Made by a program: the position numbers and the translations under genes
NCBI GenBank assembly: GCA_008501735.1
Contig: QQUF01000038.1
Span: 11,187-75,186 of the forward strand
DNA from: Calditrichota bacterium
Lineage (GTDB): Bacteria > CLD3
DNA length: 64,000 bases
Reading direction: 5' to 3'
The notes under the pieces: model-generated
Told to the model about the DNA's origin: nothing
Seen by the model: only the letters and a program-made list of their open reading frames with translations
Database searches by the model: none
In this document: piece after piece, positions 1 through 64,000 of the stretch
Layout: every line of letters begins with the position of its first letter
Position numbering within the stretch: the stretch's first letter is position 1

Positions 1-1308
1 AAAATTCACAAAAACAGTGCTGTCGTGAGCTGTGATTTGTTGAAATTGCTCAGCACTACAATTTACATTTGGTTCACATAAATTTACTTCATAATTAAAA
101 CTCTGCCCTGAATCTTCACTTCTAAAGTAATAACAAGTATTTGGAACAGCACAAAGGTGGAAAGTATTTCCAATAGCAAAAACATCAGGAGTTTGTAAAT
201 CTGCAAGAGGTTCTAAATCTTCTGCAAAAGGTAACCAATTCTCACCTAAATCAAATGAACGATAAACATTTGCTCCTGTTAGTGTCGTGTCATTGCCTGT
301 TCTTGCATAAACAATTGAGTTGTTACCAATTGCAATACTCGGAGGTTGTATCTCACCATAAACTGTATCGGTTACAACTGTGTAAGGAGAAAAACTCTGT
401 CCAATATCAAAACTCTTTGATTGCATTACTGAATCGGTCGAACCATACTCCTGATAATCAAAAGCATTGTTCAAATACGCTGCAAAACCTGACTTCGCTT
501 CATAATCAATAAGTTGTGCCAACACAAAATTAGCTCCATTGTCTGAACTCGCATAAAGTCGCATCTGAGGATTTGCTTGAAAAAATTGATTAATTACATA
601 AGCATAAACATAATCTCCTGTTGCAACTACCTCAAGAATACTTCCCATTGTGTCATCAAGAACAACTGTCGGTTCAAAAGTCTTGCCATAATCTGTGCTT
701 CGGTGATAACGAAGGAAACCATCGTCAACAGAAGAAAAAAAGTGAACGTAACCTGAATCTCCAACAGCTAACTTTGCTGGACCTCCTGCGAATGAACCAC
801 CACTAATGTTGTAAGAAACTAAAACTTCTGGTTCGTCCCACAAAATCGTATCCCAAACTGTTGGTGCATTTGGTGGAAGTTGGTTAACTACCAAATTCTG
901 ACCTCCTCCAAAAATTGAATTTACTTGGCAATTTGTTGTAAAGATTTCATTCGTTGTGGTTTTTAGTGTGAGTTTGGGGCAATTTAAGTCTTCGGAAAGT
1001 TGTAGTTCACTAACTCCAAAGTTAAATCTTTGTGAGTTCTCAAAACCAATTGAAAACCAATCTATTTGTGGACTGTTTGTAATTCGGGTTTTCCAAACTG
1101 TTGGCTCAGAACGAGACTCTTCAATTGTAAGAATAAAGTAAACTTCACCAAGACTTGTTGTAAAACTATCGTAATGAAATTCTTCTTCTCCAATTAGGTT
1201 ATTAGACTTTGCACTCTCGATAAATCTCTCAGGATAACCTAACTCTTCAAGGCTTCTTCCTAAAATTAAATTACTTAAAATTAGTAAAATCAGTAAACTG
1301 CTTTTCAT
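1..1308 (-). CDS. Secreted Asp-box (BNR/sialidase-like) repeat protein, 3' end beyond window
   Basis: Partial gene; 436 codons are visible with no stop before the left edge. Residues 1-17 form a hydrophobic signal peptide, so the protein is exported. Five Asp-box motifs (S-x-D-x-G-x-x-F/W) are visible: STDYGKTF (204-211), SSDNGANF (254-261), SFDIGQSF (299-306), SFDLGENW (351-358) and SEDSGQSF (397-404), spaced about 45-50 residues apart. Asp-boxes of this kind mark blades of six- or seven-bladed beta-propellers in sialidases and other secreted proteins; they are structural and do not prove sialidase activity. The start codon lies 33 nt downstream of the subtilase-like gene on the same strand, so the two are probably cotranscribed. 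A sorting domain may lie beyond the window. The substrate is unknown. Confidence 0.75.
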   Translation of the reverse strand, partial: MKSSLLILLILSNLILGRSLEELGYPERFIESAKSNNLIGEEEFHYDSFTTSLGEVYFILTIEESRSEPTVWKTRITNSPQIDWFSIGFENSQRFNFGVSELQLSEDLNCPKLTLKTTTNEIFTTNCQVNSIFGGGQNLVVNQLPPNAPTVWDTILWDEPEVLVSYNISGGSFAGGPAKLAVGDSGYVHFFSSVDDGFLRYHRSTDYGKTFEPTVVLDDTMGSILEVVATGDYVYAYVINQFFQANPQMRLYASSDNGANFVLAQLIDYEAKSGFAAYLNNAFDYQEYGSTDSVMQSKSFDIGQSFSPYTVVTDTVYGEIQPPSIAIGNNSIVYARTGNDTTLTGANVYRSFDLGENWLPFAEDLEPLADLQTPDVFAIGNTFHLCAVPNTCYYFRSEDSGQSFNYEVNLCEPNVNCSAEQFQQITAHDSTVFVNF

Positions 1309-1341
1309 TTTTCAAAATCCAAATCTATTTCCAATTTTACA

Positions 1342-4182
1342 TTACTTCAAAAAAACCATTTTCTTAGTTTGGCTCAATTTCCCTGCTTCTAATTTGTAAA
1401 AGTAAACTCCGCTACTAACTTCTTTCCCAAGTTCATTTTTTCCATTCCAAACAACATTTCCTTTTGGTTCAGTTAATTCAAATTCTTTGACCTTTTTGCC
1501 CAAAACGTTAAAAACTGTAAGTTTCCCATTCTCGTAATTCTTAATTCTTAATTCGTAATTAATCGAAGTTGTTGGATTGAATGGATTTGGATAGTTTTGT
1601 GAAAGTAAAATTGTTTTTGGAGTTTGGTTTGAAATTTCTTCTAAGTTTACTGTTAAACCAAAATCAGATAAAATTGCTCTAAAAATGCCAGTTGCTGAAA
1701 CTAACGAAGCAGAGTTTTTTACAACAGAAGCTAAATCAAAACCAAAAAATACAGTGTTAAAAGTTCCGTTAACCGTATGAGTTGCACCAATTCCGTTGTT
1801 CCCACTTGCTCCGTAACCAGCAAGTTTTGTTGCATTTCCAGAAATTGTTAGAATGTCTTTTGAAGTCTGTACGTTTTGGTTGTTCACACCCAAAGTTCTA
1901 AATAACCAACCTAAAGGAGAGCCAGAATTTGATAAAAATGTTCCGTTTTCTCCACGAATAAAATCCGAACCTCCTGAAAAGTTATCGTCAAAACTGATTT
2001 CTAAAAGATTCATCAAATTTCCACCGTTTTCGAGTTCTGCGATGTTTTGTCCACTCAAAAACAAATTTCCACCTGCATTCAAGAAGTCAACTAAAGTTTG
2101 TTCGTCAGTTGTTGAAATTGCATCAGTTGTTCTATTATCTGTGTACCAAACAACTGCACTTGGTTGCGTCAGACTTTGCATCTCATTTAAATTTGGTGAA
2201 CTTTGTTTCTTGACTAAATCCCAAAAGTAAAATTCTGTTCCTGCTTTTTGTGCAAGTTCAATATAAACTTCGTCAACGTTGTCAGTACTGTCAGCTCCAA
2301 TAATCAAAACAGCAGCAGCAGCGTTTGAGTAATCAAAAGTCAAATTTTGTCCTGCAACAACTGTGAATTGCCAAACTTGTTTTTCAGGAAAAGGGAAGTT
2401 TGGAACGAATTTAATTTCAAAATTTCCTTCTGGCAAATTGATTGAGTAGTTTCCGTTTCCATCAGTAGGTAAAACTGCAAATTCAATTTTGTTTTGATTT
2501 TCAATTCCGAAAATAATAGCTTCACCTTCAATTGAATTTCCCAAATCGTCAGAGAATGTGCCACTCACTGTAGCAGAAGGATTCAAAGTCATTGAAACTG
2601 GAACATCTATTGGAGAATTTGGTACAAGTTGAGCAATATTTGTGATTGTTTCAGTTTGGTAGCCAAAAGCCGAAACTTCAAAAGTGATTGTGTCGAAAAT
2701 CGGTTTTGCTGAATAACTTCCGTCAGCACTTGTGTTAAAAATTTGCTCAGATTCAATTACTCTAATTTTTGCAAAAGGAATTGGATTTCCTGTTGTGTTG
2801 TCTGTTACAATTCCATTTACAGTAAATTCTGAAAGCTCGCCAATCGCCGCAAGAACGTCAATTCTTCCCATTCCAAAAGTGTTGTCATCTCCCGGAACTC
2901 CAAGGTCAAAAGCTGTATTCAAAAGTGCAGTTTTGACTTCTTCAGGAGTTGCAGTAGGTTTATACTGTTTAAGTAATGCAATTGCTCCTGAAACCAATGG
3001 AGTTGAAAATGCACTTCCGTTTACTAAATCAGTTCCTCCTCCGGCATTTGAACCAAGTGCAACTTTTAAATCAATTCCTTGTGCAACGACTTCAGGTTTA
3101 ATTTTTAAATCATTTGGTGTGTTTGGACAAGTGGAAGGTCCTTTTGAACTCAAAATCCAAATTGATTCTTGGTCAGGTTGCAAAGTCCCAACTGAAAAAG
3201 TATTTACAGGAGTAAAAGCACCTGCGGCGTATTCCGAAACAGTTTGGTTATTTGGTCCTCCATCACCAGCTTGCCAAACAGTTGAAACTCCTATTTCTTC
3301 AATAATTGTGATTGTTTGGTAAACACTGTTTGAAGTGCAACCTCCGTAAGCGTAACCGTGAGAATTGTTAATTACATCAAGATTGTCTAAAACAATTGGT
3401 GGTAAAAGTGAAACCCAAGTAAATGCTTGTAAAGGTCCAATAATTCCAGGAATTACACCTCCGTCGTTGTGTTTTGAAGCAATCCACCAAGCATTTGGAG
3501 CAACTCCAATTGTATCAGTTCCTGATTTCCCAACCATCAAACTCATTGTTGAAGTTCCTTGAGTTGAGGTTTCTAAGTCTTCTGGGAAAATAGAATTTTG
3601 TGCAACTGCATCGTACCAAGCATCATTTGGCGTAATGTTTGGTTGATTTCCAAACCAACTTGAAGCAACGTAAGGATTATTTCCGTCGACTCCTGTGTCA
3701 ATGTTCATCACAATTCTTCCTGTTCCGTCAAATCCTAAATCCCAAAGTTTATTGGCATTAATTGCTTTCAAGGCATCAGAAGTTTGTAAAGTTGAATTTT
3801 TGTTTTTACGTTTTTGAGTTGGAATTTGAATAGGCAAAATTTCTTCGACTGATTCGATGTTAGGGAAAGAGTGGATTTTTGAAATTAATTTTGAATCGGC
3901 TTTTTTGATGTAAATCGAATTGTTCAAGAAGAAACTTGTGAATTCAATTTGACTTTGTTCTAAAAACTCAATGACTTGTTTTTGCTCTTTTTGGGCAAAT
4001 TCTTTTAAAGCAGGAACAAGAATGTCTCTTCTTTGTGAGTTCGAAAAGTCCTTTTTGAAGAATTGTCTTTTGAGTAGTTGAATGTCAAGTTGTTTGTCAA
4101 ATTGAACTAAAACATCTTTTGATTCGTTTGCAAAAAGTAAGGTTGAGAAAATTATTAGGATTGCTGTTAAAACAAGTTTCAT
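1342..4182 (-). CDS. Secreted subtilisin-like (S8) protein with degenerate catalytic residues and C-terminal sorting domain
   Basis: The 946-residue product has a signal peptide (1-19), a prodomain-like region (about 22-120), a subtilase domain (about 140-450), a carboxypeptidase-regulatory-like beta-sandwich (about 453-530), a second one (about 538-620), a GATase/flavodoxin-like alpha/beta segment (about 622-845) and a YPNPFNP-type sorting domain (about 858-946). In the subtilase domain the Asp motif IDTGVDG is intact (D162). The HGTH motif reads QGTS, so the catalytic His is Q208. The GTSMATP motif reads GSAFSTP, so the catalytic Ser is A391. The AAGN oxyanion motif reads QAGD (D307). It is therefore probably a non-proteolytic surface or binding protein, although the fold and export signals look intact and the frame is open, so it is not an obvious pseudogene. 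It ends in KKMVFLK, as type IX cargo does. Confidence 0.85.
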   Translation of the reverse strand: MKLVLTAILIIFSTLLFANESKDVLVQFDKQLDIQLLKRQFFKKDFSNSQRRDILVPALKEFAQKEQKQVIEFLEQSQIEFTSFFLNNSIYIKKADSKLISKIHSFPNIESVEEILPIQIPTQKRKNKNSTLQTSDALKAINANKLWDLGFDGTGRIVMNIDTGVDGNNPYVASSWFGNQPNITPNDAWYDAVAQNSIFPEDLETSTQGTSTMSLMVGKSGTDTIGVAPNAWWIASKHNDGGVIPGIIGPLQAFTWVSLLPPIVLDNLDVINNSHGYAYGGCTSNSVYQTITIIEEIGVSTVWQAGDGGPNNQTVSEYAAGAFTPVNTFSVGTLQPDQESIWILSSKGPSTCPNTPNDLKIKPEVVAQGIDLKVALGSNAGGGTDLVNGSAFSTPLVSGAIALLKQYKPTATPEEVKTALLNTAFDLGVPGDDNTFGMGRIDVLAAIGELSEFTVNGIVTDNTTGNPIPFAKIRVIESEQIFNTSADGSYSAKPIFDTITFEVSAFGYQTETITNIAQLVPNSPIDVPVSMTLNPSATVSGTFSDDLGNSIEGEAIIFGIENQNKIEFAVLPTDGNGNYSINLPEGNFEIKFVPNFPFPEKQVWQFTVVAGQNLTFDYSNAAAAVLIIGADSTDNVDEVYIELAQKAGTEFYFWDLVKKQSSPNLNEMQSLTQPSAVVWYTDNRTTDAISTTDEQTLVDFLNAGGNLFLSGQNIAELENGGNLMNLLEISFDDNFSGGSDFIRGENGTFLSNSGSPLGWLFRTLGVNNQNVQTSKDILTISGNATKLAGYGASGNNGIGATHTVNGTFNTVFFGFDLASVVKNSASLVSATGIFRAILSDFGLTVNLEEISNQTPKTILLSQNYPNPFNPTTSINYELRIKNYENGKLTVFNVLGKKVKEFELTEPKGNVVWNGKNELGKEVSSGVYFYKLEAGKLSQTKKMVFLK
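1526..1590 (-). repeat. 65-bp repeat inside the sorting-domain coding region (copy 1)
   Basis: This stretch of the subtilase-like gene matches 21870-21934 on the plus strand at 62 of 65 bases by eye. It contains a degenerate heptamer run of the form GAATTAn (1531-1563), which translates to the repeated NYELRIK/NYEN peptide. Nucleotide identity exceeds that of the flanking sorting-domain sequence. Confidence 0.75.
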
Positions 4183-4352
4183 TTTTTTACCGAATTTAAA
4201 GTTTTGTAAAAGATAGACTTAAAAAGGTTTTTTGGTTACAATTTTAAAAAAACAATAAAATGTTTTATCTTAAAAAACTGTAGTTAAAAAACTTAAACTT
4301 TGAAGATAGTATTCAAAATTCACTGAAAATAGAATTTAGATAAAACCAATTA

Positions 4353-5525
4353 ATGAAAAAATATAAAAAGCCGTCTAAAGATTTTTACGCACAATTTGAA
4401 AATATCTTAAAAACAGAAATTACTTTACAAAAATTTGAAATTCTTGAAGTTGCAATTCCGCAAGTCGAAAGTTTTCGTTCGGCTGTTGGAGTGCGGAATG
4501 AAAGATTGGCTTTAATTGTTAAGTGGACAGACGAAAATGGTAATTTTGGAATCGGAGAATCTTCATGTCGTCCTGACCCATTTTTCAACAATGAATTTGT
4601 GAATGGTTCAATTTTGATTCTCAAAGATTACGTTTTCCCACTTTTGGAAAAGAAAGAATCTGTAAAGTCTGTTTTAGAGAAGTGTAAAAAAATGAGAGGC
4701 TGGAATTTTACGGTTTCGGCGGTAATTGATGCAGTCCTTGACTTAATTCGCAAACGAGATGGAAATGATTTTTATTCAAAGTATGAAACTGAAAGAACTG
4801 AAAAAGTTCCTGTTGGAATTTCTCTTGGACTTTACAAAACCGAAGAAAAAGCAGTTGAAAGAGTTGGAAGAGCAATTTCAGCTGGTTTTAAAAGGGTGAA
4901 ATTAAAAATCTCCCCTAAAATGAACGTGAGGACTTTAGAAGCGATTCGCGAGGAGTTTCCAAATTTGAAAATGGGATTCGATGCAAACGGTTCCTTTCAA
5001 GAAGTTGACGAAAATATTTTTCAAAAATTAGTTAACTTGAATCCTGTTACTATCGAACAGCCTTTTCCGCCAACAAGAGTTGATTTGGGAGCTGAGCTAA
5101 AAACTTTAATTCCTGCAACAAATGTTTGTTTGGACGAAAGCATAACTGGAATTGGAGAATTAATTTCTGCTTACAAATGCAGTGCTTTGGACGAAGTAAA
5201 TGTAAAACCCGGTCGAGTCGGCGGTCAATTTTACACAGTTGAAATTCTTGAATTTTGTAAAATTAACAGTCTTCCTGCTTGGATTGGTGGAATGTTTGAA
5301 AGTGGAATTGGAAGAACGAATAATTTACGAGTCGCTTCGATGTTACCAAATGCTCTTGCACACGACTTAAGCCCGTCAAATCGTTACTTTGTTTCTGACA
5401 TTGTTAAAAACCCAATTGAGATGAGTTCTGAAGGATTAATTGACGTTCCAAAAGATTTTGAAGCCGAAATTGAGGACGCGATAGTTGAGCAGTTTTTGCA
5501 ACAAAGAATTGTCTTAGAAAAGTAA
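4353..5525 (+). CDS. N-succinylamino acid racemase / o-succinylbenzoate synthase-type enolase-superfamily enzyme
   Basis: The 390-residue product belongs to the NSAR/OSBS subfamily of the muconate-lactonizing-enzyme group. Visible active-site elements are the KxK motif (K183, K185 in RVKLKIS), metal ligands D210 (GFDANGS), E235 (IEQPF) and D261 (CLDES), and the second catalytic Lys K285 in NVKPGRVGG. The Arg three residues after that Lys (R288) corresponds to the second-shell Arg known to favour racemase activity in this subfamily. The GGMFESGIGR motif is also present. The family either dehydrates SHCHC in menaquinone synthesis or racemizes N-acyl amino acids. No other men genes are nearby. 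The next genes encode an N-acyl-D-amino-acid deacylase-like protein (17-nt gap) and a GNAT acyltransferase, which favours racemase activity. An N-terminal extension of about 25 residues is charged. Confidence 0.85.
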   Translation: MKKYKKPSKDFYAQFENILKTEITLQKFEILEVAIPQVESFRSAVGVRNERLALIVKWTDENGNFGIGESSCRPDPFFNNEFVNGSILILKDYVFPLLEKKESVKSVLEKCKKMRGWNFTVSAVIDAVLDLIRKRDGNDFYSKYETERTEKVPVGISLGLYKTEEKAVERVGRAISAGFKRVKLKISPKMNVRTLEAIREEFPNLKMGFDANGSFQEVDENIFQKLVNLNPVTIEQPFPPTRVDLGAELKTLIPATNVCLDESITGIGELISAYKCSALDEVNVKPGRVGGQFYTVEILEFCKINSLPAWIGGMFESGIGRTNNLRVASMLPNALAHDLSPSNRYFVSDIVKNPIEMSSEGLIDVPKDFEAEIEDAIVEQFLQQRIVLEK

Positions 5526-5541
5526 AAATGGAGTTACAAAT

Positions 5542-7107
5542 TTGTTAGATTTTTTAATTAAAAATGCAACTGTTTTTGACGGAAAAAATATTGAACCACA
5601 GAAATTAACTGTCGGAGTAAAAGACGAAAAAATTGTCTTCGTTGGTGAAGAACTCACTGAATCTTCCGCAAAAGAAGTGATTGACGCAAAAGGACTTTAC
5701 CTTTGTCCGGGTTTCATTGACACTCACGCATCGACGGGTTTAGGTTATACTTTTACAAACGCAGCTGACAATAAACTTTTTCAAGGTGTTACTACTGAAA
5801 TTATTGGAAACTGTGGAACTTCTTCGGGTCCAATTGGCGACCTTTTGAAACCGACAATGCACAAACTTTCAGGCGAGATTGGATTTGATTTTAATTGGGA
5901 ATCTCTTGGTGATTGGTTTGGTAGAGTAGAGGACTTTGGTTTGCCTTTCAATTTTGCAACTTACGTTGGACACAGCACCTTAAGAGGCGGAGTTTGCACT
6001 GACATTCAGGAAATCACAGACCTTGAAATTGACGAAATGTGTGCAATGCTTGACCAATCTCTGAAAGAAGGTGCTTTAGGAATGTCAACAGGTTTGGTTT
6101 ATGCTCCGGGAAGTTTTGCCACAACAGAAGAAATTATCGAACTTGCCAAAGTCTGTGCAAAAAATAATAGCATTTACGTTAGCCATATGCGAGACGAAAG
6201 ACAGAACCTCGAAGAATCAATCGAAGAAACAATTCGAATCGGTAGAGAAGCAAAGTTGCCAATTTTGGTGAGCCATTTGAAGGCTGCGGAAAAACCGAAC
6301 TGGGGAAAAATCCCAAACGTCATTAAAAGTATTGAAGAAGCTCGTGAAGAAGGTTTGACAATAAATTTTGAAGTTTATCCTTACACTGCAGTTTCTACAA
6401 AACTTAGAACTTTTATTCCAAAAGCTACTTTGAGTGGTGGAGTTCAAAATATGGTTGCAAAACTAAAAACTGATGAATGGCGACAAAAAAGCACAGAGTG
6501 GTTAGAGTTCCGAAAAACCGATTATGCGAATATGTTTTTGATTACTGAAAGTATGCCAAATTCTACTGGGAAAAGCATTTTAGAAATGTCAAAAATTTTG
6601 GATAAAACTCCTTCTGAGTCTGTTGTAGAAATTTTACTTGCTGACCCTGATGCTTGGATTGTTTACGATTGTATTTCTGAAAAAGATATGGAAATGGCAA
6701 TTCTTTGGGACGATGCCATAATTTGTAGTGATTCTTGGAGTCACCCTGTAAATGCTCCAAATCAAATCGGAAATCCTCACCCAAGAACTTACGGAGCTTT
6801 CACAAGATTTTTAGAAAAATACGTTTTACAAGATGAAAAACTTTCTTTTGGTGAAGCTGTAAGAAAAATTACTTACCTTCCAGCGACTTGGACAAAAATC
6901 AACAATCGTGGGCAAATCAAAGAAGGATTTTACGCAGATTTAGCCTTGTTGAACCCCAATGAAATTCACGAAGTTGCAACTTATGCAGACCCAAGACGAT
7001 TTAGTGAAGGAACTGAAATGGTTTGGGTGAATGGAAAAATTATGTTAAGAAATTCAGAAGTAACGAAAAATATGAGTGGCAAAATTATCAAAAAAGGTCA
7101 ATTGTAA
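5542..7107 (+). CDS. N-acyl-D-amino-acid deacylase-like amidohydrolase (TTG start)
   Basis: The 521-residue product is an amidohydrolase of the D-aminoacylase family, predicted to release amino acids from N-acyl (D-) amino acids in the cytoplasm. Family landmarks are PGFIDTH (H62), the Cys zinc ligand in GNCG (C91), YVGHSTLRGG, the GALGMSTGLVYAPG block, His ligands in YVSHMRDE (H215) and LVSHLK (H245), VYPYTA, the catalytic Asp in CSDS (D397), and the HPRTYGAF and RG.I..G..ADL tail motifs. The usual second His of the first HxH motif is replaced by Ser (H62-A-S64). Start: ATG at 5528 runs into a stop, so TTG at 5542, eight bases after TGGAG (5529-5533), is the best start. It lies in an operon with the racemase upstream and an acyltransferase 2 nt downstream. 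Confidence 0.85.
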   Translation: MLDFLIKNATVFDGKNIEPQKLTVGVKDEKIVFVGEELTESSAKEVIDAKGLYLCPGFIDTHASTGLGYTFTNAADNKLFQGVTTEIIGNCGTSSGPIGDLLKPTMHKLSGEIGFDFNWESLGDWFGRVEDFGLPFNFATYVGHSTLRGGVCTDIQEITDLEIDEMCAMLDQSLKEGALGMSTGLVYAPGSFATTEEIIELAKVCAKNNSIYVSHMRDERQNLEESIEETIRIGREAKLPILVSHLKAAEKPNWGKIPNVIKSIEEAREEGLTINFEVYPYTAVSTKLRTFIPKATLSGGVQNMVAKLKTDEWRQKSTEWLEFRKTDYANMFLITESMPNSTGKSILEMSKILDKTPSESVVEILLADPDAWIVYDCISEKDMEMAILWDDAIICSDSWSHPVNAPNQIGNPHPRTYGAFTRFLEKYVLQDEKLSFGEAVRKITYLPATWTKINNRGQIKEGFYADLALLNPNEIHEVATYADPRRFSEGTEMVWVNGKIMLRNSEVTKNMSGKIIKKGQL

Positions 7108-7109
7108 AA

Positions 7110-7637
7110 ATGGATGTAAAAATTCGCGTTTGCACTTTAGCAGACTCAAAAGGCATTGCTGAAATTTACAACGAAGCGATTCGTTTTGGTGGTGCAACAA
7201 TGGACGACCAAGAAAAACCTGATGAATATTTTCGAAAAATGATTCAAGGTTTTAGTAAAAGAGAAACTTTTTTGATTTTGGAAAATTCTGAAGAAATTAT
7301 TGGTTGGGGAGTAATAAAGCGTTACAGTGATAGGTTTGGTTATAGATTTTGTTGTGAAACCTCAGTTTATTTAAAGCGAAAATTTTTGAGAATGGGCTTT
7401 GGTTCAATGATGAAAAGAGCTTTAATTGAAAAATGTCGTGAGTTTGGTTATAGGCATTTAGTTGGAAAAATATTTTCTATAAACAAGGCAAGTATTGAAT
7501 ACAATTTAAAACTTGGGTACGAAATTGTCGGAACACAAAAAGAAATCGGTTTCAAAGGTGGGAAATGGACTGATGTAACAATTATGCAGTTAGTTTTGAA
7601 AGATGTTGAACCCAAAATACCTGAAAAATATTTATAA
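7110..7637 (+). CDS. GNAT N-acyltransferase, phosphinothricin acetyltransferase-like
   Basis: The 175-residue cytoplasmic GNAT enzyme resembles the PAT/MddA group, which transfers an acetyl group from acetyl-CoA to the amino group of amino acids or analogues such as methionine sulfone or phosphinothricin. Seen: the N-terminal IRVCTLADSKGIAEIYNEAI block, the acyl-CoA pyrophosphate-binding region around RMGFGSMM, INKASIEYNLKLGYEIVG, and the C-terminal KGGKWTDVTIMQ block typical of this family. The usual His in the lHeklGF motif is Tyr/Asn-like here. The open frame extends 29 codons upstream, but that part overlaps the amidohydrolase gene and is not family-like, so ATG 7110, 2 nt after the previous stop, is the start. 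Next to a racemase and a deacylase, it may supply the N-acyl amino acid substrate (inference). Confidence 0.85.
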   Translation: MDVKIRVCTLADSKGIAEIYNEAIRFGGATMDDQEKPDEYFRKMIQGFSKRETFLILENSEEIIGWGVIKRYSDRFGYRFCCETSVYLKRKFLRMGFGSMMKRALIEKCREFGYRHLVGKIFSINKASIEYNLKLGYEIVGTQKEIGFKGGKWTDVTIMQLVLKDVEPKIPEKYL

Positions 7638-7664
7638 ACTAAAAATAAAGATAAAGTTAAAAAA

Positions 7665-8678
7665 ATGAATAAAGAATTACCAAAAGGAATCCAAGAAGCA
7701 ATTTCTAAGATTGAAAATATAAAAGTAATGAACCCTGAAATTGCTAAAGAGATTCTTGAAAGTGTAGAAATTTCAGAAGAAGAAATGATGCCTTGGGCTG
7801 ATTTTGAACATTCAAAAGAAGATTGTTATGGAAGAGTAATGGTTTATGATGGCGGATTTTATGAGTTTATGGTAATGTCTTGGAATGTTGGAGATATGTC
7901 AGCAATTCACGATCACGGATTTACTCAATGGGGAGCAGTTAAGTTGTTCGGAAATGCAGAACACGCAGTTTTTCAAATTGACGAAAACAACAAGATGAGT
8001 ACAATTGAAAGAAAGTTTCATGAACCTGGAGCAATTTTACCTGTTGGTCACGATTTAATCCACCAAATGGGAAATGTTGGATTTCCAAAATATTTAACCT
8101 TACATCTTTATGGATGTGATGGTAGAGATTCGTTAGTTACAGGAAATTCTAAACTTTATGATTTTAATGAAAATAAGATTCAAATTACGAATGGTGGTGT
8201 CTTTTTCGGATTACCTGAATGTGAAATCACAGATAGAATGCCTGCTCCGAAACCTGATTTTCCAACTTTGGTAAGGTTTAAAGTAGAGTATTTGAATAGG
8301 TTATTTTTCAGCCTTTATTCAGAAGAGGATATTGAAACTTCAAGCGAGAATCTCAACAAAGATTTAGAAGCTAAAATAATTTATGAGTTATTTAGTCAAG
8401 ATTTTTGGGAAATATTAAGGGCAGAACTTGACGAAATGGTTGGAAGTCCAGAAAAAGAATTATTACTCTATTTAGAAAGCCTTAGCACTGAATTAGTTGT
8501 TGTTGCAATTTGCCAACACAATATTCTAGAAGTTATGGAAGACTTAAATTTTGATAATTTCAAAGAAGATTTAGAAAAATTGTTAGAGTCTTTGACACAA
8601 GGTGAACTTTCAGAATTCACACAAAGTTATTTAAAATTAATTTCCGAGAAATTAGAAATCAATTTTAAATTAGACTAA
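7665..8678 (+). CDS. Cysteine-dioxygenase-like cupin with long C-terminal extension
   Basis: The 337-residue product has a cupin domain of the cysteine dioxygenase type I family at about residues 45-160. The iron ligands are visible as H82 and H84 in AIHDHG, with a third His at 133 in DLIHQMGN. R57 (CYGRVMV) and Y149 (LHLYG) match positions that bind or orient cysteine in known CDOs. Bacterial CDOs are usually about 200 residues; here about 170 extra, mainly helical and acidic residues follow (about 165-337), which I do not recognise. The gene starts 27 nt after the GNAT gene, so it is probably part of the same transcript, which hints at oxidation of a thiol amino acid or an acylated derivative. 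The substrate is not established; other 3-mercapto acid dioxygenases share this fold. Confidence 0.75.
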   Translation: MNKELPKGIQEAISKIENIKVMNPEIAKEILESVEISEEEMMPWADFEHSKEDCYGRVMVYDGGFYEFMVMSWNVGDMSAIHDHGFTQWGAVKLFGNAEHAVFQIDENNKMSTIERKFHEPGAILPVGHDLIHQMGNVGFPKYLTLHLYGCDGRDSLVTGNSKLYDFNENKIQITNGGVFFGLPECEITDRMPAPKPDFPTLVRFKVEYLNRLFFSLYSEEDIETSSENLNKDLEAKIIYELFSQDFWEILRAELDEMVGSPEKELLLYLESLSTELVVVAICQHNILEVMEDLNFDNFKEDLEKLLESLTQGELSEFTQSYLKLISEKLEINFKLD

Positions 8679-8723
8679 TCTTTTAATACTTAACTAATCA
8701 AACTCAACTCTCAGGATACTAAA

Positions 8724-9200
8724 ATGAAATTTGTCGAAAAAAATTTGATGCCTTATGAGACTGTTGTTTACAAGTCCTCTTTACATTGGATTGTTTTATT
8801 GCCGCCAATTTTTATTCTTGCTTGTGGAATTGCACTTTACACAAATAAAATTGAAAGCCTAAGTTTTGTATTTTTCTTTTTATTCTTAGGAACAGCAATT
8901 CCGTCAGTAGTTTTATTTCTTACTGCTGAATACGTTCTTACAAACTCAAGAGTGTTAATGTCGGTTGGAGTAATCAAAAAGAAAACTTTGCAAGAGCCAA
9001 TAGCAAGGATTAAGGAAATTAAAGTTAAGCAGAGTTTTGTAGGTAAAATCTTTAATTTTGGTAGCTTTACATTTAGAGAATTGAGAAGAACAAAGCCAAC
9101 ATTTTTTTTTGTAACAAATCCTTTAGAATTTAGGAAGCAAATACGTGAACAAGTATTTGTGATTCAGGAAAAAGGAAAGCGTTCAGAAGCAATTTCTTAA
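8724..9200 (+). CDS. Bacterial PH-domain (bPH2/YdbS-like) membrane protein
   Basis: The 158-residue protein has two transmembrane helices (about 23-43 and 47-68) followed by a bPH2-type domain. The telling segment is TAEYVLTNSRVLMSVGVIKKKT with the IARIKEIKVKQSFVGKIFNFGSF block, in which a membrane-anchored PH-like fold begins with a Y.LT..R motif. The role of such proteins is unclear. The gene is the last in the run before a strong terminator (9215-9248). The spacing to the previous gene is 45 nt, so it may have its own promoter. Confidence 0.8.
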   Translation: MKFVEKNLMPYETVVYKSSLHWIVLLPPIFILACGIALYTNKIESLSFVFFFLFLGTAIPSVVLFLTAEYVLTNSRVLMSVGVIKKKTLQEPIARIKEIKVKQSFVGKIFNFGSFTFRELRRTKPTFFFVTNPLEFRKQIREQVFVIQEKGKRSEAIS

Positions 9201-9214
9201 AATTACAAAAATAA

Positions 9215-9248
9215 AAAAAGGTCATTTAATTTGTCAAATGACCTTTTT
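9215..9248. terminator. Bidirectional intrinsic terminator
   Basis: A 13-bp perfect stem (9215-9227 with 9236-9248, loop 9228-9235) has A-run and T-run flanks on both sides. It sits between the convergent genes ending at 9200 and 9253 and can stop transcription from either direction. Confidence 0.9.
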
Positions 9249-9252
9249 GATT

Positions 9253-10419
9253 TTAATACCTATAAAATTCTGTGCAACCTTTGGCACAAACAGGAAATTT
9301 TTTGTTCTTCTGTAAGTAGCGTCTAAATTCTTTATATTTTTCGTTGTTCCAAATCTCTTCAAATGGCTGTTCTTTGATATTTCCAGCCACAAAATTCATA
9401 GAGTGATAAGGTCTTACAGTTCCGTCAGGAAAAACATAAGTTGTCATCCAAACACTCATACAACGATTCGGGTAACTTGTCGGCTCAAAATCAAAAGAAG
9501 TGTAATACTTTCTGATTTCGTCATCTGTAAAGTTTGGATAAAAACTAACAAGAGGTTTTCCAGGCATCTTCATATATTTATTCTTTACTTCAATAATGTA
9601 TTCAGGATCCATATTTGGCAAAGTATCTCTTACAAATCCGCTCCATTCTGGAGAAGGTCTGTTATAAGTTGCTCGGAAAATGTTATCGTGAGCTTCGAAC
9701 TGAGCTTGACTCAAGAACAAAAGATGGTGAAAGTTAATATTATCAACACCAAGTTCTTTCGCGACTTTGTAAATCTCATCAAATTTTTCGTAATTTTCTT
9801 CAAATAGAGTCGTATTGATATGCAAAACAGGGAATTTAGTTTTATGCTTTTTCTTCAATTCGTTTATTTTAGCAAGACCTGCAGCAGCTCTGTCAAAAGT
9901 TCCTTTGACTTGACGAATATCGTCGTGCATATCTCTTGGTCCATCTAAAGAATAGATAATTTCGTCCATTTTATGTTCAACAATTGCTTCAGCATTTTTT
10001 TCAATGAAAACGCCATTTGTAACAATGTTGACTCTCATTCCATTTTGTTTGATATAAGCCATAATGTCAACCCATTGTGGATGTAACATTGGTTCACCAC
10101 CAAACATAGTCCAAGTTGGCTTGAAATGCTTAACAGAGTCAATAAATTTTTTTGCTTCTTCGAGACTTAATCTGTCTTTGAGCTCATCTGTAGTTAACTG
10201 GAAAGAAGAACCATCTTCGCCCCATTGACCACACATTTTACATCTTAGGTTACAAGCAGCAGTCAAGAAAAGTGAAATCGTTTCAGGAGGAGCTGAATAA
10301 CCGTCTGCAAATTTATAAGTCATATACGATTTGAATCTTTTTGTAAAAGCTGAGAATGCATAATCGGGTTGAGCAATTGCTCTTTTAACTGCTCGTTTGA
10401 GATTTTTCTTAGGTATCAT
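9253..10419 (-). CDS. Radical SAM/SPASM-like protein
   Basis: The 388-residue protein has the radical SAM cluster motif CxxxCxxC at C56, C60 and C63 (AACNLRCKMCGQW), the GGEP motif (TMFGGEPMLH) and the SLDG segment. The C-terminal third resembles a SPASM/twitch region: C320 (NRCMSVW), the GNI.E.PFEEIWN motif, then C378 and C382 (VCAKGC). The Cys usually found before the GNI motif is replaced (RPYHSM). Such enzymes modify peptides or act on lipids, cofactors or other substrates; which one cannot be told here. It is monocistronic: a terminator follows it and a 364-bp gap precedes it. The ATG at 10419 is the only sensible start. Confidence 0.85.
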   Translation of the reverse strand: MIPKKNLKRAVKRAIAQPDYAFSAFTKRFKSYMTYKFADGYSAPPETISLFLTAACNLRCKMCGQWGEDGSSFQLTTDELKDRLSLEEAKKFIDSVKHFKPTWTMFGGEPMLHPQWVDIMAYIKQNGMRVNIVTNGVFIEKNAEAIVEHKMDEIIYSLDGPRDMHDDIRQVKGTFDRAAAGLAKINELKKKHKTKFPVLHINTTLFEENYEKFDEIYKVAKELGVDNINFHHLLFLSQAQFEAHDNIFRATYNRPSPEWSGFVRDTLPNMDPEYIIEVKNKYMKMPGKPLVSFYPNFTDDEIRKYYTSFDFEPTSYPNRCMSVWMTTYVFPDGTVRPYHSMNFVAGNIKEQPFEEIWNNEKYKEFRRYLQKNKKFPVCAKGCTEFYRY

Positions 10420-10506
10420 TTTTACTACTTTCGTTTAAAGATTTAAGCAATTCTTAAAATAAGAAAAGGAAATCCAATTGTGAAAAGAAAATTCAAAATT
10501 AAAAAT

Positions 10507-10549
10507 GTCTCGGAGTAGAGCTAAAACCAAAATTGTCTTAAAGTAGAGC
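10507..10549. repeat. Imperfect 15-bp direct repeat
   Basis: GTCTCGGAGTAGAGC (10507-10521) recurs as GTCTTAAAGTAGAGC (10535-10549), 12 of 15 identical, 28 nt start to start. It could be a tandem operator or the remnant end of a lost insertion element; nothing else supports either. Confidence 0.5.
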
Positions 10550-10631
10550 ATTGTGATTAAGTTCTTTAAATTTAATTACTTATGCTGTTTTTACCTGTGA
10601 AATGTATTACTGTGTCGCAAAATAACAAATA

Positions 10632-10645
10632 AGCCAAATTTGGCT
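10632..10645. promoter_or_regulatory. 14-bp perfect palindrome, possible operator
   Basis: AGCCAAATTTGGCT is self-complementary over its full length. It lies in the intergenic region, 139 nt upstream of the beta-helix gene. It has no T-run, so a terminator is unlikely; a dimeric-repressor site is possible. Confidence 0.3.
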
Positions 10646-10783
10646 AAGTCTTATAAAAACAATAAAAATACAAAATGGCATTCAGTTTGACACAATTTTT
10701 CAATGATAACTTTCATCTTTTGCAAAAGAAATTAGAGATGAATGAAAATAATTTAATTTTTAAACTTTTTTGGGAGAAAACAA

Positions 10784-11830
10784 ATGAAGTTTTTTACAGG
10801 TATTTTAGCACTCTGCTTAGCAGTCCTAACGTTATCGGAAACTAAAGCAACAATCCGAATCGTTGACAACAATTCTTTCGACCCTGCGAATTTCACAACT
10901 TTACAAGCTGCTCACGACGGAGCAGTTAGTGGAGACACACTTTACGTTATCGGTTCAGGAGCAAATTACGGAAACTTAAGTGCAACTAAACAACTTCTCA
11001 TTTTTGGACCAGGATTTTTCCTTGGCGAAAATCCTCAAACCCAGGCAAATCCAGTACCAGCAAAAGTTGGTTCAATTACTTTCAATACTGGTTCTGAAAA
11101 TTCATTAATGACAGGAATTACTTTTGAAAATCAAGTAACAGCCAATGCAAGTAACATTACCTTCAAAAGGAATAGGCACATTTTTGACTACGATCTCACT
11201 TCAATAATTTCAATTGGAAACAATGTCTCTAATATTTTCATTGTTCAGTCTCACATTTGGGCAACAGATGTAACTTACGACCATAGTAGTTATTACAGTT
11301 ATGCTCGTTGTATAAATGTTGGTTCAAATTGTCAAAATATTGTTATCAAAAATAACTATATTTCTCACAATTATTCAAATAGTGCTAATCATAGAGTAAT
11401 CTATTCACCTAGTACTTCGTCAGTTGATTTCCAGAACAACGTTGTTTGGGGTAAGGTTACAATTTATAATTCAATTGTTTATAGCAATATTTTTAGATTC
11501 GGAGTTTTTGACGGAGGAAGTAATGACATTCAATATAACATTGGAGATGCAACACAATTTGGAACTTCAAATGGAAACCAAGAAAACATTGATATGACAA
11601 CAGTATTTGAAACTTCAGGAACTTCTGATGGAAAATGGAAATTAGTTTCAGGTTCTCCAGCGATTTCTGCAGGAATTAATGGAGCTGACTGCGGAATGTT
11701 CGGAGGTCCAAATCCTTACGTTCTTTCTGGAATTCCTGTAATTCCGTCAATTTACTTTTTCTTCGGATCATCTTCAGGCTCAAACAGCACAGGGCTTCCA
11801 ATTCAAGTCAAAATTAAATCTCATAATTAA
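10784..11830 (+). CDS. Secreted right-handed beta-helix-like protein
   Basis: The 348-residue exported protein has a signal peptide at about 1-22. It begins with the RIVDNN...FTTLQAAHDGAVSGDTLYVIGS block common to pectate-lyase-like beta-helix proteins. Short beta-rungs such as NIVIKNNYIS and VDFQNNVVW follow, with many Asn residues that can form ladders. The segment SPAISAGINGADCGMFGG near the end is also typical of such surface proteins. It ends with a short GIPVIPSIYFFF and GLPIQVKIKS tail instead of a YPNPFNP sorting domain. No catalytic lyase residues were identified, so an adhesin or structural role is as likely as polysaccharide binding. The next gene starts 49 nt later and is probably cotranscribed. 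Confidence 0.7.
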   Translation: MKFFTGILALCLAVLTLSETKATIRIVDNNSFDPANFTTLQAAHDGAVSGDTLYVIGSGANYGNLSATKQLLIFGPGFFLGENPQTQANPVPAKVGSITFNTGSENSLMTGITFENQVTANASNITFKRNRHIFDYDLTSIISIGNNVSNIFIVQSHIWATDVTYDHSSYYSYARCINVGSNCQNIVIKNNYISHNYSNSANHRVIYSPSTSSVDFQNNVVWGKVTIYNSIVYSNIFRFGVFDGGSNDIQYNIGDATQFGTSNGNQENIDMTTVFETSGTSDGKWKLVSGSPAISAGINGADCGMFGGPNPYVLSGIPVIPSIYFFFGSSSGSNSTGLPIQVKIKSHN

Positions 11831-11879
11831 TCTTTAGCGATTTGTAACTAAACTTTTAAAATTAATTAGCGAGATAAAA

Positions 11880-14800
11880 ATGAAGAAGTTACTACTTCTC
11901 TTTACAATTTTGGGAGTTGCGGCTCAAAGTCTGTTCTCCCAAAACATAGATTACGTTGAGTTTTTCATCGACACTGACCCTGGATTTGGAAACGGAACAA
12001 ACATTCCGATTACAATTTCAGATTCTGTAGAAGTGAATTACAACGTTGATTTAAATGGAATCTCCAACGGAATGCACATATTGAACATTCGTGCAAAAGA
12101 TGAAAATGGGCTTTGGAGTATTCACGCAAAGAAATTCTTCCTCAAAGAAGCAATTTCCTTTAACACCCAAATTACCGAACTTGAACATTTTTTTGATTCA
12201 GACCCAGGGTTTGGAAACGGAGCAAACGTTCCGATTCCAAGTGGTGATTCGGTTCTTGTAAATTATACTGCGGATTTGAGTTCGCTCTCTAACGGACTTC
12301 ATACTTTGAACATTCGTGCAAAAGATGAAAACGGACTTTGGAGTCATCACACAAAAAAAACATTCATAAAAGAATCAATAAGCTCAAATTCTCTAATCAC
12401 TGAACTTGAGTATTTTTTCGACTCAGACCCAGGATTTGGCAATGGAATGAACATTCCAATTTCAAGTGGTGATTCAGTTCTTGTAAATTACGTCGTGGAT
12501 TTGACTCCAGTGAGCAACGGGTTTCACAATTTAAATGTTCGTGCAAAAGATGAAAATGGTTTGTGGAGTCTCCTGACAAAAAAATCCTTTCTCAAGGAAT
12601 CAGCGATTTCAAATCCGCAAATCACAAAACTTGAATATTTTATCGACAACGACCCAGGATTTGGATTTGCGACAAACGTTCCAATTCCGATTAGCGATGA
12701 CGTTACGAAAAGTTTTGTGGTTGACCTTAACGGAATTTCTGACGGAATCCACAAAATTCAAGTTCGTGCAAAAGACGAAAACGGCTTGTGGAGTCATTTG
12801 AACAAAAGACTTTTCCTAAAAGAAACAAGTCAAACTGCAAAAAATATCACAAAACTTGAGTACTACTACACAAAAGATTCCTCAAAATCAAATCGAATCA
12901 ATTACAGTAGTTTTACACCTTCAACAGACGTTAATCTTTTTCTTTCAACTGATTTAACGAATCTTGACGCAAACACAAATTACACTCTTCACGTTATCGG
13001 AAAAGATGAAAACAACGTTCCAAGTCACTACTTCAAACACGACTTTACGACTGAAATCGGAACTCCAAGTATTGACAATCCAACAGAGCTTTTCGCCACA
13101 AACATTACAAGTGATTCACTTGTTTTGAATTGGGCAGGAACTTCTTACGAATTTGAAATTCACCAAAATGGAGCAACAATTTACTCAGGTTCAGAAACGA
13201 ATTTTAAGGTTACAAATTTAGCTCCGAATTCGACTTACAATTTTTCAGTTTTCGGCAAAGCACTCGGCACAAACACAGTTTCGCAAGACAGCATTTTACT
13301 GACTTTCACAACTCCTGATTCTGGAAACATAATCGGAACTTACACGATTCTTGACCCAACAGAATGCGATGCGAATTACTGTTTCCACGACGAAACCAAC
13401 ACTCAACTCACAGACGGAATTTCTGCTTCAACGCCTTTCAACGCAAATTTAGGAAACGGTTCTGCTTACGAATGGGTTGGTTGGACTACAAATTCTTCGC
13501 CTGAAATTATTTTCGACTTTACAAACATTCACTACTTTTACCAACTCACAATCGGCACTTACCAAAGCACAACCGAAAATATTTTCATTCCCGATTCGCT
13601 CCAAATTTCTTACAGCGAAGACGGTGTGAATTTTACTTTTAGCGAGACTCTACCGACAATTTCTTCTTTCACCGAAGACTCTCACAACACGATTTCCTTT
13701 TCACTTTCAGGAAAACCCGTTGGTCGTTTTGCAAAAATTAATTTCATCAAAAATACTCCAATCGGCACAACTTTAGTGGACGAAATTATTTTCAACGGCT
13801 TTCCTTACCTTTTGCCGACTGCGAATTTTGTTGCCTCAAATCCTTCTGCAAATTGCGGGACTTCGGTAACTTTTGACGCTCAAACTTCAACAAGTGGAAG
13901 TGGTTTTGGAATTTCAAATTACCAGTGGGATTTTGAAAATGACGGAATTTTTGACGCAAACGGTCAAACTGTAATTTATCCAATTACGGCTCTTGCAGAC
14001 ACTGTTCACCTAAAAATTACAAATTCTGACGGAATCGAATCTGAAATCACAAAGAACTTTAGTTGGAGTTACACAGCTTCTGCACCAATCGCTGACGCAG
14101 GAAAAAATTACCAAGTCGTTGAAGGTTACTCGCTGACTTTAAACGCAAGTGCAACAACCGACTTGAACGAAAATTGCGGAACTGAATCCCTTTCTTACAC
14201 TTGGGATTTGAACGGAGACGGAATTTTCGGCGAAGCAAACGGCGAAACTCCAACGGTTTCTTGGGCGACTCTTTCGGCTTTAAATTACTTTCCTCAAGTG
14301 CCTTTTACAATTTCCGTAAAAGTTACTGACCAAGACAACTTAACTTCAACTGCTTCGACAAGTCTGACGATTTTCAAAGATTCGCCGATTGCAAACTTAT
14401 TGGCAAATCCTTCAAGCGTAACTTGTAGTGGGGTTTTGGAATTAGACGCTTCGGCAACAATTCACCCGAATTCTCAAAGGACAATTGTTCAGTACGATTG
14501 GGATTTTGAAAACGACGGAACTTACGACTTTACAAACTCAAATCCACTTGTAAACACTTCTTACAACGCTTTTGGAACTTACACAGCAAAAGTAAAAGTA
14601 ACTGACGACAACGGAAGTTCTGATTCAACAACCACAACAATTCTTGTAAATCTCGGAAACACTCAGCCAATTGCAAACGCCGGCGGAAGTTATTCTTTGA
14701 ATGCTTTTAACGATTTGGTTTTGGACGGAACTGCGTCCTTTGATGCTGATTCGACTTGTGGAGATTCGATTGTTAGTTACAAATGGGATTTGAACAACGA

Positions 14801-17800
14801 CGGAATTTTTGGCGACGTTACAGGAAAAACTCCGACTGTTTACTGGTCGTTAATTTCAAGTTTGAGCGTTCCGGGAACTTACCCGATTTCCCTAAAAGTT
14901 ACTGACACTTTGGGTGGAAATTCGGTTGCTTCGACAACTTTGGCGATTTCACCTTCTGCGGGAACAATGGCTTGTTTTGACGGCTCAAGCAGAATTGAAG
15001 TTCCGAATTTAATCAATAACCAAACTGCTTTCACAATCGAAGCGTGGTTTAATTTTACCGACAACAATTCAACGAGATGGATTTACGGAACTGGAAGCGG
15101 TTTCACTGACGTTGGGATTGCAGTCTCTTCAACTTCAAACAATTTGGCTTACTACGGAAAAACTGCCACAAGTTCTTTTGTTGACCAACTTGGCTCAATT
15201 TCGCTAACAGCAGGAAGTTGGAATCACATTGCTTTTGTCTTTGACGGGACAAATTGGACTGGCTACTTAAACGGCGTTCAAGACTTCCAAATCACAGAAT
15301 CGGGAACTGTAACAACTGTTTCAACTCAAGCCTTCGGACAAGGAAATTGGAATTCAGGCGAAGGTTTTTTGGGCGAACTTGACGAACTTAGAATTTGGGA
15401 TTCAGCTCAAACTCAAGCACAAATTCAAGCAAGAATGAACTTGCCACTTCTCGGAAACGAAAGCAATTTGGTTGCTTACTACAATTTGAACCAAATTTCT
15501 GGTCCAACTGTGAACGACGTTTCAGCAAACGGAAACAGCGGAACTTTTGTCGGAACGGAATGTTTTGTTCCTTCGACAACTCCTCTTAGCGGTTCAACAA
15601 CTTTCACGAACAACAACCCAACTTTGAGTTTTGTCGGAATAGGAGGTTTTGCAAATTCAATCGTTGAGCCTGACACAGGTTCTTCCGAAACAACTTTTCA
15701 ATTTGCAATTGACTACTTCGATTCTGACGGAGATTTTCCTGCAATCGGCTTTCCGAAATTGCTCTTGGACTTCAACGGAGACGGAGATTTTCTTGACAAC
15801 GAAGATTTGAATTTCACAATGTTTGAAGAAAATCCTTCTGACACAACTGTAACAAACGGAAAACGCTACATTTATTTTGCAAATGGCTTGGCTGAATCTT
15901 CAAATTGGAAAACTCAAGTCATTGCTCAAGACGTGAAAGGCGGAAGTTCTTCGACGGCGTTTTTGACAGAACCTTACATTTCAAACGACCTTTTGGATAT
16001 TTCGATTTTTGCAAACGACATTAATTTTTCGTCTTTGAATCCGCAAGTTGGTGACACAGTTACAATTTCTGCAACAGTTCACAACAACTCGGATTTTAAC
16101 GCTGAAAACTTTGTTGTTTCGCTTTACGAGGAAGACACTTTTGTTTCCTCTTACACGATTCCTTCGCTTTCTTACCACTCGCAAACAACGATTTCGTGGC
16201 AACACGTTTTTTCAGTTGATAATTTTTATCCGATGAAAATTGTGCTTGATGAATCGAATGTTTTGACGGAAGACAACGAACTTAACAACTTTGCGATTCG
16301 CCCTGTGCTTGTCGGAAATTACGTGATTCCCGGAAACATTGTCGTTCAAAACGACGGGCTTTCACCTTCGACAGTTTATCCTTACTCTACAGTGCGTGTT
16401 TTTGGAAACGCTCAGTATTCGGGAGTTTTCGGAAGTGATTTTGACGTTTCGGGTGCAACTGTGAATTTCCAAATTGTTGAAACAGGTGCAAGTTTTAGTG
16501 GTAACACAAACGGAAACGGCGATTTTGGAATTTATTTCACAGCTCCAACTCCTGGAACTTATACAATTGTCGGCACAGTTACCGATTACACTTTAACTGG
16601 GAATTTCGGACCTTTGGCTCTGACTGTTTTGCCTTTGGCAAGCGGACCTGATTTGCATTGTGAAATTAATTTGAACAATTACAGTCCGATTGTCGGAAAC
16701 ACTGTTAGCGGAACCGCAACGGTTACAAATTCAGGCGTTGAAGCGGCAGGAGCTTTTAATTTCCGAATTGCAAATTGCGAAGGGCTAATTGCAAACCACA
16801 CAATTTCAGGACTTGCTCCGAATTCTTCACAAACTTTTAATTTTACAAGCACTTTCCCAAATGTTGGTGGTTGCTCAGTCAGTGGTTTTGCAGACAACAC
16901 AAACATCGTTTCAGAGCTTGTAGAAACGAATAATTCTTCTTCAAAAGGTGTAAATGTTTTGCCTGACCAACCTGATTTGACACCAAGCAACAGTCAAATT
17001 TATGGAAGTTACCTAACAGGTTCGACAGTGAATTTGAGTGCAAAAATCCAAAACATCGGCGGAATCGGTTCAGGGCAATTTGACGTGAATGTTTACGACA
17101 ACGGAACTTTAATTCACACTGAAAGCATTTCTGCACTTGCAGCACAAAGTCAAACAAGTTTTAGTTTTTCAAACACTTTCACGACTCTTGGAAACCACGC
17201 AATTTCTGTGAAAGTTGATGAGCCGATTGGAAGCGGTTTTGTAACCGAGTGGAACGAAAACAACAACGTTTACACAGGTTCGATTAATGTTTACCAACTT
17301 CCACCTGTTTCACCGAACTTGACAATTTCAGGCTTGAGTGTCAATCCTGCAACTCCAACAAATCCCGGAAGTTTAGATTTGATTGCGACAATTTCTAACA
17401 ACGGAAGCGACGGAATTAGTGTCGGTGATTCGATTGAACTGAATTTCACAGTTAACGAAAATGGAAATTCGACAACTTACACAGTTCTTGACACATTGGG
17501 TTTTGCAAAAAAATCATCAAAACAGCTCACCTTTACAATTCCAACTCCAGTTTTTGGAAACAATCATTTGTATGCTTCGGTTGATCCAAATAATTTGGTC
17601 AGCGAATCAAATGAAAATGACAACTTGCTTGACCGACCTCTTTGCTGGGATTTTTACAACGGAGACATTCCGAACTCGAATTTATTTTGGGAAGTGAGCC
17701 ATTTTTCAGGTGAAGAAGTGAACTTGAGTCTTGGACTTTACAACAACGGACTTTACACTGGAAGCACTGTTGAAAGTCGATTTTTCGTTGACGGAAATTT

Positions 17801-20501
17801 TGTTGGAAGCGACACGGAAACAAACATCACTCCAACTTTCGGTTATTACTCATTTTTTGTAACAGGTCAAACTGTTTCTTACACTTTCCCGAGTGCAGGA
17901 ATTTACACCGTCGAAGTGCAAACGGATTTTCCGAATCAGTGGACAGAGTGCAACGAAAACAATAACACTTTTTCTGTTCAAGTTACGGTTGTTGACAAAA
18001 AGCCTGACTTGCGAATTCTTTCACAACACATTTCTCCAACCGAGTTAAATCCTGACGTGAATGAGCCGATTGGAATTTATCTTTCTTACGAAAACATCGG
18101 TGAAATCGCTTCTGACTCATTTTTTGTCCGTTGCCAAGTTGACGACATTCAGCTTGGAACAGACATTTTAGTTCCCGGACTTGCAGTTGGCGAAGACACA
18201 ACAATCGCCGTAAACGCAACTTGGAATTCAAGTAATGCAGGAGCTCACATAATTCGCGGATTTGTGGATTTCTTTAACACAGTTGCAGAGTCAAACGAAC
18301 TTAACAACGAAGCCTCACGAGCTGTGATTGTTGGGGAATCGCCGAATTTGAAGTTTACTTACTTGAATTTTAGTGACAACCTTCCCGAAATCGGCGACCA
18401 AATTACGATTAGTGCGGAAATTGTGAATGAAGGTGATTTGTCTTGCGATGCAGAGTTGATTTTTTCTTACCAAAATGATTTCGGAAACTTAGTTCCGATT
18501 GGAAATCAAACTGTAACAGTTCCGCAAAAAGACACTTTGCAAATTAGTTTTCAGTGGACTGTTCTTGATTCGGTAACAACGATTAACGGAAAAATTGTGA
18601 ATGCAAGTCCGCAAGAATTTAATCCTGATGACAACGAAATTAACGAGCAACTCGGACCTGTTCCTTTTGTCCAAATGAGCATTTCCAAAACGTCTTTTGC
18701 GAAAGATTTTACCACTGGAAGTGGAGCTTTTGTAGATACTTTGGTAATTTCAAATTCTGGAACTGAAACTTTGAGTTACACAATTTTTTCAGCCTCGAAT
18801 TTGATTAGCGAATCGAAAGGCTCGGGGAATGTGATTCCTTCTGGAACTGACACGGTTTTCGTAAGTCTTGGCAACGCTACAACCGATTTGGGAACTTACT
18901 ATGGAACAATCGTTGTGAATTCAAACGACTTGAACGCAAGCCAAACTTTGATTCCTGTAACCTTAAATTATCACGGTTCAAAAATCGCAGTTGACATTTT
19001 GGGCGTGAACTTCGGAACAGTTTTTAACGGAACGACAAACAGCGGACAAGTGAACATTTCTAATCTCGGAGATTTACCACTAACTGTAACTGGAATTGAT
19101 GTTTTACAAAATTCACTTTCGGTTGACACTTCTGCTTTTGTCATTCAGCCAAACGCAATTCAGACTGTAAACGTTTCGTGGAAACCTTTAGGAACTGAAT
19201 CTTTGCTTGAAGTTCTGACAATTCACAGTGATGATTTTAACGACTCATTGGTAACTTTTACGGCAATTGGAAATTCTGTTGAAGCGGCACATTTTTTCAG
19301 TTTCGACCACTTGACAACCTTGCCAAACAACTGGAATTCTAATGCAAGTGCAGGAAATCCTTGGCAGATTATGGACGAAGGAAACGGCGATAAATCCGTC
19401 CAAGCCGACGGAACAACAACGCTTGTTTCAAGCAAAAATAAAAATGGAAACCAAATTTTATCTTTGGTCGAAACAACTTTGGAAAGTCCAATTTATGATT
19501 TTACAAATTTCACAAATGTAAATTTAATGTTCTACCACAACTACATTTTGGGTTCTGAAATTTCTCCTGAAGGTGGTTTTGTTGAACTTTCGACTGACGG
19601 CGGAAACACTTTCCCGAACCAAATTGCTTACTACAATTCTTCGACTTCAGGGAATGAAGATTTCGACATTTCGAGTTTGGTTAGTGGGCAGAGTGGAGTG
19701 CAAGTGCGTTTTAACTACAAAGTTTCAAACGGCGTTTCGTGGACGGTTGACGACTTTTTTATTGGAGACACAACGACTTTGATAAATGTTCCTCCAACAC
19801 AAATCGACACTGTTTTGGTTCTCGGAACAACTCTGACAAGTTTTGAACTTGGTTGGACTCCTTCTTACGACGTGAATTTTGACAGTTACGAGATTTTTTA
19901 CGCTGAAACTTTCGACTTTGCGAATGCGGTAATTTGGACTGTTGCGGAAGATTCTTTGCTTTCGGATTACCAAACGAACAACACGGAAATTCTGAATGTT
20001 TTCCCACGAACTTATTGGGTAAAAATGCGAGGAATTGACAAACTCGGAAACGTTAGTGCTTTTACAAATCCAATTCGAGTTGAGATGGACGGATTAATTT
20101 CTGGCTTTGAAATTTCAACTGTTGGAAGCCAAATTCAACTTTCTTGGGACGAGCCAAATTTCGCAGAACTTTTAATTTCTGGTTACAATGTTTACCGAAG
20201 TGAAGAAGCGGATTTTATCCCAAGTTTATTGAATCAAGTTACAACGAATGTTACGGACAATGACCTTTTTGCACCAAAAATTCAGTGGAACGAAACAGCG
20301 ACACTTTCGGGAAGTGCTTACTTCTACTCCGTTACTGCAAACGGAACTGTGAGTTCGCCTGTTCTTAGTAATTCAGGTAATAAATTTGGGAAAAAAGGTT
20401 TCGTGAGTTCTTCGGCACAAAACCTTAGTAAGAAAATTGACCGAAGAAAAAGACAACTTGAAGTCAAAAAGATTTTAGAAAAAATGACAAGGCACAGATA
20501 A
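11880..20501 (+). CDS. Giant secreted multidomain repeat protein (2873 aa)
   Basis: This is a single open frame with a signal peptide (1-21). Domain order by residue: five 75-residue repeats carrying DPGFGNG and RAKDENGLWS (about 25-395); FN3 (396-480); a discoidin-like carbohydrate-binding module (485-645); four PKD-type domains (645-1023); a LamG/concanavalin-like domain (1029-1237); an unassigned segment (1238-1380); about seven CARDB-type Ig domains with E..NE.NN endings (1380-2260); two ASPM/Hydin-like Ig domains (2262-2465); a MAM-like segment (2467-2630); two FN3-like domains (2630-2830). The last residues are basic (SKKIDRRKRQ...MTRHR) and there is no YPNPFNP sorting domain, unlike the next gene. 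The likely role is adhesion or carbohydrate binding at the surface (inference). NNC codons (AAC, GAC, TTC) look commoner than in the gene at 20643. A terminator follows. Confidence 0.85.
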   Translation: MKKLLLLFTILGVAAQSLFSQNIDYVEFFIDTDPGFGNGTNIPITISDSVEVNYNVDLNGISNGMHILNIRAKDENGLWSIHAKKFFLKEAISFNTQITELEHFFDSDPGFGNGANVPIPSGDSVLVNYTADLSSLSNGLHTLNIRAKDENGLWSHHTKKTFIKESISSNSLITELEYFFDSDPGFGNGMNIPISSGDSVLVNYVVDLTPVSNGFHNLNVRAKDENGLWSLLTKKSFLKESAISNPQITKLEYFIDNDPGFGFATNVPIPISDDVTKSFVVDLNGISDGIHKIQVRAKDENGLWSHLNKRLFLKETSQTAKNITKLEYYYTKDSSKSNRINYSSFTPSTDVNLFLSTDLTNLDANTNYTLHVIGKDENNVPSHYFKHDFTTEIGTPSIDNPTELFATNITSDSLVLNWAGTSYEFEIHQNGATIYSGSETNFKVTNLAPNSTYNFSVFGKALGTNTVSQDSILLTFTTPDSGNIIGTYTILDPTECDANYCFHDETNTQLTDGISASTPFNANLGNGSAYEWVGWTTNSSPEIIFDFTNIHYFYQLTIGTYQSTTENIFIPDSLQISYSEDGVNFTFSETLPTISSFTEDSHNTISFSLSGKPVGRFAKINFIKNTPIGTTLVDEIIFNGFPYLLPTANFVASNPSANCGTSVTFDAQTSTSGSGFGISNYQWDFENDGIFDANGQTVIYPITALADTVHLKITNSDGIESEITKNFSWSYTASAPIADAGKNYQVVEGYSLTLNASATTDLNENCGTESLSYTWDLNGDGIFGEANGETPTVSWATLSALNYFPQVPFTISVKVTDQDNLTSTASTSLTIFKDSPIANLLANPSSVTCSGVLELDASATIHPNSQRTIVQYDWDFENDGTYDFTNSNPLVNTSYNAFGTYTAKVKVTDDNGSSDSTTTTILVNLGNTQPIANAGGSYSLNAFNDLVLDGTASFDADSTCGDSIVSYKWDLNNDGIFGDVTGKTPTVYWSLISSLSVPGTYPISLKVTDTLGGNSVASTTLAISPSAGTMACFDGSSRIEVPNLINNQTAFTIEAWFNFTDNNSTRWIYGTGSGFTDVGIAVSSTSNNLAYYGKTATSSFVDQLGSISLTAGSWNHIAFVFDGTNWTGYLNGVQDFQITESGTVTTVSTQAFGQGNWNSGEGFLGELDELRIWDSAQTQAQIQARMNLPLLGNESNLVAYYNLNQISGPTVNDVSANGNSGTFVGTECFVPSTTPLSGSTTFTNNNPTLSFVGIGGFANSIVEPDTGSSETTFQFAIDYFDSDGDFPAIGFPKLLLDFNGDGDFLDNEDLNFTMFEENPSDTTVTNGKRYIYFANGLAESSNWKTQVIAQDVKGGSSSTAFLTEPYISNDLLDISIFANDINFSSLNPQVGDTVTISATVHNNSDFNAENFVVSLYEEDTFVSSYTIPSLSYHSQTTISWQHVFSVDNFYPMKIVLDESNVLTEDNELNNFAIRPVLVGNYVIPGNIVVQNDGLSPSTVYPYSTVRVFGNAQYSGVFGSDFDVSGATVNFQIVETGASFSGNTNGNGDFGIYFTAPTPGTYTIVGTVTDYTLTGNFGPLALTVLPLASGPDLHCEINLNNYSPIVGNTVSGTATVTNSGVEAAGAFNFRIANCEGLIANHTISGLAPNSSQTFNFTSTFPNVGGCSVSGFADNTNIVSELVETNNSSSKGVNVLPDQPDLTPSNSQIYGSYLTGSTVNLSAKIQNIGGIGSGQFDVNVYDNGTLIHTESISALAAQSQTSFSFSNTFTTLGNHAISVKVDEPIGSGFVTEWNENNNVYTGSINVYQLPPVSPNLTISGLSVNPATPTNPGSLDLIATISNNGSDGISVGDSIELNFTVNENGNSTTYTVLDTLGFAKKSSKQLTFTIPTPVFGNNHLYASVDPNNLVSESNENDNLLDRPLCWDFYNGDIPNSNLFWEVSHFSGEEVNLSLGLYNNGLYTGSTVESRFFVDGNFVGSDTETNITPTFGYYSFFVTGQTVSYTFPSAGIYTVEVQTDFPNQWTECNENNNTFSVQVTVVDKKPDLRILSQHISPTELNPDVNEPIGIYLSYENIGEIASDSFFVRCQVDDIQLGTDILVPGLAVGEDTTIAVNATWNSSNAGAHIIRGFVDFFNTVAESNELNNEASRAVIVGESPNLKFTYLNFSDNLPEIGDQITISAEIVNEGDLSCDAELIFSYQNDFGNLVPIGNQTVTVPQKDTLQISFQWTVLDSVTTINGKIVNASPQEFNPDDNEINEQLGPVPFVQMSISKTSFAKDFTTGSGAFVDTLVISNSGTETLSYTIFSASNLISESKGSGNVIPSGTDTVFVSLGNATTDLGTYYGTIVVNSNDLNASQTLIPVTLNYHGSKIAVDILGVNFGTVFNGTTNSGQVNISNLGDLPLTVTGIDVLQNSLSVDTSAFVIQPNAIQTVNVSWKPLGTESLLEVLTIHSDDFNDSLVTFTAIGNSVEAAHFFSFDHLTTLPNNWNSNASAGNPWQIMDEGNGDKSVQADGTTTLVSSKNKNGNQILSLVETTLESPIYDFTNFTNVNLMFYHNYILGSEISPEGGFVELSTDGGNTFPNQIAYYNSSTSGNEDFDISSLVSGQSGVQVRFNYKVSNGVSWTVDDFFIGDTTTLINVPPTQIDTVLVLGTTLTSFELGWTPSYDVNFDSYEIFYAETFDFANAVIWTVAEDSLLSDYQTNNTEILNVFPRTYWVKMRGIDKLGNVSAFTNPIRVEMDGLISGFEISTVGSQIQLSWDEPNFAELLISGYNVYRSEEADFIPSLLNQVTTNVTDNDLFAPKIQWNETATLSGSAYFYSVTANGTVSSPVLSNSGNKFGKKGFVSSSAQNLSKKIDRRKRQLEVKKILEKMTRHR
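11955..13079 (+). repeat. Five tandem 225-bp coding repeats
   Basis: The phase-matched triplets around Leu/Val-Glu at 11955, 12180, 12405, 12630 and 12855 are spaced exactly 225 bp, giving 75-residue units. Units 2 and 3 are the closest in DNA sequence; unit 5 is degenerate and has lost the DPGFG motif. No indels are seen between units, which fits fold constraint. Confidence 0.85.
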
Positions 20502-20523
20502 TTCTGTAATTTTCTTGAGGCTG

Positions 20524-20556
20524 AAACCCTGAGTTAGTTAAACTGACTCAGGGTTT
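20524..20556 (+). terminator. Intrinsic terminator after the giant gene
   Basis: An 11-bp perfect stem, AAACCCTGAGT (20524-20534) with ACTCAGGGTTT (20546-20556), can be extended inward by a few pairs and is followed by a T-rich tail. It lies 23 nt after the stop of the 2873-residue gene. Confidence 0.8.
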
Positions 20557-20642
20557 CTTGTTTGAAAATGTTTTGATTGCAAAATGAATAAAAAATGCTT
20601 TGATTAATTGAGAGTCATTTTGAAATTTAAAGGAAAAATAAA

Positions 20643-22121
20643 ATGAAAAATTTTGTAATCATTTTAGGAATCGTTGCCTTTTGTGGGCAAGTTTGTTTTG
20701 GACAAAGCTACCAAGATTATGTTTGGTTGACTGATTGTGAGAGGTTAAGAGATGAGTTTGTACCTCCTGACTCAACAAATTTGATTTTTGAAGATTGTGG
20801 AAGTTCAGATAATTTTTTATTACTTAAGGGACCAGATTGGATTCAAGGTAAAATGCATACAAATGATTTTTATTTCTTTGGTAGTAACAACCCTTCAGTA
20901 ATTATTGCAGGTTGTGCAACAGCATCAAGTTTATATTATAAAAATCTTCCTGTTTCACCATCTTCTCTTCAATACCCTGAATTTCCAATTGCAAAAGTTA
21001 ATTTTCTTGACCAGTGTAATTTGGGAGAAAATGTCATTCAAGCTCCTCCTTTTTTCTTCGACAGTGAATTAAGTAATGACTTTATCTTTGATGCACAAAA
21101 TGGTGGTTTGTTTCTATCAAGTGATTCGATATTCACACAAAGAGTAGTTTTTGATACTACTGAAATAATTCTTCAATGGGCATTACAAATTGATTTAGAC
21201 CAACTTGGTCCAAACGGAACTTGGGAAACCATTAATATCTATCCTTATCCTCAAAATGGTGCTTTTTTAATAGAAGGAGATGTTTATGTAAGTGGAGTTA
21301 TTAATGGAGATTTGACACTCGGAGCAACTGGAAATATTTTTATTGATAATGATCTAAAATATGAATGCTCTGACAGTACAGGATTAATTTTATCTCAAAA
21401 CTGTGATGATAAGTTAGGGCTTGTTTCAGAAAAAAATATTTTATTAGAAACAAGACATATCGCAACTAACAAAGGCTATTCTTGGATAAATATTGATTCA
21501 CTTTATGCACATAATAATCATCAAGAAGGAGTGATCATAAATGCTGCAATTATTGCTTTTGGTGAATCTTTTAAGGTTTTTACAGCAGACTTTCCTAGGT
21601 TTGAAGGAAGCCCTTTTCCGATATTAGGAAATCATGGTAAGTTACATCTGTTGGGAACGATTGCTCAGAAAAGGAGAGGAATTTTAAATAGCGAAACATC
21701 AGGAGGATATGGAGGTGAAAAGTTTAGTTCAGGTTTAACAGGACCTCAAAGAGTTTTAATTTACGACGCACGTTTTGCAACTTCACCACCACAAAATTTT
21801 CCAGTAAAAGTTACTTCTGTTGAAGAAAGTTTTCAAACTCCATCAAATTTTCAACTTGAACAGAATTACCCAAATCCATTCAATCCAACAACTTCGATAA
21901 ATTACGAATTAGGAATTACGAATTACGAGAATGGTAAATTGGTAATTTTTAACATATTGGGTGAGAAGGTCAAAGAATTTGGTTTGACTGAGCAAAAGGG
22001 AAGTGTTGTTTGGAACGGCATAAACTTTAGAAACATTGAAGTTTCGAGTGGAGTTTATTTTTATAGACTTGAAACTGCAAGTGGATTCTCAAAAGTAAAG
22101 AAAATGGTGTTTTTAAAATAA
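20643..22121 (+). CDS. Secreted protein with DUF4900-like segment and T9SS sorting domain
   Basis: The 492-residue exported protein has a signal peptide at 1-21. The segment IEGDVYVSGVINGDLTLGAT followed by NIFIDNDLKYE resembles DUF4900/pilus-associated proteins, in which a VxG.v.G.lT.a...I.I.ddl motif recurs; that assignment is tentative. The last 90 residues are a type A sorting domain with QNYPNPFNPTTSINYE, a GEKVKEF segment, the SSGVYFYRLE block and a KKMVFLK end, which marks it for type IX secretion and anchoring. It lies between two terminators, so it is probably its own transcription unit. Function is unknown. Confidence 0.8.
   Translation: MKNFVIILGIVAFCGQVCFGQSYQDYVWLTDCERLRDEFVPPDSTNLIFEDCGSSDNFLLLKGPDWIQGKMHTNDFYFFGSNNPSVIIAGCATASSLYYKNLPVSPSSLQYPEFPIAKVNFLDQCNLGENVIQAPPFFFDSELSNDFIFDAQNGGLFLSSDSIFTQRVVFDTTEIILQWALQIDLDQLGPNGTWETINIYPYPQNGAFLIEGDVYVSGVINGDLTLGATGNIFIDNDLKYECSDSTGLILSQNCDDKLGLVSEKNILLETRHIATNKGYSWINIDSLYAHNNHQEGVIINAAIIAFGESFKVFTADFPRFEGSPFPILGNHGKLHLLGTIAQKRRGILNSETSGGYGGEKFSSGLTGPQRVLIYDARFATSPPQNFPVKVTSVEESFQTPSNFQLEQNYPNPFNPTTSINYELGITNYENGKLVIFNILGEKVKEFGLTEQKGSVVWNGINFRNIEVSSGVYFYRLETASGFSKVKKMVFLK
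21870..21934 (+). repeat. 65-bp repeat inside the sorting-domain coding region (copy 2)
   Basis: Matches 1526-1590 (minus strand) at 62 of 65 bases. It includes the GAATTAn heptamer run at about 21900-21929. Confidence 0.75.
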
Positions 22122-22129
22122 TAGAAACT

Positions 22130-22160
22130 AAAAAGCCTCACAAATTTTGTGAGGCTTTTT
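22130..22160. terminator. Bidirectional intrinsic terminator
   Basis: A 12-bp stem, AAAAAGCCTCAC (22130-22141) with GTGAGGCTTTTT (22149-22160), can be extended through the AAATTTT loop. It serves the convergent genes ending at 22121 and 22176. Confidence 0.9.
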
Positions 22161-22175
22161 TATAAGAAAATTTAT

Positions 22176-23492
22176 CTATTCGTAATAGTAGTCTAAACCT
22201 AAATGAGTAATCAAATCTTCGTCTTTTAAGAAACGAAGTGTGTTTTTTAATTTCATTAATTGAATGAAAATATCGTGTTCAGGGTAAAGGTTTGGAGCAC
22301 AAACAGGGCTTTTGAAGTAGAAACTCAACCATTCTTGAATTCCACCCATTTCGGCTCTACTTGCTAAGTCCATAAAAAGAACTAAGTCTAGAACTAAAGG
22401 TGCTGCAAGAATACTATCTCTACAAAGGAAATCAACTTTGATTTGCATTGGATAACCTAACCAACCTGAAATGTCAATGTTATCCCAACCTTCTTTGTTA
22501 TCGCCTCTTGGTGGATAGTAATTGATTCTTACCTTGTGATAAAGTTTTCCGTAAAGGTCTGGGTAAAGGTCTGGTTGTAAAATTTGTTCTAAAACGCTGA
22601 GCTTTGAAACTTCTTTTGTTTTGAAAGAAGCAGGGTCGTCAAGAACTTCTCCGTCTCTGTTTCCTAAAATGTTTGTTGAAAACCAACCATCAAGTCCAAG
22701 CATTCTTGCTTTGAAACCTGGAGCTAAAATTGTCTTCATCAAAGTTTGACCTGTTTTGTAGTCTTTACCAGCTACAGGAACAACATTTTTCTTAGCCAAA
22801 TCATCTAAAGCAGGAATATCAGCAGAAAGGTTTGGAGCTCCATTTGCAAAAGGAACACCTTCACAAATTGCTGCGTAAGCATACATCATACTTGGTGCAA
22901 TATTCGGGTCGCTGTTTTTGAGACCTTCTTCAAATTTTTCGATTGTTGAATGAACGTCAGATTTTTCGATGTAAACTTCAGTGCTTCCACACCAAACCAT
23001 TACTAATCTTTCACAGCCATTCTCTTTTTTGAAATTTCTAATATCTTCTCGAAGTTGATTTGCCAAGTGCCATTTATTTTCACCCGTTTTAACATTAGGT
23101 CCGTTAAGTAATTTTATGTAGTCATTGCTGAAAACAGCTTTCATTGGCTTTATTTGTTCTAGTTCGTCTTTGACTGAATTGAGTAAATCTTTTTCTAAAA
23201 CTCCAGCCTTCATAGCAGCTTCGTAACAATTTTCTTCAAAAATATCCCAACCACCAAAAACCAAATCATCTAACTTTGGTAAATCAATAAAATCTTTAAT
23301 TAATGGATTTTTACCTTCTGTTCTTTTACCGAGCCTGATTCTTCCCATTTGTGTTAAGCTTCCGATTGGTTTAGCATCTCCTTTACGAATTGCTAAAACA
23401 CCAGCGATAAAAGTTGTACTAACAGCTCCTAATCCAGGAAGCAAAACACCTAACTTGCCTTGAACAGGTTTTATATTTTTGTCTTTATTCAA
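22176..23492 (-). CDS. ino1: myo-inositol-1-phosphate synthase
   Basis: The 438-residue enzyme converts glucose 6-phosphate to inositol 1-phosphate in an NAD-dependent reaction, the first step toward inositol lipids or soluble inositols. Seen: the NAD-binding start LGVLLPGLGAVSTT, AGKDYKTGQTLMKTILAPGF, the WFSTNILGNRDG motif, NYYPPRGDNKEGWDNIDI, and the signature CRDSILAAPLVLDL. The length suits the prokaryotic class. The start codon is TTG at 23492, seven bases after a GGAG. It lies downstream of pssA (79-nt gap) in a phospholipid/purine gene run, which suggests a lipid use for the inositol (inference). Confidence 0.93.
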   Translation of the reverse strand: MNKDKNIKPVQGKLGVLLPGLGAVSTTFIAGVLAIRKGDAKPIGSLTQMGRIRLGKRTEGKNPLIKDFIDLPKLDDLVFGGWDIFEENCYEAAMKAGVLEKDLLNSVKDELEQIKPMKAVFSNDYIKLLNGPNVKTGENKWHLANQLREDIRNFKKENGCERLVMVWCGSTEVYIEKSDVHSTIEKFEEGLKNSDPNIAPSMMYAYAAICEGVPFANGAPNLSADIPALDDLAKKNVVPVAGKDYKTGQTLMKTILAPGFKARMLGLDGWFSTNILGNRDGEVLDDPASFKTKEVSKLSVLEQILQPDLYPDLYGKLYHKVRINYYPPRGDNKEGWDNIDISGWLGYPMQIKVDFLCRDSILAAPLVLDLVLFMDLASRAEMGGIQEWLSFYFKSPVCAPNLYPEHDIFIQLMKLKNTLRFLKDEDLITHLGLDYYYE

Positions 23493-23571
23493 TTTATTTC
23501 TCCAGAGAGTTTAATTTTGTAAAATATACATCTCGGCATAAACTGCGAGATTTTCAGATTGTTTAGAAAAA

Positions 23572-24402
23572 TTAATTTGTAGTGGTAGTAATTTCTTCTT
23601 CATCGTCTGTGTCTGTAAAAGCACTTAATAATTTTTTGCCAAAGTAACTTACAATTGCCCAAAAAATGTAGAGCAAAGCGATAGGAAAAGCACCTTTTTG
23701 GAAACTAAAGAGAAACCAAATTGCAACAATTCCGATAACAATGCTTGCAGAAAAGAATTTACTTTTGACTGTTTTTGCACTGACACTCGAAACTTTGTAA
23801 TAAGGAATGTGTGAAATCATTAATGATGAAACCAAGATAATAGTTCCAGAAACAATGATTAAAATTGCCTCATTTGAAATGTTTTGTTCAATCATTGGTT
23901 TGACTTCAATAAAAAACAAAATAAATGTTACAATTACAGTCGCAGAGGCAGGAATCGGAAGTCCAGTAAAGTATTGTTTAATCCCGTGAGATTCAGATTG
24001 ATTTGCCATAACGTTGTAACGAGCGAGTCTGACCGCTCCAAATGTTACTGGAAGTGAACAAATTGCTAACCCAAAAAATGTCAACCAAGAATTATTTGCA
24101 AAAGTGATTTCTTCAAAAAAGCAAAAGTAAACAAGCATACTTGGTGCAAGTCCAAAAGAAGTAACATCTGCTAAAGAATCGAATTCAATTCCAAATTCAC
24201 TTTCAGTGCCAAGCATTCTCGCAAATTTTCCATCTAAAGCGTCAAAAAGTATTGCCAATAAAATTAGCCAACAAGCACTTTCAAAAATTCCACGAGAAGC
24301 AAAAATCACAGAAAGGAATCCACAAAGTAAATTTCCAATTGTAAAAGCATTTGGAACTAATTTCTTTGTGTTGAGAAGTTTTAGTCTTCTTCTTTTTTTC
24401 AT
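23572..24402 (-). CDS. pssA: CDP-diacylglycerol-serine O-phosphatidyltransferase
   Basis: The 276-residue polytopic membrane enzyme makes phosphatidylserine from CDP-DAG and serine. The CDP-alcohol phosphotransferase motif DGx2ARx8Gx3Dx3D is complete (DALDGKFARMLG then EFGIEFDSLAD). FGLAPS, RLARYN and FTGLPIPASA are typical of PssA. About eight hydrophobic helices precede an acidic tail (DTDDEEE). Its ATG overlaps the psd stop by 4 nt (ATGA), so the two are translationally coupled and the product feeds Psd directly. The neighbouring inositol-phosphate synthase leaves open a side role with inositol phosphate, but sequence and context favour serine. Confidence 0.92.
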   Translation of the reverse strand: MKKRRRLKLLNTKKLVPNAFTIGNLLCGFLSVIFASRGIFESACWLILLAILFDALDGKFARMLGTESEFGIEFDSLADVTSFGLAPSMLVYFCFFEEITFANNSWLTFFGLAICSLPVTFGAVRLARYNVMANQSESHGIKQYFTGLPIPASATVIVTFILFFIEVKPMIEQNISNEAILIIVSGTIILVSSLMISHIPYYKVSSVSAKTVKSKFFSASIVIGIVAIWFLFSFQKGAFPIALLYIFWAIVSYFGKKLLSAFTDTDDEEEITTTTN

Positions 24403-25043
24403 TTCAAAATGCCAATAATTGACTCACCAGCACGAACTCGTTGTTTTGGTTTAACTTTTATTTCCGTGTCAACAGGAAGATAAATATCAACTCTTGAACC
24501 AAATTTTATCAAACCAAATCTATCACCTTGAGCAACTTCTTCATTTTCGCGAACTTTGCAAATTATCCGTCTTGCGATAAGTCCAGCAATTTGCTTGAAA
24601 ACAACTGTTACTTTTTCTGATTTGATTCCGATAACGGTTTGTTCATTTTTATCTGATGCTTTGTCATCAAAAGCTGCAAGGAATTCACCTTCCAAATATT
24701 TGTAAAAATTTACTTTACCTGAAATCGGAATTCTGTTGACGTGGCAATCAAAGATGTTCATAAAAATCACGACAACTTTTGTTTTGCCATTTACAACATA
24801 AGGTTCGTCAATTTCTTTAACTTCCAAGATTTTTCCATCTGCTGGAGAAATTATGGAGTTAGCAACGTTTGGATTTTTTCTCTCAGGGTCTCTGAAAAAC
24901 CAAAGAACCCAAGCAAAAACAATCCAGCAAAGTGTAGAAAGTCCGTTAAGGAGGTATGAATCAGGTACAAAAACAATTGAAAAAGAAAGAATGAATGAGA
25001 CAACCAAAACAGAAAAGATTATTGGGTAGCCTTCTTTAGCCAA
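24399..25043 (-). CDS. psd: Phosphatidylserine decarboxylase proenzyme
   Basis: The 214-residue protein belongs to the short Psd group and decarboxylates phosphatidylserine to phosphatidylethanolamine at the inner membrane. It starts with two hydrophobic helices (about 5-47). SPADGKI, the CHVNRIPISGKV block and RIICKV follow. FGSRVDIYLP near the end holds the Gly-Ser at which the family self-cleaves to form the pyruvoyl group. The start is TTG at 25043, downstream of a purine-rich GAGG. The gap after purC is only 14 nt and the 3' end overlaps pssA. Confidence 0.92.
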   Translation of the reverse strand: MAKEGYPIIFSVLVVSFILSFSIVFVPDSYLLNGLSTLCWIVFAWVLWFFRDPERKNPNVANSIISPADGKILEVKEIDEPYVVNGKTKVVVIFMNIFDCHVNRIPISGKVNFYKYLEGEFLAAFDDKASDKNEQTVIGIKSEKVTVVFKQIAGLIARRIICKVRENEEVAQGDRFGLIKFGSRVDIYLPVDTEIKVKPKQRVRAGESIIGILK

Positions 25044-25057
25044 ATTAGCCTCTAAAT

Positions 25058-25762
25058 TTAAAAAACTCTTTTTAGAACTTCTTCATAAGCATTTTCAACT
25101 CCGCCCATATTTTGGCGAAATCTGTCTTTATCTAATTTCTCATTTGTAGTTGCATCCCAAAAACGACAAGTGTCTGGTGAAATTTCATCTCCAAGAACAA
25201 CATCTTTTTTAGCGTCTAAACCCCATTCTAATTTAAAGTCAACGAGTTTAAGATTCCTTCTACTGAAAAAGTCTTTTAACAATACATTTACTTTAAGTGT
25301 GTTTCTTCTGATTTTGTCAAGTTGGTCATCTGTTGCCAATTCTTGGTCAAAAATTTCTGTTTCTGAAATGAACGGGTCGCCCAAATCATCATCTTTTAAA
25401 CAGTATTCCAAAATAGGTGGATTTAAAACTGTGCCTTCTTCAACATTTTCTCTTTTTAAGTAACTTCCTGCCGCAATGTTTCTAACAATTACTTCAAGTT
25501 TGAACATTTGAAGTTTTTTGATTTCCATTGCATTTGGGGCAGTTCTTTTTACAAAATGAGTTGGAACTTGGTGACTGTCTAAGTATTGAAATAATCTTGA
25601 TGAAATTTTGTTGTTAATTTCACCTTTATTTGAAATCTGACCTTTTTTCTTGCCATTGAAAGCCGTTGCATCATCTTTGAATTCTTGAATCCAAAATGCT
25701 GGCTTAGTTGAAGGATAAATTTTCTTAGCTTTTCCTTCGTAAATCACTTCTGTGTTGTCCAA
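25058..25762 (-). CDS. purC: Phosphoribosylaminoimidazole-succinocarboxamide synthase
   Basis: The 234-residue enzyme joins CAIR and aspartate with ATP to give SAICAR in purine synthesis. IYEGKAKKIYPS at the N-terminus, FNGKKKGQISNKG, the VRNIAAGSYLKRE block, LVDFKLEWG and the EISPDTCRFWD motif are diagnostic. The length is usual for bacterial PurC. The start codon is TTG at 25762 with AGGAG seven bases upstream (25770-25774). It lies downstream of purB, which acts on its product, and upstream of psd. Confidence 0.95.
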   Translation of the reverse strand: MDNTEVIYEGKAKKIYPSTKPAFWIQEFKDDATAFNGKKKGQISNKGEINNKISSRLFQYLDSHQVPTHFVKRTAPNAMEIKKLQMFKLEVIVRNIAAGSYLKRENVEEGTVLNPPILEYCLKDDDLGDPFISETEIFDQELATDDQLDKIRRNTLKVNVLLKDFFSRRNLKLVDFKLEWGLDAKKDVVLGDEISPDTCRFWDATTNEKLDKDRFRQNMGGVENAYEEVLKRVF

Positions 25763-25845
25763 GATTTATCTCCTGTATTTCTATTTAAATTATTCATTTT
25801 CAAAACTTTCAAATTTACTCAAAGTAAATTCGATTTCATAATTTT

Positions 25846-27144
25846 TTAATTTTCTATTCTTGCTTGCTTAAAAATGTAATCTACATTCTTGAGACTTTTG
25901 TCGAAATCGAAACAAGAATTTATTTCATTTTCGTTTAAGTATTCGGCAATTTCAGAATCTCTTTTTAAGACAATTTGAAAGTTCTCTTTAGTTTTCCAAA
26001 CTTCCATCGCATTTCTTTGGACTAATCTGTAAGCAACTTCACGTAAGCAGCCTTTTTTAGTCAAAGCCAAAAGAACTGTTTGTGAGAAAACCAAACCATT
26101 TGTGAGGTTGATATTTTTAATCATTTGCTCAGGGTAAACTAAAAGATTTTCGACTAATTTTGTAACCTTAGTCAAAAGATGATTCGCCAAAATTGTACTG
26201 TCAGGTAAAATTACTCTTTCTACAGAAGAATGAGAAATATCTCTTTCGTGCCAAAGTGGAACGTTTTCAAGTCCTGCCAAAGCGTTCGTTCTAAGAAGTC
26301 TTGCAAGCCCTGAGACTTGTTCACTGACAATTGGATTTCTCTTGTGAGGCATTGCTGAAGAGCCTTTTTGTTTCTTCGAGAAAAATTCTTCAGCTTCTAA
26401 AACTTCTGTTCTTTGTAAATGTCGGACTTCAACCGCTATTTTATCCAAAGTTGAGCCAATCATTGCGATTGCACAAAGAAACTCTGCGTGTCTGTCTCGT
26501 TGAATTACTTGAGTCGAAACAGATTCTGCTTTCAGTCCTAACTTCTCACAAACAAATTCTTGGACGTAAGGCTCAAGATGTTCAAAAGTTCCAACTGCTC
26601 CAGAAACTTGACCAACTGAGACACTTTCCAAAGCTGCTTCAAAGCGTTTCTTGTTACGTCTCATTTCTTCGCACCACATTGCAAATTTTAGTCCGAAAGA
26701 AGTGATTTCTGCGTGAATTCCGTGAGAACGTCCAACACAAGGAGTCATTTTAAATTCAATTGCACGAAGTCTTAGAGCTTCGATTAAATTTTCAATATCT
26801 CGTAAAATTATTTCGCCAGCTTGTTTGCACTGAACTGCCAAAGCTGTGTCCAAAACGTCAGAAGAAGTCATTCCGTAATGAATGTGCTTGGAATCTTCGC
26901 CAACGTATTCGGCAACATTTGTCAAAAAAGCAATCACGTCGTGTTTGACTTCTGCTTCAATGTCCAAAATTCTTTGAACTTCAAAATTGCCTTTTGCACG
27001 AATGTTTTTTACAACGTCTTTAGGGATTTCACCTTTTTCTGCTCTTGCCTCACAGGCTAAAGTTTCGATTTCTAACCAAACTCTGAAACGGTTCTCATCA
27101 GACCAAATTTTACCCATTTCTTCGCGGGTGTAACGTGGAATCAT
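25846..27144 (-). CDS. purB: Adenylosuccinate lyase
   Basis: The 432-residue enzyme cleaves SAICAR to AICAR and adenylosuccinate to AMP, releasing fumarate. The fumarase/aspartase superfamily signature GSSAMPHKRNP is present, as are YGMTSSDVLDT and GRSHGIHAE. It starts at ATG 27144, after a 116-nt divergent gap facing the sugar kinase. It is the first gene of a five-gene minus-strand run (purB, purC, psd, pssA, ino1). Confidence 0.95.
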   Translation of the reverse strand: MIPRYTREEMGKIWSDENRFRVWLEIETLACEARAEKGEIPKDVVKNIRAKGNFEVQRILDIEAEVKHDVIAFLTNVAEYVGEDSKHIHYGMTSSDVLDTALAVQCKQAGEIILRDIENLIEALRLRAIEFKMTPCVGRSHGIHAEITSFGLKFAMWCEEMRRNKKRFEAALESVSVGQVSGAVGTFEHLEPYVQEFVCEKLGLKAESVSTQVIQRDRHAEFLCAIAMIGSTLDKIAVEVRHLQRTEVLEAEEFFSKKQKGSSAMPHKRNPIVSEQVSGLARLLRTNALAGLENVPLWHERDISHSSVERVILPDSTILANHLLTKVTKLVENLLVYPEQMIKNINLTNGLVFSQTVLLALTKKGCLREVAYRLVQRNAMEVWKTKENFQIVLKRDSEIAEYLNENEINSCFDFDKSLKNVDYIFKQARIEN

Positions 27145-27260
27145 TTTTTACTCAAAATTTTATTTTTTAGTGTTTTAATTAAGTCATAAATTTTGTCGGA
27201 ATAAAAAAAAAATTGCCAACTAATGAAACTAAAGAATAAAATCGTTTGGATTTTTAGAAA

Positions 27261-28118
27261 ATGAATAAAATTATTTGCTTCGGTGAAATTCTTTGGGATT
27301 TTTTACCAAAAGGGAAATTTATTGGTGGAGCACCTTTTAATGTCGCTTTTCATTTGAACAAATTTGGTAACGAACCAATTTTAGTAAGCTCGGTTGGCAA
27401 AGATAAACTTGGTAAAAAAACAGTAGAGTTTCTGAAAAAGAATGAATTTCAAACTAAATTTGTTTCCCAAAATGAAAAACTTGAAACGGGTAAAGTTGTC
27501 GTTGAGTTTACAAAGCTAGGTGAACCGATTTACAAAATTTTAGAAAATTCAGCTTGGGATTCAATTTCAGTTCCTAATGAACTTTTAAATTTAGCAAAAA
27601 ATTCACAAGCATTAGTTTTTGGTTCTTTGGCTTTGAGGGAAGGGAAAAACTTAGTAGAACTACAAAAACTTTTACGGCTTGGAAATCTGACTAAATTTTT
27701 TGATGTAAATTTGAGATTTCCTTTTGTAAATAAGAAATTAATTCTCGAATTAATGAGAAAAGTAGATTTCTTAAAAGTTAATGAAGAGGAACTTTATTAT
27801 TTGAGTAACTCAAAAGGCAGAAATGAAGCAATTGAGATTTTAAGTGAAAAAACTAAAGCGACAATTTGTGTAACGCTTGGTGAAAAAGGAGCAATTTTAG
27901 TTTCTGGCAGAAATATTTTTGAAGTAAAATCTCCAAAAGTGAAAGTAAAAGACATAATTGGAGCAGGAGATGCTTTTTGGGCTTCTTTTGTAAATTCAGT
28001 TTTGAGAAATGAAAATGATTTTTCAGAAATTTTAACGAAAGCCTGTAAGTTAGGAAGTTTAGTTGTAGCCGAAGAAGGAGCTACACCAAATTTAAATCAA
28101 AATTTGGAAAGATACTGA
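27261..28118 (+). CDS. PfkB-family carbohydrate kinase (fructokinase-like)
   Basis: The 285-residue ribokinase-fold enzyme is predicted to phosphorylate a sugar with ATP. The N-terminal GEILWDFLPKGKFIGGAPFN carries the substrate-binding GGAPFN motif, as in fructokinases. The C-terminal IIGAGDAFWASF holds the anion-hole GAGD motif and catalytic Asp. Fructose is the likeliest substrate by similarity, but this is not proven. It sits 37 nt upstream of a sugar dehydrogenase-like lipoprotein gene and may share its transcript. Confidence 0.85.
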   Translation: MNKIICFGEILWDFLPKGKFIGGAPFNVAFHLNKFGNEPILVSSVGKDKLGKKTVEFLKKNEFQTKFVSQNEKLETGKVVVEFTKLGEPIYKILENSAWDSISVPNELLNLAKNSQALVFGSLALREGKNLVELQKLLRLGNLTKFFDVNLRFPFVNKKLILELMRKVDFLKVNEEELYYLSNSKGRNEAIEILSEKTKATICVTLGEKGAILVSGRNIFEVKSPKVKVKDIIGAGDAFWASFVNSVLRNENDFSEILTKACKLGSLVVAEEGATPNLNQNLERY

Positions 28119-28155
28119 TAGCCTGACTCACACTCATTTAAATTAAAGTAAAAAA

Positions 28156-29298
28156 ATGATAAAATTCTTTCTTCTAATTCTTGTTCTAATCAACACTTCT
28201 TGCAAGTCAGAAGACAGTAATACCTCGAAAATCGAAACTTTAAAATTCACGCAAGTATTTGAAAATGTTGCTTTGGAAAAACCTGTTGATTTCCAAAATT
28301 GTGGCGATGACAGAATTTTTGTTGTTGAGCAAGAAGGTAGAATTCAAGTCATAAACTCACAAACACAAGAGTCAAATTTATTTTTGGACATTTCGGAAAA
28401 AGTTGATGATAACGGAAATGAGGAAGGGTTGCTCGGATTAGCTTTTCACCCAAATTTCAAAAATAACGGATTTTTCTTTGTCAACTACACAGCAACAAAT
28501 CCTGACAGAACTGTAATTTCAAGGTTTTCTGTTGCGAATGAAATTTCTGCAAATCCGCAAAGTGAGTTTGTAATTTTAGAAATTGAGCAACCTTACAGTA
28601 ATCACAACGGCGGACAAATTGCTTTTGGAAAAGATGGATTTCTTTACATTGGAATGGGAGACGGAGGTTCTGCTGGCGACCCAAAAAATCACGGACAAAA
28701 TTTGGAAACTCTTCTCGGAGCAATGTTAAGAATTGATGTTGACACAACACAAAATGGTGAGAATTATGGAATTCCTGCGGACAATCCTTTTGTAGGAAAT
28801 TCTGAAAATTTTCGTGAAGAGATTTTTGCTTACGGTTTGAGAAATCCTTGGAGGTTTAGTTTTGACTCTGAAAGCGGAACTCTTTGGGCTGGCGACGTTG
28901 GACAAAATGCAATTGAAGAAGTTGACATTTTAGAAAATGGCAAAAATTATGGATGGAGAATTCAAGAGGGAACAAAGTGTTTTAATCCTTCCACAAATTG
29001 TGATACAACAGGTTTAGTCCAACCAATTGTTGAGTACACTCACGAAGTTGGTCGTTCAATTACAGGAGGTTTTGTTTACAGAGGAGAAAAAATAAATTCG
29101 CTTAAAGGAGCTTATGTTTACGCAGATTTTGTTTCGGGGATAATTTGGTCGCTTAAATTTGACAGTGGGAATTTGCCAATTGTTACGGAAGTTTTCCAAA
29201 CTGAGAAATACATTTCAACTTTTGGTGTTGACCAAAATCAAGAACTTTACTTTTGTGATTGGGAAAATGGAAAAATCTTTAAATTTGAAAGCAAATGA
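28156..29298 (+). CDS. PQQ-type glucose/sorbosone dehydrogenase-like lipoprotein
   Basis: The 380-residue protein of the GSDH (soluble quinoprotein glucose dehydrogenase) beta-propeller family is exported. The N-terminal signal ends in INTSC, a lipobox, so it is probably lipid-anchored. Family motifs: EEGLLGLAFHPNF, HNGGQIAFGKDG, LYIGMGDGGSAGDP, a LRIDVD segment, EIFAYGLRNPWRFSFD, LWAGDVGQNAIEEVD and a GGFVYRG block. Members oxidise aldoses or carry out other sugar oxidations using PQQ, but many homologues are uncharacterised. The nearby sugar kinase fits a carbohydrate role (inference). Confidence 0.88.
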   Translation: MIKFFLLILVLINTSCKSEDSNTSKIETLKFTQVFENVALEKPVDFQNCGDDRIFVVEQEGRIQVINSQTQESNLFLDISEKVDDNGNEEGLLGLAFHPNFKNNGFFFVNYTATNPDRTVISRFSVANEISANPQSEFVILEIEQPYSNHNGGQIAFGKDGFLYIGMGDGGSAGDPKNHGQNLETLLGAMLRIDVDTTQNGENYGIPADNPFVGNSENFREEIFAYGLRNPWRFSFDSESGTLWAGDVGQNAIEEVDILENGKNYGWRIQEGTKCFNPSTNCDTTGLVQPIVEYTHEVGRSITGGFVYRGEKINSLKGAYVYADFVSGIIWSLKFDSGNLPIVTEVFQTEKYISTFGVDQNQELYFCDWENGKIFKFESK

Positions 29299-29369
29299 GA
29301 TAAAAATTTTCATTTAGAAAATCTTTTGGCTTATCTTAGAAAAACTCAAAAATTCAATGAAATTTATTA

Positions 29370-30341
29370 ATGGCTACTAAATCTCAAAAAATTCGACTCG
29401 GGATTTTTGTTTCAGTTACTTCGGCAATTGGGATAATTATTTTAATTGCTTTGACTGGACAGAAAATCTTTGAACAACGCGACACTTACTTTGTAAAATA
29501 TTCAAATATTTCTGTTCAAGGTTTGGAAGTTGGTTCGCAAGTAAAGTTTAATGGAATCTCTGTCGGTAGAGTCGAAAGCATTGAAATTGACAAGACTGAT
29601 GTTGGTGCAATTGTTATGGAACTGAGTTTGGAAGAAGGGATTCCTATCAAAAAAGATACAAAGGCAACATTAGTAAGTCTTGGAATTACAGGTTTGAAAA
29701 TTATTGAGCTGCAGGGCGGAACAAATGAGACTGAACTTTTAGAAATAGGTGGATTTATTGAACCAGGTCAATCGCTTTTTGATGAAATTTCAGGCAAAGC
29801 AGAAGTAATTACCGAAAAAATTGAAACGGTTTTAAATAATTTTGTTCAGATGACTGGCGAAGGAAATCGGGAAAATATTGCAACTTTAATTGAACAATCT
29901 GCTTCTGCGATGTCAAATTTGAATAACTTAATTAGCACAAACCAAATTATGGTTGAAAATTCTTTGGAAAATATGAATGAGCTTTCTACTAATTTGAATC
30001 AAACTGCAATTTCTCTTGACCAAACAATTCAGAGTCTTAACCGAATTCTCATTTCTGAAAACCTTAATAACACTTTTGCAAATCTTGACACAATTAGTTC
30101 AAATATAAAAGAAGTTCGTTTTGCTGAACTTTCAGAAGAAATGCAAAATACTTTAGTTCAAATGAATAAAACTATGAAAACAATTAACTCGACTGTTCAG
30201 AAAAGTCAAGCTGACATAATTGAATCCACAGAAAGTTTAAGAAGAAGTTTGCAAAATTTTGATGAGTTTACCAGAATCATTAAAGAAAATCCTTCTGCAA
30301 TTATTAGAGGAGTCTCAAGTGGTGACGTTTTTGAAAATTAA
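29370..30341 (+). CDS. mlaD: MlaD-type MCE substrate-binding protein
   Basis: The 323-residue protein has one N-terminal transmembrane helix (about 9-31) and an MCE domain (about 38-118, with VQGLEVGSQVKFNGISVGRV). A long helical, coiled-coil-rich tail with many Asn and Gln residues follows. MCE proteins form hexameric rings that carry lipids between inner and outer membranes. The genes that follow encode a PqiC-like lipoprotein, a barrel, MlaE and MlaF, which completes the transporter. The PqiC-like reading frame overlaps the 3' end. Confidence 0.88.
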   Translation: MATKSQKIRLGIFVSVTSAIGIIILIALTGQKIFEQRDTYFVKYSNISVQGLEVGSQVKFNGISVGRVESIEIDKTDVGAIVMELSLEEGIPIKKDTKATLVSLGITGLKIIELQGGTNETELLEIGGFIEPGQSLFDEISGKAEVITEKIETVLNNFVQMTGEGNRENIATLIEQSASAMSNLNNLISTNQIMVENSLENMNELSTNLNQTAISLDQTIQSLNRILISENLNNTFANLDTISSNIKEVRFAELSEEMQNTLVQMNKTMKTINSTVQKSQADIIESTESLRRSLQNFDEFTRIIKENPSAIIRGVSSGDVFEN

Positions 30342-30978
30342 TCTAACTCGATTAATTTTACTTGTGGTTTTTCTTTTAACAATTGGTTGTGGAGGAACAT
30401 CAAGTTTAGTAAGAAATTATTATCTTTTGGATTATCCGATTGTTGTAAAAAATGAAATTAAACCCCAAAAGCCTTTTCCTATTAAAGTTGGAATTAAAAG
30501 ATTTACGATTCCATCGATTTATGAAAGAGATAACAAAGTAGTTTTTAGAAGTTCGCAATTTCAACTAAGGTACTATGCAAGAGAAGTTTACGTTGCTAAG
30601 CCAAATATTTTGATTACAGATTTAGTCGCAAAACATATAAAGCAGTATGGGATTTTTGAACAATTTGGTAAAGAATTCATAGATTCACCAGATTACGAAA
30701 TCATTGGAAGTGTTGATGCAATTGAACGTTATGATATCGGAGAATTTGGCGGAGCTCATTTTGCTATGACTCTGAAATTAGTCCACAGTAATGATTACAA
30801 TGTTGTAGTTGAACATAAATTTAACATTATTGAAAAACTGTATAATCCGCAAACTTCTGCTTTAGTTAAAGAATTTAGCCAAATATTGGATTCACAAACT
30901 GATAATTTTATTGAAAAGATAAATGAGTTTTTTAAAGACAAAAAATTTCAGAAAGAGAAGGTAGAAAATGTTAATTAG
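30319..30978 (+). CDS. ABC-transport auxiliary (PqiC/DUF330-like) lipoprotein
   Basis: The product is about 219 residues. The longest frame begins at 30259, but the signal peptide only fits a start near 30319-30331. GTG at 30319 or 30322 follows GAGGAG (30307-30312) at 6-9 nt, and I use 30319. The resulting signal ends in LTIGC, a lipobox, so a lipid-anchored envelope protein is expected. The body (IKVGIKRFTIPSIYERDNKVVFR, a YYAREVYVAKPN block) matches the ABC transporter auxiliary family that pairs with MCE proteins. It overlaps mlaD by 23 nt and the next gene by 11 nt. Confidence 0.75.
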   Translation: MVTFLKINLTRLILLVVFLLTIGCGGTSSLVRNYYLLDYPIVVKNEIKPQKPFPIKVGIKRFTIPSIYERDNKVVFRSSQFQLRYYAREVYVAKPNILITDLVAKHIKQYGIFEQFGKEFIDSPDYEIIGSVDAIERYDIGEFGGAHFAMTLKLVHSNDYNVVVEHKFNIIEKLYNPQTSALVKEFSQILDSQTDNFIEKINEFFKDKKFQKEKVENVN

Positions 30979-32821
30979 CATAATTTTTACATTCCTTTTT
31001 CTTTTTAACGGATTAGTTAATATTGAAGCTTCTCAAAAAGCAAAGTGTGGATTAATAATTCAAACTCTTGATGAAAATTTAAACTCAATAGAAATCGACT
31101 ATGAAATAACCGATTCAATTGGTAAACTCAAAACAAGCATTCAAAATCAAGCTACTACAAAGTCGAAATCTGTTTGGATTTTAAATGAAGGTGAATACAA
31201 AATATTCGGTTTAGGAAGTAGTTTCGATTTAACGAATTTTAATTTTGTTAGAGTGAATCTAAGCGATGGCGAAGTAAAAAACCTTTCTATAATTTTTAAC
31301 TCAAAAACCGAAGAAGTGATTGGTGAATTTAGCACTCAAACTTGGACAGCAAAGAACCCAATTGCACAAGAAAAAGAAATTAATCCTAATTTCTCGCCAG
31401 GTGAAGGCGGTTTGTTAATTCCTGTTATGACTGACAATGCAACAGAACCTCCTTTCACAATTGTTAATTCAGAAGGAAATAAATTTTATGACCAAGAAAT
31501 GGGAAAGGTCATAAAATTAACACCCGGAAATTATTCTGTGATTGTTGGTGAATTTATTCGTGGGCGTGAAATCGAAATTAAAAATATCGAAGTTTTGCCA
31601 CAAGAAACAACGATTGTAAAGCCTACTTGGAGTAGTTTGATAATTAATGTTGTTGACAAAGACAGAAACCAACTCAACGAAGCGTATGAGATTTACAGTT
31701 TACCTGAATACTCAAATTATGGTCAAGGAACTGGTCGTGAAGAAGGTTTTGGAGAGAATTTAAGAGTTTGGACTTTGGCTCCTGGAATTTATAAAATTAT
31801 TCAAAGTGGTGAATCTCAAAACACTTACGAAAATTTCACAACAGTTCAACTTCAACAAGGTGAACTAACTCAGCTTACAGTTGTAATTGACGAAGAGACT
31901 GGAGATTTCATTGGAGCAGGAGTTTTGGACATTGCTTCAACTAATGTAGAAATTGCAAGGAATTGGAAAGTTTTTAGAGCTCTCTACGGAAATCTCCAAA
32001 TTGTAAACACAAAAGATGAATTGAGTGATGAGTCAGAAACTTCGATAATATTTTCGATTCAAGCAGATATAAACTCAAAGTATGAAAATGATAGAATTTC
32101 GTTTCTTTCCAAATTATTCATTGACGAAAGTTTTACTCGCGAAGAAGGAGCAAGATTTGAGACAACAAGAGATGAAATCCGATTTCGTAATACTGGTATT
32201 TTTAGGTTAACCAAAAGGCGATTTCTATTGGTTCGAGAACTGGGGATTTATGGCAGGTTTTACGTTACTTCAAAGGCTTTTCGCCAACTTCAAAACTTGG
32301 ATTCAGAGTTTGAAGTTCTAAAAATTGACCCAGCAACCCAAGACACATTGATTGAATCAAATGTTGACCAAACTGAACTTTCTCCAAGTTTTTTCCCACT
32401 GACTTTAGAAGAAGGAATTGGATTTAATATAAATGTTATGAAAACTACAAACTCAAACATCAATTTTAGAGCAGGTTTAGGTTACAAACAGATTTACAAC
32501 AAAGACTCGTATGAATTTACAAGCGATAATGAAACTCAAAAAATTTACACAAAAATTGATGACAATAAAGTTGAAGGTTTTGAATTTTCATTTTTAAATG
32601 AATTAAAACCAATTAGAAGAGTAACTATCAACAATGAGTTCAATATCATTTTACCTTTTGACAAAGAAAAGTCGAATTCATTTGACGGTGAAAGTCAAAT
32701 AAATATTAAATTATTCAAAAATACTTCTTTAGATTATACTTTTAGAATTTCTAAAGCTGAAGATGCAGACAAACCGAATTTTGAGAATATTCTTCAACTT
32801 CGATTTTCAATTATTTTTTAA
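30968..32821 (+). CDS. Exported protein with beta-sandwich repeats and predicted outer-membrane barrel, in Mla operon
   Basis: The 617-residue protein is unrecognised as a whole. It has a signal peptide (1-21), then three beta-sandwich-like segments (about 25-120, 148-218 and 220-320). The first and third share a pattern with SVWILNEGEYKIF versus RVWTLAPGIYKII and then a GE-L-T..IG segment, so they are likely duplicated. From about 330 the chain alternates polar and apolar residues in strand-like runs and ends in LRFSIIF; a terminal Phe is the usual outer-membrane barrel signal. It lies between the PqiC-like lipoprotein (11-nt overlap) and the STAS-MlaE gene (2-nt gap), which argues for a role in the same lipid-transport system. 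Start ATG 30968 has AAGG seven bases upstream. Confidence 0.7.
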   Translation: MLISIIFTFLFLFNGLVNIEASQKAKCGLIIQTLDENLNSIEIDYEITDSIGKLKTSIQNQATTKSKSVWILNEGEYKIFGLGSSFDLTNFNFVRVNLSDGEVKNLSIIFNSKTEEVIGEFSTQTWTAKNPIAQEKEINPNFSPGEGGLLIPVMTDNATEPPFTIVNSEGNKFYDQEMGKVIKLTPGNYSVIVGEFIRGREIEIKNIEVLPQETTIVKPTWSSLIINVVDKDRNQLNEAYEIYSLPEYSNYGQGTGREEGFGENLRVWTLAPGIYKIIQSGESQNTYENFTTVQLQQGELTQLTVVIDEETGDFIGAGVLDIASTNVEIARNWKVFRALYGNLQIVNTKDELSDESETSIIFSIQADINSKYENDRISFLSKLFIDESFTREEGARFETTRDEIRFRNTGIFRLTKRRFLLVRELGIYGRFYVTSKAFRQLQNLDSEFEVLKIDPATQDTLIESNVDQTELSPSFFPLTLEEGIGFNINVMKTTNSNINFRAGLGYKQIYNKDSYEFTSDNETQKIYTKIDDNKVEGFEFSFLNELKPIRRVTINNEFNIILPFDKEKSNSFDGESQINIKLFKNTSLDYTFRISKAEDADKPNFENILQLRFSIIF

Positions 32822-32823
32822 AA

Positions 32824-33912
32824 ATGTTAAAAATCAGCCAAAATGAAAATCGAATCGATTTTGAAGGTGAATTGAGTTTCTCAGAAGTAAAACAAGCCTA
32901 CGATACACTCCAAAAAATTATCAAAATTACAAACCAAGACTTAATTTTTGACTTAGAGAAAATATCAAAAATTGACAGTTCAGGAGTTGCATTTTTAGAT
33001 ATAGCCCGAGAAAAATTGAAGAGTAAAAATTTAGAACTAAAAATTTTTAACACATCTCAAGACATTCAAGAAGTGATTCAAACTTTTTCAGCAGGAAAAG
33101 TAGCTCTAAACTTACAGGTGAAAAAAGATGGTTTCTTGGAATCTATAGGAGATAGTTTTTATGGCTTTATTCAAAATTTAGAAAACCTGCTTTACTTAAT
33201 TTCAGATATTTTTTTCTGGAGCATTGTTGGAATTTTTAACCGAAAAGGTGCAAGAAAAGATTCTTTCATTCAGCAGGCAGTTTTAATCGGAGTAAATTCT
33301 GTTCCGATTCTTGGACTGATTTCCTTGCTAATCGGATTAATTTTGGCTTTGCAATCTGCTGAACAGCTCAGGCAATTTGGTGCAAATATTTATGTCGCAG
33401 ATTTGATTGCAGTTTCAATGACTCGCGAAATGGGACCTTTAATAACTGCCATAATTTTGTCAGGTCGAAGCGGTTCAGCAATTGCTTCGGAAGTTGCAAC
33501 AATGGTTGTAACGGAAGAACTTGATGCTTTGAAAACAATGGGAATTAATCCTGTTCGCTACGTTTACGTTCCAAAAATTCACGCAATTACAATCGTAATG
33601 CCGTTATTGGCAATCTTGTCAATTGTCATTGGAATTGCAGGTGGATTTTTGATTGGATATTTTTATTTAGATTTGAGTTTTAATGCTTACTTAAAAGAAA
33701 CGTTAAGTGTTCTTTATCTCAAGGATTTTGTAACAGGAATCTTGAAAAGTATCGCTTTTGCTTGGATAATTGTGATTTCGGGTTGCTTTTATGGAAGCAT
33801 TGTTCGAGGTGGAGCAGAAGGAGTTGGAAAAGCAACGACTGCTTCAGTTGTAGCTTCGATTTTTATGGTAATTCTTGCAGACAGTTTGTTTAGTCTAATT
33901 TTTTATTTCTAA
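32824..33912 (+). CDS. mlaE: STAS-MlaE fusion: lipid ABC transporter permease
   Basis: The 362-residue inner-membrane protein has an N-terminal STAS domain (about 1-95; KIDSSGVAFLD with the conserved Ser) resembling MlaB, fused to an MlaE permease (about 110-362). MlaE landmarks include LIGLILALQSAEQLRQFGA, a VSMTREMGPLITAIILSGR block, SGSAIASEVATMVVTEELDAL, and five or six hydrophobic helices. In E. coli the STAS protein is separate; fusion is common elsewhere. It is followed by the ATPase gene after 39 nt. Confidence 0.92.
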   Translation: MLKISQNENRIDFEGELSFSEVKQAYDTLQKIIKITNQDLIFDLEKISKIDSSGVAFLDIAREKLKSKNLELKIFNTSQDIQEVIQTFSAGKVALNLQVKKDGFLESIGDSFYGFIQNLENLLYLISDIFFWSIVGIFNRKGARKDSFIQQAVLIGVNSVPILGLISLLIGLILALQSAEQLRQFGANIYVADLIAVSMTREMGPLITAIILSGRSGSAIASEVATMVVTEELDALKTMGINPVRYVYVPKIHAITIVMPLLAILSIVIGIAGGFLIGYFYLDLSFNAYLKETLSVLYLKDFVTGILKSIAFAWIIVISGCFYGSIVRGGAEGVGKATTASVVASIFMVILADSLFSLIFYF

Positions 33913-33918
33913 TTTAGG

Positions 33919-33943
33919 GTAGAGACACAAGACTTTGCGTCTT
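33919..33943. repeat. Degenerate REP-like palindrome
   Basis: GTAGAGACaCAAGACTTTGCGTCTT is close to the palindromic element GTAGAGACGCA...TGCGTCTCTAC seen scattered in Bacteroidota and other genomes. A related copy lies at 39114-39136. It sits between mlaE and mlaF; it has no T-run to act as a strong terminator. Confidence 0.5.
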
Positions 33944-33951
33944 AATTTAAA

Positions 33952-34689
33952 ATGCAAAACGTAATTGAAATTGAAAATCTTGTTGCCAAATACGGTGAAA
34001 AAGTTATCCTCGATGGAATTAACGTAAACATTCCAAAAGGAAAAATTACGATTGTGCTTGGTGGAAGTGGTTCGGGTAAAACAACTTTTTTGAGAAGCAT
34101 AATTGGACTTTTAGAACCTGCTGAAGGCACTGTAAAAATGTTGGGCAAAATTGTAAACCAACTTGACGAAAAAGAACAAGAAGAGGTTTTGAAGCAAATT
34201 GGAGTTCTTTTTCAAAATGGAGCGTTATTAAACTCAATTTCGATTAGCGAAAATGTTTCTGTCCCTTTAGAAAAACACACGAACTTACCAAAAGAAATTA
34301 TTGATAAAATTGTAGAAAGCAAACTCTCGCTTGTAAGTCTTTCTCACGCACTAAAACTTCTACCATCTGAACTTTCAGGTGGAATGAAAAAACGTGCTGC
34401 TTTAGCGAGAGCAATTGCACTTGACCCACAAATTTTATTCTGCGACGAACCTTCTGCTGGACTTGACCCAATCACTTCTGTAAATCTTGACGAATTAATT
34501 CTCAAGCTCAAAGACCAGTTGAAAATTTCAATTTTAATCATTACTCACGAACTTGCAAGTATTCACAGAATTGCAGATGAAATTATTTTTCTTAGCAAAG
34601 GAAAGTTGATTTTTCAAGGAACTTTAGAAGAGGCAAAAAACTCTGGAATCGAAGAAGTTGTAGAATTTTTCAAAATAGGTGAATTTTGA
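33952..34689 (+). CDS. mlaF: MlaF-type ABC transporter ATPase
   Basis: The 245-residue cytoplasmic ATPase powers the Mla complex. Seen: Walker A GGSGSGKTT, the Q-loop region LFQNGALLNS, the ABC signature LSGGMKKRAALARA, Walker B ILFCDEPSAGLDP and the switch His in ITHELAS. The LFQ..ALF..ls..ENV pattern and SGGM signature are typical of MlaF. It completes an operon in the order MCE protein, lipoprotein, barrel, permease, ATPase. Confidence 0.93.
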   Translation: MQNVIEIENLVAKYGEKVILDGINVNIPKGKITIVLGGSGSGKTTFLRSIIGLLEPAEGTVKMLGKIVNQLDEKEQEEVLKQIGVLFQNGALLNSISISENVSVPLEKHTNLPKEIIDKIVESKLSLVSLSHALKLLPSELSGGMKKRAALARAIALDPQILFCDEPSAGLDPITSVNLDELILKLKDQLKISILIITHELASIHRIADEIIFLSKGKLIFQGTLEEAKNSGIEEVVEFFKIGEF

Positions 34690-34785
34690 TTTAATGACTG
34701 CTAAAGAACTGTATTTACTTGATTTTAAAAACGCTAAGTGTTACCTTCAACCCGTTTTAAAATGCAATTAGAAAGGCAATTAACA

Positions 34786-35703
34786 ATGTTAGCATTTATT
34801 TTTCCTGGACAGGCTTCACAGTTTGTTGGAATGGGAAATGACCTTTACGAAAAATTTAATTTAGCAAAAGAATACTATCAAAAAGCTGACGAAATCACAG
34901 GCTTAGCTTTAAAAAATATTTCTTTTAATGGACCTCTCGAAGAACTTAAGCAAACAAAAATTACTCAACCTGCAATTTTCGTTCACAGCGTGATTCTTGC
35001 AAAGCTTTTGTCAGAGAAAGGAATTTCTCCGCAAATGGTCGCAGGACACAGTCTTGGCGAATACTCAGCCTTAGTAGCCGCAGAAGTTCTTAGTTTTGAA
35101 GATGCTTTGAAAATCGTTGCTTTACGTGGAAAATTGATGCAAGAAGCTGGTGAAAAGCAAAAAGGAACAATGGCAGCAGTTATTGGGTTGGCTTCTGACA
35201 AAATTCAAGCAGTTTGCGACGAAGCTTCGGAAGTTGGAATTGTCCAAGCAGCAAACTTTAATTCACCTGGACAAATTGTGATTTCCGGTTCAGTTGAAGG
35301 AGTTCACAAAGCAATGGAATTAGCAAAAACTACTGGAGCAAAAATTGTCAAAGAATTAGTTGTAAGTGGTGCTTTTCATTCGCCTTTAATGAAACCTGCC
35401 GAAGAAGAACTTTCAGAAGAATTGAAAAAAGCAAATTTCCAAAATGCAAAAATTCCAATTTTTGCAAATGTAACAGCAAAAGCAGTAACTGATGCAAATG
35501 AAATACGTGAACTTTTAATCAAACAATTGACAAGTCCTGTTTTGTGGGAAAATTTAAGTCAAGAAATGATTTCGAGTGGAGCAACAAAATTTTTGGAAGT
35601 CGGTCCTGGAAACGTTCTCAAAGGATTACTGAAAAGAATTGACCGAAGTGCAGTTTGCGAGACAGTCGGACAAATTGAAGAATATGAAAATTTAGAATTG
35701 TAG
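34786..35703 (+). CDS. fabD: Malonyl-CoA:ACP transacylase
   Basis: The 305-residue enzyme transfers malonyl from CoA to acyl carrier protein. The active-site GHSLGEY motif gives S89; the FPGQASQ start, the catalytic His in SGAFHSPLM and the GPGNVLKGL block are all present. The open frame extends 16 codons upstream, but family proteins begin at the MLAFIFPGQ equivalent, so ATG 34786 is used. It is the first gene of the fabD-fabG-acpP-fabF-rnc run, and the gap to mlaF is 96 nt. Confidence 0.95.
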   Translation: MLAFIFPGQASQFVGMGNDLYEKFNLAKEYYQKADEITGLALKNISFNGPLEELKQTKITQPAIFVHSVILAKLLSEKGISPQMVAGHSLGEYSALVAAEVLSFEDALKIVALRGKLMQEAGEKQKGTMAAVIGLASDKIQAVCDEASEVGIVQAANFNSPGQIVISGSVEGVHKAMELAKTTGAKIVKELVVSGAFHSPLMKPAEEELSEELKKANFQNAKIPIFANVTAKAVTDANEIRELLIKQLTSPVLWENLSQEMISSGATKFLEVGPGNVLKGLLKRIDRSAVCETVGQIEEYENLEL

Positions 35704-35736
35704 TTAAGAAATAAAAAAAATTTTATAAATTTTAGA

Positions 35737-36480
35737 ATGATGAATCAAAACCTTAAAGATAAAGTAGCCGTTGTTACTGGTTCAACAAGAGGAATCGGAA
35801 AAGCGATTGCTCTTGAACTTGCTCAAGCAGGTGCAAAAATCGTTGTAACAGGCACAAACGAAGCGAAACTCAAGTCTTCTTTAGAAGAAATTCAGGCAAC
35901 AGGAACCGAAGCAATTGCAATCAAATGCAATGTCGCAGATTTTAACGAAGCGAAAATGCTCATTGAAGAATCTGTTAAGGCATTTGGTAGGATTGATATT
36001 TTGGTTAATAATGCAGGAATTACTCGCGACAATTTGATCGTTCGCCTAACAGAAGAAGATTGGGACAGCGTAATTGAAGTCAATCTCAAAGGGGTTTTCA
36101 ATTGCACAAAAGCAGTAACAAGAACAATGATGAAGCAGCGTTATGGAAAAATCATTAACATTACTTCTGTTGTTGGTGTTTCTGGAAATGGTGGTCAAAG
36201 TAATTATTCTGCTTCTAAAGCTGGAATAATTGGTTTCTCAAAATCTCTTGCCAAAGAGCTTGCTACCAGAAACATTAATGTAAACTGTATTGCACCTGGA
36301 TTTATTGAAACTGATATGACTGCTGAACTTGGAAATTCAGAAGCACTTTTAGCTTCTATCCCACTTGGCAGAACAGGAAAATCTACTGAAATTGCAAAAG
36401 CCGTTGGATTTTTGTCATCACCTGATTCAGATTACATTACAGGTCAGGTTTTACACGTTGACGGTGGAATGGTAATGTAA
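35737..36480 (+). CDS. fabG: 3-oxoacyl-ACP reductase
   Basis: The 247-residue short-chain dehydrogenase reduces 3-oxoacyl-ACP with NADPH. The cofactor motif TGSTRGIG lies at 14-21; NNAG, the catalytic S144 (NITSVVG), Y157 and K161 (YSASK) follow, as do the C-terminal FLSSPDSDYITGQVLHVDGG motifs. It starts 33 nt after fabD. The frame opens with two Met codons (35737 and 35740) and either could be used. Confidence 0.95.
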   Translation: MMNQNLKDKVAVVTGSTRGIGKAIALELAQAGAKIVVTGTNEAKLKSSLEEIQATGTEAIAIKCNVADFNEAKMLIEESVKAFGRIDILVNNAGITRDNLIVRLTEEDWDSVIEVNLKGVFNCTKAVTRTMMKQRYGKIINITSVVGVSGNGGQSNYSASKAGIIGFSKSLAKELATRNINVNCIAPGFIETDMTAELGNSEALLASIPLGRTGKSTEIAKAVGFLSSPDSDYITGQVLHVDGGMVM

Positions 36481-36549
36481 ATTTTACAAATAATTTTTTA
36501 TTAATTAAATAACCAATCATTAGTTTTTAACCACTTATGGAGTTAAGAA

Positions 36550-36777
36550 ATGGCAACAAACGAACAAGTAATTGACATCATTGTAGAACAACTTGGTGTT
36601 GAAAAAGACAAAGTAGTTCCAGAGGCTTCTTTCATTGATGATTTAGGAGCAGATTCATTGGATACTGTCGAGTTAATTATGGCATTTGAAGACAAATTTG
36701 GAACAGAAATTCCTGACGAAGAAGCTGAGAAAATCAGAACAGTCGGTGATGCAATTTCTTACTTGTCTAAAAACTAA
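36550..36777 (+). CDS. acpP: Acyl carrier protein
   Basis: The 75-residue acidic carrier holds growing acyl chains on a phosphopantetheine arm. The attachment site is S36 in [10 protein letters not shown]. The rest ([17 protein letters not shown]) is typical of AcpP. It lies between fabG and fabF and is followed by a hairpin with a T-run (36790-36836), which may raise the ratio of acpP transcript over downstream genes. Confidence 0.97.
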
Positions 36778-36789
36778 TTTTAGAAACTT

Positions 36790-36836
36790 AAAACTTAACT
36801 TGGCAAGCTAAAATCAGCTAAGTTAAGTTTTTAACT
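36790..36836 (+). terminator. Intrinsic terminator/attenuator between acpP and fabF
   Basis: The 12-bp outer stem AAAACTTAACTT (36790-36801) with AAGTTAAGTTTT (36820-36831) encloses a smaller AGCT/AGCT pairing, and the right arm runs into T's. If it works only in part, fabF and rnc may be expressed below acpP. Confidence 0.7.
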
Positions 36837-36873
36837 TTTAGGAATTTAAAAGATACAAATCTAAGGAAAGATA

Positions 36874-38106
36874 ATGAAAAGACGAGTTGTAATTACAGGA
36901 ATGGGTGCAATAACCCCAAATGGAAATAATGTCGAAGAATTTTGGCAAAATTCAATTAACGGAGTCAGCGGTGCAGGGCAAATCACTTTGTTTGACACCA
37001 CTAATTTCGCTTCAACAATTGCTTGTGAAGTAAAGAACTTCAACCACGAAGGTTACTTGGACAAGAAAGAAGCCAGAAGAATGGACAGGTTTACACAATT
37101 GGGATTGGTTGCTGCTGATATGGCAATTCGTGATTCAGGACTTGATTTAGAAAAAGAAGACCTTACAAGAATCGGTGTTGTAACAGGTTCTGGAATAGGT
37201 GGAATGAACACTTTTGAAGAACAACACAAAACATTGCTTAGCAGAGGTCCAGGAAGAATCAATCCATTTTTCATTGTAATGCTAATTCCCGATATTGTAC
37301 CAGGAAGAATTTCGATTCAGCACGGTCTTAAAGGTCCAAATTATGGAACTGTCTCTGCTTGTGCAACTTCATCTCACGCTATTGGAGATGCTTTTAGAAT
37401 CATTCAGTACGGAGATGCAGATGTAATGGTTTCAGGCGGTTGTGAATCTGTAATTACTCCAATTTCCATTGGCGGATTTAATGCAATGAAGGCACTTTCA
37501 ACAAGAAATGATGACCCAATTAGAGCATCAAGACCTTTCGATACTGAAAGAGATGGTTTTGTAATGGGTGAAGGTGCAGGAATGATAATTTTAGAAGAAC
37601 TTGAACACGCAAAAAAACGTGGTGCAAATATTCTTGCAGAAGTTGCAGGGTTTGGAATGACAGGTGATGCACACCATTTGACTGCTCCAGCTCCAGGAGG
37701 TGAAGGTGCAAGACGTTCAATGGAAAATGCTCTTCGTGATTCTAAATTAAATACTGATGATATTGATTACATAAATGCTCACGGGACTTCAACTCCTGTT
37801 GGAGATATTGCAGAATGTGAAGCAGTCTCAACTCTCTTTGGAACAGATAGAATTCGAATTTCCTCAAGTAAATCAATGACAGGTCATTTGCTCGGTGGAG
37901 CAGGTGCGATTGAGTTTATTCTTTTATCAAAAGCTGTTCAGAATGATGTTGCAAATCCAACAATAAATGTCGAAAACCAAGACCCAGCAATTAAGTTAAA
38001 TGTGATTCCTAACGAAGCTCAAGAATTCAAAATTCGAGCAGGAATTAGCAATACTTTTGGATTTGGTGGACATAACACTTCAATAATTGTCAAAAAATAC
38101 AGTTAA
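36874..38106 (+). CDS. fabF: 3-oxoacyl-ACP synthase II
   Basis: The 410-residue condensing enzyme elongates acyl-ACP using malonyl-ACP. The Cys-His-His triad is visible: C163 (SACATSSHAI), H303 (NAHGTSTPVGD) and H338 (SMTGHLLGGAGA). The length is typical. It begins 97 nt after acpP with the terminator between; the stop overlaps the rnc start by one base (TAATG). Confidence 0.97.
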   Translation: MKRRVVITGMGAITPNGNNVEEFWQNSINGVSGAGQITLFDTTNFASTIACEVKNFNHEGYLDKKEARRMDRFTQLGLVAADMAIRDSGLDLEKEDLTRIGVVTGSGIGGMNTFEEQHKTLLSRGPGRINPFFIVMLIPDIVPGRISIQHGLKGPNYGTVSACATSSHAIGDAFRIIQYGDADVMVSGGCESVITPISIGGFNAMKALSTRNDDPIRASRPFDTERDGFVMGEGAGMIILEELEHAKKRGANILAEVAGFGMTGDAHHLTAPAPGGEGARRSMENALRDSKLNTDDIDYINAHGTSTPVGDIAECEAVSTLFGTDRIRISSSKSMTGHLLGGAGAIEFILLSKAVQNDVANPTINVENQDPAIKLNVIPNEAQEFKIRAGISNTFGFGGHNTSIIVKKYS

Positions 38107-38873
38107 TGATTGAATTAATTCGGAAGTTTTTTACTTCTAAAGAATTAGAGAATCTTCCCACTAATTACGATAAAAAATTAGAAAAAATTCAGAAAGAAAT
38201 TGGTTACAAGTTCAAAGATAAGAACTTACTTGTAACCTCTCTCAAACACGGCTCATTTTTGCAAACCTCATCTGAGGAAAAGACTTTTTCTTATGAAAGA
38301 CTCGAATTTCTTGGTGATGCAGTTTTGGAACTAATTGTTAGTGATTTTCTCTACACCAATTATCCTGAAACACTTGAAGGTGAATTGACGAAAATGCGTT
38401 CGCAGATTGTGAGTCGTAAATCTCTTGCTAAACGAGGCAAAGAAATTGACCTTGCAAATTATGTCCTTATGAGCGAGAATGAAGAAGCAACTGGCGGAAG
38501 GAAACGAAACTCAATCGTTTCAAATGCTTACGAGGCTTTAATTGGTGCGATTTACATTGACGGCGGAAAATCCAAAGCTGAAAAATTTATTTTAAGATTT
38601 GTCTTAGAAAATCATAAAGACACAATTTTGGATAAAAGCTCAATAAATTATAAAGGCAAACTGCTTGAGTATTTGCAATTGAATAAAATCTGTGAACCAC
38701 AGTACGTTGTTGTGCAAGAAGAAGGTCCTGAACACGATAAAGTTTTTACATTAGAACTAATTATTGATGAAAAAATTTATGGCATTGGAACAGGAAGGAC
38801 TAAAAAAATTGCAGAACAAAAAGCTGCTTGTGCAGGTTTAGAAAAACTTGCTTTAGAAAAAACTCAAAATTAA
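38106..38873 (+). CDS. rnc: Ribonuclease III
   Basis: The 255-residue endonuclease cleaves double-stranded RNA in rRNA and mRNA processing. The catalytic signature ERLEFLGDAVL is at 64-74 (E67, D71); a second acidic cluster is in NAYEALIGAIYIDGG. A dsRNA-binding domain covers about 180-252 (NYKGKLLEYLQ, TGRTKKIAEQKAACAGLEKL). It overlaps fabF by one base, a common fab-rnc arrangement that couples translation. Confidence 0.96.
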   Translation: MIELIRKFFTSKELENLPTNYDKKLEKIQKEIGYKFKDKNLLVTSLKHGSFLQTSSEEKTFSYERLEFLGDAVLELIVSDFLYTNYPETLEGELTKMRSQIVSRKSLAKRGKEIDLANYVLMSENEEATGGRKRNSIVSNAYEALIGAIYIDGGKSKAEKFILRFVLENHKDTILDKSSINYKGKLLEYLQLNKICEPQYVVVQEEGPEHDKVFTLELIIDEKIYGIGTGRTKKIAEQKAACAGLEKLALEKTQN

Positions 38874-38895
38874 TTTTAAGAACGAAAGTTTAGAA

Positions 38896-39108
38896 ATGTT
38901 TAAATTTACCTGGACGGACTCGGAAGATATTGGAATTGCTTTGTTTGAAAAATTTCCAGAAATTGAACCGCTTACAGTTAGATTCACAGATTTACACAAA
39001 ATGGTAATTGAGTTAGAGGATTTTGAAGGAGACCCTAAAAAGTCGAATGAAAAAATATTAGAGGGAATTCAAATGGCTTGGTATGAAGAATATCAGGAAG
39101 AAAATTAG
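38896..39108 (+). CDS. iscX: IscX family protein
   Basis: The 70-residue acidic protein matches IscX/YfhJ, a small partner of cysteine desulfurase and frataxin in Fe-S assembly. TWTDSEDIGIALFEKFPEI, the TVRFTDLHKMVIELEDFEGD segment and NEKILEGIQMAWYEE match closely. Elsewhere it usually sits in an isc operon; here it follows rnc by 22 nt and no other isc gene is in the window. Confidence 0.9.
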   Translation: MFKFTWTDSEDIGIALFEKFPEIEPLTVRFTDLHKMVIELEDFEGDPKKSNEKILEGIQMAWYEEYQEEN

Positions 39109-39113
39109 GAAAA

Positions 39114-39136
39114 AGACGCACATAAGTACGTCTCTA
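39114..39136. repeat. Degenerate REP-like palindrome between convergent genes
   Basis: AGACGcAC and GTaCGTCT arms around an ATAA loop, followed by CTA, resemble the element at 33919-33943. It lies between iscX and the minus-strand gene ending at 39149, so it could help end transcription, although the stem has a mismatch. Confidence 0.45.
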
Positions 39137-39148
39137 TAATATTAAAAT

Positions 39149-39811
39149 TTAATCTTCTTCATCACTGGAACTTTGAGGATTTGAATAAAGTTCATCGTCA
39201 GAAGCTGTTCCGTCATCTTCTTCAAAATCACCATTCAGAAAATTTTCGTGCCTTGATTTAAGATTCTCAAAAGCAGCTTTTTGCAACTCAAGTTCCTTTT
39301 TAAGGCTTCCTAATTCATCTTTTGTAGAATCGGCGTTTTCACTTTTAATTCTTCTCAAAAGTTCTTCTATTCCATCAGCTTTTTCTGCGGGCGGAATTTC
39401 TTCTTTTGGAATTTTTGCTAAAGCTCCCGAATGTGTAGGGTCTAATGCTAAAGCCTTTTCAAAAGCGTCGTAAGATTCAGGTTCAAGGACTTTTTTCTTT
39501 TTACACCAAAGTCCAAATTGGTACCAAGATTCTGGGTCGTTTTCATCAACTTTTGCTAATTTTTCTTCGTATTCACGCAAAATCTTTTCATTCGAAGTCG
39601 AAGATTTTCTAATAATTTTTTCAACATCATTTTGAGAAACTGTTAAAATTAAGACTCGCGTTCCTTTACCGATATTAATTTTGTATTCACTATTCGCTTC
39701 AGAAATAATTTTTCCTTCAAGAGAATTACCATTTTTAAGTTTAATTATGTCTGCAAATGAGTTTTGAATTAAAAATATTAGGATTGTTAAAATAAAAATT
39801 AAAGTTTTCAT
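39149..39811 (-). CDS. Exported coiled-coil protein with acidic tail, unknown function
   Basis: The 220-residue protein has a signal peptide (about 1-20). A short beta-rich domain (DIIKLKNGNSLEGKI) follows, similar to small domains found in envelope TPR proteins. A TPR-like helical pair (WYQFGLWCKKKKVLEPESY), a coiled coil and a Ser/Asp/Glu-rich tail (ends SSSDEED) come next. The frame opens at TTG 39823, but GGAGG at 39818-39822 precedes ATG 39811, so that is the start. It lies 14 nt after moxR and is probably cotranscribed. Function is unknown. Confidence 0.75.
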   Translation of the reverse strand: MKTLIFILTILIFLIQNSFADIIKLKNGNSLEGKIISEANSEYKINIGKGTRVLILTVSQNDVEKIIRKSSTSNEKILREYEEKLAKVDENDPESWYQFGLWCKKKKVLEPESYDAFEKALALDPTHSGALAKIPKEEIPPAEKADGIEELLRRIKSENADSTKDELGSLKKELELQKAAFENLKSRHENFLNGDFEEDDGTASDDELYSNPQSSSDEED

Positions 39812-39825
39812 TTTTTCCTCCAAGA

Positions 39826-40809
39826 TTAGTTTGGAAATTCTTTAAGTAATTTTTCTATGATTTCAGCAGAGGAAATTCCTTCTGCTTCTGCACTAAAGTT
39901 TGCTACGATTCTATGTCTTAGAATCGGAACAGCAATTTCTCTTACGTCTTCAATACTTGGTGTTGGTGAGTTGTAAAGCAAAGCTCGTGTTTTTGCTCCA
40001 AGAATCAAAAATTGTGCTGCACGAGGTCCAGCTCCCCAAGAAACAAATTCTTTCACAAATTCTGGTGAAAGGTCATCTTTTGGTCTTGTTGCTGTGATTA
40101 ATTTTACAGCGTATTCGATGACGTTGTCGGCAACAGGAACAGTTCTAACTAACTCTTGAAATTGCAAAATTTCTTCTGCACTCAAAACTTTATTCACTGT
40201 AACTTTACCTGATTTTGTTGTGCGTTTAACAATTTCGACTTGTTCCTCAAAAGAAGGGTAGTCAACAAATAAATTAAACATAAATCTGTCAAGTTGTGCT
40301 TCTGGCAAAGGATAAGTTCCTTCTTGTTCAATTGGGTTTTGAGTTGCCAGAACAAAGAATGGCTCGGGTAAAACATAAGTTTCTCCTGCGGCAGAAACTC
40401 TGTGTTCTTGCATTGCTTCGAGTAAAGCAGCTTGAGTTTTTGGAGGAGTTCTGTTTATTTCATCAGCTAGTACAATGTTTGCAAAAACAGGACCTTTGAT
40501 GAACTTGAAAGCCTTTTTCCCAGTTGAGACATCTTCTTCGATAATTTCTGTTCCAGTGATGTCAGAAGGCATTAAGTCAGGCGTGAACTGAATTCTTTTA
40601 AATTTCAAGTCTAAAACATCGGCAAGAGTACTGATTAAAAGTGTTTTTGCCAAACCTGGAACTCCGACAAGTAAACAATGACCTCGTGAAAAAAGTGAAA
40701 TCAAAAGTTCTTCAACGACTTTTTCTTGTCCGACAATGACTTTTCCAAGTTCGGATTTAAGTTTATCAAAAGCATTCGCTAAGGCAGAAGGTGAAAGATT
40801 CTCAGACAT
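39826..40809 (-). CDS. MoxR-family AAA+ ATPase
   Basis: The 327-residue ATPase has Walker A GVPGLAKT, Walker B in IVLADEINRTPPKTQAALLE and sensor/finger motifs (ATQNPIEQEGTYPLPEAQLDRF). MoxR proteins act as chaperones for VWA or DUF58 partners, in Bat-type aerotolerance systems among others. VWA and DUF58 genes lie nearby at 44103 and 47456 but on the other strand. The frame could open at 40836; GGAG just before ATG 40809 and the resulting non-overlap with tgt make 40809 the better start. Confidence 0.92.
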   Translation of the reverse strand: MSENLSPSALANAFDKLKSELGKVIVGQEKVVEELLISLFSRGHCLLVGVPGLAKTLLISTLADVLDLKFKRIQFTPDLMPSDITGTEIIEEDVSTGKKAFKFIKGPVFANIVLADEINRTPPKTQAALLEAMQEHRVSAAGETYVLPEPFFVLATQNPIEQEGTYPLPEAQLDRFMFNLFVDYPSFEEQVEIVKRTTKSGKVTVNKVLSAEEILQFQELVRTVPVADNVIEYAVKLITATRPKDDLSPEFVKEFVSWGAGPRAAQFLILGAKTRALLYNSPTPSIEDVREIAVPILRHRIVANFSAEAEGISSAEIIEKLLKEFPN

Positions 40810-40825
40810 TTGTTCTCCAAGTTTT

Positions 40826-41989
<1,164 letters not shown>

Positions 41990-42048
41990 TTAAGGTTGGA
42001 AAGTTACTAAAATTAGAAAAAAGAAAAATGTTAAAATTCAATAATCTT

Positions 42049-43254
42049 TTAGGTTCTGTCAAAGTTTTTCAAAAACTCAACTACAAGTGCAATTCTTTCA
42101 GGAATTGTTTTCAAGTCTGCCCATTCGTTTTCTGTGTGAAGTTTTCCGCCAACAACTCCAAGTGCATCAATCGTTAAAATTCCAAGTTTCGCACAATTGC
42201 AAGCATCTGAACCTCCGCCACTTTTTGTCTCTCCGATTTGAAAACCAAATTCTTTGCCGAGTTTAATTAACTTTTGAGCTAACAAGTTTCTCTTTTCAGT
42301 TTCAAGCATAGAAGGCATTGTGATTCCACCAGAAAGTTCGGTTCTTGTTTCAATTTCTAATTTTGGATTTTGAGTAAATGACTTTGCACAAATCTCTCTG
42401 ATTTTTTGTTCCTTTTCTAAAAATAATTCTTCATTCCAAAATCTGCCGTCAATTTCCGCTTCTGCATAATCCGAAACTGTATTGGCAGTGTTGATTGCTT
42501 TTAAAAGTCCAAAGTTAAAAGTAATTCCTTTTTCCAAATCGGTTAAATCAGAAATTTTTAAGATTTTTATTGCAAGTTCATTTACTGCTGAAATGCCTTT
42601 TTCAAAGGCATTTCCAGAGTGAGAATTTTTACCGAAAACTTTGACATAGTAGTGAGCAACACCTTTTCTTGCTGTTACTAAACCTCCGTAAGGTTTGTTT
42701 CTTCCTGCTTCAAAAACGAGAGCTAAATCAGGTTTTTGTATCTTAACAATTTCATTTAAAATTACTTTTCCTGTTGGTGAGCCAATTTCTTCATCGCCTG
42801 AAAGAAAAACTTGAAGGTTAAAATTTTGGGCAATTTTAGTATCTTGTAGAAATTTCAAAATTCCAAAAATTACTACGATTCCACCTTTTATGTCTGCAAC
42901 TCCAGGACCTTTTGCAATTCCTGTTTTTGAGTCAAATTCAAATTTTGTAAATTCTTTTTCTAAAGGGAAAACTGTGTCAAGGTGAGCAATGAAAAGGATT
43001 GTTGGTTTGTTTTCTTGAAATTGATTTTGAGAGGTTAAATGAAAAAAGTCTTTATCACTTTGATTTTTCAAAACGGAGATTTTTGTTTCAAAATCTAAAG
43101 TTGAAAATAGTTTCTCGCACTCAATTGCTACTTTTTGAACTCCTTCTTGATTTTGCGTCCAAGAATTTATTTCAACAAGGTTTTTAAGAATATGGATTGC
43201 CTTAGGAAGGAACTCCTTTGTTTTATTTAAAAGTTCAGATTTATTCATTTTCAT
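42049..43254 (-). CDS. M20-family metallopeptidase (carboxypeptidase G2-like)
   Basis: The 401-residue zinc enzyme cleaves a terminal amino acid or acyl group from small substrates. Metal ligands are H91 (IAHLDTV), D121 (GVADIKGG), E155/E156 (GDEEIGS), E182 (FEAGR) and H373 (KLHTENEW). The catalytic Asp is D93. Its layout fits the CPG2/ArgE/DapE group; the exact substrate (N-acyl amino acid, folyl-glutamate or dipeptide) is open. The start overlaps the upstream membrane-protein gene by 14 nt, so the two are coupled. Confidence 0.85.
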   Translation of the reverse strand: MKMNKSELLNKTKEFLPKAIHILKNLVEINSWTQNQEGVQKVAIECEKLFSTLDFETKISVLKNQSDKDFFHLTSQNQFQENKPTILFIAHLDTVFPLEKEFTKFEFDSKTGIAKGPGVADIKGGIVVIFGILKFLQDTKIAQNFNLQVFLSGDEEIGSPTGKVILNEIVKIQKPDLALVFEAGRNKPYGGLVTARKGVAHYYVKVFGKNSHSGNAFEKGISAVNELAIKILKISDLTDLEKGITFNFGLLKAINTANTVSDYAEAEIDGRFWNEELFLEKEQKIREICAKSFTQNPKLEIETRTELSGGITMPSMLETEKRNLLAQKLIKLGKEFGFQIGETKSGGGSDACNCAKLGILTIDALGVVGGKLHTENEWADLKTIPERIALVVEFLKNFDRT

Positions 43255-43993
43255 CTTTAAGGTTTAAAATTCCGTAATAAAATCCACCGAATAGGAAACA
43301 GACTAAATTTATGTAAGTTACTAAATTTGTTCCCGAAAAAAGTACAACTGCTTGTAAGTTAAGTGGAATCATTAATCCGATGTAGATTGGAAGGTTTTGT
43401 TTAGTTTTTGAAGATTTTAGATTTGGAGCAACTTTCGATTTCCAAAATAAAATTATTGAGGAAGTAAAAAAGATTAAGCCAAAACAAAAGATTGAGAAAA
43501 ATCTTTCAATTGAAGAAATTAGTGAAAATCTTTCAATTGTAAAATGTGGAATGCAAGTGATTGTATGTCCGCAGAGTAGGGTGAAGGCTAAAAGCCCTAA
43601 AAAACTAAGTAAACTTTTAATTTCAAATATTTCACGCTTTATACAAGAAAAAATTAAACTCAAAATTCCGAATCCAGCACCAAAAAAAGAAATGAAAATT
43701 GGAATGTCGTCAGGTGCATTTAAATTTATGAAAACTGATTGCAATATTATTAGAAGTAAAAGAATCCAAGTAATTGAACTCCAAAGTAAGTTTCTAAAGG
43801 GATTCTGCGAAATGAGAAAAGGTAGAATTAAAACAAATGAAATGATGTTTGAGATGAAACTTATATTCTCAGGAAATCTGTTTCCGCCAAGATTTGTAAT
43901 TGAAAGGTATATCAAAAGTGAGCTAAATATATAAACTGAAACACCAATTAGGTTACAAAATCCAAAAGTAAATTTTATTTTAGGGCTAATCAT
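43241..43993 (-). CDS. Polytopic membrane protein, unknown function
   Basis: The 250-residue protein is not recognised. It has about eight hydrophobic helices. HTITCIPHF in the middle holds a Cys and two His residues that could be of interest. It ends inside the start of the M20 gene, so it is probably cotranscribed with the peptidase. No signal peptide or catalytic motif is seen. Confidence 0.65.
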   Translation of the reverse strand: MISPKIKFTFGFCNLIGVSVYIFSSLLIYLSITNLGGNRFPENISFISNIISFVLILPFLISQNPFRNLLWSSITWILLLLIILQSVFINLNAPDDIPIFISFFGAGFGILSLIFSCIKREIFEIKSLLSFLGLLAFTLLCGHTITCIPHFTIERFSLISSIERFFSIFCFGLIFFTSSIILFWKSKVAPNLKSSKTKQNLPIYIGLMIPLNLQAVVLFSGTNLVTYINLVCFLFGGFYYGILNLKDENE

Positions 43994-44102
43994 TTCAAAT
44001 TTCCAAAAAAAATATTAAATTGCACAATTCTTAACGCAAAAAGAGCGATAAGATTTCAAGAAAACAATTTTAACTAATTTATTTAAATCGAGATAAAAAT
44101 TA

Positions 44103-45143
44103 ATGTTTAGGTTTGAAAACCAAGAGATTTTTTACCTTGCACTAATCTTTCCTTTTGTTTACGCCTTAATTTGGGTAATTAATTCCAAAAGGAGAAAAAA
44201 ACTTTTAAAAAATTTCGGAACTAACGTTCTTGTCGAAAGATTGTTGGAAAATGTGATGCCTGTTTTTCGCCGTACAAAAGGAATTTTCATTGGAATTGGG
44301 ATTTTCTTCATTTTACTTGCAATGGCAAAACCCCAAAAAGGAACTGGAGTTGAAGAAATCAAAAAAGAAGGGCACGACATTTTTGTGGCAATTGATGTTT
44401 CTGAAAGTATGAATGCACAAGACGTTACTCCAAGTCGTTTGGAAAAAGCTAAGTATGAAATTAGAAATTTTATTGAAAATCTAAAAGGGGATAGAATTGG
44501 AATCATTGCTTTTGCAGGAGTTAGTTTTGTTCAATCACCTTTGACGCTTGATTACGGAGCAGCGAAGTTATTTTTAGATGTTCTTGAAGTTGGAAGCATT
44601 TCTGAAACAGGAACAGACCTAGCAGGAGCGATTGAAGCAACTCTTGATGCATTAACGAGAGATTCTTCGCCTGCACACAAAGCATTAATTTTGGTAACTG
44701 ACGGAGAAACTCACGATGCAGAAACTCTTGAATGGGCAGAAAAAGCAAGAGACGAAGGGTTGAAGATTTTCACAGTTGGAATGGGTTCGGGAAAAGGAGT
44801 TCCAATTCCTGAATACGACATTCGAGGTCGCAGTAAAGGTTATAAAAAAGATAAAAATGGAAACGTTGTAATCACAAAACTTGATGAATCGACTCTTAGA
44901 GAAATTGGTGAAATCACAGATGGGAAATATTTTCGTGGTGAGAATAATTTATCATTTGAAGAGATTTACAAAGAAATCACAAAACTTGAATCAACAGAGC
45001 TTGGTTCAAGGAAATACACAAATTTTGATGAAAAATATCAAATTCCTCTTTCCATTGGACTTTTCTTTCTTTTAATTGAAGTCCTAATTCCACTTACAAT
45101 TCGCAGAAAAAAAACAAGAAAACTCGGACAACTTTATCAATAG
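44103..45143 (+). CDS. BatA-type VWA domain membrane protein
   Basis: The 346-residue protein has hydrophobic helices at about 10-27 and 60-75, then a VWA domain (about 91-285) and a C-terminal helix (about 315-335). The metal-ion-dependent adhesion site is complete: DVSES (98-102), the TGTD Thr and the TDGE Asp. The family is linked to oxidative-stress tolerance in Bacteroides (Bat) and works with MoxR. The next gene (4 nt later) is a DNA methyltransferase, not another bat gene. The DUF58 gene expected beside it is at 47456, on the far side of the restriction-modification pair. Confidence 0.85.
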   Translation: MFRFENQEIFYLALIFPFVYALIWVINSKRRKKLLKNFGTNVLVERLLENVMPVFRRTKGIFIGIGIFFILLAMAKPQKGTGVEEIKKEGHDIFVAIDVSESMNAQDVTPSRLEKAKYEIRNFIENLKGDRIGIIAFAGVSFVQSPLTLDYGAAKLFLDVLEVGSISETGTDLAGAIEATLDALTRDSSPAHKALILVTDGETHDAETLEWAEKARDEGLKIFTVGMGSGKGVPIPEYDIRGRSKGYKKDKNGNVVITKLDESTLREIGEITDGKYFRGENNLSFEEIYKEITKLESTELGSRKYTNFDEKYQIPLSIGLFFLLIEVLIPLTIRRKKTRKLGQLYQ

Positions 45144-45147
45144 AAAA

Positions 45148-46536
45148 ATGCTTCAATCAAAAGAACAAATAGAAATTTTGAAGAAAAATAGTAAAGATTT
45201 AGCTAACTACATTCAAACAAATTTGCAAAATAATCCGCAAATACTTTTTTTGTTAAAAAATCTTGGTAGATTACCAAATGATTTTGATGGCGAATGGCTT
45301 TATGGTTTGACTCAAAATGAGAATCCTAAAATTAGGTTTTGGGCAATTAAGAATATTGGAAAGTTGAAATCAAATGGTGATATTAAAATTCTAAAAAAAC
45401 TAATTCAGAATGAAACTGATACCGCTAATAGGAGGGAAATAATTTCTTCGATTGGAAGAAAAAGAAATTCTGTTTACAAATCATTATTGTTAGAAACTCT
45501 TGACGATAATGACCCCAAAGTTGTTTGCCAAGCAATTAGAGGGCTTTTAGTTTTTAAACTTGATGATGAAATTACAGAAAAATTAAAGGCACTTAGAAGT
45601 CATAAAAACGAGATGGTGCAAACTATAATTCGTAAAGAATTTTTTCAAGAAAAGACTTCTAAGAAAGAACTTCCACATAAAGAAACTTTTGATTATTTGA
45701 AAAATGTAGTTGTCAACGGAGATGTTTTAGAAGTTTTAAAATTAGTTCCAGAAGAAAGTGTTCATTTAACTTTTACTTCGCCACCTTATTATAATGCACG
45801 AGATTATTCGATTTATCAAAGCTATCAGGATTATTTAAATTTTTTAGAAGAAGTCTTTCTTGAGACTCATCGAGTTACTAAGGAAGGTCGTTTTCTTTTA
45901 GTGAATACTTCACCAATAATTATTCCAAGAATTAGTCGACAACATTCGAGTAAAAGGTATCCAATTCCTTTTGATTTACATCCTTTACTTGTAAAAATGG
46001 GTTGGGAATATATTGATGATATTATTTGGCAAAAGCCTGAAGCAAGTGTTAAAAATAGAAATGCAGGCTTTTTGCAACATAGAAAACCTTTGGGTTACAA
46101 ACCAAATGCAGTAACGGAAATGGTAATGGTTTACAGAAAGCAAACGGATAAACTTATTGACTGGAATATTAAACAGTATGATTTTGAAACTGTGAAAAGA
46201 AGCAAAGTTTCAGATGGTTATGAAACTTCTAACGTCTGGAAAATTGACCCGAAATTTGATAAAATTCATTCGGCAATTTTTCCAGTTGATTTGTGCCAAA
46301 AAATAATCAGTTACTACTCATTCGAAGGTGATTTGGTTTTTGACCCTTTTGCAGGAAGTGGAACTTTGGGAAGAACTGCAAAAGCATTAAATCGATTATT
46401 TTTCTTAACAGAAAAAGACGAAAAATATTTTAATTATATGAAATCAAAGAATAAATCTCAAACCTTGTTTGGTGAACCTGAAACAAGATTTTTTACTTTA
46501 AAAGAATTTGATAAGGAGAAAAATGACACTAACTGA
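45148..46536 (+). CDS. DNA (N4/N6)-methyltransferase with N-terminal HEAT-like repeats
   Basis: The 462-residue protein has HEAT-like helices at about 45-165 (repeated EWLYGLTQ, IKNIGKL, IRGLLVF patterns). The methyltransferase core follows, with catalytic motif IV TSPPYYN (210-216) before the SAM motif FAGSGT (401-406), the beta-class order. The (T/S)PPY motif is typical of N4-cytosine enzymes, so m4C is likelier than m6A. The next gene, overlapping by 14 nt, encodes a putative endonuclease, giving a type II restriction-modification pair. It sits directly after the VWA gene. Confidence 0.88.
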   Translation: MLQSKEQIEILKKNSKDLANYIQTNLQNNPQILFLLKNLGRLPNDFDGEWLYGLTQNENPKIRFWAIKNIGKLKSNGDIKILKKLIQNETDTANRREIISSIGRKRNSVYKSLLLETLDDNDPKVVCQAIRGLLVFKLDDEITEKLKALRSHKNEMVQTIIRKEFFQEKTSKKELPHKETFDYLKNVVVNGDVLEVLKLVPEESVHLTFTSPPYYNARDYSIYQSYQDYLNFLEEVFLETHRVTKEGRFLLVNTSPIIIPRISRQHSSKRYPIPFDLHPLLVKMGWEYIDDIIWQKPEASVKNRNAGFLQHRKPLGYKPNAVTEMVMVYRKQTDKLIDWNIKQYDFETVKRSKVSDGYETSNVWKIDPKFDKIHSAIFPVDLCQKIISYYSFEGDLVFDPFAGSGTLGRTAKALNRLFFLTEKDEKYFNYMKSKNKSQTLFGEPETRFFTLKEFDKEKNDTN

Positions 46537-47422
46537 ACAAGTAACCAAAAGAATAATTCGTAAATTAATCAAAGGTGAAGATTACAGAATAGAGATAGTA
46601 ACTTTGATTAATGCACAATTCCTACAGTACGTTATAGAGTTTTTTAAGCAAGTTGCAGAGGCTAAACTAAAAAATCAAAATATAACTGTTGATTGGTACA
46701 AGAAAGAGATGCTTTCATTAGATTTGTCGCCAGAAGAGATTGCAATTAATTCAGGTTTGAATAAGAAAACCATAACAAATATGTATAATTCTGGCACTAA
46801 AGAAATTGTAATCAACGCTTCATACGAACATTACGACACATTGTACAAAGCAATTGAAGATTTAACTCAAGTTGAAGACTTGAACCTTTCTTTAAGTATT
46901 AAATTCAATAAAGTTAGTATTGAACTTGATATTAATGAAAGTCTAATTGTCATTAACACATTAGCTGTAAAACGTGCAGCTTTAAGAGGCGGATTATGGA
47001 GTACTGCTGGTAAACAAGCAGAAGGACCTTTAATGCTAACTTTGTGCAAATTGTTTAAAGTCCCTAAAGAAAATTACACAGAAAAGTTAAAATCCAAAAA
47101 GGTAAAAAAAGGTAGTGTAAATCGTGAAGTTGACTTTTTCCTAAATACCGAAAAAGATGTTTTTAAATGTGAAGTAAAATTAATGGGAAAAGGTAATCCT
47201 GAAAGTGCAGATGCTGTAATTGCAAGAGATAGCAAAGTATTTGTAGCGGATAAACTTTCGGACCAAAACAAAGCTCAATTAGACGAACTTGGTGTTGAAT
47301 GGGTTGAACTAAGAGAAATTAATGGTTTCAAAAAATTCAAAACTGTCTTGGATAATTTAGAAATTCCAAATTCTGACTTTTGTGAAAATCTTGAATTGGA
47401 ATTAGATAGAATTTTAGCTTAA
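46523..47422 (+). CDS. Putative type II restriction endonuclease (CfrBI-like)
   Basis: The 299-residue protein resembles the CfrBI family of endonucleases by recollection of the N-terminal block (TLTEQVTKRIIRKLIKG, LINAQFLQYVIEF). The fold is supported by a PD-(D/E)xK pattern, D204 in REVDFF and E217-x-K219 in KCEVK. It pairs with the overlapping methyltransferase. CfrBI cuts CCWWGG; that specificity here is only a guess. The frame opens at TTG 46508, but AAGGAG (46513-46518) and ATG 46523 set the start, giving a 14-nt overlap. Confidence 0.7.
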   Translation: MTLTEQVTKRIIRKLIKGEDYRIEIVTLINAQFLQYVIEFFKQVAEAKLKNQNITVDWYKKEMLSLDLSPEEIAINSGLNKKTITNMYNSGTKEIVINASYEHYDTLYKAIEDLTQVEDLNLSLSIKFNKVSIELDINESLIVINTLAVKRAALRGGLWSTAGKQAEGPLMLTLCKLFKVPKENYTEKLKSKKVKKGSVNREVDFFLNTEKDVFKCEVKLMGKGNPESADAVIARDSKVFVADKLSDQNKAQLDELGVEWVELREINGFKKFKTVLDNLEIPNSDFCENLELELDRILA

Positions 47423-47455
47423 TTAAAAAACTTTTTAACTTTTGTAAAACTAAAA

Positions 47456-48340
47456 ATGATACCAAAAGAAATACTTAAAGAAGTAAAACGCATTGAAATA
47501 ATGTCTAAAGGTCTCGTGAATGAGATTTTTTCAGGAGAATACCATTCAGCTTTTAAAGGCTTAGGAATGGAATTTGCTGAAGTTCGTGAATATCAGTACG
47601 GAGATGACATCAGAACAATTGACTGGAATGTTTCTGCTCGGACTGGAACAACTCACATCAAAATTTTTGAAGAAGAACGTGAACTCACTGTGATGCTTTT
47701 GGTTGACGGTTCTGCTTCTGGTTTTTTTGGAACTCACGAAAAATTCAAAAATAGAATTGCGGCTGAAATTTGTTCGATTCTTGCATTTTCGGCAACTAAA
47801 AATAATGACAAAGTTGGAATGATTATTTTTACAGACAAAGTTGAAAAATTTATCGCTCCTGCAAAAGGTCGAACTCACGTTTTACGAGTTGTTCGGGAAC
47901 TTCTGGCTTTTGAACCTGAATCTGAACAAACGAACATTGGACAAGCTGTCGAGTATTTTACAAAAGTAACTAAAAGACACAGTACAGCTTTTTTGGTGAG
48001 TGATTTTCAAACAGGAATTGATTTTGAAAAACAACTTCGTGTTGCAAATAAAAAACACGACGTAGTTTCAATTAGCATTTCAGATGCGATGGAAAAGAAA
48101 TTACCAAATGTTGGAATAATCGAACTTGAAGACTCTGAAACTGGTGAAATTATTACAGTTGATACTTCCGACAAAGATTTCAGGAAAAGAGTTTTTGCCG
48201 CTTCAATGCACCACGAAGATGAACTTCATACTTTTTTTGCAAGAAATAAAATTGACTTTATTGAAGTTTCAACTGATAGACCTTACGTTGAAGCTCTCGC
48301 AAAATTTTTCAAAACAAGAGAAAGAAGAAAATCTCGATAA
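47456..48340 (+). CDS. DUF58 protein (MoxR-associated, VWA-like)
   Basis: The 294-residue cytoplasmic protein has the DUF58 motif YGDDIRTIDWNVSAR (48-62). A degenerate VWA region carries DGSAS (84-88) as the metal-site equivalent. DUF58 proteins act with MoxR ATPases and BatA/BatB in aerotolerance or envelope stress. In other genomes moxR, DUF58 and bat genes are usually adjacent; here the restriction-modification pair separates it from the VWA gene, and moxR is on the other strand. Confidence 0.88.
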   Translation: MIPKEILKEVKRIEIMSKGLVNEIFSGEYHSAFKGLGMEFAEVREYQYGDDIRTIDWNVSARTGTTHIKIFEEERELTVMLLVDGSASGFFGTHEKFKNRIAAEICSILAFSATKNNDKVGMIIFTDKVEKFIAPAKGRTHVLRVVRELLAFEPESEQTNIGQAVEYFTKVTKRHSTAFLVSDFQTGIDFEKQLRVANKKHDVVSISISDAMEKKLPNVGIIELEDSETGEIITVDTSDKDFRKRVFAASMHHEDELHTFFARNKIDFIEVSTDRPYVEALAKFFKTRERRKSR

Positions 48341-48377
48341 TTGCTTAAAATCTAAAATTAGCTCGAAAGGACATTTA

Positions 48378-48860
48378 ATGAAACGATTTAAAATTTATCC
48401 CGGATTCTCAATTCTGGTCGGTTTGTTTCTTAAACTTTCGCCAATCTTTTTAGGAATGGTTGTTTTTCTACAAATTATTTTGCTCACTTGGTATCCTTCA
48501 CACCTACTTTTTTTCGCAATTTTAATAATTATTGCCACAAGTTTTTCAAAATTTTATAGCAATTTACCGCTTGAAGTTGGAGTTCACCCAGAAGAAGGTT
48601 TTGAAGTTAGAGTTTGGCGAAAATTTCAAAAATACTCTTTTGATGAAATTAATAAGGTTGTTAGCTTTTCAAAAATTCTTCCTCATTTAAATAGAAATAC
48701 TTTGATTATTGACTTGAAAGACAGAAATTTGTTAGAAAGATTTATTGTTGTGAGCCTTAAAGATAAAAATCAATGTTTAGAACTTGAATTACTTTTAGAA
48801 AGAAATAATGAAATTAATTTTCCAACTTTAGGGTTCTTAGGTGAACCGATTAAATTTTAG
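48378..48860 (+). CDS. Small membrane protein with possible PH-like domain
   Basis: The 160-residue protein is not recognised. It has two helices (about 12-32 and 36-58), then a beta-rich region (EVGVHPEEGFEVRVWRKFQK, IDLKDRNLLERFIVV) that could be a PH-like fold. The open frame starts 252 nt earlier inside the DUF58 gene, but GAAAGGA precedes ATG 48378, so the longer form is rejected. It is probably cotranscribed with DUF58 and the MerR gene. Confidence 0.65.
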   Translation: MKRFKIYPGFSILVGLFLKLSPIFLGMVVFLQIILLTWYPSHLLFFAILIIIATSFSKFYSNLPLEVGVHPEEGFEVRVWRKFQKYSFDEINKVVSFSKILPHLNRNTLIIDLKDRNLLERFIVVSLKDKNQCLELELLLERNNEINFPTLGFLGEPIKF

Positions 48861-48866
48861 AGAGAA

Positions 48867-49229
48867 ATGGCTGAATTTAAGAAAAAACAATTAAAGAAAA
48901 TTTATCACTCAATTAGTGAGGTTAGCAGAATTACTGACATTAAACCTCACGTTTTAAGGTATTGGGAAACAGAATTTTCCAAACTTTCGCCTTCAAAAAA
49001 TAGTGCAGGGAAAAGAACTTACACGATTGAAGACATTAATTTAATCCTCGAAATTAAGAAACTACTTTACGTTGAAAAATTCACAATAATTGGTGCAAAA
49101 AAAGTTCTTAACAGCACGCAAGTCGAAAAAGAAAGATTAGAAGCAAACGTAAGCGATGACTTCAAAACCCACCTTTTAAAAGAAATCAAAAAAGAAATCG
49201 AAGAAGCGATTGACCTTTTAGAATCCTAA
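48867..49229 (+). CDS. MerR-family transcriptional regulator
   Basis: The 120-residue protein has a winged helix-turn-helix at about 11-75 (YHSISEVSRITDIKPHVLRYWE, GKRTYTIEDINLI). The C-terminal helix (about 80-120) is short and lacks the Cys clusters of metal sensors, so the inducer is unknown. It is last in the run from 47456 and 6 nt after the membrane protein gene; it may regulate this run or glgA downstream (inference). Confidence 0.88.
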   Translation: MAEFKKKQLKKIYHSISEVSRITDIKPHVLRYWETEFSKLSPSKNSAGKRTYTIEDINLILEIKKLLYVEKFTIIGAKKVLNSTQVEKERLEANVSDDFKTHLLKEIKKEIEEAIDLLES

Positions 49230-49329
49230 ATTCCTTTTTCACAAAAGTAATTCACGATTTTTCCGAATAAATTTTGTAATTTCAAGACCTATTTTTAAAG
49301 ATGAAAATTCTAATTTTGGAGTAAAATAA

Positions 49330-50787
49330 ATGCCATTAAAAGTTGTTTTTGCAACTTCAGAAGTTGTTCCTTTTGCCAAAACTGGCGGACTTGCTGATGT
49401 TTCTGGAGCTTTGCCAAATTACCTAAAGAAAAAAGATGTTGATATTTCTGTTTTTATGCCAAATTATGGAACTATTAAGCATTTTGATTTTAAAATTGAG
49501 CCGATTGAAGGAATGAAAAATATTCCAATTCGACTTGGCAGCAAGGTAACAACTTACTCTGTCTTTAAAGGCAAAATTCCAAATTCAGATGTTGATGTTT
49601 ACTTGATTGACAATCCTTATTATTTCCACAGAGGTAAAATTTACACTCAAGATTCAGACGAAGATGAAAGATTCATTCTTTTGCAAAGGGCAATTTTGGA
49701 AACAGTCCAAAGGCTTGAGTGGAAAGTTGACATTTTTCACTGTAATGACTGGCAAACAGCTTTAATTCCGATTTATATAAAAACCACTTATAAATGGGAC
49801 AAACTTTTTGAGAACACGAAAACTCTTTTAAGTATTCACAATATGGCTTATCAAGGTGTCTTTGGAGGAAATTCATTTCTTAAATTGAATTTGGACTCTT
49901 CTTTGATGCAAAAAGAGGGTGAATTAGAATATTTTGGAAATGTGAATTTCCTAAAAGGTGGAATCCTTTACGCTGATGCAATTAGCACAGTTAGTCCAAC
50001 TTATGCAAATGAAATTCAAACACCTGAATACGGAAGTAATTTAGATGAAATTTTGAGAAGAAGAGCAGGGCGAATTAGTGGAATATTAAACGGAGTTGAC
50101 TACGATGTTTGGTCTCCTGAAAAAGACGAACTAATTCCTTTCAAATTTGACAAAACAGATTTATCGGGAAAAGTTGAGTGCAAAAAATATATTCTTGAAC
50201 AAGCAGAATTAGATTATGACCCAAATGTTCCTGTTTTGGGAATTGTTTCAAGGCTCACTTCGCAAAAAGGATTGAAGTTAATTTCTGAAATAATTTTTGA
50301 TTTGATGGAATTGGACATTAGGATTCTGATTCTTGGCTCAGGTGAAAAACCTTTAGAAGAATTTTTCAGAAAAGCTGCAAATACTTTTCCGAACAAAATC
50401 GCCTTTCACACTGGTTTTAACAATGAACTTGCACATTTAATCGAAGCTGGTTCGGATATGTTTTTGATGCCTTCGAGTTACGAGCCTTGCGGATTAAATC
50501 AAATTTATAGCTTGAAGTACGGAACAATTCCAATCGTAAGAAAAACTGGTGGTTTGGCAGACACTGTTCAGCAATTTATGCCTAAAACAGGGAAAGGAAA
50601 CGGTTTCGTTTTTGAAGAATTTTCTTCACACCAACTTTATTGGACAATTCGTTTTGCATTAAAGACTTATGGAAATCTTGTTGATTGGTCAAAAATTGTT
50701 CAAAATGCAATGTCGGAGGATTTTTCTTGGGATAAATCGGCAGACGAATATTTGAATTTGTACAAAACAATGCAGATGTTCTACTAA
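49330..50787 (+). CDS. glgA: Glycogen synthase (ADP-glucose type)
   Basis: The 485-residue GT5 enzyme extends alpha-1,4-glucan from ADP-glucose. The N-terminal KTGGLADVSGALP carries the sugar-nucleotide-binding KxGGL motif. HNMAYQG, the SYEPCGLNQIYSLKYGT block with the catalytic Glu, and KTGGLADTV follow. The length is typical. It starts after a 100-nt gap from the MerR gene, and a hydrolase gene follows at 5 nt. Confidence 0.95.
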   Translation: MPLKVVFATSEVVPFAKTGGLADVSGALPNYLKKKDVDISVFMPNYGTIKHFDFKIEPIEGMKNIPIRLGSKVTTYSVFKGKIPNSDVDVYLIDNPYYFHRGKIYTQDSDEDERFILLQRAILETVQRLEWKVDIFHCNDWQTALIPIYIKTTYKWDKLFENTKTLLSIHNMAYQGVFGGNSFLKLNLDSSLMQKEGELEYFGNVNFLKGGILYADAISTVSPTYANEIQTPEYGSNLDEILRRRAGRISGILNGVDYDVWSPEKDELIPFKFDKTDLSGKVECKKYILEQAELDYDPNVPVLGIVSRLTSQKGLKLISEIIFDLMELDIRILILGSGEKPLEEFFRKAANTFPNKIAFHTGFNNELAHLIEAGSDMFLMPSSYEPCGLNQIYSLKYGTIPIVRKTGGLADTVQQFMPKTGKGNGFVFEEFSSHQLYWTIRFALKTYGNLVDWSKIVQNAMSEDFSWDKSADEYLNLYKTMQMFY

Positions 50788-50792
50788 GCAAA

Positions 50793-51764
50793 ATGCCGCT
50801 AATTCAAAACTCAACTTACAACCCCCCAAGATTTTTCTCAAATGGGCATTTACAAACGGTTTATCAAACGTTGTTTCGGAAAGTCGAAGGTGTAAAATAT
50901 CAAAGGGAAAGAATCGAAACACCAGACGGAGATTTTTTGGACTTAGATTGGTCATTGGTTGACTCCGAAAAATTAGTAATCTTAATTCACGGTTTGGAAG
51001 GAAGCTCGAATGCTGTTTACATCAAAGCAATGGTTAAAATTTTGAACAAAAATGGTTTTGACACTGTTTCGATGAATATGAGAGGTTGTAGCGGAGCGTC
51101 AAACAAACTCCTTCGAGCGTACCACAGTGGAGCGACAGAAGATTTAGAAACAGTCGTTTCTCACATTTTAAAAACGAAACCTCAGAAGAAAATTGGTATT
51201 GTGGGTTTTAGTCTTGGTGGAAATTTGACTTTAAAATATTTAGGTGAACAAGGGGAAAAAGTTGCTCCAAAAATTTGTGGAGCAGTAACTTTTTCAGTTC
51301 CTTGTGATTTATTAGGTTCTTCTTTTGAGCTAAAAAAGCCAAAGTGTAAAATGTACACAAAACGCTTTTTGATTAGACTTGGTAGAAAAATGAAAATCAA
51401 ATCAGAACAATTCCCAAATAAAATTGACTTTGAAAAAGTAAAAACTTTAAAAAATTTGAGTCAATTTGACGACTTCTTTACTGCACCTGTTCACGGGTTC
51501 AAAGACGCAGAAGATTACTACAAAAAATGTAGTTCAAAGCAGTTTTTACCTAAAATTCAAATTCCAACATTGCTTGTGAATGCTGACAATGATCCTTTCC
51601 TTAGTCAAAGTTGCTTTCCGATTGAGGAAGCAAAAGCTAATAAAAATTTTTCATTAGAAATTACCGATTCTGGAGGGCACGTTGGTTTTGTGAGTTTTTC
51701 TGAAAATGAATTTTGGTATGAAAAAAGAGCAGTGGAGTTTTTGAATTCTGTTATTGTAAATTAA
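50793..51764 (+). CDS. YheT-type alpha/beta hydrolase
   Basis: The 323-residue hydrolase belongs to the YheT/ABHD1-3 family. The nucleophile elbow is GFSLGGN; IHGLEGSS forms the oxyanion region, and the His near GGHVGFV completes the triad. Members act on esters or lipids, and natural substrates are poorly known. It begins 5 nt after glgA. Its last 14 nt overlap the end of the convergent gene at 51751, with no room for a terminator. Confidence 0.9.
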   Translation: MPLIQNSTYNPPRFFSNGHLQTVYQTLFRKVEGVKYQRERIETPDGDFLDLDWSLVDSEKLVILIHGLEGSSNAVYIKAMVKILNKNGFDTVSMNMRGCSGASNKLLRAYHSGATEDLETVVSHILKTKPQKKIGIVGFSLGGNLTLKYLGEQGEKVAPKICGAVTFSVPCDLLGSSFELKKPKCKMYTKRFLIRLGRKMKIKSEQFPNKIDFEKVKTLKNLSQFDDFFTAPVHGFKDAEDYYKKCSSKQFLPKIQIPTLLVNADNDPFLSQSCFPIEEAKANKNFSLEITDSGGHVGFVSFSENEFWYEKRAVEFLNSVIVN

Positions 51765-53841
51765 AACCATAAGTGTACCTAAAATTCATAAAAAGCTCAG
51801 TATAGTCTTTTTTCTTTCCTTGCGTATCGAAGTTTGATAAACCAAAAACTGTTTCAAAAATCATATTTGAAAAAAAAGAATATTTTGTTCTGAATTCTGT
51901 ACCGAACCTATTTGAGGATTCTGAATTTTGAGTTTTTGATGAAAAATCATTTTTGAGTTTCAAATTTAAATCCAAATTATAACTTTTTATTTTGTATCGA
52001 AAAGTGGTATCAATCGAGTTTTGTGTTTGCAAAGTTCCTAAAGATTTGGACTCAACGCTTAAATTTATATAACTCAAATTTACTATTAATGGGAAACTAA
52101 ATTGCTCGGTTAATGTAAATCCAATTGCTCTAGAAGAGTTTTCGCTAGAAGGATTAATATTGTCACTTCTTTCATTATTCGAGAAATTGAAATTTATTCC
52201 GTGTCTCAAATTAAATGCTTGAAAGTTATAATTAACACCAAAGTTGAAAGTTGAAATAGAGTCGTCACTTTCACGTAAACCAAGACTGTCTTGTTCACTT
52301 TTACGTTTTTGGTTTCTAAGCATCAAACTAAAGCTTGGTAAATCTATCCTAGGGAAAATGAGTAAATTTCCAGATATTACTTTTGTATTACGTGAAGTTA
52401 TTTGGTTGTTGGATAAATTGTCATCATAATTTTCAAAACTTAATGAGGTAGTAATTTTTCGATTCAAAATTGAGAATCTGTCTTTTAGTAAATAGCCTTT
52501 TCTATCATTTCGCAGAAAATCATTTCCAAAGGAGTTATAGGAAGTTCCTATTCTTTTATATTCAGCAGTAATTAGATTAGTTAGGAATTGAATTTTCCCT
52601 CGACCAAAGTAAGCTGTTGAAGAACCTTCGTAAATTCTTACTGGGTAAGTACTAATGTTTATTGTAAAAAAGTCTTCGTATTCTTTTGGGTCAAAAGGAA
52701 GTGTTTCATCAAATAAAGAGTCAACATCTGCCTTAGAAATTGCTCCGTTTGAGATGTCATTAGTTGTGATTGAAATTGCAACACCGCTTTCAAACCTTAA
52801 AAAGTTGTTGTTCTTCTTAAATTCTAAAGTTAAGTCGCTCCCAACAACAATATTTTCTTTAGGTGAATCACCATTTTTAATTGAAGAAGTATCATCTTTT
52901 GCCTTGAAAAAAGTAATTCCAAATTCATTTTTATTTTCAGTTCCAAATGCTAATCTTCCTGAAGTAATGTTTCTTTGGAAGCTTCCGCCGACTACGTAAG
53001 TTGAATCATCTCGCAAATTTGCAGGAGGAAATCCTGTTGTTGGGTCATACTCAAGAACCTCTCCTTCGATTCCCCTTTGGATTTCTCCTTTTGTAAATTC
53101 AAAGGATACTTTTTTATAACGAATTTTTGCGTCAAATCCCCTGACTCTTGTACCGCTTAATACTAAATCATCTAAAGAAACATTTGTATCTCCAAAGTAA
53201 AGTTCAAAGTAATCTGAAACCAAACCTACTTGAAAACGATTTCTTGGTTGGGCATTTTGGCTTTCTTCACTTGTTGTAAAAATGCGGATTGGGATTTGGA
53301 AGTTTTTATACTCTGCCAAGCCTATAAAATTAAAATTGTTTATTGAAGAAGGCTCTTGACGTAATTCAGAACCTCTTCCTCTAATACTTCCAGAACGAGA
53401 ATTTATGTCAGTTTTTCCATTTATAGTCAAACCATTTAACCAATATTTTGTTGGTAAAGAAGCAATCTTACTCATTCCTCCTGCAAATCCTTTTACTTCA
53501 AAACTCCAAATCATTGTCTCAATCTCTTTGCCTTCTAAATTTTTAGCTACGATAATTACTCGATGTTTTCCAGAAATTAGTGGTTCAAGATAAACGAAAG
53601 AAACATTTTTGTTTTGAATCTTTGATTTATCAGTAATTTCTTTGTCATCTATAAAAATTTTTGTTAGAGAAGAACTAAGGTTTTCTCCATTATTTAAATT
53701 TGCTGTGAAGAAAAACTCTCCAGATTTTACAATTTTTGTTTGAGGTGATATAATTGCCCAATCTGAGCTTTGAGCAAAAATTTTCTGTAAAAAAAGCAAA
53801 GAAATGACAAAGGGTATTAGAATTTTATAAGAGTTTTTCAT
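51751..53841 (-). CDS. Exported protein with Ig-like domain and predicted outer-membrane barrel
   Basis: The 696-residue protein has a signal peptide (about 1-24). An Ig-like domain (about 25-125; WAIISPQTKIVKSGEFFF, IWSFEVKG) follows, then a long beta-rich part of alternating residues from about 195 to the end (AFGTENKNEFGITFF, RFGTEFRTKYSF). The last residues (NFRYTYGFNLQ) resemble a barrel but lack a terminal Phe. The frame opens at TTG 53856; the signal peptide fits ATG 53841. It is the last gene of the four-gene run from 60048, and a passenger or anchor role for the other three is plausible but unproven. Confidence 0.65.
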   Translation of the reverse strand: MKNSYKILIPFVISLLFLQKIFAQSSDWAIISPQTKIVKSGEFFFTANLNNGENLSSSLTKIFIDDKEITDKSKIQNKNVSFVYLEPLISGKHRVIIVAKNLEGKEIETMIWSFEVKGFAGGMSKIASLPTKYWLNGLTINGKTDINSRSGSIRGRGSELRQEPSSINNFNFIGLAEYKNFQIPIRIFTTSEESQNAQPRNRFQVGLVSDYFELYFGDTNVSLDDLVLSGTRVRGFDAKIRYKKVSFEFTKGEIQRGIEGEVLEYDPTTGFPPANLRDDSTYVVGGSFQRNITSGRLAFGTENKNEFGITFFKAKDDTSSIKNGDSPKENIVVGSDLTLEFKKNNNFLRFESGVAISITTNDISNGAISKADVDSLFDETLPFDPKEYEDFFTINISTYPVRIYEGSSTAYFGRGKIQFLTNLITAEYKRIGTSYNSFGNDFLRNDRKGYLLKDRFSILNRKITTSLSFENYDDNLSNNQITSRNTKVISGNLLIFPRIDLPSFSLMLRNQKRKSEQDSLGLRESDDSISTFNFGVNYNFQAFNLRHGINFNFSNNERSDNINPSSENSSRAIGFTLTEQFSFPLIVNLSYINLSVESKSLGTLQTQNSIDTTFRYKIKSYNLDLNLKLKNDFSSKTQNSESSNRFGTEFRTKYSFFSNMIFETVFGLSNFDTQGKKKDYTELFMNFRYTYGFNLQ

Positions 53842-53941
53842 AACTTCAAATCCCAAATTTGTAGAAAAAGTTAAAATGAACCTTTAGGTTTAGGCATTTA
53901 AGAGCTAACAGTTTGTCAAAACTCATTAACTCTTTTAAAGG

Positions 53942-55735
53942 CTATTTTTTCTTTTTAGCTTTAAGTTTTACAGCTTTCGATTTCTTACTCTTAACATCAA
54001 ATTGGCTTATTGCTTCTATTTGAAAGTTGTAGATTTCCCCATATCTTAAAGAATCTGAAACCCAAACCCTAGATTCTTTTCCTAAAGTATTCGAGTCAGC
54101 GACAAGTTTGTCATTTTGGTAAATTTGGAATCCTTTTAAATCTTGAATCTCTTTGTAATCCCAATTTAAAGTTACACGATTGCTGTCAACTTTGAATGGC
54201 CAAATCGAAATGTTTGGCATTTTTTGAGTTGGGACTAAAACTTCAATTGTTTCTGAAAGTTCACTTTCCAAACCATTTTTAGATTCACCAACAATTCTAA
54301 ATTTCCAAACTGCAGATTTTAGATTTTTTACTTCGTAAAGGTAAGAGTTAATTTTAATTAATGGAATACTCGCATCTTTTAGAATTTCTTCACTTGAAGG
54401 TCTGCTTGAATAAATTGAATAACCATTTGTAACTTTATCACTCGGAGATTTTGTGTTCCAATTTAAATCAATGAAATTTTTGCCATTTTTGTTAATCCAT
54501 TTTCCTTGTAAACCTGTTGGAGTTGGAGGGATTTGTAAATCTGTGTAAATCAAAACCTTTTCCCCACTGAAAGTTGTGTAATCATTTTTTACAGCAATTA
54601 CTCGGTAAGAATAAGTTTGTCCTTCAAGTTTTGAATGATTATCAAAAAACACTCTTTCATTAGGACTTATCAAATTTGAAATGGATTCAAGTTTATAAAT
54701 TGAATCCAAAAAAGCCCTTTGAACGTGAAAACCATCAATTTCTTTTTCCAAAGACTTATCAAATTTCCAATCAATTTTAACTTGAACTGAAGGGTTATAA
54801 ACTTGTTGAATACTTATGATTTCGGGAGGTTTGATTTCAATAGGTTTCAAAGTTGGGTCAAAAACCACAGTTGTTTTCTTTCCCTCATTTCCGAAAAAAT
54901 CCACAGGAGCAATTCCATAAGTGTAAATTGTATTCTTTTCAATTTCTTCATCTAAAAAGAAAACTTCGACATCAACTTGAGAGTAATCACGAATTATGTT
55001 TTTACTGATTTTTTTGAATTCGCTCCCTCTTTTTTTACGGTAAATCTCGAATCCAGCAAGTTCTAAATCTTTAAATTTGGTTCGACTGTAATTCCAAAGA
55101 ATTTGTAATTCTTTAGGCTCGATAGTTTTAGAAGTTCTTGCTGTAATTTCAAGCCCAAAATCAACTTTTGAACTTTTAGAGAATCTAAAAGTTGAAATTG
55201 GATTATTCGCCTCTTTCCCATTATTAACAGGAAATAAGCCATAAGTGAATGAACTCGCTTTAGGTAATTTTCTGTCAATTAATCCAAAACCTTCCATCAA
55301 AGCATAATCATAATCGTATCCGAATGAACCTTGAATACTTAAGAGTGCTTTTTTATCTTTGGTAATTATTGCTAAGTATTCCTCAGTAGATGCAGGAATT
55401 ATTTGCTCACTTGCAATTAAAGTTTGGATTTTATTTTGTAGTCTTGCAATTTCATTTGTGTCTTTTTCAACATTGCTAAAATCTTTGTTCGCATTTATTT
55501 CAGGAGAAATTACAGTTTGGTTTAATTTAATCCAATCAGAGTTTCCAACTTTTCTCTTGATATTAAAACCGTCAAGATTTGTCGACCAATTGTTGACTTG
55601 CCAAAGAAGTTTTACAAAATTGTCGTTACCAGAGCCACTTAAAGTTGCAAATTTATTTTGTCCAAGAATTTGGTTAGAAAAAAATACTATTAGGATTAAA
55701 GTAAAGATTTGAAAAAAATTATTTTTTAAAGACAT
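53942..55735 (-). CDS. Exported fibronectin type III repeat protein
   Basis: The 597-residue protein has a signal peptide (1-25) and about five FN3-like domains. Repeating cues are ...W.....L.GF.I.RK (NLDGFNIKRKVGNSDW), LAGFEIYRKKRGSEFKK, IDGFHVQRAFLDS, TNGYSIYSSRPSS and LKGFQIYQNDKL, each with an ...Y.I.AV... strand. A short helical stretch lies near 95-115. The end is basic (KLKAKKKK) without a sorting domain. The gap to the previous gene is 15 nt; it probably works as a surface or periplasmic binding protein with its neighbours. Confidence 0.75.
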   Translation of the reverse strand: MSLKNNFFQIFTLILIVFFSNQILGQNKFATLSGSGNDNFVKLLWQVNNWSTNLDGFNIKRKVGNSDWIKLNQTVISPEINANKDFSNVEKDTNEIARLQNKIQTLIASEQIIPASTEEYLAIITKDKKALLSIQGSFGYDYDYALMEGFGLIDRKLPKASSFTYGLFPVNNGKEANNPISTFRFSKSSKVDFGLEITARTSKTIEPKELQILWNYSRTKFKDLELAGFEIYRKKRGSEFKKISKNIIRDYSQVDVEVFFLDEEIEKNTIYTYGIAPVDFFGNEGKKTTVVFDPTLKPIEIKPPEIISIQQVYNPSVQVKIDWKFDKSLEKEIDGFHVQRAFLDSIYKLESISNLISPNERVFFDNHSKLEGQTYSYRVIAVKNDYTTFSGEKVLIYTDLQIPPTPTGLQGKWINKNGKNFIDLNWNTKSPSDKVTNGYSIYSSRPSSEEILKDASIPLIKINSYLYEVKNLKSAVWKFRIVGESKNGLESELSETIEVLVPTQKMPNISIWPFKVDSNRVTLNWDYKEIQDLKGFQIYQNDKLVADSNTLGKESRVWVSDSLRYGEIYNFQIEAISQFDVKSKKSKAVKLKAKKKK

Positions 55736-55750
55736 TATTTTTCTCCAAAA

Positions 55751-58588
55751 TTAAAATGTAAGGTCAACGTCAACGTCGCCAGAGTAGCTTTGGTAGTTAA
55801 AAGTTAAATTTCCATGTAACCAACCGTTTCCATTGTAGGTTCCGACTGTTAATCTTCCATTTGCAGAAAGTCCGTGCAATCTGTAAATGTGCAATGGAAT
55901 TTTTATATCCATTCGACCTGAAGCGTAGATTGAAACTGATATAGAGCCGTTTAAACCTGTTTGTTTTAAATTTGCTCGCACTTGTGCAGAAAGAAGAATT
56001 CTATAAGAACCCTTAAATCCAAATCCTGCCCAATCATCACTCCAATCTGCTGTCCAATAGGTTTCTGGATTAAATCCAGTTGGGTAAGTTGCGGAGTCAC
56101 TCCAATTTGCAGAAGCCAAACCACTAATTGTTCCATTCATTCTTGAACTAGTACTTAAGCGACCATAAATATCAATTGCCCCATTACTCATTACAATTTT
56201 GTCGAATATTTTTCCGCCCATATTTTGGCCTTTTGCACGCCACCATCCTTGATAAATCCAAAAATCAACATTTAAATTATCGGTTTGAACAACTGACCCA
56301 CTACTAGGAACTACAATATTTGTAGAAACAGAACCATAAATTTGTTCAGCTGGTAAAGAATAATTTACATTCAAATCTCCTGAAACGAAGGTATTGTTTT
56401 TTAGAGATGCAAAATTTCCATTTAATGTTAAGACAATGTTATTTCCAATTTCAATAATTATTTCACCTCCAACTTCACAAATGTCTGCTATATCTGCAAT
56501 TTTAATTCCAACACCGACAAAGTATTGCCCTTCTTGTGGAGTAGAAGCTGCTAAACTATAATTAAAACCGACTTTCCCAGAAAGTTCCGTAATTTTCAGC
56601 CCTGAGTTTCCTAGTGGAATATTTGTACCAATAGCTAAAGCAAGTGAACCGTAAACAAAATCAGTTTCAACACCGATTAAAATGCTTCCAGAAATACTTA
56701 TTTTGTTTGCGAAGTCTCCTGAAAAATTACCATTAAAACTATTTGAAGTGAATGTTGCATCAAAATGAACTTTTACTGGAGTTTTGTTGTAATCAGCTTC
56801 AATTTTTCCAACTGTAATTGAACCTCCTTGTGAGATTTCAAATTTATCAACAGCTACTCTTGCACCACCTTGACCAACAAAGTCAATTTTTACTTCTGCA
56901 CTTAAAGACAGTTTGCTATTTGCATAACTTGCATCTGAAAGAGTAAAAGTGAAGGCTTTATACTTTACATTCCCACTTGCATTAAATTCTTTTAGTTCAC
57001 CGTTTTCAATCTTAAAAGGATTTACTTCAATTTTTACATCAAATTGATTATGCTTTGCTTTTAAATCACCTTCAATAGTAGTTATATCAAAATTTTCATC
57101 AAAATCGACAGTTAGGCCAAGTTCGTCTAAAGTCATTGAAAAGGCAGTAATATTTGAGGCTGAAATACTTGCTTGACAGTTTCCGCTACTAAAAGCTAAT
57201 CCAAGAGTAAATTCTCCTGTTATTCCTTGCATATTTTTTAAGTCAACTGATCCGTTTCCATCAGTAATTTCAAAATCCCCACTGATTGAGAAGATTACTC
57301 CTAAAGATAAATCATTCATCATAACTGTAAACCCACCAGTGTTGTAAGTTGCTCCACCAACTGCTGTGAATGTTCCTGAGAAACTTCCGTCACTTCCAAG
57401 ACTACCATTATTAACTTTTGCGATTGTTGTTCCCGCTTTGACAATTTCGATGTTGATATTAGAAACTCCACCAAAATCAAAATCTCCATTCCAGTCATTT
57501 CCACCACTAAAAGTAAAATTTACACTTCCAGTAACACCTCTTTTGACAATTGCTAAACCCCCAAGTATATTTTTATCTTGGTTTAGGTTAACATTGAGTC
57601 CAACTGTTCCGTTTAAGTTTCCAGAATTGTCAACTGTAAGAGAAACAGAAGTTGCTTTGAGGCTTAAAAAATTAATATCTGCGATAGCTTTGTTCCCATT
57701 CCAAGAAATTGTTACGTCTTTAAACTCACCAGTTTGGCAATTTTTCTTAAATGAAACATTTGCTTGAGTGAGATTTGCTCCTCTTTCTACAACGCCTTTC
57801 ATTGTTAGTCCAAAAGAAGCATTTGTTGCATTATAGCTACAAAACCCATCAGAATCAGGAGAGTCGAAATCAGGAGGGGAAGAAAAGTTTAAAGAAATTG
57901 GACCAAAAGTTTCACCTGTTTCAATTATATCACATTTACAATCATTTACTTTAACGACTCCGTTTGCAGTGTAAGAAACTCCTTCGATCGTGAATTTGCA
58001 AGAAATCGGCTCTACTTTTGCCGTTGAGTCAACAACTGTTACTTCAACAGTTCTTTGGTCAATATTTGTCAAAGTTATTCTGTTGCTTGAAGTCGTCCAC
58101 TCATAACTCCCACCATTTGAAGGGAAAGTTGTTGAAGTAATTGAAACTGTTCCCATTTGGTCAACTAATGTCGTGTCAGGAATTTGGCATTTTATGCTAT
58201 AAATTGTAAAATCTATTGTTTGTTGCCCAACTTTTGTAGTATCGAACCCTTCACCAAAGTAATGCAAATTATAATCTCCGATAATACTTGCACTTTCAGT
58301 GTTTCCAGCCGTTGGACCACCAGTTGCTGAAACTGTTCCTGTCCAACTTTTTGTTTCATTTGGACCCATCGAAAATTCGGGTGGATTGACAGAAATTGAG
58401 ATTGAACCTGATGTGGAAAGAGTTACTGAGCCTTCTTCGTGTGCATCAGAAGTGTAACTTCCATTTCCTGTCCACGAACTTGTTTCTCCTGTTTGAGAAC
58501 TATAATAAAGAGGTGATTGGGAAAAAGAATTATTTGTTAATAATAAACAGGAGAGAATGAGAGCGAAATTTAAAAGTATTTTTTGCAT
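55751..58588 (-). CDS. Large exported beta-rich repeat protein, unknown function
   Basis: The 945-residue protein has a signal peptide (about 1-23). A pair of Ig-like regions at about 30-215 is followed by a long array of strand-like segments (for example GSVNFTFSGGNDWNGDFDFG, ISGSILIGVETDFVYGSL, GLKITELSGKVGFNYSLA). It ends with GDVDVDLTF, a terminal Phe. No domain is recognised; a beta-solenoid or a TamB-like lipid groove would give this pattern, but this is a guess. The frame can open at 58594, but AGGAG is only 1 nt from it and 7 nt from ATG 58588, so that is preferred. It follows the 485-residue gene by 2 nt. Confidence 0.7.
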   Translation of the reverse strand: MQKILLNFALILSCLLLTNNSFSQSPLYYSSQTGETSSWTGNGSYTSDAHEEGSVTLSTSGSISISVNPPEFSMGPNETKSWTGTVSATGGPTAGNTESASIIGDYNLHYFGEGFDTTKVGQQTIDFTIYSIKCQIPDTTLVDQMGTVSITSTTFPSNGGSYEWTTSSNRITLTNIDQRTVEVTVVDSTAKVEPISCKFTIEGVSYTANGVVKVNDCKCDIIETGETFGPISLNFSSPPDFDSPDSDGFCSYNATNASFGLTMKGVVERGANLTQANVSFKKNCQTGEFKDVTISWNGNKAIADINFLSLKATSVSLTVDNSGNLNGTVGLNVNLNQDKNILGGLAIVKRGVTGSVNFTFSGGNDWNGDFDFGGVSNINIEIVKAGTTIAKVNNGSLGSDGSFSGTFTAVGGATYNTGGFTVMMNDLSLGVIFSISGDFEITDGNGSVDLKNMQGITGEFTLGLAFSSGNCQASISASNITAFSMTLDELGLTVDFDENFDITTIEGDLKAKHNQFDVKIEVNPFKIENGELKEFNASGNVKYKAFTFTLSDASYANSKLSLSAEVKIDFVGQGGARVAVDKFEISQGGSITVGKIEADYNKTPVKVHFDATFTSNSFNGNFSGDFANKISISGSILIGVETDFVYGSLALAIGTNIPLGNSGLKITELSGKVGFNYSLAASTPQEGQYFVGVGIKIADIADICEVGGEIIIEIGNNIVLTLNGNFASLKNNTFVSGDLNVNYSLPAEQIYGSVSTNIVVPSSGSVVQTDNLNVDFWIYQGWWRAKGQNMGGKIFDKIVMSNGAIDIYGRLSTSSRMNGTISGLASANWSDSATYPTGFNPETYWTADWSDDWAGFGFKGSYRILLSAQVRANLKQTGLNGSISVSIYASGRMDIKIPLHIYRLHGLSANGRLTVGTYNGNGWLHGNLTFNYQSYSGDVDVDLTF

Positions 58589-58590
58589 TT

Positions 58591-60048
58591 TCATTCTCCT
58601 GAATTAGAGTTTTTAGGTATTCCAAAAACTTGCTCAAGCAAATTTTTAACATTTAGTGATGTTCCTTCCCACCTTAAAGTTACAGTCGCGAAATCTTGGA
58701 TTTCACCGTACTTAGCAACGATTGCAATACTCTTTGGTCGATAAGCAGCAATGAAAAGACCATTTTCATTAATTGTTCCAGCATCAGAAGGAATGACCTT
58801 CCACTCGGGCTTAATGTTAATTAATTCATCATTTTTATCATATCCTAGAGCTGTAAATAGAAAAGTACTTCCAGTATTTAGCTCAATCTCTTCAGGCAGA
58901 ATTTCAATACTTTTTAGAGCGATTCCGCCACTACCTGTTTCAGAATCTGAGCTTGTTTTTAATGTAAACCAAAAGACTTCACTACTCAAAATCTGCTCAC
59001 CTTGACTTGTAGAGATGTGTGCAAAAATTTGCCAAGCGTAAGTTTTACCAGCTTTAAGTTCTTCAGCAAAATTTGGATAGAGAAAAGAAGTGTTTGATAA
59101 CTCCTTTTGTTCAAAAATAGGTGTGTTTTCAGTAATTAATTTTGCAGAGGTTTGTCCCTCAGTAACTGGGTAAACAATCAAATCGTATGAGGTTGCTTTT
59201 GCAAACCATTGGAAAAATGGATTTGGGTTGTAGATTTCTTCGGGTTTCTGACTAATTGCATTCCCAGGAGCAATTACTTCTAATTCGGTTGTAGGATTTG
59301 TTGTTGTATTACTACCATCATCTTTGGCAACATTTTTTCCATTTTGGTCTTTTATTACAATGTCAATTATGTAATTATCAGGTGGTAAAATTCCAGTTGC
59401 AAGTGCGTCGTAAAGTAAATCTTCTCCATTTGGCGTTGAAAAGAAATCATCAAAATCTCTGTTTGTAAAACTTATAACTTGATTTGGTGCAACAGTCCCA
59501 AAATCTTTTATTCCTGTTACTAAACTTCCGTGTTTTTCAGAATTGAAGACTAAGTCTGCCTTTAATTTTCTTTCCAAATTATCATTTGTCAAAGTTGCAG
59601 TAAAAAGTAATGGTGCAGAAGAAATATTACTTGGGTCAAAATTAGAAATGTAAAGGACATTGACAGGAATCATATCAACTTGAAGGTCAACTCCTGAACT
59701 TGTCGGCTCAATGACCTCAAAAATATTTTGTGCAGAAGCAATCTCATTATTTGTTGTTATACTTAAATCTCTTGAACCAAGATTTGAACTTGCATCAATT
59801 GAAACTCTCGCAATAGCAGTTACACTACTTGAAATATTTAAACTTTCAATTGTTATCCCTTCACCAAAGCTTGCCGTAGAAATTCCATTGACAAAATTTG
59901 TGTTGCTACCACTGATTATCATATCTAGTGTTTCACCTTGTTCACCTGAGTTCGGAACAACGCTAATAATTTGTTGACTCAAAAGAACTTTTGGTAAAAA
60001 GGCTAAAATTAGGAAAGTCGAAAGTAATGACTTTATTATAAGGTTCAT
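58591..60048 (-). CDS. Exported protein with IPT/TIG-like and BIG2-like domains
   Basis: The 485-residue protein has a signal peptide (1-24). An IPT/TIG-like domain follows at about 26-112 (SVVPNSGEQGETLDMIISG). A beta-rich region (about 119-262) holds a conserved-looking TATLTNDNLERKLKADLVF stretch, then an FN3-like region (about 265-362; PNPFFQWFAKATSYDLIVYP, YAWQIFAH). A BIG2-like domain lies at about 377-459 (IEILPEEIELNTGSTFLFTA). GGGAG precedes ATG 60048. It is the first of four cotranscribed genes encoding exported proteins and overlaps none of them. Confidence 0.75.
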   Translation of the reverse strand: MNLIIKSLLSTFLILAFLPKVLLSQQIISVVPNSGEQGETLDMIISGSNTNFVNGISTASFGEGITIESLNISSSVTAIARVSIDASSNLGSRDLSITTNNEIASAQNIFEVIEPTSSGVDLQVDMIPVNVLYISNFDPSNISSAPLLFTATLTNDNLERKLKADLVFNSEKHGSLVTGIKDFGTVAPNQVISFTNRDFDDFFSTPNGEDLLYDALATGILPPDNYIIDIVIKDQNGKNVAKDDGSNTTTNPTTELEVIAPGNAISQKPEEIYNPNPFFQWFAKATSYDLIVYPVTEGQTSAKLITENTPIFEQKELSNTSFLYPNFAEELKAGKTYAWQIFAHISTSQGEQILSSEVFWFTLKTSSDSETGSGGIALKSIEILPEEIELNTGSTFLFTALGYDKNDELINIKPEWKVIPSDAGTINENGLFIAAYRPKSIAIVAKYGEIQDFATVTLRWEGTSLNVKNLLEQVFGIPKNSNSGE

Positions 60049-60511
60049 TACAATTCTCCCATTTTAATTATTAATTAATGCCTTATGGCTTATTTTGCTT
60101 TTGGTGAACTTATAGTTAGAAAATCAGTTTTTAAAAATGAGGTAGAAAAGTTTACAATTTTCAAATTAAGTTTGGGGTTTAATTATCAAGTTCGAAAGTC
60201 AAGTTAAATTCGATTGAGTTTCTGATTGTGATTTCAGACAAATATAAAAATATTTTTTCCCAAATGTGCGTAAGGTCATATTTTTTCTCGACTTTTTGTA
60301 ATCTGTGTCACAAAATATTGCAGGTTTAGAAAAAATAATTCTAAACTTTTCTTTTAAAACTACTGAGTTGTGCATACTTTTTATGAGGTATTGAACCAAA
60401 ACTTAGCATTCAAAAAAATGCTAAGTATGAAGGGAGCTCCTTCTGAAGGAAAATAAGTTTGCTGATATTTTCAGTATTTTTGTAAATCCTTCGACACTAA
60501 GCGTAAATTTG
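60049..60511. other. Non-coding stretch upstream of the four-gene operon
   Basis: No gene is supported. It must hold the promoter of the minus-strand operon starting at 60048. It also holds a hairpin (60401-60426) and nearby complementary CCTTC/GAAGG arms. The 66-codon frame here (60199-60399, minus) has no homology cue or ribosome site. Confidence 0.5.
60401..60426 (-). terminator. Hairpin, minus-strand terminator-like
   Basis: A perfect 10-bp stem, ACTTAGCATT (60401-60410) with AATGCTAAGT (60417-60426), has a six-base loop. On the minus strand it runs into a short T-run, so it could end transcription from the sigma fragment. An overlapping GAAGG/CCTTC arrangement follows at about 60429-60450. 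Confidence 0.5.
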
Positions 60512-60676
60512 TTAGAGTAGAGGTTTAATATTTTGTGGGTTGTAATAAATTTCTTTTTCCCAAATCTTTAGAAAAACTTCTTGTGCAATATCTGATGCAA
60601 GTTCAGTGAAGTAAACAAAATTTCGAATTGAGTCAAAGTATTGGTCGTAAACGAGTTTAAAGTCTTCTTTTGTCAA
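60512..60676 (-). pseudogene. Truncated ECF sigma factor, region 2 only
   Basis: A 54-codon frame (TTG 60676 to a TAA at 60512-60514) encodes a protein with an ECF sigma-70 region 2 pattern: EDFKLVYDQYFDSIRNFVYF, then ASDIAQEVFLKIWEK. Intact ECF factors are about 170-200 residues and contain region 4, which is absent here. About four residues also seem to be missing between FVYF and ELASDI compared with the usual spacing. I see no ATG, and TTG follows a stop codon. It is best read as the remnant of a decayed sigma-factor gene. It lies just downstream of a tandem-repeat lipoprotein that may once have shared its control. Confidence 0.7.
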
Positions 60677-60694
60677 TAAAGTTAGTCAAGTTAA

Positions 60695-60727
60695 AAAGGC
60701 TGAATTTCAATTAGAAATTCAGCCTTT
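60695..60727 (-). terminator. Intrinsic terminator after the repeat-lipoprotein gene
   Basis: A perfect 14-bp stem, AAAGGCTGAATTTC (60695-60708) with GAAATTCAGCCTTT (60714-60727), is followed on the minus strand by a T-run. It lies 4 nt after the stop at 60732. Confidence 0.9.
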
Positions 60728-60731
60728 AAAG

Positions 60732-61730
60732 TTATTTTTTCTTTAAATCATTAATGCTGAAAGTTTCAACAGTTCCGTCAGGAAAAGTTTTTGTAGCCAA
60801 TTCGTCGCAAGTCCCATCTCCGTAATCTATTGTTGCAATTACAACTCCATCTTTTAAAAATTGAATTGTTCCTGATACAGGATAATCACAGTTTGCATCT
60901 TTAATTATCGGATTGACAATCACTTTTTCAAAACCATCTTTTTCATTTTTATCATTAATGCTGAAAGTTTCAACAGTTCCGTTAGGAAAAGTTTTTGTAG
61001 CCCATTCGTCGCAAGTTCCATCTCCGTAATCAATCGTTGCCACAAGTGTTCTTCTGTTTTCGTAAATTTCAATAGTACCTGAAACGATGTAATCGCAACC
61101 ATCAATTTTTACTAATTCTTTAGTAACAACGCGACGAAAATTATCATTTTTATCTTTTTCATATTTATTGCTTTTTCTATGTTTTCTACGCCATTCATCT
61201 AAATCAATAATTTTGTATTCGCCGTCAGAACCAATAATTTCTGCCAAATTATCACAAGTTCCATCACCAAAATTTATTGAAAATTCTAACACACCGTTTT
61301 GGTAAAAATTAATTAATCCTGAAACAGGATAATCGCAATCATCAGTTGTTACAATCGGTTCAATAATAACTTTCTCAAATTTCGAATCTCTGTCATCTCG
61401 ATGCCTAAGTCGTAATTCAGTGCTTTTTCCGTCTTTACTAATCATTGCAATTTCATCATTCTCACCATTTCCAAAATCTACTTCCGCTTCTACTTTTCCA
61501 TACATTTTATACTCAATTACACCAGAACTGTAAATCTCTCCTGAATTTGAGGTTAATTCTTTGGAGATATTTTTTTCAAAACCAGAAGCAGAAAAGTGAA
61601 TGTTTGATTCTTCTGTAAAAGAGGCTTCGTTGAAAGTTTCTAAAGAATCAGAATCATTATTTTCACAAGATGCAAAAATGAACATTGAACTTACTGCTGT
61701 TAAGGCTAAGATTTTGAGTGAAGATTGCAT
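60732..61730 (-). CDS. Repeat lipoprotein with CDYPVSG/GDGTCD units
   Basis: The 332-residue protein has a signal ending in FASC (C22), a plausible lipobox for lipid anchoring. It then has four tandem units of about 70-80 residues centred on positions 86, 155, 236 and 304. Units 2-4 share CDYPVSG (or CDYIVSG) followed about 20 residues later by YGDGTCDE and a FPDGTVETF-like end; unit 1 lacks the Cys pair (FGNGENDE). The two Cys per unit could form a disulfide. The last two units are similar in DNA, suggesting recent duplication. Function is unknown. It is in its own unit with a terminator, and an ECF sigma remnant follows. Confidence 0.75.
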   Translation of the reverse strand: MQSSLKILALTAVSSMFIFASCENNDSDSLETFNEASFTEESNIHFSASGFEKNISKELTSNSGEIYSSGVIEYKMYGKVEAEVDFGNGENDEIAMISKDGKSTELRLRHRDDRDSKFEKVIIEPIVTTDDCDYPVSGLINFYQNGVLEFSINFGDGTCDNLAEIIGSDGEYKIIDLDEWRRKHRKSNKYEKDKNDNFRRVVTKELVKIDGCDYIVSGTIEIYENRRTLVATIDYGDGTCDEWATKTFPNGTVETFSINDKNEKDGFEKVIVNPIIKDANCDYPVSGTIQFLKDGVVIATIDYGDGTCDELATKTFPDGTVETFSINDLKKK

Positions 61731-61827
61731 TTTATTGTCCTAAAATTTGTGGTTTGACAAGTTAATTTACTTATGAACCGTTTGAGTAAGAAATTACCCT
61801 ACTTTTATTTTAGAAAAAAGAAAAAAA

Positions 61828-62829
61828 TTATTTTTTGAAAGAGCTAAAGAATTGTAAAATCGGAGGATATAGATTTTCTAAGTGAAACTCCAAAGCTTTT
61901 GGTTCAGGGTTAAAAATAGCAACATCGCAAAAAAGAAATTCCCAAATGTGGTCGTAAATATTTTTTGGAGCAGAAATTTCTAACAAAATAGAAGGAATTT
62001 GATTTTCCAAAAGCCAGTCGTCAAAAGTTCCGCAGATTTTAGTTGTTCCTCTAAGTGTTTTCAGTACAAATCGTTTCAAAGCAGTTTCTCGCCAAAAATC
62101 AGCTCCTTGAATTGGAGTGTAGTTTTCTTTGCCAAATTTTAAAGATTCAGCAATTGCTCTAAATTTTGATTTTTCCTGAGAGTAAAAACTCGGGTAGAGT
62201 AGAACATTTGAAAAACTGTGCAAGTTTACTACTGCTTTAAAATTCTCTTTTAAAACATAATCGGAAATTGCTTTTGCTTCATTTTCGGAAAGAGGAAATT
62301 CACCAGAATACTCAAGGCTCATTTTAGATTTGTAAGTTCTGTACTTTGATTCTGGTCTTTCAGGTGGAAAATTTCTATTTAAATCTACACCATTTGGATT
62401 TGTTCTTTGGTTTCTGCCAAAGATTTTTTTGTTCTTTAATTTCTCAGTATTTTTAACAAAAGAATCAGGATTTAAAACGGGGATAAAATGAACTTGAAAA
62501 TTTTCATTTTGGTAATTTTTAGAAAAGTTTTCGGCGATTCTTAAGCAAATTTCTCCGGAAATAAATTCATTTCCGTGAATCAATCCTGTTACTAAAAATT
62601 TGTTTTGAGATTCTAAATTACCGATTTTTAGACCCAAAATTTCATTGCCTAAAGTTGACTTTTGGTCTAAAATAATTTTTTTTGAATTCAGATTATTTTT
62701 TGAAATTAAATTAACAGTTTTGCTAATTTCGTCAAAATCTCTATAAGAGTCGAAAAGTCTTGAGTAAGTCTCTTTTCTCTTTCCAAACAGCAAAGAGAAA
62801 AGATTAGAAGTCGATTTGACTAATCCCAT
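61828..62829 (-). CDS. M14-family zinc carboxypeptidase-like protein
   Basis: The 333-residue protein has the M14 zinc ligands H85 and E88 (IHGNE) and H204 (VNLHSFS), the substrate-Arg motif NPNGVDLNRNFPP and catalytic E284 (LLEIS). M14 members remove C-terminal residues from peptides or cell-wall fragments. No signal peptide is evident (N-terminus MGLVKSTSNLFSLLFG), so cytoplasmic action on muropeptides or small peptides is likely. It lies 6 nt after the TPR gene. Confidence 0.85.
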   Translation of the reverse strand: MGLVKSTSNLFSLLFGKRKETYSRLFDSYRDFDEISKTVNLISKNNLNSKKIILDQKSTLGNEILGLKIGNLESQNKFLVTGLIHGNEFISGEICLRIAENFSKNYQNENFQVHFIPVLNPDSFVKNTEKLKNKKIFGRNQRTNPNGVDLNRNFPPERPESKYRTYKSKMSLEYSGEFPLSENEAKAISDYVLKENFKAVVNLHSFSNVLLYPSFYSQEKSKFRAIAESLKFGKENYTPIQGADFWRETALKRFVLKTLRGTTKICGTFDDWLLENQIPSILLEISAPKNIYDHIWEFLFCDVAIFNPEPKALEFHLENLYPPILQFFSSFKK

Positions 62830-62835
62830 TTTATT

Positions 62836-63585
62836 TTAGAACTTAGCTAATTTTTCCGTAGCTATTTGTTTATAGACTTTTTCTTTTGCTGATTTTGGTT
62901 CTAAAGAAGAAGCTATCTCTAATTCCTTTTTTGCTAAATCTTTTTGACCCATTAGTTTATAAGTTTCAGCAAGTTCTAAATGATGATTGTTATAATCAGG
63001 GTCAATACTAATCGCTCTTTGGAAAAGTTCTACAGCTTTCTCAAAACTTGCTTCTGGAAGTCCGTCATAAATTACTTTAATTGCCATTCTTTTCATCCAA
63101 CTCAAGTTTGTAACTTCTCTGTTCCAACGTGCTAACGTGTGGTAAGCCAAATCATTTTTTGAATTTAACTGAATAGCTTTTTCTGCATAACTCTTAACAT
63201 CTTTTGAAAGTTGGAGTTTTTCTTTTCCACCTTTGAAAATCGCCATTCTTCCACTCGAAATCGCAAAGTAAGCAAATCCCATATCGCCTTGTTTGTTAAG
63301 TTCAGTCGCTTTTTTAGCATTTTCTAGTGCACTTTTGTAAAGCTCCTCTTTTTTATCTTCATCATTTAAAGAATTTCCAAACTCACATTGGGCTTGGGAT
63401 AGTCTCCACAAAGACTCATAATTAAATCCTTCTTTTGCCAAATTTTCTTCAAAAGTATTGATAGCTTTTTGGTACTCACCATTTTGGTAGTAATTTTGAC
63501 CAATTGTAATATGGTTGTTTTGGGAAAAAACTAAACTTGAGATTGTTAAAAGTAAGATTAGAAATGAAGGGTAAGATTTTAGCAT
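62836..63585 (-). CDS. Exported TPR-repeat protein
   Basis: The 249-residue protein has a signal peptide (1-21) and tetratricopeptide units: IGQNYYQNGEYQKAINTFEE, a middle set (SALENAKKATELN, VKSYAEKAIQLNSKNDLAY) and DPDYNNHHLELAETYKLMGQ. TPRs mediate protein binding, and the partner is unknown. It is 6 nt upstream of the M14 carboxypeptidase gene, so they are likely cotranscribed and may work together. Confidence 0.8.
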   Translation of the reverse strand: MLKSYPSFLILLLTISSLVFSQNNHITIGQNYYQNGEYQKAINTFEENLAKEGFNYESLWRLSQAQCEFGNSLNDEDKKEELYKSALENAKKATELNKQGDMGFAYFAISSGRMAIFKGGKEKLQLSKDVKSYAEKAIQLNSKNDLAYHTLARWNREVTNLSWMKRMAIKVIYDGLPEASFEKAVELFQRAISIDPDYNNHHLELAETYKLMGQKDLAKKELEIASSLEPKSAKEKVYKQIATEKLAKF

Positions 63586-63720
63586 TTTGTGAATTCCAAT
63601 TTTTTTAAAACAAAATTATCTATTAATATCAGTTCTTATTAATTTAATCATCAAACTTAGTAGTTATTTTTATAAATTAAAACAAAATTTAAAGTCCTAA
63701 AAAAACTGTGGAGATATTAA

Positions 63721-64000
63721 ATGAACTTTAAGACACTAGTACTTACAATAATCTTAAGTTTATCAACTGTAGTTGCAAATGCTTTTGACCATTCAAAATT
63801 TGATTTAATTCTTAAAACTTATGTCAAAGATGGTTTTGTCGAATACACGAAATTAAAAGAGAGTAAAGAAGATTTAGCAAAATTTAGAAGTTATTTAAAA
63901 GAATTAAATTCTGCAAAAGTTGGAAATTTGGAAGAGAATGAGAAACTTGCTTTTTGGATAAACGCTTATAATGCTTACACAATTGAATTGATTTTAACGC
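63721..64000 (+). CDS. DUF547 protein, N-terminal part (truncated by window edge)
   Basis: About 93 codons are visible. A signal peptide (1-21) is followed by FDHSKFDLILKTYVKDGFVEY, then the DUF547 motif KLAFWINAYNAYTIELIL. DUF547 proteins are exported and of unknown function, with a possible peptidase-like fold. ATG 63721 starts after a 135-nt divergent gap from the TPR gene. Confidence 0.8.
   Translation, partial: MNFKTLVLTIILSLSTVVANAFDHSKFDLILKTYVKDGFVEYTKLKESKEDLAKFRSYLKELNSAKVGNLEENEKLAFWINAYNAYTIELILT

What the first reader, a model, noticed from the sequence alone, without database searches (positions are those of the whole stretch)
51751..60048. Four-gene operon of large exported proteins that may form an unknown surface system
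Four adjacent minus-strand genes (gaps of 2, 15 and about 100 nt) encode an IPT/BIG2 protein, a 945-residue beta-rich protein ending in Phe, an FN3 repeat protein and an Ig-plus-barrel protein. All have signal peptides; none has a YPNPFNP sorting domain. A barrel anchor with three partners could be a new surface assembly, adhesin complex or export device. I recognise no described system with this set.
Basis: partly seen in the sequence, partly recalled or inferred. Interest (0 to 1): 0.65.

Follow-up and report, generated by a model that had tools for sequence, protein, structure and literature searches.

The report
TANFOR-like surface operon with dedicated barrel
Four neighbouring genes encode an outer-membrane barrel and three exported partners; the same gene set accompanies a known class of bacterial warfare toxins (TANFOR) in other bacteria, but here it carries no recognisable toxin, and the barrel had gone unnoticed.

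Summary
In detail: four tight minus-strand genes encode exported proteins without T9SS sorting tails. A contains an undescribed two-domain core ('p1') between IPT-like and BIG2-like ends. D is an Ig domain plus a predicted 26-strand barrel. C is a full-length homolog of FN3 proteins found beside D-type barrels in Bacteroidota. B is an orphan, only weakly similar to a large beta-rich protein of those loci.

Searching with the TANFOR toxin model alone gave ten Bacteroidota loci: nine carry a D-type barrel, ten a C-type FN3 protein, six or seven a B-type protein; twenty control regions had none. A locus from another, tiny phylum has the window's gene order with A and B fused. Related p1 and barrel genes recur elsewhere as p1-FecR-barrel-CHASE2 operons, for which I found no description.

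So this is a conserved surface module of the TANFOR kind, without a toxin, mixing partners of two lineages. Most likely D anchors or exports A/B/C; that step is inferred. New variant of a known kind, with partners not reported for TANFOR loci.

The parts
58591..60048 (-). Gene A, 485 aa: signal peptide, IPT-like domain, p1 core, BIG2-like domain; no toxin domain and no sorting tail
   Evidence: p1 profile without A matches residues 116-387 at E 9.9e-44
58888..59703 (-). p1 core of A (residues ~116-387): the family that in Bacteroidota forms the N-terminal part of TANFOR-like toxins and elsewhere precedes FecR and barrel genes
   Evidence: FecR-type p1 profile E 2.4e-40; toxin-type N-terminus profile E 4.9e-8 over residues 186-362; alignment
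55751..58594 (-). Gene B, 947 aa, beta-rich exported protein ending in Phe; orphan by sequence, in the position of the large B-type protein of related loci
   Evidence: no match in 60 genomes, plasmids or PDB; weak colinear similarity to B-type proteins
56522..56818 (-). Part of B (residues 593-691) giving the weak match to residues 813-922 of the L045 fused protein
   Evidence: BLASTP E 0.028 in a 12-protein set; Smith-Waterman z 3.9-5.3
53942..55735 (-). Gene C, 597 aa FN3 protein, full-length colinear homolog of the FN3 proteins beside D-type barrels
   Evidence: profile without C matches residues 10-595 at E 1.4e-27 with filters off
51751..53841 (-). Gene D, 696 aa outer-membrane barrel protein with N-terminal Ig-like domain (an upstream TTG at 53856 would add 5 aa)
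   Evidence: profile of FecR-type barrels E 4e-126; of Bacteroidota and L045 barrels E 1.1e-17; model
53491..53757 (-). Ig-like domain of D (residues 29-117), predicted periplasmic
   Evidence: AlphaFold2 model; location inferred from the even strand number
51754..53430 (-). Predicted 26-strand barrel of D (residues 138-696)
   Evidence: DSSP strands on the model; family motif QPRNR...GD...L.L.G.RVRG
60695..60727 (.). 14-pair hairpin between the upstream lipoprotein-like gene (60732-61730) and gene A; likely boundary of the unit
   Evidence: consensus scan only

Best explanation
A-D form a conserved cell-envelope module of the TANFOR kind. D sits in the outer membrane as a large (about 26-strand) barrel with a periplasmic Ig domain. 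A (p1/TANFOR-like core), B (large beta-rich body) and C (FN3 rod) are exported by Sec to the periplasm and then shown on the surface by binding to D or passing through it. In Bacteroidota the p1 domain leads polymorphic toxins, so the module presents or delivers the toxin. Here A ends in a BIG2-like domain with no toxin or immunity gene, so the module more likely displays an adhesin or surface layer. Shown: the gene set, homology of A, C and D, and co-occurrence across phyla. Inferred: direct contact, surface location, D as anchor or pore, and the adhesive role.
For: Ten Bacteroidota loci found with the TANFOR model alone: a C-type FN3 protein in 10 of 10, a D-type barrel in 9 of 10 and a B-type protein in 6-7 of 10, within about 20 kb. 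Twenty control regions (365 kb) had none. L045, from another phylum, has p1+B fused - FN3 - barrel, the window's order; p1+B are also fused in G640. Persicobacter, Emticicia, Runella and Bergeyella plasmids carry barrel and p1 proteins with FN3 or B-type proteins, and three of the four show recognised toxin parts (PT-HINT; WHH nuclease next to SMI1/KNR4; deaminase). Leave-one-out profiles: A 9.9e-44, C 1.4e-27, D 4e-126.
Against: B's homology is not significant on its own (profile E 0.47, hhalign E 0.027). The window barrel belongs to the FecR/CHASE2 group, not the toxin/FN3 group. The closest held relative lacks C and a second barrel. The D model fits no solved structure well (best TM 0.46-0.48). 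Nothing shows that A-C reach the surface; C ends in lysines and could be periplasmic.
Confidence: 0.5

Rival explanations
1. A-C (or their TANFOR relatives) are exported by the type IX secretion system through an unrecognised signal, and D is only a cognate anchor, as SprF is for SprB and PorP for PG1035.
For: TANFOR authors proposed T9SS export (PMC7073777). PorP-like barrels anchor type B CTD proteins (PMC9143113). Persicobacter has a PorP/SprF-OmpA gene next to its barrel. The window genome has T9SS-tail proteins.
Against: A, B and C have no CTD and D has no PorP_SprF match. A PF11751 search of 126 genomes including the window's own gave no match, but no control rang either, so that is not evidence of absence.
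Confidence: 0.25
2. The operon is a sensory side branch of the p1-FecR-barrel-CHASE2 systems: barrel, Ig domain and p1 report an outside signal to an inner-membrane CHASE2 protein encoded elsewhere.
For: A and D are closest to the FecR/CHASE2-type families. 23 loci have p1-FecR-barrel, 17 of them with an adjacent CHASE2 gene. The genome has a separate p1-FecR-barrel operon (L019) and two unlinked CHASE2 proteins. FecR and CHASE2 are also paired in a Burkholderia biofilm operon (PMC5192318).
Against: FecR and CHASE2 genes are absent next to A-D; B and C are not part of those operons.
Confidence: 0.15
3. A-D is a decayed or disguised polymorphic-toxin locus: the toxin tip was lost, or B or A carries an unrecognised one.
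For: The same gene set carries toxins in Bacteroidota.
Against: All four frames are intact; A ends in a BIG2-like domain, B is beta-rich to its last residue, no immunity-like gene follows, and the own genome has no TANFOR match at E<=10.
Confidence: 0.07

Closest known systems
TANFOR-class polymorphic toxin loci of Bacteroidota (TIGR02542; PMC7073777)
   Same: p1/TANFOR-like exported protein near a C-type FN3 protein; D-type barrel in 9 of 10 such loci and B-type protein in 6-7
   Different: Window A is a remote relative (no TIGR02542 match); no toxin, immunity gene or SprB/CTD neighbour; the barrel and B-type protein were not reported in the parts of the paper I read
p1-FecR-barrel-CHASE2(-adenylate cyclase) operons in KSB1, Neomarinimicrobiota, Ignavibacteriota, Calditrichota, Cloacimonadota and others (no description found)
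   Same: p1 and Ig+barrel proteins are of the same kind; window D falls in this group
   Different: No FecR or CHASE2 in the window operon; B and C in their place; IPT-like and BIG2-like ends added to p1
PorP/SprF-type barrels that anchor type B CTD proteins (PMC9143113)
   Same: Outer-membrane barrel encoded with a large exported protein
   Different: D has no PF11751 match, has an N-terminal Ig domain, and its partners have no CTD
Usher pores (FimD/PapC) and MtrB
   Same: Large barrels; best Foldseek matches to D
   Different: TM-scores 0.2-0.48 and 9-11% identity, generic large-barrel similarity; no chaperone or pilin family matched in A-C

Membership tests
TANFOR-class polymorphic toxins | N-terminal TANFOR domain (TIGR02542) | tested here: not met
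   No match in own genome at E<=10 or in A. Remote kinship only: toxin-type N-terminus profile E 4.9e-8; all TANFOR hits match the p1 profile at 1e-18 to 1e-45.
TANFOR-class polymorphic toxins | C-terminal toxin domain, often with an immunity gene downstream | tested here: not met
   No toxin family in A or B; the gene after D is a convergent hydrolase
TANFOR-class polymorphic toxins | FN3 (COG3401-type) neighbour | tested here: met
   C, E 1.4e-27 to the FN3 proteins of such loci
TANFOR-class polymorphic toxins | SprB or T9SS-CTD neighbours | tested here: not met
   None beside the operon; the CTD proteins found in the window are about 30 kb or more away; not every window protein was scanned
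T9SS substrates | C-terminal sorting domain (Por_Secre_tail, CHU_C) | tested here: not met
   No match in A-D at E<=1
PorP/SprF barrels | PF11751 match | tested here: not met
   D has no match
p1-FecR-barrel-CHASE2 operons | p1 protein | tested here: met
   A, E 2.4e-40
p1-FecR-barrel-CHASE2 operons | Ig+barrel protein of this group | tested here: met
   D, E 4e-126; tree split with SH-aLRT 95
p1-FecR-barrel-CHASE2 operons | FecR and CHASE2 genes in the operon | tested here: not met
   CHASE2 genes lie on other contigs
Chaperone-usher systems | Usher, chaperone and pilin genes | tested here: not met
   No Pfam match in A-D; D only resembles usher pores as a large barrel
Any surface display system | Proteins located at the cell surface and in contact with each other | not testable with these tools
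   Needs fractionation, pull-downs or complex prediction

The most novel reading that the evidence does not exclude
D-type barrels are the dedicated outer-membrane pore of an undescribed export route for p1/TANFOR-class proteins, independent of the T9SS. The same pore family has been re-used in at least three ways: toxin delivery (Bacteroidota), toxin-free surface display (this window and L045), and envelope signalling with FecR and CHASE2.
Probability: 0.22. Interest if true: 0.85.

Novelty: new variant of a known kind. Interest (0 to 1): 0.62.

Why it matters
How TANFOR-class toxins cross the outer membrane is open; T9SS export was proposed from neighbourhood statistics. A barrel and partner proteins that recur in their loci give a concrete rival to test by single-gene deletion. 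The window operon and L045 show the module also exists without a recognised toxin. The shared barrel and p1 link it to FecR/CHASE2/adenylate-cyclase operons in many phyla, for which I found no description.

Tried and rejected
(1) B's structure: AlphaFold2 on the single sequence gave pLDDT 35, unusable. (2) B by sequence: no hit in 60 genomes, plasmids or PDB; a sub-threshold YhdP match (E 0.027) was not followed. (3) B as proven homolog of B-type proteins: profile E 0.47 ranked first but not significant, hhalign E 0.027 with probability 1.8%; kept as weak. (4) D as usher or MtrB: TM below 0.5, rejected. (5) A as a TANFOR protein in the strict sense: no TIGR02542 match. (6) Recent local duplication of the genome's own p1-FecR-barrel operon (L019): D is not closest to that paralog. 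(7) Foreign island by GC: operon 31-35% against 30-41% in the window, no signal. (8) Default HMMER filters missed C; it was found with filters off. (9) A search with L045's B region over 386 genomes found only itself. (10) PF11751 to locate Bacteroidota genomes: nothing rang.

Full report
Observation. A, B and C have good ribosome sites; all four start with a Sec-type signal sequence. None has a T9SS sorting tail, while other window proteins do. Upstream, 683 nt with a 14-pair hairpin separate A from a lipoprotein-like gene; downstream D meets a convergent gene. GC is ordinary.

What each protein is. A search with D found relatives in many genomes. Their neighbourhoods showed a recurring set: a ~360-aa exported protein without any Pfam family (here 'p1'), a FecR-domain protein, an Ig+barrel protein and a CHASE2 protein with or without an adenylate cyclase domain. 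Profiles built without the window give A E 9.9e-44, D E 4e-126 and C E 1.4e-27 with filters off. D's AlphaFold2 model (14 sequences, mean pLDDT 79.3, pTM 0.63) has an Ig-like domain at 29-117 and 26 strands at 138-695. Foldseek finds only generic large barrels: MtrB first (TM 0.46-0.48), then ushers; there is no PDB relative by sequence. B is an orphan.

The gene set elsewhere. D led to Bacteroidales loci with an FN3 protein, homologous to C, beside a shorter D-type barrel. A profile of C then led to L045, from a phylum with four held genomes: a 1632-aa protein with p1 at its start and a large beta-rich body, then FN3, then barrel. This is the window's order with A and B fused. L045's body and B align in colinear position but weakly (BLASTP E 0.028 in a 12-protein set; z 3.9-5.3 against shuffles). 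Bacteroidota plasmids then gave Persicobacter (barrel, B-type, FN3, p1 toxin with PT-HINT), Emticicia (barrel, p1 toxin with WHH nuclease, SMI1/KNR4 gene), Runella (barrel, p1+large, FN3, PKD, T9SS-tail protein) and Bergeyella (all types, many broken frames, deaminase domains).

Link to TANFOR. p1 N-termini of Bergeyella and Persicobacter gave sub-threshold, near full-length matches to TIGR02542 (E 0.054 and 0.14), and a Bacteroidales genome had one at E 8.6e-7 on the same contig as its FN3-barrel genes. TANFOR proteins are polymorphic toxins with FN3, SprB, PKD and T9SS-CTD neighbours, proposed to use T9SS (PMC7073777). I then ran the converse test: TIGR02542 alone against 396 Bacteroidota genomes gave ten genomes, none over the curated cut-off. 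In their neighbourhoods C-type FN3 is present in 10 of 10, D-type barrel in 9 of 10 (not G598) and B-type in 6-7 of 10; in G640 p1 and B are one protein, as in L045. All their TANFOR proteins match the p1 profile (1e-18 to 1e-45). Twenty other Bacteroidota regions (365 kb, 294 ORFs) had no hit to any of the profiles. The profiles were built partly from other Bacteroidota loci; of the ten genomes only G389 contributed rows to them.

Where the window fits. In a barrel tree the FN3/toxin barrels form one group and the FecR/CHASE2 barrels another; window D lies with the latter, on a long branch. A too is much closer to FecR-type p1 (2.4e-40) than to toxin-type N-termini (4.9e-8). C is of the FN3/toxin-locus kind. 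The operon thus combines partners from both. The genome also has a separate p1-FecR-barrel operon (L019, shared with its closest held relative G001, L018) and two unlinked CHASE2 genes. G001 has no C homolog and only one barrel, so A-D are not core to the family.

Mechanism. The simplest account is that D is the outer-membrane anchor or pore and A/B/C its exported clients, with p1 as the part that recognises the barrel: p1 is the partner common to the toxin, toxin-free and signalling versions. PorP-like barrels anchoring type B CTD proteins (PMC9143113) are a precedent for anchoring by a barrel; D is not of that family. Whether export is through D or through T9SS is undecided. In the signalling version FecR and CHASE2 would relay to the cytoplasm, and FecR-CHASE2 pairing is also known from a Burkholderia biofilm operon (PMC5192318).

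Limits. B's kinship is unproven. The parts of PMC7073777 I read do not mention a barrel; its supplements were not available. No tool here tests surface location or contacts. The window's phylum is not named; only about nine of its genomes appear in the searches.

Noticed in passing
L016, L020, L026, L028-L033, L035, L080-L090, L092, L094: A widespread operon, p1-FecR-Ig/barrel-CHASE2 (some with a guanylate/adenylate cyclase domain), in 23 loci from several phyla; I found no description. It looks like an outer-membrane-to-cytoplasm signalling chain.
   Followed up: partly
L019 6093-10323 and L018 7083-11265: The window genome and its closest held relative share a p1-FecR-barrel operon in conserved surroundings, without an adjacent CHASE2 gene.
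   Followed up: partly
window 60732-61730: Lipoprotein-like protein of repeated units (CDYPVSGTI...IDYGDGTCDE), with 102-nt direct repeats 91% alike.
   Followed up: no
window 45148-47422: DNA methylase with N-terminal HEAT repeats, overlapped by a CfrBI-type restriction endonuclease: a restriction-modification pair.
   Followed up: no
window 11880-20501: 2873-aa protein with six CARDB, PKD, laminin-G, fn3 and HYDIN-like domains.
   Followed up: no
L099 10393-12258: p1 protein with a PQQ/BamB-type beta-propeller, next to a barrel and a convergent CHASE2 gene and without FecR: yet another version of the module.
   Followed up: no
L084 14679-20000: 1774-aa protein with two C-type FN3 stretches, divergent from a p1-FecR-barrel operon: another link between the two versions.
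   Followed up: no
L024 4956-7418 and L025 11533-14016: A CHAT-domain TPR protein (L024) and its close homolog (L025) just upstream of the barrel gene in two genomes of the window's class.
   Followed up: no
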